In this document: piece after piece, positions 1 to 64,000 of the stretch
Layout of the letters: the number at the start of each line of letters is the position of its first letter
Position numbering within the stretch: position 1 is the first letter of the stretch
Origin: Ceratodon purpureus
Lineage: Eukaryota; Streptophyta; Bryopsida; Pseudoditrichales; Ditrichaceae
Assembly: GCA_014871385.1 (NCBI GenBank)
Contig: CM026433.1
Span: 7,430,740-7,494,739 of the forward strand
Direction: 5' to 3'
Length of the DNA stretch: 64,000 bases
The notes under the pieces: generated by a model
Told to the model about the DNA's origin: nothing
The model's input: the letters and a program-made list of their open reading frames with translations, nothing else
Databases searched by the model: none
Translations under genes and position numbers: made by a program

Positions 1-589
1 GTTGAGAATATGCATACCAAATTTCAAGTCCATGGGACTTATGAAACAAAAGTTATCAAAGATTAACCACCATGGGGTAGCTGTGAGAAAAGTTTCACAA
101 CTACCAAATTTGACACCCTCCCAAGGATTGAGGATTTTTTTTTTTACCTATAGAAATTGTGGAGTGGAAACGCCTTCATGTTGATTACATGTGTGAAAAA
201 TTTCAAGTCCAAAAGACCCACACAAAAAATGATATTCCAAATCTACCAATAGGCGTAGTTGTGAAAAACAAAGAGGAAAATCGTCTCACAACTTTGACAG
301 CCTCCCTAGAGTGGAGTATTTGTCATTTCAACATGAAATTTTCCACACGTGTTATAAACTAAAAAATGATTTTGTGCCAAAAATTTCATGTTCGAGCGGC
401 GTCTCGGACGTCGGCGGCGACCTCGCGGCCGTCCTCGCGATCTGACGGCCGAGATGCGGCCGCATCGTGGGATTGGCCGATCGGACGGTCAAAAAATGTT
501 TACCCGCCCCCCCAGAATCTCGTTTCACCTCGGGGTGAAACCTATTCTTGTGATTTTTTTTTCAAAGTCACAGGACGTCCTAGAGCGCT
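1..589. other. No gene seen; AT-rich then GC-rich non-coding
   Basis: The first 360 bases are AT-rich with no convincing coding frame. From about 385 the composition turns GC- and CpG-rich. The open frames there are compositional. This GC-rich stretch lies directly downstream (on the minus strand) of the transposase remnant at 590-866, so it may be decayed sequence of the same old element, but I see no motif that proves it. Confidence 0.5.
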
Positions 590-866
590 GGCGGAATGAC
601 TTCATGGCAGCGGCAATGAGCTTGGGGCCACCGCTGTTTGCTGCCGCCCTTAGCTTCAAAGCTGCTTTATCGGGGCCCTTCCCTCATTGTCCACCTTTGA
701 GCCATTCATGATAGTTCGTTATCTGCATAAACGCTCGAACCATGTCGTCCATCGTTGCTTCATAGATGCACTCCATAGTATTGCCGGACTGCATCAGCCT
801 CTTATGATGCACGGACTCTGCTAGATTGCACAAAGGAGACATGATCATGTCTCTTGATTCTTCTTT
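590..866 (-). pseudogene. Remnant of a transposase related to the one at 44.7-48.4 kb
   Basis: Read on the minus strand, this stretch translates to a peptide that aligns with the start of exon 2 of the transposase gene at 46,932. Both share a C-N-L-A-E-(S/T)-V-H-(H/N)-K core, then an A-T-(M/V)-D-D-(M/F)-V-R-A-F block, then an N-Y-x-x-(W/F)-L-K-G block and a G-P-(D/S)-K-K/A-A/E-L-(K/R)-L-R block. An in-frame TGA follows the L-K-G block. Only this segment of about 90 codons is recognisable and no first exon is found upstream, where a small inverted-repeat element sits. It is an old, diverged, dead copy of a family member and not a recent duplicate. The similarity was found by eye. Confidence 0.75.
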
Positions 867-967
867 TCAATATGTTATTACAATGATGAAATTATTTTGT
901 TTAGTGAGATTTTGACTTACTGTAGTATACAAGATACACTTCACATTTGTATGAGGTTTGGTTCATA

Positions 968-1398
968 AGGTCGAGGCACCTATAACCGACCAGTTAAGAG
1001 ATTTGCCACTAAGATTGGAGGTGTATAAGTTGAGGGAGATTTTTCCTTGAAGGGGAAATAGGTTTAAGGAGGAATGCAACTTTAAATGTCATGTTTACTT
1101 CAATATTTAATTTACAATGAATTTTGAAAGACATTTTTTTTGTAATACATACAACCGATATGTAGGCCCACCTAAAACCGACCACCATGACACCAAAATT
1201 TGATCACTGTGCTACTACCAAATTATTCCCGTATGATTCCCTTTGATTCCCTTTGATTCCCTTTTTATCAATCATGCTTGATACTTTCTTCTAGATCTCC
1301 CAAGATTTTGAACAGTAAGTGGTTGGAAAAAGAGGTCGGAAATGGAGAAGTCTACTGATTAGTTATGGGTACCTGGTCGGCTATGGGTGCCTCTACCT
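968..1398. mobile_element. TA-flanked MITE-like inverted-repeat element (copy 1)
   Basis: The left end reads AGGTCGAGGCACCTATAACC and continues GACCAG. The reverse complement of the right end reads AGGTAGAGGCACCCATAGCC and continues GACCAG. Both ends are bordered by TA (966-967 and 1399-1400). The 431-bp interior has no ORF. This is the layout of a non-autonomous DNA transposon of the Tc1/mariner type with TA target duplication. A related element lies at 13,575-13,975. Superfamily assignment rests only on the TA border and the inverted ends. Confidence 0.7.
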
Positions 1399-1775
1399 TA
1401 CTATGGGCAAATCATGATTTTTTCTCTGCCCAATTCATACTGAGAGTCCAAAGTCTTGGGCTGTGAATTGGACTATTGTAAGACCATGTAAGTGGACTTA
1501 CCAACCTTTGTTGTCTCCAGTAAGATCATGTAAGTAGACTTCCCAACCTTTGTTTTATCAATTTTCAAGTTAATGTTTGAAGATATAAAATAGATTGTAG
1601 ATAACTCTAAAATACAGAATACTATTATTTTGTAGGTATCTAAGAAGAAGACAAGCTTTTCAGTGAAGTCTAAAAATTGGTTTGCAACATTCTTGCAATG
1701 TGATTAATGGAATTCTTTGAAATTTCACCCTTTAGCGAGAGTGAAAATTATCTCTAAAATTCAAATTGATAAATT
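1399..1775. other. No gene seen
   Basis: AT-rich sequence between the small inverted-repeat element and the start of the duplicated PLATZ segment. I see no coding frame or repeat of note. Confidence 0.5.
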
Positions 1776-3784
1776 TTTTTTGACATATTTCTATTCAAAA
1801 ATTTAAATACCAAAAAATATAATAAATTTATATTCTCTTATAGATGCATTATGTTAGTTAAAGAATATGAAATAATTTTAAATTATGAATAAAAAATCTT
1901 TTAAGATACATACAAAGAAGTTCTTTAATCAAACTTGTTCAATGTTTATAATAATTACAGTTTGACAATCTTTATTGAAAAAAGCCTTGGAGATTTCACT
2001 CATTTTACTTCTTACACTAATACATGCCATAAAGGATTATTTTCCTCAAAGAGTATAAATATACGAGAATATACTATACTATAAAGAAGACCAATAATTT
2101 TTTTCAGATATATTTTTCACTAGATGTTAAATACAATTCTCTATTTTAAAAATAAAATTATTTGTAATTTAATGAGGCTACATGATATTTAAAATTATAT
2201 ATTCTGTCCTAAAATGAATAAATACTATTGTATATTTGACCTAACATATTTTAGTAAAATTGTTACCAAATCACAAAATATTAACATGAGTTTTTCATTG
2301 TATGTGATCTGAATTTCAGAAAATCCTGATCAATTAATTTTCAATATATTACCCCAAAACCGTCAAATTTATTATAAATGTGGGATATAACATAAATCAC
2401 AATTCATTCCATAATTTTCAAGTAAAAAAATTAGATGAAATAGATTGAAAATCTCAACAATGTTTTTGAAAATGTGAACAAAAATACAGTTTACCACAAC
2501 AACCTCCAGTGACCAAAAACCTGCAAAATGCGAGAGACGCTGCCTCGGCAGGCAACAGGCTTTCACAACAAGCATGCATCGACCACCGAGACTCACAGCT
2601 TGCAATTGGCGGCAGATTCAACCACCGAGACTCGCAGCCTCGGTTGGAAGCTTGCAGCTCTAGTATATGGCCTCACCTCTCACGCCATCATTTCTCTCTT
2701 GCTCTCGCCCTGAGGTTGTGCTGCACCTCTCTAGAGCTCGGACCTGCAGAACGATCATCAATCGATCACCTCGCCTGGAGCTCCTCTGTTTCAGGTAATT
2801 CAGGTCTGGTAACCTTTTGTTGATGTTTCGACAATATGGTTGTATGGTTAGAGTCTTGGAGCTGCTAGTTGCATTAGTTGCATTACTGATAGAGCTCATT
2901 ACATTGCATGGTTTCTAGCTTGTACATATTGAATTATGTGTTGTGCATTGTGTTGTCCAAAGATTTCTCGATGAATCCAAACCCGAAGTACTGATCTAAT
3001 TACGTGGTGTGGTGTGCCTCCTCTCAGGTGTGCTGCGGTCGGATATTGGTAACATGGCGGGCAATGCAATTGGCGATCACTTTCTAAGTCTGTGGAGGGC
3101 TCTGCTCGATGCCGAGTGTTTCATTATCACGGACGGCGGATGCCAAACCTGCTTGACGCGAAACGAGTGCGGTAAGGTTTTTTGTATCGACTGCACACTA
3201 GGTGGAGTATGCGAGGGATCCTTTCTGCATGGTCGTGCACACGCTGAGCACAGGGGGATCCGCGTGTGGAAAGTGACGAGGACATATTCGGTTTGCGTCG
3301 ACGACATGAGGGGGCTCATGCCGGATGACCTGATCAACCGAATCCAGCTATACTCTCAAAATGACCGCAACAATTGCAAGTTGTTCAAGCCGGTGATGGA
3401 CGGCCAGGGCGCAGGTGGTAACAGGCGAAGGATATGCACTGCTTGCAACGATCCCATCTCGCCATCTCGCCATCCGAACACTTCGGAACATCCAGTATGT
3501 TCGGTACAGTGCCTGATCGACCAAGCAGCAGCCGAAGCACTCGCCCAAGCAGCAGCCGAAGCTGCCCAACAGCAACAACCGCGGCGGAGACGTCGCAAAC
3601 AAAATCAATCATCTGTTAAGAGATCGAAGCCCGGCAACGAATACAGATGGCCATATTGGGAGGATTTCCATGTAGTGTAGTTGTTGAAGAGGGTTCGGTC
3701 CTCGTATGTACTATAGTGCGGAAGATTTGTGTTATATTTTGCGAAGCAAATTTGTATTTTTATACATGATGAATATTCATTGAG
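1776..3784 (+). repeat. Duplicated PLATZ segment, copy 1 (partner at 61,708-64,000)
   Basis: From the word TTGACATATTTCTATTC onward this segment matches the one starting near 61,708 in the same orientation. The match runs through about 700 bp of AT-rich upstream DNA, the 5' UTR, the UTR intron, the coding exon and a 3' block ending in TGAATATTCATTGAGT. Copy 1 lacks roughly 285 bp of 3' UTR present in copy 2 (about 63,607-63,895). The right end of the duplication is not fixed, because copy 2 runs off the window. Confidence 0.9.
3054..3680 (+). CDS. PLATZ-like zinc-dependent DNA-binding protein (copy 1)
   Basis: A 208-residue protein starting at MAGNAIG. PLATZ proteins are plant-specific regulators that bind A/T-rich DNA with zinc. 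The visible features fit the family in order: an F-L-x-L-W-R-x-L-L start, a C-x2-C followed by C-G-K-V-F-C-I-D-C, a G-V-C and an H-A-E-H-R-G block, a V-D-D-M-R-G-L-M-P-D-D-L-I-N segment ending in the Q-L-Y-S-Q-N box, and a C-terminal C-x2-C with C-S-V-Q-C. An alanine/glutamine run and an R-R-R-R-R-K basic stretch follow, probably a nuclear localisation signal. A 5' UTR intron (2,795-3,027, GT-AG) precedes the ATG, and the untranslated first exon is strongly conserved in copy 2. The protein ends 11 residues later than copy 2: its AGATGG codons read on where copy 2 has AGATAG. The cysteine spacing is looser than in typical PLATZ proteins, so the assignment is to the family only. Confidence 0.8.
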   Translation: MAGNAIGDHFLSLWRALLDAECFIITDGGCQTCLTRNECGKVFCIDCTLGGVCEGSFLHGRAHAEHRGIRVWKVTRTYSVCVDDMRGLMPDDLINRIQLYSQNDRNNCKLFKPVMDGQGAGGNRRRICTACNDPISPSRHPNTSEHPVCSVQCLIDQAAAEALAQAAAEAAQQQQPRRRRRKQNQSSVKRSKPGNEYRWPYWEDFHVV

Positions 3785-6614
3785 TTTGAATGTGGATACA
3801 TCACATGCCGAGATACTTTGGAAATGTTCAGTAACTTACGTTTTGCTCTAGGGTCTGTGTTTGTTTGGTTTTTCCATTGAGTCACCAATACTTGATTCAT
3901 AGTCAATGAACTTTTGTAATTGTTTTGGCATGCGGTTATCTTACAAAGTTTTTCAAAGCAGCCAAGTTGGTAACAGTAGCAGGAGAACAGTGTGAATATA
4001 TTAATATCTTTGGAGAATTTTACTAGCGACAAGCTTCACATTTTAGTATAGAATTTGTAGAGATCACATCAATTAGCTTAGGAACTTGGCTAGTTGATAT
4101 AGAAAATAATTTAGTCTTTTTACATATATGATTCATCATAATGTATTGTGTTCCTTATCTTGTCTACATAGAGTTAGTTTTAGGTGATAGTGATATGGTT
4201 GTACATTATCTTGATTGCAATGAAGACCTTCACTACTCGAGCATTGAGTAAGAATTAATTTTGTGATATACTTGCTAAATAGTTTCTTCTTATTTGAAAT
4301 GGAAAGTTTAGAACTTCACATTTCACTTAACAAAATTCTTTGAACAAAAGATATTGGTTACTGAAAATATCTTGTAAACAGCTATATGGTGTGCAAGCAA
4401 GTATAAACTACTTTGTTTCCAGATGACTTTAATTGTTGTAAACAATAAAGAAAACAACATATAAAATCAATTTGTTTTTTAATTCATATGCATTAGCTCT
4501 ACTTTTTAGGTATTGTACGTTCTGAAAAATTAATTGTAGTGATTGTAATTCTTAATAGGGATTTGTCTGTATACGATTCTATAAACTTTCCATCACATAA
4601 TTCGACGTTGGTGAACCTCCGGGGTTTTTTGAAGGATTCCTCCACGCCAAAAAACTTGGGAAGATTATATCATTTTAACATTATGAATCAAAACTTTATA
4701 GAGAACCAAATTTCTTTTAAGAGGAATCTTTTGATTGTTTGTTGAATGATTGAAATTTAAACTCCTTATTCAAATTTTAGAGATTTTTGACACAATTCTT
4801 AAATATATTTTTCATTTATATCTCTAAAAATACATCAAAATTTTCCATCACTTTATACTAAGAGAGGGCCCAAGAGTCTCAACTTGTAAAAGAATTTTCT
4901 TTAAAATAGGCTTATGTTACTATGTAATAAAATGAGGACTTCAAAGAAATGTAAAAATCAAATAATAAGAAAAAACATGTTGTATTGTATTTTTACAAAG
5001 ATATGTTACTTTGATACCTTGTTTCTTTTTGCAAGTATGATCTTGGTCTTTCAAAGACTTACAAGATTGACATCAATCATCGTTCAAAGTAGTCTGTCTG
5101 AATTTTGGCACAACATCATTTGTAGTGATCCAAATGTTGTTGAAACATATTAAAGGATGTCTTCCAACAAGACCTGATTTGCAAGGAGGAATTGCTTGAT
5201 TGTTTTGAAGATAACCCTCATCATTGTGTTTCTAATGGCAAAATGTAACTATAAGCCAAAAGATATGATTTGATGCCAAAAGCGCCCAGCTCAAAAGAAT
5301 GTCCTTGAGAAGGTTGTTTGTCCAAACATTTTTTTTCATATTGATCTTTTGGTGTAAGTTGAAGTGAATGTCCCCTCAAACGAAACCTTAAAAGAATTAA
5401 AGTTTTAATGTGTAATTTTATCCTTGTAAATAAACTTTTTGATTGTCAAAACACTGAACTTCTTATTTCACTGTCAACTATTTCAAAATCTTCAATAACA
5501 TACATAATTGTTTTGAAGATGTTTTCTTATTCAATTCCTAGTTGACTTTGTAAAATACTATATCCATTATTGTATTTAAAAATATACAATCCAAATTTAA
5601 TATATGGTTTGAAGCCTAACATTGTTGAATCTGCATAGGAATGAAGAATGGTCCACTTTTTGTACATTCACCCGAGTTGAATATTGGATTGAATTAAATT
5701 GGAAGTTTGGGGCCGAAGACCATGTACAGCCAAGATAACTAGGTGTTACTATATTTAGAGGTGAAAAGAAGCTTGACTAATCCTATGATTGAAAGAGAGC
5801 TCCGAATGAGGTGCAGAGCCCCACAAGGTTAGGGTTACAAATGTGCACAAGCCCATTCCCACTTTATATACCCAAACCCCAGTTCAATATATGCCCATAC
5901 CTCCGGTTTAATATACACCCATACCCCGGTTTGATTCAGCCAGGCATGCATCCCAAAAGGCTGATGTACTCAAAAACCTCCAGGAGATAAATCTTAAACC
6001 AATGAGGTGCATACCCCTTTCATAAAAGGAAACAGACTCCAAGGGAAACACACATTCCATAACATTGAAGAGAACTGAGTGCCATGACGGTGTTCAGCAA
6101 GCAAGGAAGTAAAGCACCTGGTCGAACTATCAAAGCCACTGAACAAAAGAAAGCAAACCACTTCTGAAATTCTAGCAGGTTTTCACATGTTTAAAATAAA
6201 AAATAAAACCTTTTGGATGTCAGTGCACCGGTGCTCATTGATCAACTCAAAGTTTTCCTTGTCAAATTACAACTAATCAAACTGTTCTATGAAGGCAACT
6301 TAGAGAGCCCCACATATGCTTGCCCAGATCAAGCCCTTTCAATACTGGTGGACATGAAGTGGCCCCAGCCTTCGAATCATTAACTGAAGCCATACACGGG
6401 AAGCAAAAAAAATAAAAAAAAATAAAAAGGGAAAGGAAAACATTAAAGAGATGAGCCCCGAACTACTCACGAGAATGTATGTTACAACTCAAGAATGTTT
6501 GGTGATTTTCTAAAAGAAAAGCTGAAGAGAAACCCCGAACACCAACTACTTGCCACTGTTTGGATTAACCTGCAAAATGTTTGGTAACTTGCTTTGAGAA
6601 AAGCTAAAAAGAAA
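3785..6614. other. Long AT-rich intergenic stretch, no gene seen
   Basis: About 2.8 kb of AT-rich DNA. The short open frames at 4,539 and 4,914 have no protein-like character or conserved motif. Near 5,860-5,940 a short C-rich phrase (CCCATACC...CCGGTTT) is repeated three times. I see no promoter signal that can be tied to a neighbour. Confidence 0.5.
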
Positions 6615-9084
6615 CTACTTGTCACTGTTTGGCTTCACCTGCAAAATGTTTCCGAAACTGAGAACGCGTTCCTCCTTGGCATCAGAAGTGGAAGCAGCTT
6701 GGGTTTCTTCTTCTCGTTGGAGTATCGGCGGCAACGAGAGTTGTGGCAGGTTGAGACCGCTGGAGGTCTCTTCTCCAGCTTCGGCTTTGTCCTTCTCAGG
6801 GCTCTTGAAGTTGTCAGTCAAGATGCCTCCCACATAGCCCCATGGATCGCTGACCTTGTTCTTTACTCTCTTCACTACTTTGACGACGATGTACCTCCAC
6901 ACGAATGAGGATACAAGCATTACCCCTAAAACTACATGCGTGAACCGGTTCTGATTGACGATTTTCTTGGCGATGTCTTTTGCGTTGTCGGTATCGCTGG
7001 AGTCGTCGCTATCTGAAGAAGAAGAATGATCCGGATCGCCTTTACGTTTCTTCTTCTTCTTTTTCGAGGAGGAAGTGGGCACCATGGAGGAAGGAGACTT
7101 CATGGAATGGACTAATTTGTTCACTGCTTCTGAGTTTCTGGTGACCAACGCTGAGGCGGTTTTAGCAGTCTCAGCTGCTGACTTTGCTGCCAGTGTTGCA
7201 GCTTCTACCGCCTTCTTCATCTCGTCCTTGGTGATTTTCCTCCCTTTGCCTCCCCGCTTGCTGATATCCCACACGCTCCTGCCACGTGACAATGACCTCG
7301 CGGCTCTACGATTCTGTCTGTGCTGGTACTTCTGGTCCCTCAAAGTTTGGACCTGCGACAATAACAACATAGTCACAAACAGAATGGCACGGATTCAAGA
7401 ATTACGAATAGAAGGAGAGCACAGGAAAATAAAACCCAAACACTGTGGAGATTGAAATCAAATAAATTATAAACAACATGTAATCACCAGGAGGAATGAA
7501 AATATTCACCTGATCAAGCAACTTCGATAAGAGCTGCAAGTCTACGGAACCGGCTGAAGACACTTCACTTCCTTCCAAATGTTCATTCAGCCCCAGAGCG
7601 TCTTTCAGCTTCGTAGAATCCTCTTGGTGTTGCTTCGAAGATAGACGCCCATCTTCTCGAAGTAGCCGAAGAATTGCATTTTCAACGAGATCCAGATCCT
7701 CCGTGGCACAATTACCTAGAAATATTGTACTGTCCCTGTCGGTCTCTGAATCTGAGCCAACAGACCTCTCTGAATCTAAAAGCCCAGATACAGACTGGTT
7801 CGCTCTCTGATTAACTTCAGCATCCTCACTGTCACTCACTTCGATAACTGCATGTGCAGAATCCTCAAGACCTTCTCTAGAGAAGAATGCAGACGGCAGA
7901 GACATTTCACGTGCAGTTAACTTTCCATCCTTGTCATTCGCAAGAGCTGGAGCGGTGAACAAATCCGCAGCATCCCTCTTAGCGTAATTTCTCTGATCAC
8001 TCTGAATGTCTCTCAAAAAATCCTGAAAAACAATTCCAGATTAAACCATTCAGTTTCCAGTTTTCACAATACTCAAAATGGAGGACCAACTAAAGCCAGA
8101 AAACAACTAATCATGCCGTTTTTCATGACCAGATAAGAATTCTCAGAGCTTCACCTCTTCACACCTGTAGGACATGAACCTCCAGCCAAAGAAGCGATTG
8201 CTAACATGTCTTCCAAACTCAAGAAGCAGAGTAACAACCCATACACATGTCGAAGGAAGATTCAATGCAAATAATAAATACTACCCAAAAAAAAATCCTT
8301 TCTGACCTCATTAACGGGTCCCCGACTGTTTTCAACCTTTACACTCGCAACATTCGCCTCCCTGTGTCAACAAAAAACGAGTGGGCACGAAGCAAAACGT
8401 ATCAAAAGGATGTCGTGTGCACATTAAAGAACATATGACAGTCTAAACCCTTAAAATTTTAACCACTGATGCTGCTCAGAAATAACAACCACCCACCTAA
8501 CACATACTAAAAACACAATCCCACTTACAAAATACCCCCAAATTGAGCACTGAATAAAATCAACGACACTATACAATGGCAGTATCCGACAAGACTTAAG
8601 CAACACCAAAGACACAAGAGATTTTTTTCCTACTGCAGGCTAATCTTGTTAGCTGCTAAACACAAACACAATATTGTCGAAATTGCGGAGCACACAAATG
8701 CAAGCATCATCACCTACTTCACAAGTTTCCATGGCAAAGAAACAAGTGACCCGTTAACACATTTCAGCATCCGAATAAAACCAAGCACTCGAAACTCCAA
8801 TCGGGAAGACCGTATAGCGAAGCTTACAAAAGGAAAAAAATCCTATTCAACCCACAAACGAAGAGGCTACCCTAATACCCACAAACAGAAGCAAAGAGAC
8901 AAACCAAGCAAGGAAGAGAGGAAACAAACCCGTACATGTTAGGATTGGCCAAATTCCGAAGCGCTTTCTCCATGGCTTGCGTCGCGCGGTCCGACATGAG
9001 CGACGACGATTGACTGAACACAGATAACGGAACGTCCGCGGTGTGGTGGCTATCGACGTCGGTGGCCGCCGGGGTTCCTACCAT
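6615..9084 (-). CDS. Predicted membrane protein, four exons, function unknown
   Basis: Exons on the minus strand, in order: about 9,084-8,926; 8,217-8,155; 8,022-7,510; 7,352-6,615. They join in frame to about 490 residues. The second exon is only 63 nt (reads FGRHVSNRFFGWRFMSYRC plus two acidic residues) and is too short to stand out as an ORF. Exon 1 holds a D-R-A-T-Q-A-M-E-K-A-L-R-N-L helix. Exon 3 is acidic and includes V-I-E-V-S-D-S-E-D, a typical SUMO-interacting motif. Exon 4 has an alanine-rich helix, a lysine run (SSSKKKKKKRKGD) and one transmembrane segment (THVVLGVMLVSSFVWRYIVV), followed by S-D-P-W-G-Y-V-G-G-I-L. I do not recognise the family. The exon 1 donor is uncertain: GTTTCC at 8,925 keeps the frame, while a nearby GTTTGT does not. 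The other junctions are clean GT-AG. Confidence 0.72.
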
Positions 9085-10140
9085 CGCTGCTCCTCCCTCC
9101 GACCCTCGTCATGGCTCCCCTCATGCTCCCTCTCCCGCCATGAAGATGATGCAAACGCCGCAGCTTTCACTCCAAAACCCCCACAAAACAACCTCATCGA
9201 ACTTCTCACGACAATTTCCTCATCATTGTTTCCATAACTACCTTCTCTCCCTCATCCCAACCCATGGCAACAAAACGCATCTCTTCACGCGACGTTCCAC
9301 CACCATTCTGCCACCATCGCCATGACCATCTTCGTATGTCAACAACTGACTTCACCCATCATAAGTTAACCATCACGACATGGATTTCTCTACTCTTGGC
9401 AACAGAATGGTAAACTCATGACTTGAAATGAGTTCCTCCGAAATGAGTTCCTGCGCTTGCCAAGTGTGGTCCTCACAAACTGTGCAAGATTGCGATGCCC
9501 CAAATTTAGCGCCGCTCCTTCACAGAGCCAGAACGAAAACTGGGCCAATATTTGGTGATATCATCCTGGTTTTTGTTTTTCCTTTTTGTTTTTGGAACAA
9601 ATGAAATGGTTTTGTCAGTTGGTGTTGTGAAGTGATGCTCAGGTTTTGGTGTTGTGTTTGTACTCTTTGCAATTAAACGGTGTTTGTAAAAAAAATGAGG
9701 AAAAATGATGCTCAGGTTGAGTACCTGGGTTAAGAATATGGAATTAGATTTGTTTTTGAAAATATGTTTTTTTAAAATGAGGTTGGTCGGGGGACTGGCT
9801 ATGGTGCTTGACAATTTGAGTTGTTCCAGTGTGATACAACACAATATAGCATAGCTTTAGAGCGGTTTATATGGGGTTAGTGTGAGTAGAAGTGAAGGGA
9901 CAGCTCCGGGATTCCGAACAGGTGGCCTTTGGGGGTGTTGGATGAGTTTACAAGGTTTTTATTGGTTTGGGAGTTTCTGGTTGTTTTCATTTATTTTATT
10001 CTTTTCCTTGAATTGTAGGTTGTTTTGTGATGGATTTTGGCATGGAGCAGGAAAAAGGGTCGGCATCTCGGAGGTGGGCTAGCTAGATGTGGATCAGATG
10101 GTTTTGTGTAAAGCTGGAACTGTTGCTTTGGTAAGATCGT
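9085..10140. other. Upstream region of the 490-aa gene; otherwise no gene seen
   Basis: The first 250 bp lie just upstream of the ATG at 9,084 and are C- and T-rich on the plus strand, probably the 5' UTR and promoter of that gene. The remainder to 10,140 holds only short open frames without coding character. Confidence 0.45.
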
Positions 10141-10159
10141 TGTGAACGTTCCCCTTTCC

Positions 10160-11470
10160 AGAGTCTGAATTGGTGCCAAAATGGACTACCAAACCAAGTG
10201 CGGAGAATCAGTGATGGATGTTTTGCTAATCTTGATTGTGTCTTCGACAAAACCAAGTCCACAGGAGCAGGGATAGCTCATTGCTAATCTTGCGTCTCTG
10301 GTCAGATTTGAAATGCCGTCAATGAACAGCTCATGGATGACCGGTGAGAAGTTAACTTCACACGAGGAATCGTACCGAAATGTGTGTGGTACTGGCCTGA
10401 TTCGTGGCAAAAGGCGAGGGAATAATAACCAAAATCTGGTTTGTTACATGGTAGTTACAGTGGTCAAAACACAAACATGAGTTGCTGAAACTTGTTCTGA
10501 GAGTCACCTCTGACCACCCACACCAATACGCATTTAGAAATAATATCATCTGGAAAGGATCTAGAGTGTTTCAGATGAAGAATGATGGCAATGGAATCCA
10601 TGGATGGACCCCATCGATCTTTTCCACCAGTAGCTACCACATAACGTGAATGCGAACATAAAATGTAGAGGTGACAGACAACCATCCGATCAAAAGGAAA
10701 TGGTTATTTTCCATATTCATGGACTGCTTTTAAATTATGGTGTCTTTCTTTTGTGATCCTTGATTGATCATCTTTGAAGAAGATGAAACAAGATCCAACC
10801 ATTGATATCATGTCCAGTAATGTACAAGCAGCCCCTGCGAAGTATTCTTCAATTTTCCACTTCCCAAGGGACAGGTGACCCTGCTTCAGCTGAAGATTGT
10901 TTAACAGGACGTCGTTAAGCAGTGATCTAAAGATCCAACTGGAACTTGTGATGCTCGGTACACATGCTGTTTTGAATATGGGTTAACCGTCTTGTATGAT
11001 GGGACTGTTAGTTGATGGATACGTTACACATTGTGCTTTGGATTTAGGCAGTAAGCAGTAATATATCTTGCCAAAGTGAGTGGTGGAATCCAGAATTTCG
11101 TGAGCCTTTGAAGCTTCTGCCAGAGGAAGGACGATGTCGATCATCACCTTGACATTGCCCGCTTCAATCTCAGACCATACTTTCTCCAATACATCCTGCA
11201 CAATCTCGCCCTTTTTCTCCACTGACTTCCCGTGCAATCCTGCTCCTGTGGATCAACAAGCCCCAACGTGTTTCAGTTTGTGAGCGATATTACAGTGTTG
11301 TGTGCAGAATATCTGTAACATAGCTTGTTTCCACAAAGAAACTCTACATCCAACCTTGGTTTGAATGTCTAGCTTCTAGTTCACCGACTGATAATCAATG
11401 AAGTGGGTACTTGTGCCAGCCTCCACACTTGAAACTAGAGAAAAATTCTGCCAATGTGGATTTTGTTTTC
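10160..11470 (-). repeat. Diverged duplicate of the 3' region of the quinone-oxidoreductase gene
   Basis: This segment aligns with about 50,900-51,850 in the same orientation, including the phrase TGGTGCCAAAAT, the downstream sequence around AACCAAAATCTGG, the last coding exon and part of the intron before it. By eye the match is clearly imperfect, so the copy is not recent. It carries only the final exon (see the pseudogene entry). Confidence 0.75.
10983..11245 (-). pseudogene. Last exon of a PIG3-type quinone oxidoreductase, stranded and frameshifted
   Basis: The exon begins after an intact acceptor (CCACAG at 11,251-11,246) and encodes [20 protein letters not shown], matching exon 6 of the gene at 51,431-53,898. 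Near the end the functional gene reads [13 protein letters not shown]. Here extra bases after the I codon shift the frame and add about 23 unrelated residues before a stop at 10,983. None of exons 1-5 is present nearby, so this cannot make an enzyme. It is a partial duplication product. Confidence 0.8.
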
Positions 11471-11980
11471 TTTAGCTTAATTTTTGTCGATGCCACACTG
11501 TTGCCATTCTGACATCACCGTGCTAGAGAATCAGATTCTGGCGCATACAAAGATTGTGTCTGGAATCACACCTGAGGATTTCTGCTGGAGGTCGGAGAGG
11601 CCAAGGTGATCAATTCGTCGTTGAGGTTGGGCGAGAGTTCTTGCTAAGATTTCTTTTGATACTTCTCGGTTCAGATCTAAACTTGCAGTTTTGTTTCTGC
11701 ACTGACGTTGGAAAGCAATCAATGGATGCGGTGAAGCCGAACATTGTCGATCAACTTTGCTCGTGGGGTTGCTGCCACATGATCACAACCCTGAAACCCT
11801 AAACCTGGCTTTCCATCATTTTCTGCGGTTTCGTTCCTATATGTCTTCACTAAGTTAGGCGGCTTCAGTCCCTTGTTTGTTGTGTGAGAATGTGGTTCTC
11901 CAACGAGTCCTTTCGTTAGGGGTTGGTGCAAAGCCACTTCAGATGATCTCTGCGGCAGTCTTTCTGTGAAGGCCATGATT

Positions 11981-12685
11981 TTAAGTATCTCCTGTCAACA
12001 GTAATGTAGTAAATGGTGGATAAGTCTCGGTGGATGCAGGTACGGTGAAGTAAAGCATGATAACGATGGAGTTTTCCTCTCGATTAATATCCCAGGATGT
12101 TATCGGTGTACAACATTCGCAGCATGGGCAACACCGTAGACGTGTTTTTCTGGTGCAGCTCAGGAGGTGAGTTATGACCTCTTCCATACCCCTGTTGAAG
12201 AAGCGGTTTGAAAAGGTTTGTGTTGAACTATTGCGGACATGCTCGGAACACATGTCTTTCGAATATCCGATCTCTTTCACAGCGTCATATGTAATTGAAA
12301 AGTAATGTTCAACAAATGATTCTAGGGCTTGCCCCAATGTCCCAGGACGTGAACTAAGGTGGCTATCATAGTACCCCAGTATTGACGGGATGAATTTGCC
12401 AGGAACATGATGCTTTCTTGATGCAACATTGGGATTAATGTGACCAGGATCTGTGTGAGACATACTCTTCACTCCTCCGTGGCCTATCAACTCTACATTA
12501 TCCGTCCACTCTCATGGAGGAAGAACCAATGGAGAAAGTAGGTGTTCGCCATCATCAGTTTGAAAAAGACCATCCCTGAAAGGCGATGCTTCAGGTATGT
12601 ATGGGATACCAGTCTTCATGGAAAGAGTTGGATTTTGTTTTTCCCTTCGACATGCGAGAGAATGTGACTGACGTGAATGAAGCAT
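11981..12685 (-). pseudogene. Broken unknown gene: 235-codon frame with one internal TGA
   Basis: A frame opens at ATG 12,685 (M-L-H-S-R-Q-S-H-S), runs 57 codons to a TGA at 12,514-12,512, and continues in the same frame for 177 more codons to 11,981. The downstream part includes L-G-Y-Y-D-S-H-L and F-V-E-H-Y-F-S-I-T-Y-D and a cysteine-rich C-C-P-C-C-E-C-C-T-P cluster. The length of the frame on both sides of one stop suggests a disabled gene. I do not recognise the family, and chance openness cannot be ruled out. Another minus-strand frame at 11,719-11,976 (MAFTERLPQRSSEV...) follows in a shifted frame and may be more of the same relic. Confidence 0.35.
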
Positions 12686-13574
12686 GTTGCAGTTGCTTCA
12701 GGTGAAGCACGAACTACTGAACTTAGGGAGGAGTATTTTGCAGATCTTTCCCAGTGGTGGGACAATAGAGTAGAAAAAGTATCACTAGGACTACCTGTCA
12801 GTTGATAACCGAAAGTCGATGCAAGGAATTCGAGAATATTTCTTGCTTGTACAAGCTTTTGGGCACTCTACGGAAACCTCAAGAGTAGAGTTTGTTCTTC
12901 GCATGTTAGGAGTGAGTGAATGCCAATTGGGTCATTCGGAATACATTCTTGACTGATTGAACAAGGTAGGAATTAAATATACTTAGATTTTCCATGCCTG
13001 ACCATATTGGGCTGTGGTGACTGCAGAGGAATCCCAGCTCACCCGGCTTTAAACACATGATGACAAGGAAAGGACTCTGGATAGATGGCTAGTATTCTCC
13101 AGCATGGGTTAAGTGACGGCTCGACACGGTACGTGAGGGCAAATTGCAATCTCATGCTGGTTATCCTTGCAGAGACTTGGAAGACACTCAACAACCAAGT
13201 CCCTATTGGTATGAGCATGTAACTCCATGAATTGATCAGCTGTCTCCTATCCTTGATGACAAGAGGTAGGTGTAACGATTGTCTTTGCCTTAGATGAATG
13301 TTAGATGGATGTCAAACTCACTTAGGTGTTGCCAAGATTTTGTGACTTAGGAATAGTATGCTTGTAAGAAATGTGAAGATTACAGATGGATGCAATTGCA
13401 GTAGTATTGTCTGGAAGGTTTGTTCTCACGCAGAATTTGTTGATGATTCAGGTTACCCAAGGAGAGCAACGAGAAAAGAAACACTTCGTCTAATAGTGCA
13501 AGAGAGCTGAGACGAATTGTTTAAGGTGGTTTTGAAAGCAGGCGTAGACAAATGCCAAGTGCTACGAATGACTA
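12686..13574. other. No gene seen
   Basis: Mixed-composition DNA between the broken gene and the second TA-flanked element. There is no frame of useful length on either strand. It may be further decayed sequence of the upstream relic. Confidence 0.45.
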
Positions 13575-13975
13575 AGGTATACACACCCATGAGGGATCAC
13601 TTACCCATGACTGATATGTAGGTTCCCCCATTCCAGAGCAATGAGAAACCAGTAAAGCATAATTGATGAAACAGTAGAATTAGGATGCATCCTCCAATAG
13701 AATGCCTCTGTGAGTGTGACGGAATCAAGTAGTCATATGTTTGTTCACTAATCTGAGTATGATCGGTCATTGGTACACCTGTATGTCAGTCATGGGTAAC
13801 CCTAACTTTTGGACTAAAAAATTTGTAGAAATTTGAAATTTACTGAATTAATTTTGAAAAAATGCTCATTCTTCATGAACCTTATGATACTACGCACGAA
13901 AAATAACTCCTTATCGAAAACCCAAGATTTACTATGCTGAAATGCTTAAGTGATCGGTCATAGGTGTGTATACCT
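13575..13975. mobile_element. TA-flanked MITE-like inverted-repeat element (copy 2)
   Basis: The left end reads AGGTATACACACCCATGA, the reverse complement of the right end reads AGGTATACACACCTATGA, and both continue to GATCACTTA. TA borders each side (13,573-13,574 and 13,976-13,977). The element is 401 bp with no ORF. A GATATGTAGG phrase near the left end is shared with the interior of the element at 968-1,398, which suggests the two belong to one family or a pair of related families. Confidence 0.7.
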
Positions 13976-13977
13976 TA

Positions 13978-15018
13978 CACAAGGCCAACCGACCAGAGAT
14001 TTTATTTTTTCAGCTAATAATATCCCAATTGCTACACCCGAAATAATATAGTAGCTCATTTTCATGAAGACTTCGTTGAAATCTGAAAGGAAGAAATAGC
14101 CTTGAAATACTCCAGAAATATTACTTGAATAGCTAATTTTAACAAGTTACTGCCTAAGTATAATCACGGTAACACCAAGTATCACCCGAATATCACCACA
14201 ATATCTTGGAAACATTGGCTACATGAGAAAGTTGAAAAATAAAAATCGCCGCAACCGACAGCTTGGCCCAATGTAATTAAGCAGGATATAAAATTCAAAT
14301 GGGTTCCGAAATGGGAGTCTGTGCCCAGAAATCACTCGGTGATTCTGGACCTTATAGATACTAATGTTATTAATGAATTCAAGAGTACGACTCTGTGAGC
14401 AACCCGGAGGTTATCCCTGCAGGAATCCTGAAACTAATTTGGCGCTCCAGGCACGTTGTCTAATGTTGTAATTTGTCTGCAGCCCATAATCAGTTGACCG
14501 GGAATTGCCTGTATGAAAATGTCTGTATGGAATTTGTTCTGGTTAACCCTTGAGCAAATTAACGACTTCACAAGTCTGATGTCCAATAATGTTGCTTCCT
14601 TTGAGGGTGATAACTACTTAAATCCTTGAAGCAAACCAGACTTGGATCATTGTTGGTGGAGCAGTACAACAAGGTGAGGCATCTCCTATGTACGTGTGTA
14701 GAAACTAAAACGTGTTCGTCCTTGTTGAGTTGCTATGATCGAAGGTGTAGGATCATCATTTAACTCTTGCCCCCAAGTTCCCAATTGTCAATGATTTCTT
14801 TATTGATTGATTGGTCATGCACCTTGTCGAGATGGTTAAGTTAAAAGCAAGGTAGAGCAAACGTTCTAGGGATTAGTTTTAGCATAACTTTAGTGGTGAG
14901 GCCTCGATGCATGCATATCTGCCCGTGGTCGAAGACCGTCCAGTATTTAAGCTCAATGACGTGATCACTGGACATCGAATTCAAGTACAGCAAGCTAGCG
15001 CCGGATCGAGGTCCAAAC
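13978..15018. other. No gene seen; right end is probable 5' region of the ankyrin gene
   Basis: No coding frame. The last 100 bp or so, upstream of the ATG at 15,019, would be the 5' UTR of the ankyrin/PGG gene. A TATTTAAG at about 14,944 is a possible TATA-like element, which I cannot confirm. Confidence 0.4.
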
Positions 15019-16320
15019 ATGAATACCGTGTCTCCGAGCGCAATCTTGCAGTTCGCGGCGAAGGGAAACCATGAGCAATTTAAGGAACATATGGAGCGTC
15101 ATCTTCTGGACATCAGAGAACCAGAAATCTACGCAGAGCAAGGCAGCCGCGAGGTCCTGGTTCACGTGTACTACGGCAGAACTCCTCTCCATTTGGCCGC
15201 AATGCATGGCCACCTCGAGATTATAAAACTTATACTCTGCTCACCCCGGATCTCAGTCCAGATTGTGAACGCCAGGGACCACTTTGGCTACACGCCTTTG
15301 CACTTAGCCGTCAGGTCAATAGCCGTCAGGTCAGATTGCCAAAGCGCTGTACAGGCTGTGAGGCTGTTGACGAATTCCGGATGGTTGCTTCCCGACAGAC
15401 TCATCGCAGCTACGTGTAATGGATCAGACTGCGAGCTGGAGCACCAGTGCGGCCTACAGTATGGGTCCTGCAAGGACGAAGATGACTTCGAGTACGAAGG
15501 CTACACTCCTCTTCACGTCGCAGTTTTTGCAGGGAAGATCCAAATTGTTCAACTGCTGCTGCGGCGAATCGGTAACATTGCAACTGGATTGGACCCTGTC
15601 AGCATCCATGCCATCACGTGGCGGGGCAAGACACCTTTGGACATTGCATACGAGAAACAATGGACGCACATTGTGGAGTTGATTGAAAGCTCCGACTTGG
15701 CCTGGATGCAGTCGGAGCGGGAAAGGAACGCGAATTCTGTGAATGCCATCCTTGTGGGCGCTGCGCTTGTTGTGGCAGTGACGTTTAATTGCTGGCAGCA
15801 GCCGCCTCTAGGCATCCCGGACTCGGCTGCAAATGTTTACTCGCATGCGGAGGCCGAGGATCGAACGAAGCTGACTGCGATGTTCTTCATGAGTGTTTCA
15901 CCAGCCTTCACTTTCTCGGTGGCGGCCCTGGTGGTCGGCACTCTAGCAATCATGCCCTCGAAAGGCGCGGATCTGAAGAAGGAGGTGAAGCATTTGAGGT
16001 CGGCGGTGCGGAAGGCGTCGTCTTTTCTGATCATCGCTATACTGTTTCTTATAGTGGGTTTTCATTTGGGGGGTGCTCTTGTTTACGAAGTCGTTGCCTT
16101 CGCAGAGCTTGGTTGGTTTTCTGTTGCGGCTAACCATATAGTCCACAACATTCCTTTCCTCTGTCTAGTTTACATCTTTTGGTTGGTTTTCAAAATGAAG
16201 CGGGTGTATGGGTGGATTATACGTTCTCTAGTGCTAGTAATAGGGACTATAGCCACCACAATTCATGTCCTAGAATATGTTGGGCATCTGAGAGTGTTAT
16301 TGTTAGGGACCACGCCCTAG
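15019..16320 (+). CDS. Ankyrin-repeat protein with PGG domain and multiple membrane spans
   Basis: A single-exon protein of 433 residues. The N-terminal half carries ankyrin repeats, seen in the G-R-T-P-L-H-L-A-A-M-H-G-H-L-E-I-I-K-L-I-L, G-Y-T-P-L-H-L-A-V and G-Y-T-P-L-H-V-A-V-F-A-G-K-I-Q-I-V-Q-L-L-L blocks plus a degenerate repeat before residue 230 (G-K-T-P-L-D-I-A-Y). The PGG domain starts near residue 235 (E-R-E-R-N-A-N-S-V-N-A-I-L-V-G-A-A-L-V-V-A-V-T-F) with P-P-L-G-I-P-D in the place of the P-G-G motif. Three or four further hydrophobic spans follow. This is the layout of the ACD6/ITN1-type plant family, membrane proteins linked to defence and stress signalling. The partner of this member is unknown. 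There is no internal stop. The neighbours give no functional hint. Confidence 0.88.
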   Translation: MNTVSPSAILQFAAKGNHEQFKEHMERHLLDIREPEIYAEQGSREVLVHVYYGRTPLHLAAMHGHLEIIKLILCSPRISVQIVNARDHFGYTPLHLAVRSIAVRSDCQSAVQAVRLLTNSGWLLPDRLIAATCNGSDCELEHQCGLQYGSCKDEDDFEYEGYTPLHVAVFAGKIQIVQLLLRRIGNIATGLDPVSIHAITWRGKTPLDIAYEKQWTHIVELIESSDLAWMQSERERNANSVNAILVGAALVVAVTFNCWQQPPLGIPDSAANVYSHAEAEDRTKLTAMFFMSVSPAFTFSVAALVVGTLAIMPSKGADLKKEVKHLRSAVRKASSFLIIAILFLIVGFHLGGALVYEVVAFAELGWFSVAANHIVHNIPFLCLVYIFWLVFKMKRVYGWIIRSLVLVIGTIATTIHVLEYVGHLRVLLLGTTP

Positions 16321-17332
16321 GTTGCTAGAAGGCCTTGGGCGCTGTGCTATCTCAAGCTCAAGCAGAGGTAACCCACTGAAATGGTGAAGGGGGGACTCAC
16401 TGTTCTTTTGCAGACAGGCTTCAGTACTGGCCATCCACGTGAGTGAGATAGGGAGGCGAAGTAGAACACCTTGCGATGTAGAATATGTTCAGGAGATGAA
16501 AACATTAGCTCACAGTGTCGAAACAATCAAATGTTGCCGATTCGCAACAAAAGTGTACACAAGATCCTTCACTAGTACTAGTGCAGTTTGAAATGAACAG
16601 GTTTTCCAAAATTTCAACAGATTCTCATGAATTCACTGCTTGCCTGCGTTGACTACAAGAATGTGCTGAAAATAATTGCAAGTAGAGAAGCTGCCACAAG
16701 GCAAACCAACGTAAGGTCTGAAATTGAATGAATTGCAAAAGGGTCTTAGACGCTGTAGAAAACTAGTTTAAATCACCACTACATCCAGTTGGTGCAGTTG
16801 CAAGCCACGGTCAATTTGTTTGGAACAACTTAGAAAAACCCGCCCGATTGAGAAATCCAGAATCATGCGAGGGCCGACCGTGGATGCACACCTGCAGAAG
16901 AAGCGAGATAGAAACTGTGCCCCAGCATTTAGTCCAATTCCAAGCTGTGCACAGAGAAACTAATCGGCAGCATGCGAGCGACTTCAAGGTACAAATTAAG
17001 CCCTACTCATGGCTTCAAAATGGCGAGAATGATAAGAATCCGCACACTTGGAAAATTTAAGAACTCATTTGAGAATTCATTTGAGAACTATTACGTTTTC
17101 TTGCTCTCCCACTTCCCCTCCCGTCGGTGGCCATCTCCCCCACCGTTCCACAGTTTTCCTCAGCCGAGCTGATCTTGGCCCTCCTTGCCTGTGAACAGTG
17201 CCGCCAACCTGACATGTTGACGCTGCCTTCTTCAACACGAGGTCTCCTGTTGTCGTTAAAAATGTAATCATCGGCTCGTTACCTGTGAACATTGTCTCGT
17301 TCCAGCCTTCGCCTGGTGTTCCTCGATCCACT
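16321..17332. other. No gene seen
   Basis: This begins with the probable 3' UTR of the ankyrin gene. The rest holds only short open frames without protein-like features. Confidence 0.45.
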
Positions 17333-17593
17333 TCACTTATCACTTCGGTCACGATCCTGGTCTCGATCTCGTCCATGGTAACGTCGTTTCCGGTCCCGGT
17401 CCCAAGGTTTCGCTCGACCGAAGCCTGATGATGAGGGGCCACCATAAGTACCAGAAGTTGCGGTGTTGGCACTTGTTGTAGACCGTGTAGATGCAGACAC
17501 GAATGCAGCTGCTGAGGTTGCAGCAGTTGGAGTTGTAGGCCGAGACTTTGTTGCAGACTTGCGTCCACCAAAATCACTGTTTGCTCGAGCTGC
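17333..17593 (-). pseudogene. Possible remnant of an RD-rich (RNA-binding-like) protein
   Basis: In a stop-to-stop minus-strand frame without an ATG, the translation is low-complexity but protein-like: a serine/threonine/alanine-rich stretch (R-P-T-T-P-T-A-A-T-S-A-A-A), then G-P-S-S-S-G-F-G-R-A-K-P-W-D-R-D-R-K-R-R and an R-D-R-D-Q-D-R-D-R tail. Such arginine-aspartate dipeptide runs are typical of splicing and RNA-processing proteins. The longer 166-codon frame that overlaps it has no such character. With only 86 codons and no splice context, this could be a decayed exon or chance. Confidence 0.25.
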
Positions 17594-18579
17594 TCAGTTC
17601 CTTTCCTGACCTGAACCCTGCTGTTCCTCCCTTTCTAGTTCTCAATATCTCTATTGCGGGCGACTGCCGACACATTACGTGATGTGTCGTCAAGGGAGGC
17701 GAGAGAGAGCCTACCAAAAGAACAAATTTATTTGTGGTGACTGGAAACATACAGAGTCTTTATTGCTGCGACAAGACAATGGGCAACGAATGAGTCTTTA
17801 CAGAGTCTTTTGCAAGCATTTTCATGTCTTTTGTACGAGTTCTGCACATGAACAATAACAGCCCCCACGACCCTCCTAATGAATTGAGCAATTTTGAAGC
17901 AATCTCAATGGATATTTCTAGACCAAGTGAGTCTATACCTTAATAGCAAGGTATGAAATTGTTACCAGTGACAGCCATGGCCAATTTCGATCGCCCATAT
18001 CCCATACCCAAACAATGTTAATATTCAATTATAAATAAACTAGTACTTACCTATGTCCTTCAGACATGGACCAAAAAGAAAGTTAACTTAAAATTAAGTG
18101 TGCTCGTTTTTTATACATCTATACATGCTCATTATTTATATATGCCCGTTCTTTATATACCGGTTTATTATATGCCCGTTTTTTTTTTTTTTTAAGGTAA
18201 GTAAATGTTGCTTTTACATTTATGGACACTATTTTGTTTTTTATTTTTATATATGCCTATGTTTTTTAGTATGTATATAGTCACAAAAACATAAAAGCTA
18301 GCAAGCAAGCTCATTCGACAATCTTCGGTGCAAATCCACGAAGCAGCAGGTGATAATAAGAAATCTAGCACTTGAATTAAAGATCACTTAAGTGCAACCT
18401 TCTGCCAAATTTGATCAGAAGTAAGCACACAATCCTAAACCCTAAATAGTATTAGGCTAGTGGACTAACTAGTACAATAGTAGGCTAGTATTCCGCTAGA
18501 TCTTGTTAGCCATGTGGACCAACATAGGTTTTATGTCATTGAGCTCCTTCTGGATATGCTGTTGGTGCTCCTTTTGAAT
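17594..18579. other. No gene seen; T-rich low-complexity block at 18,098-18,290
   Basis: The block near 18,110-18,190 repeats the words TATATGCCCGTT and TTTATATACCGG in a degenerate way and includes a poly-T run. It is low-complexity DNA, not coding. The segment 18,500-18,579 extends the reading frame of the next gene past its stop codon (see that entry). Confidence 0.45.
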
Positions 18580-19212
18580 CTATTTGTCCTCCTTAATGCC
18601 TTCTTTAATTTCTTTCAATTCTTGTTTAATTTCCTTCATACTGTTTTTTATATCAATCTGGTCAATCTGAATGTGGGAAGTTATGACAAACAAAGCATCC
18701 AATTGAACTTGGAGGGACTTAATAGCCTGCTTCATCTTCTGGTTGTTGATGGCAACTTCCACCCCGACGACTGCCGCCACTCCCGAGAGAAATTTGAACT
18801 TGTCCCTATAGTATTGCTGGACAACAAAAGCACTCATCAGCAAACACACGCAAACCTAAACCTCGAATTATCAATGCCAGATCCGATTGGCTAAAAGCAT
18901 AACTTACCTCCACTTTTATGAACTGTGGAATAGAATCAGAAACTGTGCAGAATGTCCTTGCGGCACGGACAGCACAAAGTTGCTTAACGACACGTAAAGC
19001 TATAGCTAAAAGAGATCCAAAAGACGAATGCCAAACACACAAGAAGAAAGAAGAAGAAACTCACTCCACCAAGGCGCGACACCCTTGACAATGATTGCCG
19101 CATCGAAGATAATGACTACCACACCGAAGACAATGGCTGCCGCACCGAAGACAATGACTGCCGCATCGCACCACTCATCACTCGAAGCCTTCCTAGGTTT
19201 CTTGCGTATCAT
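18580..19212 (-). CDS. Small three-exon gene: heptapeptide-repeat membrane segment plus coiled coil
   Basis: Exons 19,212-19,065, 19,005-18,908 and 18,816-18,580 join through two good GT-AG introns (donors GTGAGT and GTAAGT; phases 1 and 0) to a 160-residue protein. The N-terminus is basic (M-I-R-K-K-P-R-K), followed by four tandem 7-residue units (A-A-V-I-V-F-G, A-A-A-I-V-F-G, V-V-V-I-I-F-D, A-A-I-I-V-K-G) that form a hydrophobic, membrane-like segment. The C-terminus is a predicted coiled coil (K-N-S-M-K-E-I-K-Q-E-L-K-E-I-K-E-G-I). After the TAG at 18,582 the same frame continues for 27 charged codons to a second TAG, so the stop may be a recent truncation. I do not recognise the family. 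Confidence 0.6.
19074..19168. repeat. 21-bp tandem repeat coding the heptapeptide units
   Basis: About four units of the form (A/G)CCGCA-(C/T)CGAAGA(C/T)AATG(A/G)CT follow each other. On the minus strand each encodes one 7-residue hydrophobic unit of the small membrane protein. The period is a multiple of three, so changes in copy number would lengthen or shorten the hydrophobic segment without breaking the frame. Confidence 0.65.
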
Positions 19213-19337
19213 ATCGAGGTCGTGACTACGTTAAGGCCTGTCTAGAAAGGAGAGCGCTCCTGCCTGTCAACAATTACTTAAGTTCTTTAAGGTATTTTTA
19301 TGTATATTCATAAGTAAAGAATTAAAAGAACATTTAA

Positions 19338-20153
19338 CTCCTAAAGGCCCATTGTCCTAGAATGGGCTTTTTTTAAATTTGGGCAGGTTCCTAGAATTCC
19401 AATTTAATTCCTAAATTGTTGAAAAAAATAATTTAGGTAGGCATTTTGAAGAGGTTTATGCAGAACTTTTTTTAATTTTTTTTAACATACTGAAAAAAAA
19501 ATTATGGGGTTTTGAGTGTCAAAAGCTGCATTCAGCCAAACTTCGGGCAAGCTCACAGCCACTGTCAATGCAGCAAATTCTGCCCAAAATTGCCAAAATC
19601 TGCCCAAAATTGAGATTTTGATATTTTTCAAAAATAAAGATTTCTATGTATAGAGAAGGCAGTAGAGCATGTTCCCACCGTTCCAATTTTCAATCCAATT
19701 TTTTTTCATATGCTGTTTTTATTGTCAAAAAACGGCCTTTGTTTGTAAATTTCAGTATACCCCCTAGCGGAAAATGATTTTTTTGGCAACCTTCCACAAC
19801 TTTTCTTGAATATTATTTTTTTAAACACAATTAGCTAACTCAATCTTCTTTGACGTGCATCAAAACCCCCAAAATCCATAATGCAAAAAAATGGTTATTT
19901 GGGCCTTCAAAACTCTGCTGATCCCTTTTAGCGCAGGAAAAAAAACTTGTTTTTCAACTTTGAACGTTATGATCTTGCAATTGGTGAGGAATGAGTGTGT
20001 AAGATTTGGTCAGCATGTAGACATAGAAGTTAGCTACAAGATCTTACGGTTAGATGTACTAATTAAGACCCCAAGTTTGCAAAATCCACCTTGCTTTGAA
20101 GAGGGGCTGTTTTCAGGCAGTTTTGATGAAAAACACCCTTGGGCGTTTAGGGG
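19338..20153. mobile_element. TTAA-flanked piggyBac-like non-autonomous element (copy 1)
   Basis: The element is bordered by TTAA on both sides (19,334-19,337 and 20,154-20,157). Its ends are short inverted repeats (CTCCTAAAGG at the left; CCCCTAAACG as reverse complement of the right). TTAA target duplication with CCC-starting ends is the hallmark of piggyBac elements. The 816-bp interior matches 55,497-56,345 in the opposite orientation over its whole length. The only open frame (19,891-20,157) is shared in part with copy 2 but shows no transposase features, so the element is non-autonomous. Confidence 0.75.
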
Positions 20154-20157
20154 TTAA

Positions 20158-21695
20158 AATAAACTATATAGGAATGTAAAAGTAAAGAAAGTAAACGTAA
20201 AGAAACTTCAAGTTTACTTTTACATAATTTAAGATGTGTTTTTTGCTGTATGTACTTCGAAGAGCTGATGGTAAAGAACCACCTTGGGTTTAAAGCCGAG
20301 CAATGGTTTCCTGCAATCCAGGAGCTTCTCTTCAGAAATGAAGCGGGCGTTTAATTTTGCAGGTAAATTTGCAGGTAATTTTGCAGACCTGTTGAGCTTG
20401 AAGTAAGCCTTCTGTAGAGACGCCTGGGGAGGATCAGCCCCTACACTCGTACCCTCGCGGGATGGAGTGTGGGCGTCATCCGACCCCCCCACATCCTAAC
20501 TCGGGTTACATCTGCTGCGTTCCCGTATTACGTTCCCCGGGTTCCCGCGTTCGCATCCCGCCTCCCGCCTCCTCCCGCCTCCTCCCGCCTCCCGCTTCCT
20601 CCCGCCTCCAGCTCGGAGCTCCATCGCCGCCCCGTCGCCCTGCTGGTCGTCGACCTCGACCTGAGAATCCTGCTCGCGCAGGCCGCCGTGCTCACGCCCC
20701 ACGCTCTGCCGCCCTGCTCACGCCCCGCGCTCTGTTGCCCTGCCCTCGCAGTCGCCCTGGTCGCCCCTCCTGAACATCACTTTCTACAGCTTGCTATGAA
20801 CAACAGCTAGCTTACTCCCCACTTAACGACACCAGATAGCAGATGAGGGTTCCCCACACTCGTTGTTCTCATTTTGGTGAAGTTGTCGTCGGACTTGCCG
20901 ACTCTCAAACTGCGCAACTACTTTGTCAGACCTTGGAACTCGGTGAGTTTTCACTACACTCCTAGCTTGTTGCATTGTGATTGCGGAGCTGTGTAGAGTT
21001 TGACTCGAGTTTGCTCCAGGTTGATGCAGGACTTGGTTCTCTGTGTAAGGGTTAAGGCGAGGCTCGAACTGTAAAATGATTGATTCCTCTATTGCATTTC
21101 CTGCTGGATTGATGACCTTGTTAGGGAAACCCAATGTTGCTATTATGATACTTCCTGAAGTTACTGCCGCAAACAAGGACGCAGATTGCCATTGTGACTG
21201 TAATTGAACGTCTCTGTTTCGTGTTTCTCTCTCGATTCAGTTGTGTCCTTCCACATGCTTTTCAGTTGGAAATAATTTGGTTTCATTGTTAGGGCTAGTC
21301 TTATTGAAGTGGATCACACATGTTGAACTTCGTGAACAGTCACAAAGAGTTGTTCCGGTTGTTGCCTCAGCTTGATCCGATCCAGCTAATTGGGATTTCA
21401 GTTCTGCCTGCCATTTCCTTAGAGATTATGCTGACGGTAAATTCGCATCGTATTGGACTATTGACAGCAAAGAGGATTAGTTTCAAGGCCGCAGCGTATC
21501 AATGCAATACATAGCACATCAAATAATGAAAATCATAAGCATTATCAAAGAAGCCTAAGTTGATAAATTATTAAATTGCAAAGAGAAAAAAAATGGAAAG
21601 GATATGCACACAAGAATAATCATGCCTACACAAAAGGATGCACCTTCATAATTGAGCAATACCCATCATGAAGCCCAAACAAGACTTATCATGAG
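20158..21695. other. No gene supported; GC-rich low-complexity block at 20,500-20,780
   Basis: At 20,558-20,640 the words CCTCCCGCCT and CCTCCCGCTT repeat in tandem, and overlapping open frames of about 100 codons there are compositional. The minus-strand frames at 20,229-20,492 and 20,823-21,176 lack an ATG start and known motifs. From about 21,530 the AT-rich satellite with the word CCCATCATGA begins. Confidence 0.45.
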
Positions 21696-21708
21696 AACTT
21701 GAAATTTT
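21696..21708. repeat. LINE target-site duplication, 3' side
   Basis: AACTTGAAATTTT directly beside the LINE poly(A) tract (T-run on the plus strand). The same 13 bases occur at 28,115-28,127 next to the LINE 5' end. Confidence 0.9.
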
Positions 21709-21812
21709 ATTTTTTTTTTTTTTTTTGAAGCAAATGAAGAGAAATTCATTGCAAGAAAAACCAGTACAAACCCTCATCAGACAAAACGTCCAGGGTAGAG
21801 AGAGAACAAGAG

Positions 21813-24800
21813 TCACCAATTCACAACAATCTGAGCGGGCATCGGGTGCCACTTAACCTGCATGCCTATTCTAGAGCACAGCACATCGTTAGGAGTCCAC
21901 ATGGCATCAAACTCACAGAGAGCTTGCTGAATCTTTTCAGCATCGTTTGTACTCCTAATCTTCCTACATATCCTAACCCAGTCTACCCTACCACTTTCGA
22001 TCACAGCGTCCCATATATAAATTCTGATCCTCTCCGGGGACCATCTGCAGTTTTCGAAAACGACGTCGTTTCTTGAGATCCAGCTTCCCCAGAGAATGAT
22101 CCCCCTCAACAGAGACCAGACCTTACAGATTCCCATCTTGCGAATTCGTACCGCTTTTCCAAAGAGGCATTGCTCCAAGGAAAATTCTTTGGGCGGGCTT
22201 ACATTCCGTGTCCCTTTTGCCATCCAGTGCACCACCGTGAATGCAAACTTCCAGAACAGCCAAGTCTGTGAGCATGAATAGAACCTGTGTATGTAGGATT
22301 CTGGAGAGCCAGAGGTACATACTATGCAATCAGGATTAGCTAGAGGATTATACTTAGCTCTCCAAGTGTTTGTCGCAATTGCCTGATGCCACATCGACCA
22401 CATAAACCCTGCTTCTTTTTGTGATCGATCATCCCATACTCCTTTCCAGTTGAGCCTCGTCCTGATTACCGTTTCGTGTCTCCATTTGTCCTGCACCGGT
22501 TTAATGAGAGTCTCCTTATCCGAGAGGAATTCTCTTCCCACTTTGGCGCTGTACATTGTAAATGGTTTGCCGTTCTTCCATTTCCAGTGAGCTGGATCGA
22601 ATTGTGGGAGTGCACCTGGCTCACCATAATATACCCAAATGGAATTATTGGCAGACTTGTGTCTCTCGACTTGTGTGACCCTCGCTTGCCGAACTAGTCC
22701 TGTCCAGCGCCTGATAATTCCTTCGAGCCTGTCCGTCTGATCTAGGATAAGGATTCTCGACTGAGCACCAACTCTGTACGCCGGGTATCCTGAGGGGAAG
22801 CCTCTAAGACACGATCTATTCCTTAGATTACCTGGATTCCAGCTTTTGCACGTTTGGATCAAAAAGACCGGGTCTTCACTTGCGTCCCAACTGTAGCCCC
22901 CAATCCATGTTCCTTCAGGTGTCGTGTCACACGGGGTGCAAAGCTTCTGGCTAAATCGCTGCTCAACCCTGTGGCATAGATCTTCCACGACAGGAATTTC
23001 TTGTGGCTCAAGTCTATAGCGCGCCGTGAGCTGCAGCATAGATTTTGGTGCTCTGTCTGACGAATCCCAAATGTCGTTGATCACTCTCATCCCACGCTGG
23101 TAAAGCGACAGAGCCATCTGAAGAGAAGCATTAATGTTACCTCCCAGGAATTCAGTTGTCCACCACAGGGATTTCTGGCCTGTGTCAGCTTTGTTCAGCG
23201 GTTCAGCTTCCCTGAGGTGCCGCACCATCTTGCTCCATGCCAGATGAACCTTGCTCCAAACCTTGGATCCTGGGACTGAAGAGTGATTAACCGCAAGGCC
23301 CCATTGCGCGTGGCTGGGCCACTTAGATCTCTTCGAAGGATTACAGTACCAGAGTTTATTCCGAATCATGACCTGTAGATTGGAAGATCCCGGGAGGTAT
23401 GCCGTGACTGCCCACTTACAAAGTAAACTTGTCATGGCCTCCTGTGGGTCTATGAGACTCAAACCGCCAACCTTCTTCTTCGAGCAGCAGTCTTTCCAGT
23501 TAACCCTCGTTCTTGTGGAGTGTTCGGCTCCAGACCATAAGTAATTCCTGAGCAGAGCCTTCACTTTTGCCAGCGCCTTAACTGATCCTCCCCATATCGT
23601 CAAGAAGAACCATAACGATGATAGCAGCACTTGCTTAACTATGACAGCCCGACCAGCTAACGACAGCTTTGTGGAAGACCAATATTTTAACTTGTTATGA
23701 ATTCGATCAATCAGGAAGCTATCTAAGTTCTCCGATGCCATATCCAGGCCAAATGGAGTCCCCAACAGTTTTGAGATGTCTTGATCGTTTGCCCATGTCC
23801 AGCCGATATCATGCAGCCAAGGGGGTTTCGGGAAACTACAGCACCAGTATGCGTGTGATTTTCCCCAGTTGATCTCCAGTCCCGAAGCCTCCTTAAAAAG
23901 ATTTAGAATGTCTATGAGGTTATGGACCTGGTTCGGCTGGCTAACTTCCACTGAGACTGTTGTATCATCTGCGAACTGTGAGATAAGTTGAGTCTGGTTT
24001 GAGTTTGGAAGTTTAATCCCACTTATCTTCCCTTCTGCCTCGGCTCGTTTCAGCATCAGATTCAAGACCTCTGTGACCAATATGAAAAGTGATGGGGCGA
24101 GGGGGCATCCCTGCCGGACCCCCCTCCTAATCTCAAAGCTTTCGGAAGAGGACCTGTTAACAGCTACTGTCGCAGAAGCTCCAATGAACAGTAACTTGAC
24201 CATCGCCAGAAATTCCGGCCCGACGCCAAGACGCTCTAGGGTGCCAAATAGAAACTCCCACCGCACCTTGTCAAATGCTTTCTTGAAATCCACTTTTAAA
24301 AATAAAAGTTGCTGCTTGGTTCTCCTGGCGGTATCGATCACCTCATGTGCCACGAAGACGTTGTCGAGGATGAAACGCATTGGTACGAAGGCCGTTTGGT
24401 CTGGGCTTACTAGCTCCGCCAGCAAAGGCTTAATTCTGGTTTGCAACGCTTTAGCCAGAATTTTGTAGGCAGTATTTAAAAGTGTGATGGGTCTCCAATT
24501 ACTGAGTTCTTCTCGTGGCCCGGATTTATGGATCAGCGTAATCCGGCCCTGCGTCATTCCTCTCGGCAGCTGACCACTTCTGAGACCTTTGTTAATCATG
24601 TCTAGAAATTCACCTCCTAACAAGCTCCAATGATGAGTGAAGAAAGTGATGCTGATCCCATCCGGGCCAGGGGCTCTGTCCTTAGCGAGTTCCTTTGCTG
24701 CATCACTGAGTTCAATGGACGTGAGGGGTCTGCCGAGGCTCGCTCTCATAGCTTCTGTCACCTTGGGGGAGATGTGATCAAGGGCGAAATCCATAGCTGC

Positions 24801-26108
24801 CCCGTTAGCCTGCGGGGGAGGGGCGTATAGATCAGCGTAGAAGTCTCTACAAATTTCCTCCAGCTTTTGACTATCCGTATGAAGTTGCCCACTCGAGTCT
24901 TTTAGTTGCGAAATGGATTGGAGTCGGGGCTTCTCCCTGACCAGTTTGAAAAACTCGGCGTTGCAGCCGTCTCCACGGTCTCTCCACCTTACTCTACTTC
25001 GGATCCTCTGGCCGGTTGCCTTCTTTCCTTCCAGTTCGGTGATCTGCTCTTTCACAATTGCAGCTTTTAGTTGCAGCCGGTAAGAGCAGGGGTTTTCCTG
25101 CAGGCTCTCGTGAGTTTCTATGAGCTCCTGTCTGAGGGCCGTCTCCTTGGCTCGCATCTCTTCCGCTTTCTTGACAGAGTAAGTACGGTAGAAATGAATA
25201 ACTTTCTTCAGCTTCGAGAAAAACGGGAGATTTCCTGGGAGGGATTCCCAAAGCTTTTTAACTTCTTCCCCGGTCTCTTTTATGTAAGATACATTCATCT
25301 TCCAGTGAGTCTTGTGCTTCGAGGCGTTACCTAGCTGAAGTGTCAGTGTAACCGGTAGGTGGTCTGAAAAGGCACAATCTCCCCGGATTGCGTAGCCAGA
25401 AATAGTGACCGTGTTGCACAGAGGGGGATTCACCGGGGTGTAGATCCTATCTAGCCTTGCAAGGACTCGGTTCCTCCTCTCCTGCCCGTTATCCCAACTG
25501 AATTTTAGTCCTGATCCTGGTGAGAAAGAATCCCTGATGTTCAGTGCATCCTTTAGGGAGTTCCAGGCTAGCCTCTCTTGAGGGCAAATGGTTCGTTGGT
25601 GCTGAGAGAACTTATCAGCGCTCTTCTCGACCATGTTCAGGTCACCCCCTAGCACCCATTTTGCCGCATGGGGTAAGCAGCTTGGTAATCTTGACCACAT
25701 AATCCTTCTCTCCTGTGAGTCATTCGCAGCGTAAATGTTGATGAATCCGCAACTTCCACCAGGGAGATTGTTCAAAACAAACCATAAAACTCTACCCTGG
25801 TGAGAGCTGCCTGAGCTCTCCATATTCGGGCTGAGCCTTGCATGGATCAAAATGGCAACGCCTCCACGTCCCGCTCCTTGATCACTGGGGTCATTGCCGT
25901 AGCCTGGCTGGGCCTCGGAGAACAGATAGGTTGCATTTGGGTTTAGTTGCCTTCCCAGATTTGCCGCCTTAGATCCTGTGAGCTTATGCTCCTGGATAAA
26001 TATAATGTCTGGGGCTGGAGAAAAAGAGGATAGATAGTTCCTGAACCGAGTCACCTTTTCAGGGTCGTTTAACCCTCTAATGTTGATGGTTAGGATGTTC
26101 ATCATCAT
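21813..26108 (-). CDS. LINE ORF2: endonuclease-reverse transcriptase
   Basis: 1,431 residues. The N-terminus is an apurinic-type endonuclease that nicks target DNA: N-I-R-G-L-N, Q-E-H-K, G-G-D-L-N and S-D-H-L-P motifs are all present. The central reverse transcriptase carries N-W-R-P-I-T-L-L-N, K-V-D-F-K-K-A-F-D, R-R-G-V-R-Q-G-C-P-L-A-P-S-L-F and the catalytic F-A-D-D (near 23,970). The C-terminus has a zf-RVT-type zinc region (C-I-V-C-T...H-R-F-Y-S-C). No RNase H domain is seen. Length and order fit plant L1-clade ORF2. The start ATG overlaps the ORF1 stop in an ATGA arrangement, pointing to re-initiation after ORF1 translation. No stop or frameshift is found. Confidence 0.95.
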   Translation of the reverse strand: MMMNILTINIRGLNDPEKVTRFRNYLSSFSPAPDIIFIQEHKLTGSKAANLGRQLNPNATYLFSEAQPGYGNDPSDQGAGRGGVAILIHARLSPNMESSGSSHQGRVLWFVLNNLPGGSCGFINIYAANDSQERRIMWSRLPSCLPHAAKWVLGGDLNMVEKSADKFSQHQRTICPQERLAWNSLKDALNIRDSFSPGSGLKFSWDNGQERRNRVLARLDRIYTPVNPPLCNTVTISGYAIRGDCAFSDHLPVTLTLQLGNASKHKTHWKMNVSYIKETGEEVKKLWESLPGNLPFFSKLKKVIHFYRTYSVKKAEEMRAKETALRQELIETHESLQENPCSYRLQLKAAIVKEQITELEGKKATGQRIRSRVRWRDRGDGCNAEFFKLVREKPRLQSISQLKDSSGQLHTDSQKLEEICRDFYADLYAPPPQANGAAMDFALDHISPKVTEAMRASLGRPLTSIELSDAAKELAKDRAPGPDGISITFFTHHWSLLGGEFLDMINKGLRSGQLPRGMTQGRITLIHKSGPREELSNWRPITLLNTAYKILAKALQTRIKPLLAELVSPDQTAFVPMRFILDNVFVAHEVIDTARRTKQQLLFLKVDFKKAFDKVRWEFLFGTLERLGVGPEFLAMVKLLFIGASATVAVNRSSSESFEIRRGVRQGCPLAPSLFILVTEVLNLMLKRAEAEGKISGIKLPNSNQTQLISQFADDTTVSVEVSQPNQVHNLIDILNLFKEASGLEINWGKSHAYWCCSFPKPPWLHDIGWTWANDQDISKLLGTPFGLDMASENLDSFLIDRIHNKLKYWSSTKLSLAGRAVIVKQVLLSSLWFFLTIWGGSVKALAKVKALLRNYLWSGAEHSTRTRVNWKDCCSKKKVGGLSLIDPQEAMTSLLCKWAVTAYLPGSSNLQVMIRNKLWYCNPSKRSKWPSHAQWGLAVNHSSVPGSKVWSKVHLAWSKMVRHLREAEPLNKADTGQKSLWWTTEFLGGNINASLQMALSLYQRGMRVINDIWDSSDRAPKSMLQLTARYRLEPQEIPVVEDLCHRVEQRFSQKLCTPCDTTPEGTWIGGYSWDASEDPVFLIQTCKSWNPGNLRNRSCLRGFPSGYPAYRVGAQSRILILDQTDRLEGIIRRWTGLVRQARVTQVERHKSANNSIWVYYGEPGALPQFDPAHWKWKNGKPFTMYSAKVGREFLSDKETLIKPVQDKWRHETVIRTRLNWKGVWDDRSQKEAGFMWSMWHQAIATNTWRAKYNPLANPDCIVCTSGSPESYIHRFYSCSQTWLFWKFAFTVVHWMAKGTRNVSPPKEFSLEQCLFGKAVRIRKMGICKVWSLLRGIILWGSWISRNDVVFENCRWSPERIRIYIWDAVIESGRVDWVRICRKIRSTNDAEKIQQALCEFDAMWTPNDVLCSRIGMQVKWHPMPAQIVVNW

Positions 26109-27892
26109 CTAGATTGGGTGGGGGGATTCTGGGGCTGGATTGGGACTGCTTGCTCGATCGTTGTGTCGTCAATTCTCCGGTTGACTGCCTCAAGCTTCGC
26201 CTTGTAGGACGCTGCTAGCTTGATGGCTCTAGAATTCGGGGCCAGTGGGGTAACCGCGTATTGAACCTGCTGTTCCGGTCTGGGGGCCTTGTCAACTGGG
26301 GGAACACTACCTGGGATCACAGAAGGAAAAACTCCGTCGGATGTGTGTTGATCAGCGGGGGCTTGAGCTGGAGAAGCAATTGCTTGGGTTGGGTATTGAT
26401 CCAGGCCAAGAGATGAGGTATGAGATGAGGATTCCGAGGTTTTCCTTCTGATCTCCTCAATCTTTTTAAAAGCAACCGCGGGGGGCTGATCTAGCAGAAT
26501 TCTGAATTGCCCCTGTTCAACTACAATTGGATCATCCTGCTTAACCGAAGGGGGCTCGGTCATGAGCTCAAGTCGCTTGGACGTAGCGCTACTGTGCACC
26601 GGGGAACAGCTGCTCAGGGTGCTGCCTGCTCCTCTTTTTGCTCCTGGATTCCGACCGTAGCGGCCGGGGGACCACGTCATGGGGGAGCTCTCAATGCGCT
26701 CTGGAGATTCAGACAACATCTCTCTGACTTGATCAGTTGTAAGCGGGACCTCAGGGGTGAATTTTGGCTGGGGGTCTGCGTTCCTGTGATTCGAGTTCTC
26801 GGAGCCATGGTGCTGCACTACTCTCGCATCTGAGGTCGCCTTGGACGGTCTGTTCTTCCTGTTGGTAAGCCTGGTGAACCCTTGGGCGTCTGCTTCATTT
26901 TGATTCCGAGTGTCTGGAGCTGGGGGTTGCTGCTCCTGCGACTGGTTGGAGCTCTCTCTGTTGAATCTTGTGTGACGGGCTGCAGGGGCTCTCGGATTGT
27001 GCGGGGCTGATTGCTGCCTGTGAGGTTTATATTGCGCTCCAAGATCAGGGCAGTCTGATACCTTGTGATCAAGAGCCAGGCAAAACCTGCAGCGTACTGG
27101 GGCATGCTCGTAGTTCACCAGGATGTAGTTCGTGACGTTGTCCAGCCCTTGCAGAGCTAGAGCTGAGGGCCACCCTTGCGACAGGTCGAGTCCTACACAG
27201 AAGCGGGGGTCGCGCAAGTGGTTGTTTTGTTGATCATGGGCGTAAACAGGACCAAGAGCGCCAGCAATATAGCCCTCTAGAGGCTTGAACTCTAAAGGAA
27301 GCTTGACAAGAGAGATCCAGGCAGGTAATCGCAGCCCAATAGGGTTGTCTGGGTTGAAATTCGTTGTCCATTCTTGGTAGACGCACTGCCCCCACGGTGT
27401 TGAGTGAGGTGTCATAGATAGTACCTTTCTCGTAACCACCACACTTGCCGTAGAAAGGAAAACGAAACCCCGTCCCATGTCGACTCTGAACGAGACTCCA
27501 TCGAAACCTAGCTTCTGGTTTATCAACTGGATCCAATCGGCGAAGAGGTGCTGGGGGATCTTCTTACCAATGAAACTCGCGATGATGGTGGTCTCCTTCA
27601 GATGAGCCGCCTCCCGACTTAGGGTTTCCGTGTCGAGTTGAGGTCCATTCGTGAGGTACCGCATGAGGAGCCCATGGCAGTTTCTACCGAAACCAGCAGG
27701 GAGCTGTTCTCCAGGAGTTGCTTGGTATGGATTGTGTTGACCTGGCTCGCTAATCCTGTAGCACAGAACTGGACAAGCAATAGAAGCGTCAGTGATATTC
27801 GGTTTTGAATGCGGAAACGTTGGAGGGACTGTCCGTGACTGTGCGCCTTGGTCAGTCTCGCCTCGTGCGAGAGCGTCACGGTATGACGCCAT
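26105..27892 (-). CDS. LINE ORF1: RNA-binding gag-like protein
   Basis: 595 residues. ORF1 proteins coat the LINE RNA and are required for retrotransposition. The middle of the protein has one zinc knuckle, C-R-F-C-L-A-L-D-H-K-V-S-D-C (C-x2-C-x4-H-x4-C), preceded by the conserved R-L-P-A-W-I-S-L-V-K-L-P-L-E-F block of the plant gag-like domain (DUF4283-type). The C-terminal third is proline-, serine- and glutamine-rich and likely disordered. The stop TGA shares three bases with the ORF2 start codon region. The frame is intact. Confidence 0.92.
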   Translation of the reverse strand: MASYRDALARGETDQGAQSRTVPPTFPHSKPNITDASIACPVLCYRISEPGQHNPYQATPGEQLPAGFGRNCHGLLMRYLTNGPQLDTETLSREAAHLKETTIIASFIGKKIPQHLFADWIQLINQKLGFDGVSFRVDMGRGFVFLSTASVVVTRKVLSMTPHSTPWGQCVYQEWTTNFNPDNPIGLRLPAWISLVKLPLEFKPLEGYIAGALGPVYAHDQQNNHLRDPRFCVGLDLSQGWPSALALQGLDNVTNYILVNYEHAPVRCRFCLALDHKVSDCPDLGAQYKPHRQQSAPHNPRAPAARHTRFNRESSNQSQEQQPPAPDTRNQNEADAQGFTRLTNRKNRPSKATSDARVVQHHGSENSNHRNADPQPKFTPEVPLTTDQVREMLSESPERIESSPMTWSPGRYGRNPGAKRGAGSTLSSCSPVHSSATSKRLELMTEPPSVKQDDPIVVEQGQFRILLDQPPAVAFKKIEEIRRKTSESSSHTSSLGLDQYPTQAIASPAQAPADQHTSDGVFPSVIPGSVPPVDKAPRPEQQVQYAVTPLAPNSRAIKLAASYKAKLEAVNRRIDDTTIEQAVPIQPQNPPTQSR

Positions 27893-28114
27893 GGCATCAA
27901 AAGAGAAAAGTAACTGTTACTGAGTTGGCATAAACCCCATTTAGGGTTTCGCAAGTATTGGGTACCAAAACGCACTGCGACTGGTTCTGTACTAAAAGAC
28001 TAGCAAGGACCTCGAAAATCGCACACACGCTTTGCGAATCAGAACAGGAGGAGCTAAAAATTAGCCTGCATCGCGATCTGGGTGACAAACCCTAAAACCG
28101 CCGCCTCACTGCTC

Positions 28115-28127
28115 AACTTGAAATTTT
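28115..28127. repeat. LINE target-site duplication, 5' side
   Basis: AACTTGAAATTTT, the partner of 21,696-21,708. It marks the exact 5' end of the LINE. Confidence 0.9.
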
Positions 28128-28707
28128 CGTCAAAGGAAGCATACATAAATAACTTTCATAACTCTCTATACAACACCCATCATGAAGACTTTATGAATTA
28201 AATCACGACCTAAGAAAATACCCATCATAAACCTACTTTGAATTATATCACAACTCTCCAAGCAATACCCATCATACCCAAGTTTTTAAGCAAAAAGATT
28301 TATCTCTGGTTGCCCTTTCATGGGTTAATGGCACACTGTAAGATTGGGCCAATAGCCATCATAGCCTCAATGGAGTTATATCACAAAACTTTGAAACAAT
28401 CATAAAAATAAGCACACTTGGACATACCTCCTAAGTCCTTAGACAAATTTATCCATCATGAATATAATTTTAAATTCATCGCCATCTTTAGGGTTTACTC
28501 ATCTTGGTATTACCCATCATAGAGTAATTTAAAATGCATCACGATCTATAGAAAATACCCATCATAGAGTTTTTGAAATGCATATTGTCTTCTCGGAATT
28601 AGCCATCATGGACTACATATGAGATAAATAACAACCACATTGAAGAAATACCCACCATAGAGAAACTTTAGAATACATCACAACTCTTTAAGCCATACCC
28701 ATCATGA
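28128..28707. repeat. Degenerate AT-rich satellite with CCCATCAT word
   Basis: The word ACCCATCAT (or AGCCATCAT, ACCCACCAT) recurs about every 45-65 bp: near 28,165, 28,221, 28,268, 28,350, 28,450, 28,512, 28,557, 28,600, 28,655 and 28,697, each followed by an AT-rich stretch with a CACAACT or CACGA phrase. One more unit stands left of the LINE (about 21,660). It is an old tandem array that has received both the LINE and the large transposon. Confidence 0.75.
28700..28707. repeat. Target-site duplication of the giant transposon, left
   Basis: CATCATGA (nine bases if the C before it is counted), identical to 50,306-50,313. The word also occurs in the local satellite, which lowers its weight as independent evidence, but its position exactly at both ends of the inverted repeats is what a transposon insertion would leave. 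Confidence 0.7.
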
Positions 28708-28836
28708 GGGGAAAGTTCGTACGTGAGCGGAGAGCGTAGAGCGGAGAGCGGTGAGCGCAGAATGGAGAGCACAGAATTGAGAATTAGGAAAATTTTCAAA
28801 AGCAAAGTAGACCCTATAACCGTGGAAAATTACTAA
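28708..28836 (+). repeat. Left terminal inverted repeat of the giant transposon
   Basis: It starts GGGGAAAGTTC, then the 43-bp core with its internal GCGGAGAGC repeats (28,719-28,761), and ends in the shared phrase GACCCTATAACCGTGG. Compared with the right end it lacks about 87 bp between the core and that phrase. Confidence 0.88.
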
Positions 28837-29477
28837 ATTAAGGCTTGATTTTGACACTTTTTTTAGAAAAATAGTGCATTACCGTGGAGATTAGGATTAT
28901 CTCTGGTAAGAATTTATTACGTTTGTTCTCTAAGATACAAATTAGGGCTGATGTCATGATGACGTCATGCATATATTTTGTTAGATTTCTCATGGATATA
29001 GGCAAGATATAATGATCAGGCGTTAAGTTCTAGATCAAACAATTAATTCTTTCATAGGTTTATGTAAATGCACAAGGAAAGAAACAACTTTCACAGAACA
29101 TAAAGGAGGCAAGGTTTGAAAACTTCCTGGAATATTTCAAAATTCGTGTATAATATCTTAACTGCAGAAACCAAGATATACCTTGTTAGAGTCCTTGTCT
29201 TCATCGAAGATTACTCTCTCTTCGTAGGCAGCAAAGCATCTTCATTTCAGTGATACAAGTAGGAGATTTTCATCATCAAACAACACTTGGTAAGCTGGGT
29301 TCCAGAGAAGGAGGTCACTCTTGGTTTCTTGAGCTTGTCTCTAGATGGCGTATTTGGATAGTGACACAGTCCTTGGCATGCTGTGCTGTATGCGAAGGTA
29401 GCGTAGGAGTTCGGGGATGTCAATCTGCAAGCTTGCCTGTAACGTTTTAAGAGTACAACAATTTAGTGTGTTGCGCG
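28837..29477. other. Subterminal region; possible 5' UTR with intron
   Basis: No ORF of note. About 29,117-29,190 (GGAATATTTCAAAATTCGTG and GCAGAAACCAAGAT) is matched by 30,020-30,060. A GTAAGC at about 29,290 and an AG at about 29,465 could bound a UTR intron of the next ORF. Confidence 0.4.
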
Positions 29478-29849
29478 ATGCCGAAGGTGTGTAATGCGAG
29501 ATCCAGGAGGACGAGAGCGGCTGTAGGTTTGCCCCCAAAGGCACCGGCGAGTTATGAGGAGCTGCGGCCGTGGCTGCTGGAGGTGGAGCGCGCCAGGGAA
29601 CGAGGCATGGACCTGCCACCGTTTAGGCACATCGGAAGCCTCCATGTTGGTGAAGGTGAATGGCGTTGGACAGTGCTTTGTACCAATGAGCTTCTCCGTA
29701 TTATGGAATTGTCCCTAATCCCGTATCCCTTGCTATCGAACGTCGATGACAATCCAGTTGTTCAGCTGCCCGAAGTGATCATATCGGATGGCGAAACTTG
29801 CTGGTTTGATATGGACAAGAGTTGGACTGTATATCCTTCGAAGGATTAG
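29478..29849 (+). CDS. Small ORF of unknown function in the transposon
   Basis: A 123-residue frame from ATG at 29,478 (M-P-K-V-C-N-A-R-S-R-R-T-R). The N-terminus is basic. The middle has an alpha-helical E-E-L-R-P-W-L-L-E-V-E-R-A-R-E-R block, and the C-terminal half is acidic and aromatic (S-D-G-E-T-C-W-F-D-M-D-K-S-W). I do not recognise it. The protein-like composition, and the short direct repeats on either side, support a real accessory gene of the element, but there is no homology evidence. Confidence 0.5.
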   Translation: MPKVCNARSRRTRAAVGLPPKAPASYEELRPWLLEVERARERGMDLPPFRHIGSLHVGEGEWRWTVLCTNELLRIMELSLIPYPLLSNVDDNPVVQLPEVIISDGETCWFDMDKSWTVYPSKD

Positions 29850-30362
29850 TACTGTGAAGTCTAGTGGGGTGTTTGAATACAATCCTTAAGATTTGGTCAT
29901 TCATTGGATCTAGATACGAGTATTCCAGCATGATGGTTTTAGATAATATAGATGATTCTAGAAATAAGAAAAGATCAATCAACTAAAAGAAATGGTCTTA
30001 GAAGTCCGTGGAATATTTCAGAGTTCGTGTTCAATAATGGAGTAGCAGAAACCAAGATGTACACCAAGTCAAGAATAGGTAACATGGCTATGGAAATGTG
30101 GGATTTTGAATGAGTAAAATATATATAACAGCGCAATATTTTTTTTGAGCCTTCCTTTTGTAACATTTCAGTCTTCATATTATATTTTGAGCATTACAGT
30201 TGTGACATTTCATCCTTAACAAATACGAAGACAAATTGGATATGAGAATCATAAGAAGTTTAGGTTCAGGGAAGTAGAGTAGACGAAGGATTACCCAATG
30301 AACTCCAATTAAATCAAATCAAATCAAATGAAAACAACAACAGACCGAAGTCTCCTTCAAAC

Positions 30363-33300
30363 TCACAACATGCTACAGTCGCTACTTTCACTCTCAGAAC
30401 TAGATGACTCTGAATCTCCTTCTACCGCCTCATCATCGACGAATAGAAGGGCCCTGGGATCAAAAGTAGTTGGCCGAGTAGGAACATATGTAAGGGCTCC
30501 AGATTGAAACGCCTGTGCTAAGCCCTCTGCGTAGTCCGGAAGTATGAAAGGCTGAATCGGGCTGGAATGAAGACGCCACGATGGAGTGGACACTGCTCTT
30601 GGCCCACGTGGCGGTGATGCAGAAACTACTCTGCAATAGAGAACCGATTGTGGTTAGATCTTGTACGTAGAGCTGGAAAGAGAAGTAATGCTTGGATAAT
30701 GTGAACGAAGAATAAAAGACGTACACCACTTGTCAGGTCTTGCTCTCTTTGGAGGCGCTTCGCCTGTTGCTGCCGGCCTTGGATGTTTAGGAGGGCCCAT
30801 GGCGGATGGTTTGAGAAGGGCGTTGAATATGGCTTCGTCCTCCTCAAAAGCGAGAATGTGACGACCAACAGCCTTGGCGGCCTTGATGGAGGCCCCTGAA
30901 ACTCGAAGAGAAACAAAGAAATGAGAAACTTTGGAAAAAACGAGAGGAAAAATGAAGCAGAGATATGTAAGAGAGATACCTGTCCCAGCATTCCAGTCAA
31001 CGACTATGTCGTCGGGCTTGGACAGCTCCTCAATGATGTTCTGCATCATCTCAGGGGATTTCTCCCTTGGGCCTCTCCACGGCACCTCCCCATTCATGAG
31101 CTGAGATTCGGCATCGGTGAAGTTGAAAATGGCATCACTCTCGGTAATGTTGAGGAGCCCATGTATCAGGTCTTCCTTCTTCGTCTGGAAGGAGAAAGTA
31201 CTGCCACTACGAACGTAGACGCGAATCCAGAACCGCATAGTCTGCAGTCAAGCAGAACTAGTGAGTAAAATTAAGCGGAAGGGTTATCAGTAAGCGAAGA
31301 GAAGGGCATGTTTAGGAAAAGTACCAAGTTCTCGGGGTTCGTAGGAGAAGTCAGGCCGAGTACATTGACACCCCACCAGTCCTTGAACAGCACGTATCCA
31401 CCAGCAGCAGCTTCTTCCTCGATATCCTTAGCCAGCTTCTGATCAGTGTTGTAGATGAGGCAGATGGCACCATCTCTCTGCAGGAATTCATCTGCAAAAT
31501 GGAAGATGTCGTACAAATAATCCTTGTAGCGAGAGTTCCAAGGCGGAATACTCGTGGGGGGAATGGAAACGGATGGGACGGGAAGATTCTCAGGGATGTC
31601 GGCAATGATCAAGTCGACTCCCAGATGGTTCTCTTGTTTGCACCGGTCCGGAACTTCGTTTTCGCGGCCTGCTCCAAACTAGAGGAAACAAGAAAGGAGA
31701 GTTAGTAACTACATAGCGAGTAGAGTTGGCAGAATCCATTAGATGTCAAATTATAGGAACAAACCTTGCGAATGAAGTCTTGAGTCTTGATCCAATCCGG
31801 GTCGCCCCCTTTATTCTCCTGTCTCCTATTTCGCCGTAACAAGGAATCCACAGATGAGTTGAAGACGGAAACATGTGTGGAAATCGAAGCTCCAGCTGAA
31901 GAAGTTGTTTGAGGATATAGTTTGGCCTTCCTCTGCTGAAGGAGACCTCTGGTGATCTCCGAAGCACTGATCGATGAAGGAGCCGGCGAAGAAGCTGGAG
32001 AAGGGTTGGTAACAACAACACCCGGAGACGGCTCTGGTGCCTTCTCAGCTGGCGCGGAAGACTCCGCACCAGTTTGCTGTGATGCCTCTGACTGAGAACG
32101 CAGAGATTTCAGTCGCCTTCCTCTCCCTCTCTTCGGTGGTGGAGCAGAAGACTGATCCTGCTCTCCTTCACGACCTTCTGCATCATCCACGGAGTCCTCC
32201 ACCACAACCGTACCCCCATCGTGCAGCATCTTGACTTCCGCCTCGGAGTCAATAGTGAAACCACCAATACAATCAAGATACCAGCATCCAGCATCCAGGT
32301 GAGCAGGTTTGTACCTTTTTATCTGCTGAGGAGAGTACATACACTCGTCCGATGATGTCTGCGTCCAAAGCTTGAAGTACATGGGGAGTTGCTGAACGCT
32401 GATGGCCCCCTTCAAAACAAGCTCTCGCTTGAAGTACCTATGGGAAGACAAGAAGGAGGTAAGTATAAAAAACAATTACAAAGAAAACTATGAAATGGAA
32501 ATGAGATTAAGTAAGGTAATGTACCGGTAAGTAACGCGCTTGACAACTTGCGCGGTTCCCGGGAATTTAGCGAAGTTGGACTTCTTGTCGAAGTGCTTCT
32601 CAGCTTTTTTTCCAATGAACGTAGGGAAGGCCTTGTCCCACAAGAGAATACGTGAACTCTCGACAAAATCGCCCGGCTGTTGGACATCAGGAAACGCCAT
32701 CCAATCGATATCGAGGTTCTCAGACTTGAATACATCTTCGACTTCGTGGATGACGGCTTCCTCCAACTGTAATACAAAATTCATATAAGTAGCATCGAAG
32801 AATGAATATGGTAAAAATTTAAAGGAACAAGGAATTGGAATGGATTTTTTATGAAAATTACCCCAGCCCAGAATGAAGCTTTGTTCAACCATGGGTCGAA
32901 TTCGGTGTCCTTGAATTCAGATGGCAGAAATCTGTAAGACGTTCGAGCACTGGGGGATGAGTTCCACCACTTCAACCAACGAGCCTTGTATTTGGCCTCA
33001 ACGGCCGCAGGAACAATCTTCTGAAGCTTATCCACTGACATCTCTGGCTTATTGTTGAGACTGAAATGGCGATTAATCTGCAAGAAGCACCGAAGTTTGA
33101 AAAAGGTAAATACAGAAATTATGGAAGTCATGGGAAACAGTGAATTGAACAATGATCAGTGAGTCACCTCGTTGAGGAAGTCGTCACCATTCTTGGGATT
33201 TGCAATGGCCAAGTACTTGGTAAAGTCCTTCTTCTTGATGGCTTCGACCATTCTCTCTGATGCCTCATTCATGACATCCCAAACTGCACTTGCAGACTGC

Positions 33301-35107
33301 TCATCCTCGGGTGTCTTCATGCGGTAGGCATTGGCTGCTTCATCGGAGGCCGCAGCGAGTTCCCGCTGTAGAAAGAGAATTCAGACTTAGGAAATTTCAT
33401 GAGTATTGAATAATAAGAAGCAAATAGAGAGAGGATGTAGGACTTACTCGGTACAAAAATGCGATGAAAATTTTAGTTGTCAAGGGAAACCAGGAGGGAT
33501 TAGGTGGCTTGTTCTTCAAACATGCGTCATACTCTTCAGGACTGAGGAGGTCTTTGAATTCCTCCAGCTTCATAATTCCGAAAGAGCGGATTCGAAATAG
33601 TTTTGCAGGGAGATTACTCTTGACGTGGTCATTCTCAGTCGACCTGAAAATGAACCAAAATCCGTATGATGAATAATAGAGATGAGATAAAGTAACAAAA
33701 GAAAAACAGGAAAAAAGAAACAAGTACTTACCAGTTGATGTCATGCATTGCGTGAAGAAGATTGCCAACATGGCCACGGGGATCGAGTACTATGCAGTTC
33801 ACAGATATGTGCCATGACGGGTCGTCTGCATGATGCTTGTTGATATGACGAAGCCATGCTGAGAGGCGATGGTTTCCTTCCCAGACAAAAAACATCTTCC
33901 CCGAGAATTGCGACCAGTCCTCGTCATTTAGAAGCTCAGATTCAAATGCATCATTCGCGTCCCTCCACAATGGGCTCCATTTAGCCATGACCTCATCCGT
34001 AACATCTCGTGTCTGCTCTTCGTTGTTGTACATGGAGATGTACATGACGCGGTCGCCATCTCTATACCCCTTGACGAACTCCCGCTCCAAATGCTGCACA
34101 CCCACTTCGCCCACTGGTCTGACCTTTGCCATTGGGATCATCCTGCACAGGGGCACCGACATTCGGGACTTCTGCGATGGCTTGATCCTGAGCTTGTTGA
34201 TGACGGCGTTGGTGTTCACCTTGTATAAGGTTTGATGTTCCAATTCCCCTTCTGTGGCAGTCTTCAAGTTTAACGGACAAGATGGTTTCACCAACACATC
34301 TTGTGTTTGCGTAACCTGCCAGAAGGTACGCAAATTAGGAGAACAAGCACAATCGAAGAAAGTCATGCAAAGTAGACAAGTATGTAAAAGAAAGTAACAA
34401 TATATCTTCATACTGTCATCTCTCTTTTAACAACTCAATCATCATCTGTGATTGATAAAACTATCTACGGGAGGATCGACTATAGTACTCCTTAGACTGT
34501 CTACAGTTCCAGTGACGGCGCCTCCTCCAAAATCGCCTGGTCTGTTGGACAGGGCACGGCAGAATTGCCGGCAGAGCAAAGACCACATGGGCTGGCCTCC
34601 TCACTCTAATCGGCGAGGAAGGAGAGGGTGGAGACATCGGCGGGGAGCCCTGTGGAGGAGACGTGGGCATATAGCCCGGGGAGGTTGGCTCATAAACCGG
34701 GGATGTAGGCATGTACACTGGAGAGGTAGGCATGTACACTGGCGAGGTAGGCATGTACTGAGGAGAGTGGACCTCGAGAGGTCCACTTTCCACACCTACA
34801 GGGTTGGCTACATCACAGGTACAATAAGGCTGATCAAATGAATCCGATAAATCGGAAACATTGATCACAGAAATGGGAGAGGTGGCGGACATCTCAGGAG
34901 CATCGGATGATACCTAGAGTAGAAGAAATGCAAATAGGATTAACTTCCATAATTAAAAGAGTAGGAAACAAAGAAGGGAAGAGGGCGAATAGAATTGAAA
35001 ATCATGAACAGAAAAAAAGAATATATATTGTAGATTGAATGAAATACCTCAGTTTCTGCTGGCGTAGGTTCTTCACGTTCGCTCCCCAGATGATCACCAT
35101 CAACGTC
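30363..35107 (-). CDS. Fusion: CTD-like heptads, ParB-like domain, beta-class DNA methyltransferase-like domain
   Basis: At least 12 exons join with GT-AG borders and consistent phases into 1,175 codons: 35,107-35,048; 34,913-34,605; 34,315-33,732; 33,643-33,448; 33,365-33,168; 33,077-32,862; 32,766-32,525; 32,437-31,765; 31,678-31,325; 31,241-30,980; 30,895-30,730; 30,630-30,363. Near the N-terminus are five Y-(M/E)-P-T-S-P-x heptads. A ParB-like domain follows (S-V-P-L-C-R-M-I-P...V-R-P-V; then F-F-V-W-E-G-N-H-R-L-S-A-W-L near 33,865). The middle is helical and unassigned. Near 31,600 comes D-L-I-I-A-D-I-P-E-N-L in the place of methylase motif IV, and near 31,000 E-L-S-K-P-D-D-I-V-V-D-W-N-A-G-T-G-A-S-I-K-A-A-K in the place of motif I; this order is that of beta-class N4/N6 DNA methylases. 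The catalytic D-P-P-Y is altered to D-I-P-E. The C-terminus is basic, then acidic and serine-rich. The first exon was not found: exon 35,107 starts in mid-frame. The donor of the exon at 30,730 is uncertain. Confidence 0.8.
34657..34761 (-). repeat. Five RNA-polymerase-II-CTD-like heptad codons repeats
   Basis: A 21-bp tandem repeat encoding YMPTSPV (three times), YEPTSPG and YMPTSPP. It matches the Y-S-P-T-S-P-S consensus at positions 1, 3, 4, 5 and 6. It lies in the second known exon of the ParB/methylase gene. Confidence 0.9.
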
Positions 35108-35216
35108 CTGAGGAAATTGATAATTATTAGAGAAACTTACAACTATGAAGAATCAAACCACAACCTAGACAGGGCTCCCAATCAAATATTAAAAACTCAT
35201 AAAAACATACAATGTT

Positions 35217-38200
35217 TAAGGATTTCTTTAATATTTTAATTATCAATAAAAACCTTTAAAAAATCAATAAAATCCATCAATAATTCAAAGAAAACTAAGC
35301 ATTCTCAAGCAATCCAACCCAAGCAGCAGCAGCGACTGGAGAGAATAGTTACGAAATCTCACTTAATCAGCAGAAAAATTCAAAGAAATAAAAAAATGGA
35401 AACCATCCCCAAAGCAACCTCCACGCCCTCGGCCTACTGTCGTCAACGACAGTAGGTTTGAGGTTTTCTTTATTTTTTTAATTATCAATAAAAACTTTTA
35501 AAAAATCAATAAAATCCATTAAGAATTGAAAGAAAACAAATCATTCTAAAGCAATCCAGCCCAAGCAGCAGCAGCGACTGGAGATAATAGTTACGAAATT
35601 TCACTTAATCCACAGAAAAATTCAAAGAAATAAAAAAATGGAAACCATCCCCAAAGCAACCTTCACGCCCTCGGCCTACTGTCGTCAACGACAGTAGGTT
35701 TGAGGTTTTCTTAATTTTTTTAATTATCATTAAAAACTTTTAAAAAATCAATAAAATCCCTTAAAAAAAAAAAAGAAAACAAATCATTCTAAACCAATCC
35801 AGCCCAAGCAGCAGCAGCGACTGGAGAGAATAGTTACGAAATTTCACTTAATCCACAGAAAAATTTAAAGAAATAAAAAAATGGAAACCATCCCGAAAGC
35901 AACCCCCACGCCCTCTGCCTACTGTCGTCAACGACAGTAGGTTTGAGGTTTTCTTTATTTTTTTAATTATCAATAAAAACTTTTAAAAAATCAATAAAAT
36001 CCATTAAGAATTAAAAGAAAACAAATCATTCTAAAGCAATCCAGCCCAAGCAGCAGCAGCGACTGGAGATAATAGTTACGAAATTTCACTTAATCCACAG
36101 AAAAATTCAAAGAAATAAAAAAATGGAAACCATCCCCAAAGCAACCTTCACGCCCTCGGCCTACTGTCGTCAACGACAGTAGGTTTGAGGTTTTCTTTAT
36201 TTTTTTAATTATCAATAAAAACTTTTAAAAAATCAATAAAATCCATTAAGAATTAAAAGAAAACAAATCATTCTAAAGCAATCCAGCCCAAGCAGCAGCA
36301 GCGACTGGAGATAATAGTTACGAAATTTCACTTAATCCACAGAAAAATTCAAAGAAATAAAAAAATGGAAACCATCCCCAAAGCAACCTTCACGCCCTCG
36401 GCCTACTGTCGTCAACGACAGTAGGTTTGAGGTTTTCTTTATTTTTTTAATTATCAATAAAAACTTTTAAAAAATCAATAAAATCCATTAAAAATTAAAA
36501 GAAAAGAAATCATTCTAAAGCAATCCAGCCCAAGCAGCAGCAGCGACTGGAGAGAATAGTTACGAAATTTCACTTAATCCACAGAAAAATTCAAAGAAAT
36601 AAAAAAATGGAAACCATCCCCAAAGCAACCCCCACGCCCTCTGCCTACTGTCGTCAACGACAGTAGGTTTGAGGTTTTCTTTCTTTTTTTTAATTATCTA
36701 TAAAAACTTTTAAAAAATTAATAAAATCCATTAAAAATTTAAAGAAAACAAATCATTCTCAAGCAATCCAGCCCAAGCTGCAGCAGCGACTGGAGAGAAT
36801 AGTAACGAAATTTCACTTAATCAACTGAAAAATTCAAAGAAAATAAAAAAATAGAAACCATCCCCAAAGCAACCCCCACGCCCTCGGCCTACTGTCGTCA
36901 ACGACAGTAGGTTTGGGGATTTCTTTAATTTTTTAATTATCAATAAAAACTTTTTAAAAATCAATAAAATCCATTAAAATTTAAAAGAAGATAAAAATAA
37001 TACTCAAAATCTACAAAATATTCAAAATTTAATTAAGAAGATGTGAGCAATGATGAAGTTCATTATCACACAATGCCACCAAAAAAAAGAAAAAATAAAT
37101 AAAAAAATAAAATTCTCGAATTTTTTGAAGTGCCCCCGGCCTACTGTCGTTGACGACAGTAGGTTTGGGGTATTTTCAAAAATTCAAAATAAAAAATAAA
37201 TATCAAGGAAATACTGGAAATCAACCAATAATTCAGATTTTAATTCACAAATTTTGAGCAATTATTCATTTCATTATCACACAATGTCACCAACAAATGA
37301 AATAAAGTGAATCAAATATAAAATCCCCGAATTCATTGAGGTGCCCCAAACCTACTGTCGTTGACGACAGTAGGTTTGGGGTTTTTCAAATATTCAAAAT
37401 AAAAGAAATAAATCAAGAAAATACCAAAAATCTACGAGATTTCAGATTTTAATCAACAAATTGTGAGCAATTATGCATTTCATTATCACACAATATCACC
37501 AACAAAAGAAATAAAGACAAACAAATATAAAATCCCCGAATTCATTGAAGTGCCTCAAATCTACTGTCGTTGACGACAGTAGGTTTGGGGTTTTTCAAAT
37601 ATTCAAAATAAATGAAATAAATGAAGAAAATACCGAATAACACAAAAAATTACCAAAGTTTGGGAGACAAACACATTGACATAACACAAAAATCCAAATA
37701 GAAAATAAAAAATAAAAAAACTCGCACAAATCCCCAAAGTAAAATCCATGCCTCCGGCCTACTGTCGTCAACGACAGTAGGTTTGAGGTTTTCTTAATTT
37801 TTTTAATTATCAATAAAAACTTTTAAAAAATCAATAAAATCCATTAAAAAAAAAAAAAAAACAAATCATTCTAAAGCAATCCAGCCCAAGCAGCAGCAGC
37901 GACTGGAGAGAATAGTTACGAAATTTCACTTAATCCACAGAAAAATTTAAAGAAATAAAAAAATGGAAACCATCCCCAAAGCAACCCCCACGCCCTCTGC
38001 CTACTGTCGTCAACGACAGTAGGTTTGAGGTTTTCTTAATTTTTTTAATTATCAATAAAAACTTTTGAAAAATCAATAAAATCCCTTAAAAAAAAAAAGA
38101 AAACAAATCATTCTAAACCAATTCAGCCCAAGCAGCAGCAGCGACTGGAGAGAATAGTAACGAAATTTCACTTAATCCACAGAAAAATTCAAAGAAATAA

Positions 38201-41200
38201 AAAAATGGAAACCATCCCCAAAGCAACCCCCACGCCCTCTGCCTACTGTCGTCAACGACAGTAGGTTTGAGGTTTTCTTTATTTTTTTAATTATCAATAA
38301 AAACTTTTAAAAAATCAATAAAATCCCTTAAAAAAAAAAAAAAAAACAAATCATTCTAAACCAATCCAGCCCAAGCAGCAGCAGCGACTGGAGAGAATAG
38401 TTACGAAATTTCACTTAATCCACAGAAAAATTTAAAGAAATAAAAAAATGGAAACCATCCCCAAAGCAACCCCCACGCCCTCTGCCTACTGTCGTCAACG
38501 ACAGTAGGTTTGAGGTTTTCTTTATTTTTTTAATTATCAATAAAAACTTTTAAAAAATCAATAAAATCCATTAAAAATTAAAAGAAAACAAATCATTCTA
38601 AAGCAATCCAGCCCAAGCAGCAGTAGCGACTGGAGAGAATAGTTACGAAATTTCACTTAATCCACAGAAAAATTCAAAGAAATAAACAAATGGAAACCAT
38701 CCCCAAAGCAACCCCCACGCCCTCTGCCTACTGTCGTCAACGACAGTAGGTTTGAGGTTTTCTTAATTTTTTTAATTATCAATAAAAACTTTTAAAAAAT
38801 CAATAAAATCCATTAAAAAAAAAAAGAAAACAAATCATTCTAAACCAATCCAGCCCAAGCAGCAGCAGCGACTGGAGAGAATAGTTACGAAATTTCACTT
38901 AATCCACAGAAAAATTCAAAGAAATAAACAAATGGAAACCATCCCCAAAGCAACCCCCACGCCCTCTGCCTACTGTCGTCAACGACAGTAGGTTTGAGGT
39001 TTTCTTTATTTTTTTAATTATCATTAAAAACTTTTAAAAAATCAATAAAATCCCTTAAAAAAAAAAAGAAAACAAATCATTCTAAACCAATCCAGCCCAA
39101 GCAGCAGCAGCGACTGGAGAGAATAGTTACGAAATTTCACTTAATCCACAGAAAAATTTAAAGAAATAAAAAAATGGAAACCATCCTGAAAGCAACCCCC
39201 ACGCCCTCTGCCTACTGTCGTCAACGACAGTAGGTTTGAGGTTTTCTTAATTTTTTTAATTATCAATAAAAACTTTTAAAAAATCAATAAAATCCATTAA
39301 AAATTAAAAGAAAACAAATCATTCTAAAGCAATCCAGCCCAAGCAGCAGCAGCGACTGGAGAGAATAGTTACGAAATTTCACTTAATCCACAGAAAAATT
39401 CAAAGAAATAAACAAATGGAAACCATCCCCAAAGCAACCCCCACGCCCTCTGCCTACTGTCGTCAACGACAGTAGGTTTGAGGTTTTCTTAATTTTTTTA
39501 ATTATCAATAAAAACTTTTAAAAAATCAATAAAATCCATTAAAAAAAAAAAGAAAACAAATCATTCTAAACCAATCCAGCCCAAGCAGCAGCAGCGACTG
39601 GAGAGAATAGTTACGAAATTTCACTTAATCCACAGAAAAATTCAAAGAAATAAACAAATGGAAACCATCCCCAATGCAACCTTCACGCCCTCGGCCTACT
39701 GTCGTCAACGACAGTAGGTTTGAGGTTTTCTTAATTTTTTTAATTATCATTAAAAACTTTTAAAAAATCAATAAAATCCCTTAAAAAAAAAAAGAAAACA
39801 AATCATTCTAAACCAATCCAGCCCAAGCAGCAGCAGCGACTGGAGAGAATAGTTACGAAATTTCACTTAATCCACAGAAAAATTTAAAGAAATAAAAAAA
39901 TGGAAACCATCCCGAAAGCAACCCCCACGCCCTCTGCCTACTGTCGTCAACGACAGTAGGTTTGAGGTTTTCTTTATTTTTTTAATTATCAATAAAAACT
40001 TTTAAAAAATCAATAAAATCCATTAAAAATTAAAAGAAAACAAATCATTCTAAAGCAATCCAGCCCAAGCAGCAGCAGCGACTGGAGAGAATAGTTACGA
40101 AATTTCACTTAATCCACAGAAAAATTCAAAGAAATAAACAAATGGAAACCATCCCCAAAGCAACCCCCACGCCCTCTGCCTACTGTCGTCAACGACAGTA
40201 GGTTTGAGGTTTTCTTAATTTTTTTAATTATCAATAAAAACTTTTAAAAAATCAATAAAATCCATTAAAAAAAAAAAGAAAACAAATCATTCTAAAGCAA
40301 TCCAGCCCAAGCAGCAGCAGCGACTGGAGAGAATAGTTACGAAATTTCACTTAATCCACAGAAAAATTTAAAGAAATAAAAAAATGGAAACCATCCCCAA
40401 AGCAACCCCCACGCCCTCTGCCTACTGTCGTCAACGACAGTAGGTTTGAGGTTTTCTTAATTTTTTTAATTATCAATAAAAACTTTTAAAAAATCAATAA
40501 AATCCATTAAAAAAAAAAAGAAAACAAATCATTCTAAACCAATCCAGCCCAAGCAGCAGCAGCGACTGGAGAGAATAGTTACGAAATTTCACTTAATCCA
40601 CAGAAAAATTCAAAGAAATAAAAAAATGGAAACCATCCCCAAAGCAACCCCCACGCCCTCTGCCTACTGTCGTCAACGACAGTAGGTTTGAGGTTTTCTT
40701 AATTTTTTTAATTATCAATAAAAACTTTTAAAAAATCAATAAAATCCATTAAAAAAAAAAAGAAAACAAATCATTCTAAAGCAATCCAGCCCAAGCAGCA
40801 GCAGCGACTGGAGAGAATAGTTACGAAATTTCACTTAATCCACAGAAAAATTTAAAGAAATAAAAAAATGGAAACCATCCCCAAAGCAACCCCCACGCCC
40901 TCTGCCTACTGTCGTCAACGACAGTAGGTTTGAGGTTTTCTTAATTTTTTTAATTATCAATAAAAACTTTTAAAAAATCAATAAAATCCATTAAAAAAAA
41001 AAAAGAAAACAAATCATTCTAAACCAATCCAGCCCAAGCAGCAGCAGCGACTGGAGAGAATAGTTACGAAATTTCACTTAATCCACAGAAAAATTCAAAG
41101 AAATAAACAAATGGAAACCATCCCCAAAGCAACCCCCACGCCCTCTGCCTACTGTCGTCAACGACAGTAGGTTTGAGGTTTTCTTAATTTTTTTAATTAT

Positions 41201-42609
41201 CAATAAAAACTTTTAAAAAATCAATAAAATCCATTAAAAAAAAAAAGAAAACAAATCATTCTAAAGCAATCCAGCCCAAGCAGCAGCAGCGACTGGAGAG
41301 AATAGTTACGAAATTTCACTTAATCCACAGAAAAATTTAAAGAAATAAAAAAATGGAAACCATCCCCAAAGCAACCCCCACGCCCTCTGCCTACTGTCGT
41401 CAACGACAGTAGGTTTGAGGTTTTCTTAATTTTTTTAATTATCAATAAAAACTTTTAAAAAATCAATAAAATCCATTAAAAAAAAAAAAGAAAACAAATC
41501 ATTCTAAACCAATCCAGCCCAAGCAGCAGCAGCGACTGGAGAGAATAGTTACGAAATTTCACTTAATCCACAGAAAAATTCAAAGAAATAAAAAAATGGA
41601 AACCATCCCCAAAGCAACCCCCACGCCCTCTGCCTACTGTCGTCAACGACAGTAGGTTTGAGGTTTTCTTAATTTTTTTAATTATCAATAAAAACTTTTA
41701 AAAAATCAATAAAATCCATTAAAAAAAAAAGAAAACAAATCATTCTAAAGCAATCCAGCCCAAGCAGCAGCAGCGACTGGAGAGAATAGTTACGAAATTT
41801 CACTTAATCCACAGAAAAATTTAAAGAAATAAAAAAATGGAAACCATCCCCAAAGCAACCCCCACGCCCTCTGCCTACTGTCGTCAACGACAGTAGGTTT
41901 GAGGTTTTCTTAATTTTTTTAATTATCAATAAAAACTTTTAAAAAATCAATAAAATCCATTAAAAAAAAAAAAGAAAACAAATCATTCTAAACCAATCCA
42001 GCCCAAGCAGCAGCAGCGACTGGAGAGAATAGTTACGAAATTTCACTTAATCCACAGAAAAATTCAAAGAAATAAACAAATGGAAACCATCCCCAAAGCA
42101 ACCCCCACGCCCTCTGCCTACTGTCGTCAACGACAGTAGGTTTGAGGTTTTCTTAATTTTTTTAATTATCAATAAAAACTTTTAAAAAATCAATAAAATC
42201 CATTAAAAAAAAAAAGAAAACAAATCATTCTAAAGCAATCCAGCCCAAGCAGCAGCAGCGACTGGAGAGAATAGTTACGAAATTTCACTTAATCCACAGA
42301 AAAATTTAAAGAAATAAAAAAATGGAAACCATCCCCAAAGCAACCCCCACGCCCTCTGCCTACTGTCGTCAACGACAGTAGGTTTGAGGTTTTCTTAATT
42401 TTTTTAATTATCAATAAAAACTTTTAAAAAATCAATAAAATCCATTAAAAAAAAAAAAGAAAACAAATCATTCTAAACCAATCCAGCCCAAGCAGCAGCA
42501 GCGACTGGAGAGAATAGTTACGAAATTTCACTTAATCCACAGAAAAATTCAAAGAAATAAAAAAATGGAAACCATCCCCAAAGCAACCCCCACGCCCTCT
42601 GCCTACCAC
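35217..42609. repeat. Tandem array, about 242-bp units, each with a 24-bp inverted repeat (30 sites)
   Basis: Each unit holds arms CCTACTGTCGT and ACGACAGTAGG around a 2-bp centre. Sites start at 35,433, 35,675, 35,918, 36,160, 36,402, 36,644, 36,888, 37,140, 37,351, 37,560, 37,758, 38,000, 38,242, 38,485, 38,727, 38,969, 39,211, 39,453, 39,695, 39,937, 40,179, 40,421, 40,663, 40,905, 41,148, 41,390, 41,633, 41,874, 42,117 and 42,359. A 31st unit at the right end lacks the palindrome. Units at the right alternate in several marker positions (CTAAAGC/CTAAACC, TTCAAAG/TTTAAAG), so amplification went by multi-unit blocks. The array sits between the ParB/methylase gene and the small ORFs of the giant transposon. 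Possible roles: a binding array for the ParB-like protein or the transposase, a recombination site, or a source of hairpin RNA. Confidence 0.97.
36960..37745. repeat. Variant block of the array: B-type units with TG centre
   Basis: Three units (sites at 37,140, 37,351 and 37,560) have a spacing of about 210 bp and a body (TTATCACACAATG...CACCAA, CCCCGAATTCATTGA) that does not match the 242-bp units, yet the 11-bp arms are kept (one mismatch in the third). Their centre is TG and that of the other units is CA, so the 24-mer is in inverted orientation. Confidence 0.9.
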
Positions 42610-42957
42610 AACAGAGCAACTTCGAAAGCTGGACCTTTACGTGAAATTGCTCAAGCAGAAGGGAGGAACAGTTGTGCTGTGGAGGAGAAACAACTTAAGA
42701 AGAATAACCAAACTCAAAAAAAATTCCGAAAGAAGCATAATAGAGCTAAGTGCAAGCACTCTCACATCCCCATGATCGGGTTGAAAGCAGAGATGATGAA
42801 GGAAATGAGTCAATGTCAGCCACCACCAATGTCGAGCCTCTTCCCCCGAGAGCAATCCCAAGAGCAATCGTGCAGGCTGTTCAAGCAGCTTCGAGGAGCA
42901 GCAACAAAGCGAAACCCAAATTCTAGAAAACGTGCCAACACAAATCCCAAACCATAA
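42565..42957 (+). CDS. Basic ORF whose start codon lies in the last array unit
   Basis: A 130-residue frame that starts METIPKATPTPSAY within the 31st, palindrome-less array unit and runs on into unique DNA. The rest is rich in lysine, arginine and glutamine (Q-K-K-F-R-K-K-H-N-R-A-K-C-K-H-S-H) with no known domain. In the other 242-bp units the same ATG opens a 19-codon micro-ORF that ends inside the palindrome. This ORF may be the source from which the array unit was taken, or the frame may be chance; the minus strand is also open here. Confidence 0.35.
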   Translation: METIPKATPTPSAYHNRATSKAGPLREIAQAEGRNSCAVEEKQLKKNNQTQKKFRKKHNRAKCKHSHIPMIGLKAEMMKEMSQCQPPPMSSLFPREQSQEQSCRLFKQLRGAATKRNPNSRKRANTNPKP

Positions 42958-43167
42958 ACCCCCAAACCGCAACCCCAAATATCCCTCAATCCAGAACCAA
43001 CGACCCACAACAGCAACTCCCCAGACCCAATCCACATGAACAAAAACTAATATGAAATCAACCTTAACTGACCCGTACAACACTAATCGTACGACCAGAA
43101 GCCAAACCCCAAGATTCAAAAACCCATCATCATTCAAACCATCATCATCATCATCACTCTGAATATC

Positions 43168-43503
43168 TCAACCGGCTAGGAAGCTTCGGACTCGAACCTG
43201 GTCTCCATCACCGCGCTCTTCCTCCCCATCCTCCCCGTCCGTCGTTTGCTGGTCCTCGCTCGCATTTCCGGCCATCATCGGCTGCTCCTCCTCTCCTCCG
43301 AGCTCGCCCGCGGCCACCTCCAGACCCTGGTCCGCACCCGCAGCCTCTTCCTGGTCCATCTCGAGAAGAGCTTCTCTCACCTGCTCCGCCCTTGCTGCAA
43401 TAGCCTCGCCCCCTTCACCTGCTCCCAAGATCTCCCTCCTCGCCTTCCTCGCAATGGCCAGCAAATGCTCGACTTCTCCTCCCACTTCTCCAACTAAACC
43501 CTT
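43168..43503 (-). other. Acidic open frame without ATG; candidate exon
   Basis: A stop-to-stop frame with strongly coding-like composition: A-R-K-A-R-R-E-I-L-G-A-G, E-Q-V-R-E-A-L-L-E-M-D-Q-E-E-A, then an acidic E-D-G-E-E-E-R-G-D-G-D-Q. No ATG precedes the helical part, so it is probably an internal or terminal exon of a minus-strand gene. A TTTAG acceptor at about 43,494 is possible. Its reading direction is the same as that of the ParB/methylase gene, whose first exon is missing on the other side of the array, but I could not prove a matching donor. Confidence 0.4.
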
Positions 43504-43665
43504 ACTCGATTCCCCTACTAACCTTATCCTCAGGTTACTCTACGCACATTGTTTCAAAAATACACAACCCCTGAGTCATTACGCACTTATGTAATTTTCC
43601 CAAATCGATTTAGTTTTTTCTGTTACTAATGCTTCTACTGAATTTATTTAAACAAAACAATTCAG

Positions 43666-44136
43666 TTAAGACGGTGTAGAATTGCTTACGTTTTCTGAGC
43701 CAAAATATAAATCTGCTTGAGAATCCGGCTCCCCTGTCGAAAATTCATTGAAACTAATAGAAGGTTGCGGTGACTCTACTCTTTGAGTACAATTAAAGAC
43801 TAATTCTTCCGTCATGGCCTCCCGATCAACTCCTCTTAAAATTACCTCCTCTTCCTGCTCGTGATTAGCGACTACGGGATTCTCTAAAAGGTCTTCGTGC
43901 TCCTCGTCTATAGACTCTAGAATGAGTTTACGAATGCTACAAAACTTCAAAGCAACAGGCAGACCTGAACCTCTCCTTTTCACGGGAGCACTTAAATGGT
44001 CACTTTTAAATACTACATTCTTACGTGACTCTCTCCTCTTCCTAGCTCTTCTATCCGTAAAATCTGTACGACCTGGTTTTCTTCTACGTTTCGGAGTAAC
44101 ATATGTAGAGGGAGATGGCCCTCCACTCTGCTTCAT
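43666..44136 (-). CDS. Basic, NLS-bearing ORF of unknown function
   Basis: From ATG at 44,136 (M-K-Q-S-G-G-P-S-P-S) the frame gives about 156 residues; it is open further upstream to 44,203. It carries P-K-R-R-R-K-P-G-R and R-R-A-R-K-R-R-E-S-R-K, a likely nuclear localisation signal, and an acidic middle (E-S-I-D-E-E-H-E-D-L-L-E-N). A good splice donor (GTAAGC at 43,689-43,684) follows S-E-N, so this may be a first exon and the last few codons to the stop may be intron. No family is recognised. Confidence 0.45.
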   Translation of the reverse strand: MKQSGGPSPSTYVTPKRRRKPGRTDFTDRRARKRRESRKNVVFKSDHLSAPVKRRGSGLPVALKFCSIRKLILESIDEEHEDLLENPVVANHEQEEEVILRGVDREAMTEELVFNCTQRVESPQPSISFNEFSTGEPDSQADLYFGSENVSNSTPS

Positions 44137-44659
44137 GTGTCTAACCACAGGAAGGACTCTCTCAAATATAATCTCCCTACAAAACTTCCTTCCAGCTTAA
44201 ATACCTAAACTGTACAACTATTTCAATACAAACCTAAAAACTGACACGTTTTCTACTCTCTTTATTTAAAGAGTACCCACTAATATTCTACTTTGAATTA
44301 AAGTTAAAATTATCGACCTATAAATATTAAGAATAAATCCAAGCACACTATATATTAAATGATTTGAATCAAACACTTTAATGCATGCCTTTTTTTATAT
44401 TCATTGTTTTAAATGTAGAATTTAAAAGACGGCTCAATCCAATCTTACCAAACTTCATAACTAATAGACTCTGCGCCACGATTGAAATTACTAAAGCAGA
44501 TTTAATAATATCTTACCTGCTATTCTTCGGCCAGCAAAAAGTTACATTCCAAATAGTTAGCGCCGTCCCTCTTAAATCATACATTCGTTACGTAACAGAA
44601 TGAATCATTCTCCACCTGTTCACATGGACATTCCGACCTGAATATAATGATCAACAGCG

Positions 44660-47600
44660 ATGCATCATTCCTCTCACTTTGCTCTTGCAATATTGCTTCG
44701 CCAGTACAGTCACACTTCTCTCTTCTTGACTGAGTTGCCTGCGAACATGGGGATGGTCTGCCTGTACGCCCAAGGCATGGGCATCCCACTTAGGTTTCGC
44801 GTAGATGACGATGGTCTAGCTACGGTGTCCTCTCTTCGCCTCAGTCTCAGATTCCATTTCCGTGAAGATTCCATCAGTATAGAGGAGGAGATCTTTGATG
44901 ACGTTACTGCCGAGGTTACCCACACCCTCGGACAACCTTCAATGAGAGATGAGAACAACATGTTGCAGTGGAGACTCCTCCCTGGATCCTATAGAGTCTA
45001 TGGTCTTACTGATTCTCTTATGGCTGCATCCACTGAGATCCTCACCCCCCGTCGCTCTTCTACTTGCACAATTCAGACTCCCTTACCTCATGATGTCAAA
45101 GTCAAAGTCGAGCCTGGTACCGAGACTTCAGATGTAGAGAAACCTCCTCCGACCGTCATATCTCTCTCTTCTGATGACGAAGTCAGTCCCGTGAAGTTGG
45201 TGCCTAAGGTCCATGCAGATGCTCCTCCTTCCAATGTGTCTCCTCCATTGTCCCAGGTCACAGTTAGCATTGTTCCGCTCCTTAAAGAGATTGCTAAGAC
45301 GCGTGGGTCCAAAAACATTTTGAAGAAGATAGACTATTCCACTATTAGACACGAGAGAGTAGAGTACTTGCCCGCGAAGTTTGATGGTCCGGTTCTTTTT
45401 GAGTTGCCCCCAGCTGCTGCAGGTTCCTCTAAGCTTGCCGCCAAGTCAATGCAGGGAATGGACAAACGATACGACGGACACTTGTGGACCAAGACCATCA
45501 CAACAAACATCAAAAACGACTTCGGACTCTCTTTTCGAAGTTCCACCTGCGTCGGATGGCTCCGCTGCAGCAACAGGGACTGTGACTTCCTGAAGCGTGT
45601 TCCCAAGATCTTCGAGGTTAACGAGACTGAGTTCGAAGGCTGTACCCTGCAAGCTTTTCTCATGGATCAGCCTCCTCCATCTGACTCCACGCTAGTGTGC
45701 AAGGTATGTAAAGAACCTCCATCATGTGTAGCTACATGCGAGGCTAAGATTTATTATGTTGTGGGCAAACCAAATCAGACTAGAGCTTGTATTCACATAG
45801 GAACACATCATCATCCAGTGAAAGTTGGAGACTACAGAGACTCTAAAGCAGAGATTAGTAGCTTAATAGAAGAGCAGGTAGAGATGAACAACAAAGCAAC
45901 AAAGAGCGTCGTTGTCCTGGAGGCGAGCAAACTCCTCATCGGCAGCTACCTCCTACAGCCCGAGGATGCTCCACCGAGGAAGCTGACGATGGAGGAGCTG
46001 GTTCCTGTTCTGGATCGATGCAAAGATATGGCGTCGCCAAACATCCGCAACAAAGTCGCCACCTTCAAAAGATTCAAAAGGTACGGAATCATGGACGGTA
46101 TCACCAAGCTCCGTGGTAACAGTCTCTGGGCGTATGTCCAGGAGAATAGGTTTCCTGGTCAGGGATCGATGCGTGACAAAGTCTTCCTCTTCAAGATGTC
46201 GGAGGTTGGGCCGGGAAGTGGTGTCGACTTGGTCAGCCGAATGCAAGCTGGTGGCGACTTGGAGAACGCATGGATCATGTTCGACCATGTAAAACGCGTC
46301 AAAGACTGGTCGACCATGGCGTGCCATGTGTACGACGCCACGTACTGCCGCGTGATGACAATCGCCACTTGCGACATGCAGTCCGAGGACACGGACGCCC
46401 AGCTCGTCTTCTGGAAAAACCTGAACCTGGTCATGGAGATCAATGGCGTTGCAGCGCCGAACTTCAAGGGGTTCATGGCGGATAACGCACAGGCGAATTG
46501 GAATGCAGTGCGAATCCTTTACGGCAATGGCAACAAAGAGGACCCAATGGAGGACCGGGAGAGGTCGTGCTTGTTCCACTGGACTCAGAACATGGTGGCG
46601 TATACGCAGAAGCACTTCCCCGAAGAACTCTGGGAACAGCACAAGAAGATGTGCACTCAGTACAAGAATGCGACCAGCATGGCAGAGGCGGAAACTCTGT
46701 ACCACGCGTTGCGAGCATGGTGGGCATCCACCGGGGTCGTTGGCGAAAGCGGCCTCATCAAACTCGATCAGTGGCTGTCATTCTGGCACCACCGCTTCCG
46801 CCAATGGGGGGGATTCATGACCGAGGTATTATCTCTGAACTCTGTTTTGATGTTTTTCATACTGGTTTCCTAGCCCTAACCTACAAAACTCTAATCCGTG
46901 AATCTAATGGCACCTACTGTCAAAATTGCAGAAATTCACGGAAGAAGAACTCACAGAGATGCCCACCTGTAACCTCGCCGAAACAGTTCACAACAAGTGG
47001 CTCCAGGCTTCTGGAAACAACGGGAACGACCTCTACGTTGCTACCGTGGACGATTTCGTTCGGGCTTTTCTTCAAGTTGTTAACTACTACCAATTCCTCA
47101 AAGGTGACGTCGGCGGAACAGGACCGTCCAAGAAGGAACTCAGACTCCGGATGGCTGAACGCAACGCCAAGAAATGGGGAAATCCTACACTGCTCGATAA
47201 GCCCATGCTCGATATGCCAGGCGCGGATGAGTTCTGCACCCGTCAGCCTATCATGCCTGGAGCGGAAGTCTTCGGTTCACAGAAGCGAAAAGCCGACGTC
47301 CCCATCGGAGCTGACGAGGAGTCTCATCGCCCGGACAAGACAAACTTCTCACGCCCAAGAGGCCCAAGACGTGCCGTCAGGGCTCGCCCTATGCAGATGC
47401 CCGTCATTGTGGAAGACGACTCCGAACACGACACCGAGGTACAATGTACGCAACCTCCTGCCCAGGAAGTTGATTCCCCTTTACCTTCACCTGTGAACAA
47501 GGGCGGCATTCGCCATGTCAACGCGGTTGAAGAAACCAAGGTGGACGTGAAGGAGTGGCACATTTCGAGACTTCACAAACTTTCTGCGAAGTGCTGCTGG

Positions 47601-48425
47601 GCCCAGAGAGCTGAAACGAAGAAGAAGTGCACTGAGAGAATCGTCAGGGGGCCCCTTTGCACAGCTGCACCGACCTACACTGGGCTGTGGACTAACTATC
47701 GCAGGAACACTGTTGAGAAGACAGAGTTCTTCTTCTGCTCCGACGATATTGAGCGCTGCGTGAAAGGCTCTAAGCGCAAGTGGGTAGCGCACTACTCAAA
47801 GGACCAGGAATTCCCCTCCATTCCAGAGGTCTGGCCAGTGAAACTAGGTACTAATCTAAAACTGACTGAGATTCTTGCCCTCGAAGCAGCAGGCTTTCAA
47901 CTTCCGCCTAAAAAGCCGGTCTCCCCAAGACGCCTCTTCTCCTCTGCCCCGCCCCCTGCGAATCTCAACTCGGTGCCAGTCCCTGCAGACGCTGACCGCT
48001 ACCCAGGCAAGAGAGACGGCAAGATGGTGAAGCGCACTGCCACTCGTCCCAATCCGGCGCAGCGACTATCCATGGGCTCCTCCGAGTCTCTCAAAGCGCG
48101 CCTCCGTTCCGTCACCATGATACCTGAGCCGGGCCACGGTTGCATCATTGGGCTGGATTCGGGCGTCGCTCCTCACATCACACGTTACCAGATTACCATC
48201 AGTTCTTACCCTGGTTGCACTTGCCCAGCATTCAAGAAGACGATGACTACGTTCAAAGGCAGGACTCAGTTCACGTATTGTAAGCACCTTTACTACATAC
48301 TCTTGAAGGTCTGCAACCGTGATCCCGAAGCCGAGCTTTTCATCCATGCGCCTACCTTTAGCTTCAACGAGGTCAGGCTTCTCCTAGAGAGTGGAATCTT
48401 GCGTCACCCCTTGGCGAAGAAGTAG
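44660..48425 (+). CDS. Transposase: GCM1/FLYWCH-like zinc region, DD(E) core, SWIM zinc finger
   Basis: Exons 44,660-46,825 and 46,932-48,425 join at a phase-0 GT-AG intron of 106 bp to 1,219 residues; a start at ATG 44,747 is also possible. Near residue 170 is V-I-S-L-S-S-D-D-E, a typical SUMO-interacting motif. A zinc region follows (G-W-L-R-C-S-N-R-D-C-D-F-L; C-K-V-C-K-E-P; then R-A-C-I-H-I-G-T-H-H-H-P-V) like the WRKY-GCM1/FLYWCH region of MULE and FAR1 proteins. The RNase-H-like core shows Asp559 (V-Y-D-A-T-Y) and Asp608 (F-M-A-D-N-A-Q-A-N-W); the third acidic residue cannot be picked by eye. Near the C-terminus, C-T-C-P-A-F-K-K-T...Y-C-K-H-L-Y-Y is a SWIM finger (C-x-C...C-x-H). It would cut and paste the element by its inverted repeats. 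A dead relative is at 590-866. Confidence 0.88.
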
Positions 48426-48679
48426 GTAGCCCTCCTACTTTAGAACTGCCATTTCCACAATGGCCATTTGTCACGTAGTGAATGATTTTAGTAATATACC
48501 ATGTACTAAGTCAGCTATTCAGAAGCTGTATTGACTTTTTCATTATATTAAAGGCTTTGGCGTTCACATTGATTGCATTCTATTTCAATACATTCTATCT
48601 TGAAGAAGTGCACTATATACCTCGTATCCTCTGACATGTACCCTTTATTACAGCAAACATATACTTGTTATTAGATGTC

Positions 48680-49132
48680 CTAATCTTCGAACCTAACACG
48701 TTTAGGGTTGCCCACTACACTATCAGCAGGATTGCGAACCTCTGACTGTACTACAGGACAAACTACATTCGCATTCACTTTCGTTCCCACACTTGGAGCG
48801 TGTCCTTGGTATGATCGTTTCAGCAATGGCCCACCTCCCCGCCTCCGATTCACTGATTCCCTGGAATAGGTTCCCCTTGGGATCTTTCCAACCTTGGAGT
48901 ATGCATGAGGTTGCAAAGGCACATCTGCGTCCTCCTCCAGCACTCTGATATCATCCGAATTTTCTGAACGTGGAGGGTCAGCTCTAACATCCGGTTGCAT
49001 GTCAACATCCGTTGTTAAAGGACGCCCTTGGCTGCTGGCCATCACCTCTTCTTCGTCCTCCACCTCAACATATGGTTGAAATGGACAAACATCGTCAGCA
49101 AGTGAAACAACAATATCTCTGACGTCTTCCAT
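48680..49132 (-). CDS. Polar, probably disordered 150-aa protein
   Basis: Single exon from ATG 49,132 (M-E-D-V-R-D-I-V-V-S-L-A-D-D-V). An acidic block E-V-E-D-E-E-E-V, an R-R-R-G-G-G-P-L-L-K-R basic stretch and a C-terminal P-K-R-V-R-F-E-D are visible. It is tail-to-tail with the transposase, with 254 bp between the stop codons. Two-ORF layouts with a small accessory protein are common in large DNA transposons, but I recognise no family here. Confidence 0.5.
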   Translation of the reverse strand: MEDVRDIVVSLADDVCPFQPYVEVEDEEEVMASSQGRPLTTDVDMQPDVRADPPRSENSDDIRVLEEDADVPLQPHAYSKVGKIPRGTYSRESVNRRRGGGPLLKRSYQGHAPSVGTKVNANVVCPVVQSEVRNPADSVVGNPKRVRFED

Positions 49133-49414
49133 AACTGCTGTCCCGCAGTACGGAAAAGAGCTTCACAAAACACCAACAGAAAAGAGGAAGAGACATTCCA
49201 TAATCCTAACTTAAATATCCGTGAAGGAGATGCTTGGCGCCCTTGAAAATCGGATATTCATTCATTTGGAAGTTGCATCTTCCTCAACTGAATGGAAAAG
49301 GATGAGGGTTGAGCAGAAGTCATTTAGCTTTTAAAATTTAAAAATAATAAAAAAAATTAAAAAAAAATTATAAAAGCAAAAAGGAAAAAAAGCAAAAATA
49401 AATATTAAGGTTGA

Positions 49415-49790
49415 AAATAATATGAAGGCGACTAAGAAAATGAAAGAGAAAATAAAATGAAAGACAAAATAAAATGAATGAGAAAATAAAATGAATGAGA
49501 CAATAAAATGAAAGAGAGAATAAAATGAAAGACAAAATAAAATGAAAGAGAAAATAAAATGAAAAGGAAAATAAAATGAAAGAGAAATTATAATGAAGGA
49601 GACAAGAAAATGAAAGAGAGAATAAAATGAAAGAGAAAATAAAATGAAAGAGAAAAAAAAATGAAAGAGAGAATAAAATGAAAGAGAAAATAAAAGGAAC
49701 TAGAAAATAAAATGAAAGAAAAAATAAAATGAAAGAGAGAATAAAATGAAAGAGAAAAGAAAATGAAAGAGAATTAAAGGAAAGGAAAGA
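49415..49790. repeat. Purine-rich minisatellite (AAAATGAAAGAGA type)
   Basis: Some 20 degenerate units of 16-18 bp built from GAAAGAGAAAATAAAAT. It lies within the transposon between the 150-aa ORF and the right terminal repeat. It is strongly strand-asymmetric (almost no C), with no coding capacity. Confidence 0.85.
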
Positions 49791-50089
49791 TAGATAGAGT
49801 AATGGAAGTTAATATGAAGAATTAAAGAAATAAACCATGTAGACCATGGCGGATGATTTCTAACAATGTTAAGAAATTGTTACGATATTAAATGTTACTT
49901 TATCCCTCTTAAGAGCTTTAATACCAATACATTTTATGCGGTAATTTGCATATAAATTTGAGGAGATAAAGGGAATTAATGTATGCCTAAACTAGTTAGA
50001 AGGAGCTGGAGCATAGTAATTGGTGCACGTTAAAAAATTAATCATCAAAAAAAAGAGAAAACGAACTACAAATTCAATGAAAACACTGT
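49791..50089. other. Subterminal region, nothing seen
   Basis: AT-rich, no ORF or clear repeat. Confidence 0.45.
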
Positions 50090-50305
50090 AATTATTCCAC
50101 GGTTATAGGGTCAATAAAATTACTAAAATTAGTATTTTTCCAAAAATATACTGAGAATATTCGAATCTTCTAATTTTATATTTTATTTTTAGTAAAAAAA
50201 GTGCTATTTTTAGGTTCTGTCCCCCACTCTGTGCTCTCCGCTCTCCAAATCTGCGCTCACCGCTCTCCGCTCTACGCTCTCCGCTCACGTACAAGCTACG
50301 TCCCC
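50090..50305 (-). repeat. Right terminal inverted repeat of the giant transposon
   Basis: The reverse complement of the left repeat: the core at 50,250-50,292 is perfect over 43 bp, the terminus reads ...CTACGTCCCC, and the inner phrase CCACGGTTATAGGGTC matches the inner end of the left repeat. It has about 87 extra bases between the two. Confidence 0.88.
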
Positions 50306-50313
50306 CATCATGA
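50306..50313. repeat. Target-site duplication of the giant transposon, right
   Basis: CATCATGA, identical to 28,700-28,707. The bordering C-run makes an 8- or 9-bp length equally possible. Confidence 0.7.
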
Positions 50314-51430
50314 TTGCATTTCTAGAAAAAAATTGTATCTCTGCTTTGTGTAATTATTCTATAACACCTATAAACCTAGGAAATAAATAATTATTAAATT
50401 GTTACAACAATATGCTCTTAAAATATAAACCATTCAAATGTGCATATATTTTTAATGCATGCAATAAAATAAAAACAAATAGAATTAATGAGTTAAAGGT
50501 TTAAAACATATCCCATTCAAAACTTCAACGGTGTTTGACTTACAAATCTCCGTTGAAACCACAAGTAATATCCACTCCAATTTATGTGCACAAAAATGTT
50601 TAGATCCTCTCATTTCATTGGAAGGCAATTTCAAGTTGCATTTGTTCCTTTAAATGGATGTGGGTGCATAAGGATGATTGCACAATAAGGCCAAAAAGCC
50701 CCCATTCATCCACATGTCAAGGTAACCATGGGTTCGAACCATAGGTTACCTACTTGGATCTTGATGGATGAGATACCGAAGGACCATCCACGGCATTCAT
50801 CTGGTAAGGTGCCAGTGTGAGGGTCAATTCTCCCTGGCCTGTAGAGACGGTTGGTTTTTGCTCCGCCAATCTGAACGTTCACCTCTCCAATCTATGAAAT
50901 GGTGCCAAAATTGATTACCAACTCGGCAAAGCTAATTCCCTGAAACCAGTGAAGATGATCAGGCCAATCTTGCGCCTTCGACAAATTCTAGTGCACAAAA
51001 CCAGTGCTGGCTAGTTGCTAATCTTGTGTCTTCGACCAAATTTAAAATGCCGACAACAATAGCTCAAGGTAAACAGGTGAGAACTGAACACGAAGAATTG
51101 CATAGAATTTGTGCACCACTGACCTAATTCGAAGCAAAAACAAGGGAACAATATCCAAAATCTGGTGCGATTTGTATATAGCTGATAGTTACAGTAGTCG
51201 AACACAGATGAGTTACGGAACATCAAGTGCGAAGCTTCAAAATTTATCACAAACTTTGTACACTGGTACATGTGAAGCATGTCTGATAACAAGATTCTCA
51301 GTACGTTAAATGTTCTAAAAGTTTTACAAGTGTAACCAGTGATACAAGCCACATGTTGATGTGGGTTAACCGACTGGTATGATGGGACTGGTAACTGTTT
51401 GATGGATGAGTTCCACGTTGCGCTTGGGAT
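50314..51430. other. Intergenic; 3' flank of the quinone oxidoreductase gene
   Basis: AT-rich up to about 50,880 with no gene. From about 50,900 the sequence is the functional gene's 3' flank, which has a diverged duplicate at 10,160-10,980. Confidence 0.5.
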
Positions 51431-53898
51431 TTAGGTAGTAAGCAGTATCTTGCCGAAGTGCGTGCTGGACTCCAGAATTTCGTGAGCCTTTGAAGCTTCT
51501 GCTAGAGGAAGGACGGTATCGATCATCACCTTGACATTGCCCGCCTCAATCTCAGGCCATACTTTCTCCAATACGTCCTGCACAATCTCGCCCTTTTTCT
51601 CCACTGACCTCACCCGCAACCCCGCTCCTGTGGATCAACAAGCCCCAACATGTTTCAGATATTGCAATTTGTGAGCGACATGACTATTTTGTTTGCAGAA
51701 TACTAGATATAACTTGGTTCGTACCCACAAAGAAACTCTACATCCAACCAGGGTTTAAATGTCTAGCTTCTGATTCACCAACTCAGAATCATTGAAGTGG
51801 GTACTAATGCTAGCCTCGCACATCTTAACCCAGGAGACAATCCCATCACTACAGATAGAAAACTACATTACGAGCGGCCTCAAGAAATATTTGTTCACGA
51901 CAAGGACTACCGCATTGGGGTCTGAGAATGTACCTGTAACAGTCAATCGTTTGAACAATATGGTATTCAAAGTAAGCTCTCCTTTTATTCCTCCTTGCAA
52001 ACCGATGATGAACAGGCGACCATCAAATGCCAAACAATCGACGTTCTTGCTCAGATAAGCTCCTCCCACACAATCCAGAATGACATCCACACCTGCATTC
52101 ATTGCCACCAAAGTATTTGAAATCCTTCATTCATTCACATAATTCAAACTCGTATGACGATGCAGACTGCAGATCAACTGCAAGCGACAATATCTTTCTT
52201 CCTCACAAGACTTAGAGCATCCATGTAAGACTGGACTTGCACCTCATGCAATCTTGCAGTTGATAGGAGTTCAATTCTAAGCTGCAGCACGAGGTCCTGA
52301 TTCCAAACTACACACAAATGAAGACATACATTAGAGAAGTCTCACCTTTACCACCGGTTGCGCTTTTAGTCTTTTCCACAAAATCCTCTGACTTATAATT
52401 AATCCCAACATCAGCCCCAAGCTCCAGACATTTCTTCACCTTCTCGTCAGACCCTGCAAAACAATCACAGCATCAATACCGCATCAATCAAGGGACAAGG
52501 AAGCAATAAAATTTTGGTAACACTGCGTAACTTCAAGCATGGCAGAGGAGAGATCCTCACACAATTCTGCTTAAAGCTTACCCGCTGTTATGAGTACCCT
52601 CACTCCTTTAGCCTTGGCAATCTGTATCGCAAACGTGCCGATGCCGCTGCCGCCACCATGAATCTACACAATCAAACCAAAAGAAACTCCACTCTGAGTT
52701 TATCAATACCGCTATATCTTCTATTGAGACAATGTGACTATTTTAAGACATTCTTAGTCCTTTGTCATCTAAGAAATGTGAGTACATAATTCATTCAGCC
52801 TTTCTGCAGGCGGAAGATTCTCGGGCATTGCACATTCAGCTCGACTCGAGCTAAATGTGCAAGGTCAGCCTTTGACAGGCGCTGCCTTGCACATTTAGCT
52901 CGAGTCGAGCTGAATGTGCAAACTTGCCTGCTCTCCCAGAGTCCTTCCCAATCATCTCCTTTCTGAAACATACCGAAACCCTCGAGCTAAAACTTTAATC
53001 ATCCGCAATGTAGTTTAGGGTCTATTAAAAAATTACCAACAACGTCTCTCCCTTTGTCAAGTGAGACGTCATAAAGATTGTCGACCACACAGTACACGCA
53101 ACCTCAGGAATTCCTCCAGCATCTCGCAGACTGACCCCTTTGGGAATTGGAAGCACCTGCACCGCTGGCACATTAACCTTCTCCGCATACCCACCCCCAC
53201 TCAACAAGGCACATACCTGCACATCAATCACACAAGTAACGATCAACTCTAGGCTCTAACTCCTCATCTTCCACATCCAACACACAATCCTCACAATTAA
53301 CCCACATACATACCCATCAACACAACCCATTAAACCACACACTAACCAACACTTTAGGGTTTAAATTCTCATCTCCCACATACAAAACATGCACTGCATA
53401 ATTCACCAACATACACACATATCCACCAAACCCATGTACAACCACAAGAAGGGTCAGGAGATGAATCCAACCAACCTCATCTCCAACTCTCCACTAATCC
53501 ATAACCCACACAAGAACCAACACTCTAGGGTTTAACTTCTCATATCCCACATACAAAACATGCACTGCATAATTCACCAACATACACACACATCCACCAA
53601 ACCCATGTACAACCACAAGAAGGGTCAGGACATAAATCCAACCAACCTCATCTCCAACTTTCCACTTGGTGACGCCATGCCCCACAGAATCGATAACCCC
53701 GGAACACTCCAACCCCGGGATCGGTGAAGCTCCAGGAGGTGGGTTGTACTTCCCCTCCCGCTGCATGGTGTCAGCTCTGTTCACAGCAGTGGCCACCACC
53801 TTGATCACGACCTCGCCATCTCCAGCTACCGGATCCTCAAACTCGTGCAGCTTCAGCACCTCCGGCCCTCCGGCGCCATCGATCTGGATCCCCTTCAT
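51431..53898 (-). CDS. PIG3-type NAD(P)H:quinone oxidoreductase (MDR family)
   Basis: Six exons (53,898-53,647; 53,216-53,037; 52,663-52,582; 52,453-52,346; 52,092-51,934; 51,627-51,431) join in frame to 325 residues, the usual length of the family. These zinc-free medium-chain reductases transfer electrons from NADPH to quinones or enones. The GroES-like half starts [15 protein letters not shown] and has [11 protein letters not shown] and P-G-L-E-C-S-G-V-I. The Rossmann fold is marked by [17 protein letters not shown], the region [10 protein letters not shown] by the expected substrate-domain return. The C-terminal [17 protein letters not shown] is a family signature. The start at 53,898 gives the family N-terminus. 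Intron 2 carries a perfect hairpin (52,828-52,921). No signal or transit peptide is evident. Confidence 0.9.
52828..52921. repeat. Perfect 37-bp inverted repeat with 20-nt loop
   Basis: Arms 52,828-52,864 and 52,885-52,921 are exact reverse complements. Each arm begins TTGCACATTCAGCTCGACTC in its own 5' sense. The loop is TCAGCCTTTGACAGGCGCTG. It lies in intron 2 of the oxidoreductase gene and would fold into a long hairpin when transcribed. Confidence 0.93.
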
Positions 53899-55287
53899 GG
53901 TGAACAAAATCTATGCCCAGATTGTGTCTTGTCTAGAAAATTGGCAGCATTAGCTCTGCAGCTGAGAGTGCAATTGTTGCTGATTGTGAGCAGATTTGGA
54001 GAATGGATTGTGGTTTTCTAGGAGAAGGATTTGTGGTTTGCATCAGGTGGGCGAGGTTGATCACAAGCTGCATGAGAGTTTGGTTTTTGCACTTCTGGAT
54101 TGATGTTGTTGGTGATACTGGTATGATACTTGTTTGATGCTCAGGTGCTTTTGTTGTGAAATGAAGTGCTTTCTGATGTTGGGTAATTGTGGATTTGAGA
54201 AAGAGAGTAACTTTGGTCTCTTGAGGATACCGGCGTGAATAAAGTGTATGTTTGAAGATTTTAGGTGTTTGCAAAATATCGTTGTTTTTTTCACACTAAG
54301 CAATCCTAAGGCGAGGGGGCTTGTTTAAGGGTATCAAAATCTAGGATCAGTGCAAGCGTTCTTGAGTAGTTCAATAGTTTGAAAATTCTGTTTCCAACGT
54401 CTGTGGTAGGGTTGCTTTTGAATGAAAATGGTGCTATCCAAGAATAGACTTGTCGTAGATGATATCATCTTTCTTTGTTATTCCATGTAATTCTAGAAAT
54501 TTCACTCTTAAGCTAGTATATCAGGGTAAATCTCTCTTGATATATGTAAATATCCTTTCTTGCGATGTACGGAAAGCAGCCTAGTGCACTTAGGACTTAT
54601 TTCTCAAGAAAGGCTGAACATGTGACCCAATTGTTATGCCCTAATAACCTCCATTTAATGCGGATTACAAAGTCTACACTATAGATCATGCATTAATGAC
54701 TTCGGTAATTGAAGACCAAATTTGTTATATTGAGATCTTTCGCAATCTCATTTTTATCCTTGACTTGAGGATGAACCGCTTCATCTCTTTAGTAGTAATT
54801 TTCTATCAATAGATTATAATACAAATTTTTAAGTTTTTATTATAGGATCACTATTTGAATATTATCTATTTTTTATGTTATTTAGTTATTTTTTAAGTGA
54901 ATTTTTCAATAATAAGCATTCTATCTCAAAATCAACAATAAATCTCAATATAAAGAATATGGTCATATTGGGATATCACCAAGAGTAGTAATCAACGTGC
55001 ACCAGGCCTTTCCATTATTGGAAATATGTATTTTATTTTACGGCTTAAATAAAACACGTCATAATTCAAGCTCACGACTATGATGTAGAATTCTCGATTC
55101 GTCTTCCTAAACGCATATTTTGCAGACAGATCTCTTCTCTTTGATTAAATGGTTGAGCTTAAACAAATATAATGTTGTTTTCTATTTCTACTTGGATGAT
55201 AATTATGTATTACTTTATGTATGACCTTTATACATTGGATTTATGCATTAAATTTATGTACTATGTTTGTTTAAGATTAATTATGAA

Positions 55288-55335
<48 letters not shown>

Positions 55336-55496
55336 ATTTTTATTTTATTTTATTTTTATTAATGAATTTGAAATACACATATATGTGCTACTATTTTACA
55401 ACAGGGTTTCAACTCTCTATGAAGAGTCACACTCCCTTAACTAGTGTACTATCAGAGTATTTATACGTCTAATACTCCCACTAGTATACTAGTTAA
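53899..55496. other. No gene seen; (AT)n tract at about 55,291-55,331
   Basis: The first 100-200 bp are the probable 5' UTR and promoter of the oxidoreductase gene. The rest is AT-rich with a dinucleotide (AT)n microsatellite. Confidence 0.5.
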
Positions 55497-56345
55497 CCCC
55501 TAAAGTTCTGAGGGTATTTTTCATCAAAACTGCCTCAAAACAGCCCCTCTTCAAAGCAAGGTGGATTTTGCAAACTTGGGGTCTTTTTTAGTACGTCTAA
55601 CCGTAAGATCTTGTAGATTACTTTTACGTTTACATGCCTACCAAATCTCACACACTCATTCCTCACAAATTGCAAGATCATAACGTTCAAAGTAGAAAAC
55701 CAAGTTTTTTTTCCCTGCAAAAAAAGGGGACAGCAGAGTTTTGAAGGCCCAAAAAACCATTTTTTGAAGTAGATATGGAATGAGTCTCTACATGTAATTG
55801 TTCCTAAGTGAGTTGGGTACATGTCAAAAAAATACCATTAAAAAAAAAGTGTGGAAGGTTTCCAAAAAAATCATTTTCCGCTAGGGGATAAGCTGAAATT
55901 CACATACAAAGGCTGTTTTTTGACAATAAAATAGCATAAGAAACATTCTTGGATTGAAAATCCGAACGGTGGAAACATGCAATACTGCCTTATCTATAAA
56001 CTGGAATTTTTATTTTTGAGAATTATTAAAATCTCAATTTTTGGTGGAATTTCAAAGTTTCATCTTTGGGCAGATTTTCGCAGATTTTCGCAATTTTGGG
56101 CAGAATTTGCTGCATTCACAGTGGCTTAGAAAATTTCAGCAGCTGCCCAACGAGCAGCTTTTGACACTTAAACCTTCGTAACTTTTGATCCCGATGTCGG
56201 AATTGAAAAAAAAAAAGACCCAGACGTAGCTCTCGTTATGGTCTACCTTCAATAAAAACTTCATAAAATCAAAATTAAAATTGCAACCGTAGGTACATGC
56301 CCAAGTTTCAAAAACGCCCATTCTAGGACAATTGTCCTTTAGGGG
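55497..56345. mobile_element. TTAA-flanked piggyBac-like non-autonomous element (copy 2)
   Basis: TTAA at 55,493-55,496 and 56,346-56,349; ends CCCCTAAAG in both directions. It is homologous throughout to 19,338-20,153 but inverted. Next to its right end is a short palindrome, AGGACAATTGTCCT. No coding frame. Confidence 0.78.
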
Positions 56346-56349
56346 TTAA

Positions 56350-57631
56350 CGCTTCATTTTTTTGGAGTGTCGTTGCATTATAGTCTTGTGGTTGCGCGAC
56401 ACCTTTGTTCTTGTCCCTCCTTGCAGCTCCCATTCCTTTGAGCTAACTTATGGTTGGAGAAACAGATGAGAGTTTCCGAAGGCTAGAGCAGAGGCTGAGG
56501 CAGAAAGTGTTATGCTCAATAGTTGATGTGCTGGTGTTTGTTGTGTGTGCATACTCATTGAACTTTAAACCACAGCATTTGGACATGAAAGAAAACAGCA
56601 TTAACCCTTTGGAGCCCAATGAACCATAATGTGGTTGCGAAACTCAAATGGAGATGAATATCTTGAAATCCCAAATGAATTTGCTCTTGATTATACATGT
56701 TCAGATTTACGTTCTTCTTAGAGGCTCATAATGCAACAATCAGATCTCAATTCGGAGTAGTATAGAGGGTCTCAAATCGATAAGAATACATCACTGTAGC
56801 AATATACACAGCAACCAAAAGAAAGGCAGAATTGAAGAGAATTCGAAGATGAGAGTACAAAAGATAATGGTCTTGGTGGGTTGAACTTTGGTCATGAAGA
56901 AAGTTTTAGTCCATGAGTGGTTGTTTCCGTTGACATTATAAATATAGATGGATGATTCTCTGGAAAAAGAAGTGATGTGTCATTGGAGTAAGGCTAAAGA
57001 TGATTGCCATAACGATACACGTCCTTGTCGATACGGTATTACAATAATATTGTACATATAGTGTATTTAGAGGAAAATACAGTAGATTTGAGGTATTTTT
57101 TTACTTTTTTTTCTTTTATGCCTCCATTCTAGCATTTCAACTGTTGTGGATTGCATTACATTTTAGTGATGTCAATGAGGCATAGTGTACAAAAAGCACC
57201 CTAATCCGTATACTATTTTCATGCCTAAACCTTAGAAATTCTCTAAATCTTTTACAAATTTAGCACATTTATATTTTTTATTTATCCTGGAGATGTTAAC
57301 ATTGGGCATAGCTGAATTGATCTTTTACTAAATTTAGAAATTTATTCCGAGATTTATGGGGTTCCAAACTTACACCCCTAAAAAAAATACACAAAATTGC
57401 AATCTTACTGTCCTATATATACGGAGTATATACTTCAACATCTCACGGTTGGATTAGGTCCGTGTTTTGCCCATAGTATTCTACTACCCTTAGCTACAGT
57501 ACTATATGGTTAGATATACAGTAGTTCAAATCTAATTTTGTATATTCCAATAATAGCGCAGAAAATAAGAAAAAATAGAGTTGCTGGAAAAAAACCCTGA
57601 GCTCCAAAGGGGTAAGGCAAGTAGAGTTACT
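56350..57631. other. No gene seen
   Basis: Mixed AT-rich DNA. No frame or repeat of note. The right end could include decayed copia 3' sequence. Confidence 0.45.
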
Positions 57632-58850
57632 TTAACTTTGCTTGAGTTCATTCCTTGTATTGTCTGTTGTGATCTTGCCTGGTTGTTTTGGCTTGATAAG
57701 TCTTGCAATGTCACTCCTTTGTGTACAATAAAGGTAATTTCTCCCAATCAAAGATTGCTCAAGACATAGAAAACTACCAGTGAAGTTGAAAGGTCTAAAA
57801 ACCAAAGGTGCTTGTTTTTTAGAACTTTTTTGTGTAGTAGGAATTAAACACATGCCATGTTTATTCATACAATAAAGATGCTTATCTTGTGGTAATGCCT
57901 TGGTGAGAATATCAGCTACCATTTCCGCCTTAGATATAAATTGAAGTTTAATTTCTTTGATTAAGACTTTTGCACGTGTAAAATGATATTGAATATCAAT
58001 ATGCTTAGAACGTGAATGATACTTTGGGTTTGCTCTTAAATCAAGAGTGCTTTGACTATCTAAATAAATAGGTGTAGGATCAAATTGGGGAAACCCAAGT
58101 TCTTGTAGTAATTTTCTTAACGAAATGGCTTCAATTGTAGCTTTAGCTAATGCTATATATTTTGATTTTGTGGAAGAAAGAACAATAGATTGTTGTTTCT
58201 TGCTGCCCCAAGTGATGACACCGTTGGCTAAAAGAAAAAAAATAACTAGAGGTATATCTTCTAGTGTCTTTGGAGCCACATCAATCAGCATCAATATATC
58301 GATGAAGAATGGGCCTTTGTGAAGAAAGTTTGTAGCATATTTTATAAGGTAAGGTGCCTTTCACATATCTCAAAGTTCTTTTAAGAGTTTGAATATGGGT
58401 TTCGATTGGTATACTTGGATATTGTGCTAAACTACTAATTGTATAAGCGCGGTCTAATCGAGTATTGACAATAGCATGCATTAGATTGCCAACTATTTGA
58501 CAATAAAGGTGTTGATCTTCTCGAAATAAAAAAGAATCTTCTTTTCTTAATTGAATCCTTGATTCCATTGAGGTGCTAACAGAGTTGCAATCTAACAGAT
58601 TGTACTATGTGAGTTTGGAAATAAGGTATTTTTGCTGATGAATAAAAGTCCAACCTTCAGATTTATTTATGATGATTGCATTGCCAAGGATGAAGTGTAA
58701 TTGACCTTCATTTGATATATCAAATTCTTGTTGTAGTAGAGTTTTGATGTTGAGAATGAAAGTGAGTTGATTAATCACTAATATACAATCATCAATATAA
58801 GCTGTAAGTATGATTGTCAACTTTTTGTTGGATGTATATACTAGCATCAA
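57632..58850 (-). pseudogene. Ty1/copia reverse transcriptase-RNase H remnant
   Basis: Three minus-strand frames follow one another with frameshifts. The first (58,850-58,605) has L-T-A-Y-I-D-D-C-I-L, the copia Y-V-D-D-type catalytic box. The second (58,568-58,281) has G-N-L-M-H-A-I-V-N-T-R-L-D and the L-R-Y-V-K-G-T block. The third (58,294-57,632) is the RNase H: W-G-S-K-K-Q-Q-S-I-V-L-S-S-T-K-S-K-Y-I-A-L, L-D-S-Q-S-T-L-D-L, and the H-I-D-I-Q-Y-H-F-T-R and D-I-L-T-K-A-L-P motifs. Gag, protease and integrase are missing, so it is a 3' fragment. I could not place the long terminal repeats. Confidence 0.88.
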
Positions 58851-59504
58851 ATTCTAATCTTTGGAATTTGTGGAAAATAAGGTATTAAACCATATTTGTT
58901 ATTTTGGAAAAATTCCATGATTTTAATCTAGTGTGCATTTAACTCAACCCAACCTAAACCTTCATTATTCATACATTTTAGAGTGTGGAGCTACTTTTTA
59001 ATTTTAGGCCTTATTTCTTAGAGAATTATAAAATAGATCATTAATAACCTTAAAAATTAGAAACTAAGTACTTAAAATAGATTATAATCCTTAAAATGTG
59101 AAAAGAACTTAAAGAAAGCTTAGTTTACATTAAGAATATAAATTAGCTTAAGAATGAAACATAAGTAAACATGTTAAGGTGTGAATCCTTTAAGGGATAC
59201 GACTTTAGAAAGAGTCGCAACCTAGGGAGAGGTGCAAACTTAAGGATGCACCCCTTATTAAAGGGTGTTCAATTAAGACCTTAATTGTGTTAAGTGTTAT
59301 TTGAAAGTGAGATTGCAAATAGAGAAATAGTTATAAGTACTTGATCATTAAGTGTGAGTGAATAGGTACTTAGATCTTGAGTGAATAAGTACTTAGATCT
59401 TGAGTGAGTTAAGACTTTAAGAATAATTCAATGAGTTGACACATTGGTGATATAAAGAAGTTATGCATAAAAAAGGGTCATTGCATAATGCATTTTTAAT
59501 TTTA
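58851..59504. other. No gene seen
   Basis: AT-rich DNA with some internal repetition (the phrase AGGTACTTAGATCTTGAGTGA occurs nearly twice at 59,365-59,410). It may be decayed transposon sequence. Confidence 0.4.
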
Positions 59505-61700
59505 TTTTTTGAGGCAAATGAACTAACTTTATTGCAGAAAGAAACGTACAACCATCATCGGATTTTCATCTAGGGCGGAAAGTAACCAGAACTTGAGAAA
59601 ACTAGTTAGAGCCAATTGGAGATAACTCCACCTAGAGGTATTAGTGTCCATCTAATAGTAAGATCTATCCGACATCCCAACATGTTTCTAATCAACCATC
59701 TAGAGTCAAAAGCTTTCGATAAGTCTTGGATGATCTTCAGCTTCTGCCCTTGGGATGGCTTTGAGAGTCTTCTTCCAAGCTATACGCCCATAGTCAAGAA
59801 GAGAGTCCCAGATAAACTATCTGATTTGTAGGGTAGGCTAACACTCATTCTCAAAGATTTTACTATTCCTACTTCTCTATATACACCAGAGAGCTATCGC
59901 CCTAAGAAGAGACCAGATTTTAACTAGACCATGTTTCCTAGGTCTAACTGTTTTACTAAGCACACATTGTCAAAAAGAGAACTTTTGTGGGGGTGACAAG
60001 TTGTATCTGCATCTCTGCAAAATATGCATGAGATGGAAGCAGTAGTTCCATACCTCTTTTGCATTTTTACTGGCCTGCTAGGACAAATCATGCAAGATTG
60101 ATCTATCATGGCAGGGTTGAATTTACCTCTCCACAAATTTGTAGCCACTGCTTGGTGCCAGATGGACCACATAAAGGCAGTCTCCTTCTTGGATCTTCCA
60201 CCCTTCCATACTACTTTTCAATTGGGGTGAATCTAACTTGGACATCTCCTTTCCACTTCACTTGGACTGGTTTGCTAAGAGAGGATCTATCTGTTAGTAA
60301 GTGTCTACATCTCCTTGAATAATACATTATGAAGGGAGTATCACATGCCCATTTCCACAAGGCAGGGTCAATGCCTAGTAACTTTTATGGTCTACCAAAA
60401 TAGACATAATATTCCTCTTTAGATGCCTTACGTTCGTCTATCTGTTCTACTCGAACATGGTGGAAGGGTCCCTGCCATTGTGCTAATCTTACTAAAGAGG
60501 AGTATTGCTCTCGTTTGAACAATAAGCGTGATCTAGTGCCTACTGCATAAATAGGTGTGAAAACAGTGGGGTCTCTAAGGCATGGGATGTTGGTAAGGGA
60601 ACTTGGGTTCCAAATTGTGGACGTCCTTAAGATAAAAAGTGGGGTCCTGACTAAATTCACTGTCAAAAGCTCCCACCGAAGCCCCTACTCTTAATTCAGT
60701 CTCTGATGAACGAAGAACATGGCCTAATGAAGATTTTGTTTCACTTACTAAGTTAGAGAGACAAGTTACTTCTTTAGGATTGAGATTGAACTCCCTCCTG
60801 AGCTTTTAAGGTTATTTGGGGCGACTTTGGGCATTATCCCATATGTCCTTCACTTGCTTCAATCCTTTGCTGTACAATTTGCTAGCTTGGACCTTGGATA
60901 TGCTTAGTTGAACAGCTTTGTATCTAGTATCCCACCACATAGACATATTCAGAGCCTCAATTGGATGAGTATGGGGGGGCTAGTGTTCAGTCTTTTGTTT
61001 AGCTTCGTCCAAGCTACGTGAATTTTTCCTTTGTATCTAGTATCCCACCACATAGACATATTCAGAGCCTCAATTGGATGAGTAGAGGGGGGCTAGTGTT
61101 CAGTCTTTTGTTTAGCTTCGTCCAAGCTACGTGAATTTTTCCCCAAGCCTTGGAGCCTGGGACGGAAGTATGACCTTCACCTAATCCCCATTGGAGGTTA
61201 GTGGACCATTTACTTTCCTTACAAGGGCTGCAACTCCATAGCTTGGATCTCAGTATGATTTGGAGGTTAGATTCACCTGGTCCATAAGCATTGATGATCC
61301 ACTTGCATAGAAGGGTAGTTGTAGCTTCTTGAGGATCAAGTAAGCTAAGGCCTCTTGCCTTCCTCTTTACACAGCAATCACTCCAGCTCACTCTTGCTCT
61401 TGATGCATACTCCATACCAGACCAAAGGTAGTTCCTGAGTAATCCCTTTATCTTGCCTAGAACTTTAACAGATCCATGCCAAATAGATGTGAAATACCAC
61501 AGAGACGATAGTAGGACTTGTTTGACTATCATGGCTCTCCCTGCCACTGAGAGTCTTTGGGATGTCCAATAGGCTAATTTTGAATTGATTCTATCTAGTA
61601 AGAATTTGTCTAAGCTCTCCATAGATGAATCAATTTCAAATGGGGTACCCAATACTATTTTAGCAAATCAAAGTCATTAGCCCATTGCAAACATATTAGT
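59505..61700 (-). pseudogene. 5'-truncated, decayed LINE related to the intact one
   Basis: It matches the C-terminal half of ORF2 of the LINE at 21.7-28.1 kb. The best frame (61,652-61,062) has R-L-S-V-A-G-R-A-M-I-V-K-Q-V-L-L-S-S-L-W, matching L-S-L-A-G-R-A-V-I-V-K-Q-V-L-L-S-S-L-W. Further frames at 60,666-60,385 and 60,172-59,924 (M-W-S-I-W-H-Q-A-V-A-T-N) match in order. Stops and frameshifts abound. The T-rich run at 59,505-59,520 is the old poly(A). The 5' break lies next to the duplicated PLATZ segment. Confidence 0.9.
60917..61142. repeat. 113-bp tandem duplication in the LINE remnant
   Basis: The unit starting TTTGTATCTAGTATCCC at 60,917 is repeated from 61,030, with only a few differences (TATGGGG versus AGAGGGG). 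This is a local duplication after insertion. Confidence 0.9.
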
Positions 61701-62970
61701 ATTTTGACATATTTCTATTCAAAAATTGCAATACCAAATTATAATAGTTAACTTTATTTTCTCTTATAGATGCATTATATTAGTTAAAGAATATGAAATA
61801 ATTTTATTTTATGAATAAAAAATCTTTTACGAAACATACAAAGAAATTCTTTAAACAAACTTGTTCAATGTTTATAATAATTACAGTTTTACAATCTTTA
61901 TTGAAACAGCCTTGGAGATCTCATTCATTTTACTTCTTACACTAATACATGTATGCCATAAAGGATTATTTTGTCAAAGCCTATAAATATAGAAGAACAT
62001 ATTATATTATAAAGAAGACTAATAACTTATTTCAGATATATTCTTCACTAGATGTTAAATACAATTCTCTATTTTAAAAATAAAACTATTTGTAATTTAA
62101 TGAGGCTACATGATATTTAAAATTATATATTCTGTCCTCAAATGAATAAATACTATTGTATATTTGACCTAACATATTTAGTAAAATTGTTACCAAATCA
62201 CAAAATATTAATGAGTTTTTCATTGTATGTGATCTGAATTTCAGAAAAATCTGGTCAATTTCTTTTTGCCATATATTACCCCAAAACCGTCAAATTTATT
62301 ATTAATGTGGGACATAACATAAATCATAACTAATTCCATAATTTTCAAGTAAAAAAATTTACATGAATTAAATTGGAAATCTCAATAATTTCTTTGAAAA
62401 TGTGAACAAAAATACAGTTTACCACAACAACCTCCAGTGACCAAAAACCTGCAAAATGCGAGAGACGCTGCCTCGGCAGGCAACAGGCTTTCACAACAAG
62501 CATGCATCGACCACCGAGACTCACAGCTTGCAATTGGCGGCACATTCAACCACCGAGACTCGCAGCCTCGGTTGGAAGCTTGCAGCTCTAGTATATGGCC
62601 TCACCTCTCACGCCATCATTTCTCTCTTGCTCTCGCCCTGAGGTTGTGCTGCACCTCTCTAGAGCTCGGACCTGCAGAACGATCATCCTCGCCTGGAGCT
62701 CCTGATCTGTTTCAGGTAATTCAGGTCTGGTAACCTTTTGTTGATGTTTCGACAATATGGTTGTATGGTTAGAGTCTTGGAGCTGCTAGTTGCATTACTG
62801 ATAGAGCTCATTACATTGCATAGTTTCTAGCTTGTACATACCGAATGAGTTGTGCATTGTGTCTTTATTTCCTAAGTTTTCTCGAAGAATCCTAACCCGA
62901 AACTGTACTGATCTAACGTGGTGTACTGGTGTGCCTCCTCTCAGGTGTGCTGCGGTCGGATATTGGTATC

Positions 62971-63579
62971 ATGGCGGGCAATGCAATTGGCGACTTTCTA
63001 AGTCTGTGGAGGACTCTGCTCGATGCCGAGTATTTCTTTATCACGGTAGACGGATGTCAAACCTGCTCGACTTCACAGGAGTGCGGGAAAGTTTTTTGTG
63101 TCGATTGCAGAGTGGGAGGAGTATGTGAGGAATCCTTTCTTCATGGTGGGACACACCCTGAGCACAGGGGTGTCCGCTTGTGGAAGGTCACGAGGAAATT
63201 ATCGATTGTCGTCGACGACATGAGGGGGCTCATGCCGGATGAACTGATCAACCGGATCCAGCTCTACTCCCAAAACCGCCGCAACAACTGCAAGTTGTTG
63301 AAGCCAGTGGTGGACGGCCAGGGCGCAGGTGGTAGCAGGCGAAGGATGTGCACTGGTTGCAACAATTCCATCTCGCCGTCGTCAATCCCGAACACTTCGC
63401 AGCATCCAGTGTGTTCGGTCCAGTGCCTGCTCGACCAGGCAGCAGCCGAAGCAGCAGCGCAAGCAGCAGCCGACGCAGCAAGGCAAGCAGCAGCGCACCA
63501 GCAACAACCGCGGCGGAGACGTCGCAAACGAAGTCCATCATCTGTTAAGAGATCGAAGCTCGGCAACGAATTCAGATAG
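62971..63579 (+). CDS. PLATZ-like zinc-dependent DNA-binding protein (copy 2)
   Basis: 202 residues from MAGNAIG, with a 5' UTR intron at 62,716-62,944 as in copy 1. The zinc ligands of copy 1 are kept (C-Q-T-C; C-G-K-V-F-C-V-D-C; G-V-C; H-P-E-H-R-G; C-T-G-C and C-S-V-Q-C), and so is the Q-L-Y-S-Q-N box. It is one residue shorter near the start (I-G-D-F instead of I-G-D-H-F, a 3-bp change) and ends at N-E-F-R. The alanine-rich run is longer (A-A-A-Q-A-A-A-D-A-A-R-Q-A-A-A). The many substitutions between the copies that keep the frame, the cysteines and the fold positions suggest that both were selected for some time after duplication. Confidence 0.8.
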   Translation: MAGNAIGDFLSLWRTLLDAEYFFITVDGCQTCSTSQECGKVFCVDCRVGGVCEESFLHGGTHPEHRGVRLWKVTRKLSIVVDDMRGLMPDELINRIQLYSQNRRNNCKLLKPVVDGQGAGGSRRRMCTGCNNSISPSSIPNTSQHPVCSVQCLLDQAAAEAAAQAAADAARQAAAHQQQPRRRRRKRSPSSVKRSKLGNEFR

Positions 63580-64000
63580 CCATGGGTCGATTTCGCTGTG
63601 GTGTAGTTTCTGTGCATCGACATCTCTGGTGAAGTTCCTGGACTTGCGATGAGTATTGCGCAGCATTCGACTTCATGGGATTCGGTGAATTTGCTGGTCG
63701 ACAGTTATGAGGATATCACTTCAATGAAGTGATACCGATTGTATAGGTTGAGATTGTATAGGTCTGAACAATGTGGAGTCAATAGATGCAATGCCGAAGA
63801 TTTGTGGAAATTTGGTTCGAAGTGAAAGACGGCCTTTTAGTTGGCAGAGTTTTTGTTATGGAATTTTTTGCTAGGGGTCGGTTTCTGCGCAGGAGTTGTT
63901 GAAGAGGGTTCGGTCCTCGTATGTACTATAGTGCGGAAGATTTGTGTTATATTTTGCGAAGCAAATTTGTATTTTTATACATGATGAATATTCATTGAGT
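63580..64000. other. 3' flank of PLATZ copy 2
   Basis: Non-coding. It includes a near-perfect short repeat around GATATCACTTCAATGAAGTGATACC (63,712-63,736), a small hairpin-like word, and the 3' block shared with copy 1 from about 63,893. Confidence 0.5.

Follow-up and report, generated by a model that had tools for sequence, protein, structure and literature searches.

To our knowledge, few plant elements are known in detail for how transposons stay active against silencing. The VANDAL elements of Arabidopsis belong to the Mutator-like class. According to PMC5735166 and PMC10398659, they are large and encode a transposase and a second protein; the former source places tandem repeats of the VANC21 motifs in VANC21 and VANB21 introns as well as upstream of VANA21. 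Such repeats turn over. Another related system is the fusion of ParB and an N6/N4 methylase in phages (Streptococcus phage phiD12, our locus L085), for which PMC12704722 describes an N-terminal ParB domain, a C-terminal N6_N4 methylase domain, and linkage to mobile elements. The last is bacterial ParABS, in which palindromes are clustered beside the gene of their binder. A locus of the moss Ceratodon purpureus shares features with all three.

This locus holds a DNA transposon that is large, numerous in the genome and built like a Mutator element. In the window (the whole stretch of DNA analysed, 64,000 nucleotides), the element spans 21,597 bp (28708–50304), its terminal inverted repeats lying at 28708–28770 (plus strand, beginning GGGGAAAGTTCGTACGTGAGCGGAG) and 50240–50304 (minus strand), and it is flanked by a perfect 9-bp target-site duplication, CCATCATGA, at 28699–28707 and 50305–50313. 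A second complete copy, 17,558 bp long, is made up of the same set of parts and is likewise flanked by a 9-bp duplication of its own. Both complete copies (CCATCATGA and AACATGACA) thus show what characterizes Mutator-like elements: a target duplication of about 9 bp together with terminal inverted repeats. Genome-wide, 40 copies of near-identical left terminal repeats were scored out of 1410 candidates: 18 enclose a copy of the gene described below when 97 of its 150 copies are compared, the gene lying at 4897–4908 bp in 16 of these 18 (window included), and 22 enclose none of the 97. The range initially singled out (30363–42609) ends short of the element limits. The element also contains a transposase-like gene (44660–46825 spliced to 46932–48425, plus strand; 1219 amino acids with a SWIM-like C-terminus), oriented divergently to the gene described below; the transposase-like gene shows 96–97% identity and a dN/dS of 0.10–0.11 against the second element copy. 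A Pfam search with its 1219-aa product gave no match, the MULE transposase profile included, and the SWIM profile scored 12.9 bits on the C-terminus, below the cut-off of 19.6.

The second gene of the element is split and combines ParB-like and methylase-like parts. Twelve predicted exons on the minus strand (30363–35107), with GT-AG borders, give a single open frame and a conceptual product of 1175 aa: 35107–35048, 34913–34605, 34315–33732, 33643–33448, 33365–33168, 33077–32862, 32766–32525, 32437–31765, 31678–31325, 31241–30980, 30895–30730, and 30630–30363. The gene probably has one further, first exon on the same strand beyond the palindrome array (44136–43690; 149 aa), with a GTAAG donor in phase 0; the second element copy has a GTAAG donor at the matching place, and the exon there shows 72% amino acid identity and a dN/dS of 0.27. 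With this exon, the array would sit in an 8.6-kb intron (43689–35108), and the splice signals thus suggest that it is probably located in the first intron of the gene. The product carries, in order, heptads like those of the Pol II CTD, a stretch resembling ParB, and, at its C-terminus, an N6/N4 DNA methylase domain. Purifying selection acts on the gene, its ParB-like exon (33734–34315, minus strand; 194 aa) included; for exon C, the median dN/dS is 0.23 (217 pairs). The assembly has no fewer than 150 copies of the ParB-like exon, which is open in 137 of 150.

The methylase-like domain (30730–31678, minus strand) matches PF01555 with 33.5 bits on the spliced product and 38.2 bits on the domain, both exceeding the cut-off of 26.7, and the product matches a PHROG methyltransferase (1.4e-9). 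Its motif I, DWNAGT, lies at 30980–30998 (minus strand). The catalytic motif IV of N6/N4 methylases is (D/N/S)PP(Y/F/W), and DpnA and CcrM, taken for comparison, have DPPYN. The moss motif IV is degenerate: DIPE is found at 31589–31600 (minus strand), and the aromatic residue is absent in all 16 copies read, the window included (D[IV]PE in 14, DIPK in 1, and DILE in 1; four of the 16 have a stop within the piece read, and the count excludes five of 20 methylase stretches that have no methylase match, L054, L063, and L077–L079). The domain is probably no longer a normal methylase. Five CTD-like heptads, Y[ME]PTSP[VGP], occur at 34653–34757 (minus strand); PF05001 scores 20.2 bits on them, just under its cut-off of 20.3, and 2–5 heptads are found in 34 of 36 copies, again counting the window. 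Since the product includes the methylase domain and the heptads, neither of which figured in the original prediction, its job is likely to differ from that of a plain ParB.

The array consists of 242-bp and approximately 210-bp units at 35214–42606, in which a pattern scan located 30 palindromic sites, CCTACTGTCGT(CA/TG)ACGACAGTAGG, at 35433–42382. The arms are free of mismatches in 29 sites and differ by one in the other, with 10 or 11 of the 12 positions self-complementary. The original prediction of 30 near-perfect 24-bp palindromes, some 300 bp from the gene within the same mobile unit, agrees with these data: 326 bp separate the exon start (35107) from the first palindrome, and both gene and array lie within 28708–50304. 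When up to 6 arm mismatches were allowed, 31 matches were obtained in the whole window, 30 of them inside the array; the stray match, at 63202, has 5 mismatches. Perfect palindromes number 1725 genome-wide, and the reversed control pattern gives 0. The unit length is about 242 bp in 25 of 30 cases, the remaining spacings being 198–252 bp. In the 242-bp units, the palindrome falls inside the longest invariant run (38 columns); however, because 210 of 242 columns are invariant across the 25 units, this invariance says little alone, and its weight comes from other copies. The uniform 24-mer within the array could also stem from concerted evolution without binding.

Among 47 other gene copies examined, a recognizable palindrome was found upstream in 40 and a diverged one in 1, while 6 had none within the 1.5 kb (four copies) or 3 kb (two copies) that were read. 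The copies read included the 30 best-scoring ones and sets of 6 and 12 hand-picked as diverged, L028 being partly masked. The co-occurrence of gene and array, named as a check in the original prediction, holds for most copies examined, and these six lack it over the distance read. All 50 of the perfect sites listed lie upstream of gene copies, with the nearest site 1.0–3.1 kb off; these 50, out of the 1725, are on C1 and form four clusters plus one site, the first, of another. The same 24-mer is set within the repeat bodies of 16 unit families, beside the gene in the same position, where families were delimited by our own threshold (single-linkage clustering of 76 bodies at 75% identity across 60%). 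The array periods across copies are 242, 211, 171, and 128 bp; the arm mismatch is zero in 84 of 113 sites; and the core site is unchanged between copies whose methylase domains are only about 60% identical. The repeat bodies have thus turned over around a kept 24-mer. Some bodies are distantly alike (70–77% over part), which means that not every one of the 16 families arose independently. In copy L043, the two arms carry matching changes at two positions (judged by eye), while some variants lose pairing (9–10/12 in L040; 9/12 in L028 and L069).

Who reads these palindromes? One answer is a true ParB/parS-type pair, in which a ParB-fold clamp would load at the palindromes with nucleotide, slide, and bridge or hold copies together. 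The clustering of the palindromes beside the gene favors it, as does phage phiD12, where a ParB domain is followed by a methylase in a single frame. The predicted G-N-H-R-L core is indeed present: GNHR, a GxxR resembling the Box II phosphate motif of ParB as defined in PMC12704722, lies at 33866–33877 (minus strand) and does not vary among the 12 copies aligned, a weak indication given a mean column identity of 95%. Single-sequence prediction of the 132-aa core gave five models (pLDDT 52 for the best, 36–41 for the others); the best one, still of low confidence, shows the order strand-helix-strand-insert-strand-helix-strand, similar to ParB Box I/II; the full exon reached a pLDDT of only 34. 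The label ParB-like thus rests on a motif and a predicted strand order. However, membership in ParB is not supported so far. No ParB match was returned for the stretch from Pfam, PHROGs, NCBIfam, or PDB sequences, or by hmmscan with PF02195 in 12 gene copies; Pfam ParB_N had no match over the whole genome at E 10, whereas 11 of 14 control genomes match; profile-profile comparison was no better than shuffles; and ParB was absent among the matches listed by Foldseek and VIA with the low-confidence core model. What survives of the suggested parB/parS-type pair is a gene and an array co-occurring in one mobile unit, and we regard true ParB-type function as quite unlikely.

The reader of the palindromes could instead be a host factor or the transposase. 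A host factor or a role as RNA, whether through an intronic enhancer or through transcript hairpins feeding or blocking small-RNA silencing, would suit the probable intronic position, and as RNA the 38-bp form of one site folds very stably, at -34.3 kcal/mol (z -8.8). Nevertheless, the sequence of the outer flanks conforms to a consensus, covariation across 12 flank pairs in 25 distinct contexts does not exceed that of shuffles, and the palindromes among the sites listed track one gene; this explanation appears unlikely, although it retains some weight. Binding by the transposase, building a transposition complex, has in its favor that the transposase is encoded within the same element, but the window sites are all at least 6.7 kb from either element end and the window scan found the 24-mer in neither terminal repeat, which makes it highly improbable. 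Nearly as improbable is a functionless, self-amplifying tandem repeat that rides in the intron and owes its uniformity to gene conversion and hairpin-templated copying: the homogenization within the array and the distant likeness between some unit types fit it, while the sharing of the 24-mer by 16 families (at our threshold), beside the gene and at four different periods, argues against it.

The best reading, in our analysis, is anti-silencing like that of VANC rather than chromosome partition. The chances seem about even that this Mutator-like element encodes a protein recognizing the arrays in its own first intron in a VANC-like manner. The protein, as a dimer or loaded clamp acting through a putative binding domain, would recognize the palindromes in every element copy and, once bound, would keep the element open to transcription, the part that VANC plays in VANDAL elements. 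The heptads may recruit transcription or chromatin factors. A more specific scenario, which we put forward tentatively and consider doubtful, is that a eukaryotic transposon family captured a phage-type ParB-methylase gene, put its methylase chemistry out of action, joined to it a mimic of the Pol II CTD, and uses it with the parS-like array in the gene's own intron as a nuclear self-recognition and anti-silencing system marking only the element's own copies.

Like VANC/VANDAL, the moss element places a short tandem-repeated motif, a putative protein target, in its own noncoding DNA (here a probable intron; in VANDAL also upstream regions). Unlike VANC, its protein joins ParB-like, methylase-like, and CTD-like parts, and Pfam scans of the product and the probable first exon gave no domain in common with VANC, its DUF1985 and DUF287 being absent; its motif is a 24-bp palindrome instead of the 9-mer YAGTATTAY of VANC. 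The moss site is kept across diverged copies, and its constancy at about 60% methylase-domain identity means that VANC-type fast co-divergence is not seen. ParABS differs in that the moss locus has no ParB profile match and is a transposon in a large genome, where a need for partition is not known. The moss family is very numerous, many of its copies are intact, and it seems to pair a protein with a matching DNA address; the parts are phage-like domains, a probably dead methylase put to new use, and an imitation of the polymerase tail. If the binding is shown, it would represent a second, independent solution to the problem solved by VANC and a ready sequence-specific tool, and at least 150 gene copies with 1725 perfect sites in one genome make the family readily testable. 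Compared with the phage ParB-methylase fusions, the moss gene is split, has extra heptads, a long middle region, and a degenerate motif IV, and its ParB-like part has no significant sequence match. Finally, the phage DNA adenine methylases of the SfV type that were compared are short, stand-alone proteins with neither ParB-like nor heptad parts, yet 41% identity to them was found over 63 aa around motif I.

The palindrome CCTACTGTCGT-(CA or TG)-ACGACAGTAGG occurs 30 times at 35433–42382, and the pattern scan found no arm mismatch in 29 copies and one mismatch in the remaining copy, in agreement with the 30 near-perfect 24-bp palindromes first noted. The proposed distance of about 300 bp from the ParB-like gene was also borne out: the exon at 35107 lies 107 bases from the array start and 326 bases from the first palindrome. 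The unit length is about 242 bp in 25 of 30 cases, with the remaining spacings at 198–252 bp. In the 362-Mb assembly, the palindrome was counted 1725 times and a reversed control pattern 0 times. The longest invariant run in the unit alignment of the window (38 columns) begins with the palindrome, which is no evidence of constraint on its own because 210 of the 242 columns are invariant.

The occurrence of the palindrome was examined upstream of 47 other gene copies. Among 29 copies read over 1.5 kb, the exact palindrome was found in 24 and a variant in one (L028, partly masked); it was not found there in four close relatives on contig C6 (L032, L033, L034 and L039), which are closely similar and have the upstream stretch in common. 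Over 3 kb upstream of six diverged copies, the site or its variants were found in four (L040, L043, L044 and L045), no site was found in L041, and L042, which has three stops, carries a different 137-bp repeat with arms GTTCGCGCCCGTC / GACGGGCGCGAAC in place of the usual palindrome. Twelve further copies, chosen for being diverged, gave recognisable sites in 11 and a diverged repeated motif in L075. The co-occurrence of array and gene thus holds for 40 of the 47 copies, with one diverged case, and six show no such site within the 1.5–3 kb read. Conversely, each of the 50 sites listed among the 1725, all on contig C1 (four clusters plus the opening site of another), lies upstream of a scored gene copy, the nearest site being 1.0–3.1 kb off.

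At a threshold that we set (75% over 60%, single linkage), 76 unit bodies fall into 16 families, all built around one 24-mer that is flanked by A-rich CCYC and CYG/GGG; these families are not all separate origins, since some are distantly alike (70–77% over part). What is kept is, from these alignments, the site and not the repeat body. In L043, two positions show matched changes on both arms, whereas some arm pairing is lost in L040, L028 and L069. Although the 38-bp form folds well, the flank pairs covary no more than in shuffles, so that there is no evidence here of selected paired RNA structure outside the 24-mer. We therefore favour a protein recognising a two-fold site in double-stranded DNA.

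The placement of gene and array in one mobile unit was confirmed by terminal inverted repeats at 28708 and 50304, which align over 75 columns with 88% identity and have a perfect 9-bp target duplication, CCATCATGA, outside them. A second complete copy (C1:14057418-14074975, 17,558 bp) has its own terminal repeats and its own 9-bp duplication, AACATGACA; its transposase is 96–97% identical to that of the window, a similar first exon is 72% identical, and its array is of a different unit type. The terminal repeats, the 9-bp duplications and a SWIM-like transposase end (12.9 bits, below the Pfam cut-off) point to a Mutator-like element; because the whole transposase matched no Pfam model, the superfamily rests on the element ends and on sequence motifs. 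Of 1410 candidates for the left terminal repeat, the 40 that were scored are close copies, a lower bound on their number. When 97 of the 150 gene copies found were compared with these, 18 repeats enclosed a gene copy, at 4897–4908 bp in 16 including the window, and 22 enclosed none of the 97. The elements are also mosaics: in the copy at C1:353467 (L053/L040, C1:350298-357048), identity to the window is 94% in the ParB-like exon but 61% in the methylase exon, and in the second complete copy (L086) exon 1 has a dS of 0.66 versus 0.11–0.14 for the transposase.

The gene has 12 exons from 35107 to 30363 with GT-AG borders, which together form one open frame of 1175 aa. A probable additional exon, 44136-43690, has a GTAAG donor in phase 0, matching the acceptor phase at 35107, and is kept in the second complete copy (dN/dS 0.27, the donor at the same place). 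If it joins the exon at 35107, the array would sit in an 8.6-kb intron. In the product, heptads and the ParB-like exon (33734..34315, minus strand, 194 aa) are followed by a long middle region and, at the C-terminus, by a methylase-like domain. The heptads, Y[MEI]PTSP[VGPS], number 2–5 in 34 of 36 copies, the window included; the two copies without them both have stops in the ParB-like exon. A second, 22-bp palindrome, AGTGGACCTC-TC-GAGGTCCACT, at 34766-34787 (minus strand) within coding exon B just ahead of the heptads, is present in 28 of 30 best-scoring loci read upstream and may simply be coding sequence.

For the ParB-like domain, the proposed GNHRL core stood, and the predicted order (strand, helix, strand, insert, strand, GxxR helix, strand) fits ParB, with a pLDDT of 52 in the best of five models and 36–41 in the others. 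The suggested search for ParB families gave no match with ParB_N over the whole genome, and every other sequence test run for ParB likewise failed. Comparison of the low-confidence model with known structures showed no ParB among the matches listed. The domain is best described as ParB-like on the basis of its motif and not as a ParB. According to passages of PMC12704722, GxxR is Box II, ParB-methylase fusions are frequent in phages and sulfiredoxin is the commonest eukaryotic form; its main text mentions neither plants nor transposons or transposition. In Streptococcus phage phiD12, ParB precedes a methylase, the same order as in the moss product; the phage frame (L085) has an apparent intein-like insert, judged by eye, after the methylase start.

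Many copies of the gene are intact. The ParB-like exon has at least 150 copies, the window's included (those scored of 1904 candidates), which are 85–100% identical, and 137 of the 150 have no stop. Among 27 distinct open copies, the median dN/dS was 0.23 for the 217 pairs with pS above 0.03 (single pairs, 0 to 0.59). Relative to the window, it was 0.16–0.27 in four diverged copies, and 0.46 and 1.32 in two close copies with few changes. The transposase exons gave 0.10–0.11 and the methylase exons 0.30–0.55 between the two groups. In one close pair, exon I has 12 replacement changes to 1 silent change, and exon J has 2 replacement changes and no silent one, so that relaxed or positive selection on the methylase exons is possible.

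The C-terminal domain passes PF01555 (33.5 bits versus a cut-off of 26.7); its likeness to phage adenine methylases is 41% identity with that of SfV over 63 aa. Its motif IV reads D[IV]PE in 14, DIPK in one and DILE in one of 16 copies, the window included, of which four (L060, L061, L062 and L082) have a stop within the piece read; none of the 16 has an aromatic residue there. At this place, the solved relatives DpnA and CcrM have DPPYN, and one phage relative has DIPYN. In most copies, motif I reads DWNAGT or EW.AG(T/S); it is EWSTGT in L053 and EWKAAT in L062. The methylase domain is probably altered and has, we infer, lost the capacity for ordinary base methylation.

Among known systems, the VANC protein of the Arabidopsis VANDAL transposons offers the closest working model. 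As described in PMC5735166 and PMC10398659, VANC21 binds 9-mers that are clustered in noncoding DNA, and under VANC methylation is lost over the whole element; PMC5735166 locates tandem arrays of the motif both within introns of VANC21 and VANB21 and ahead of VANA21. The moss element has a similar anatomy in its second gene, the array in that gene's probable intron and the repeat turnover. By domain, the moss protein is unrelated to VANC. By this analogy, the job of the protein is likely to be self-recognition that would keep element copies expressed, with the CTD-like heptads as the putative effector. The palindromic site is, however, steadier than VANC targets, which counts against this reading.

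The element also contains small ORFs at 48680-49132 (minus strand, 150 aa) and 29466-29849 (plus strand, 127 aa; no Pfam model matched), and a 21-copy array of a 17-bp unit at 49413-49773, close to its right end. Two long, LINE-looking ORFs (by eye; 1431 and 595 aa) adjoin it at 21813-27892 (minus strand), and direct repeats of 1.9 kb (88.6%) and a 107-bp identical stretch lie near the window edges (1778-3785 and 61702-64000).
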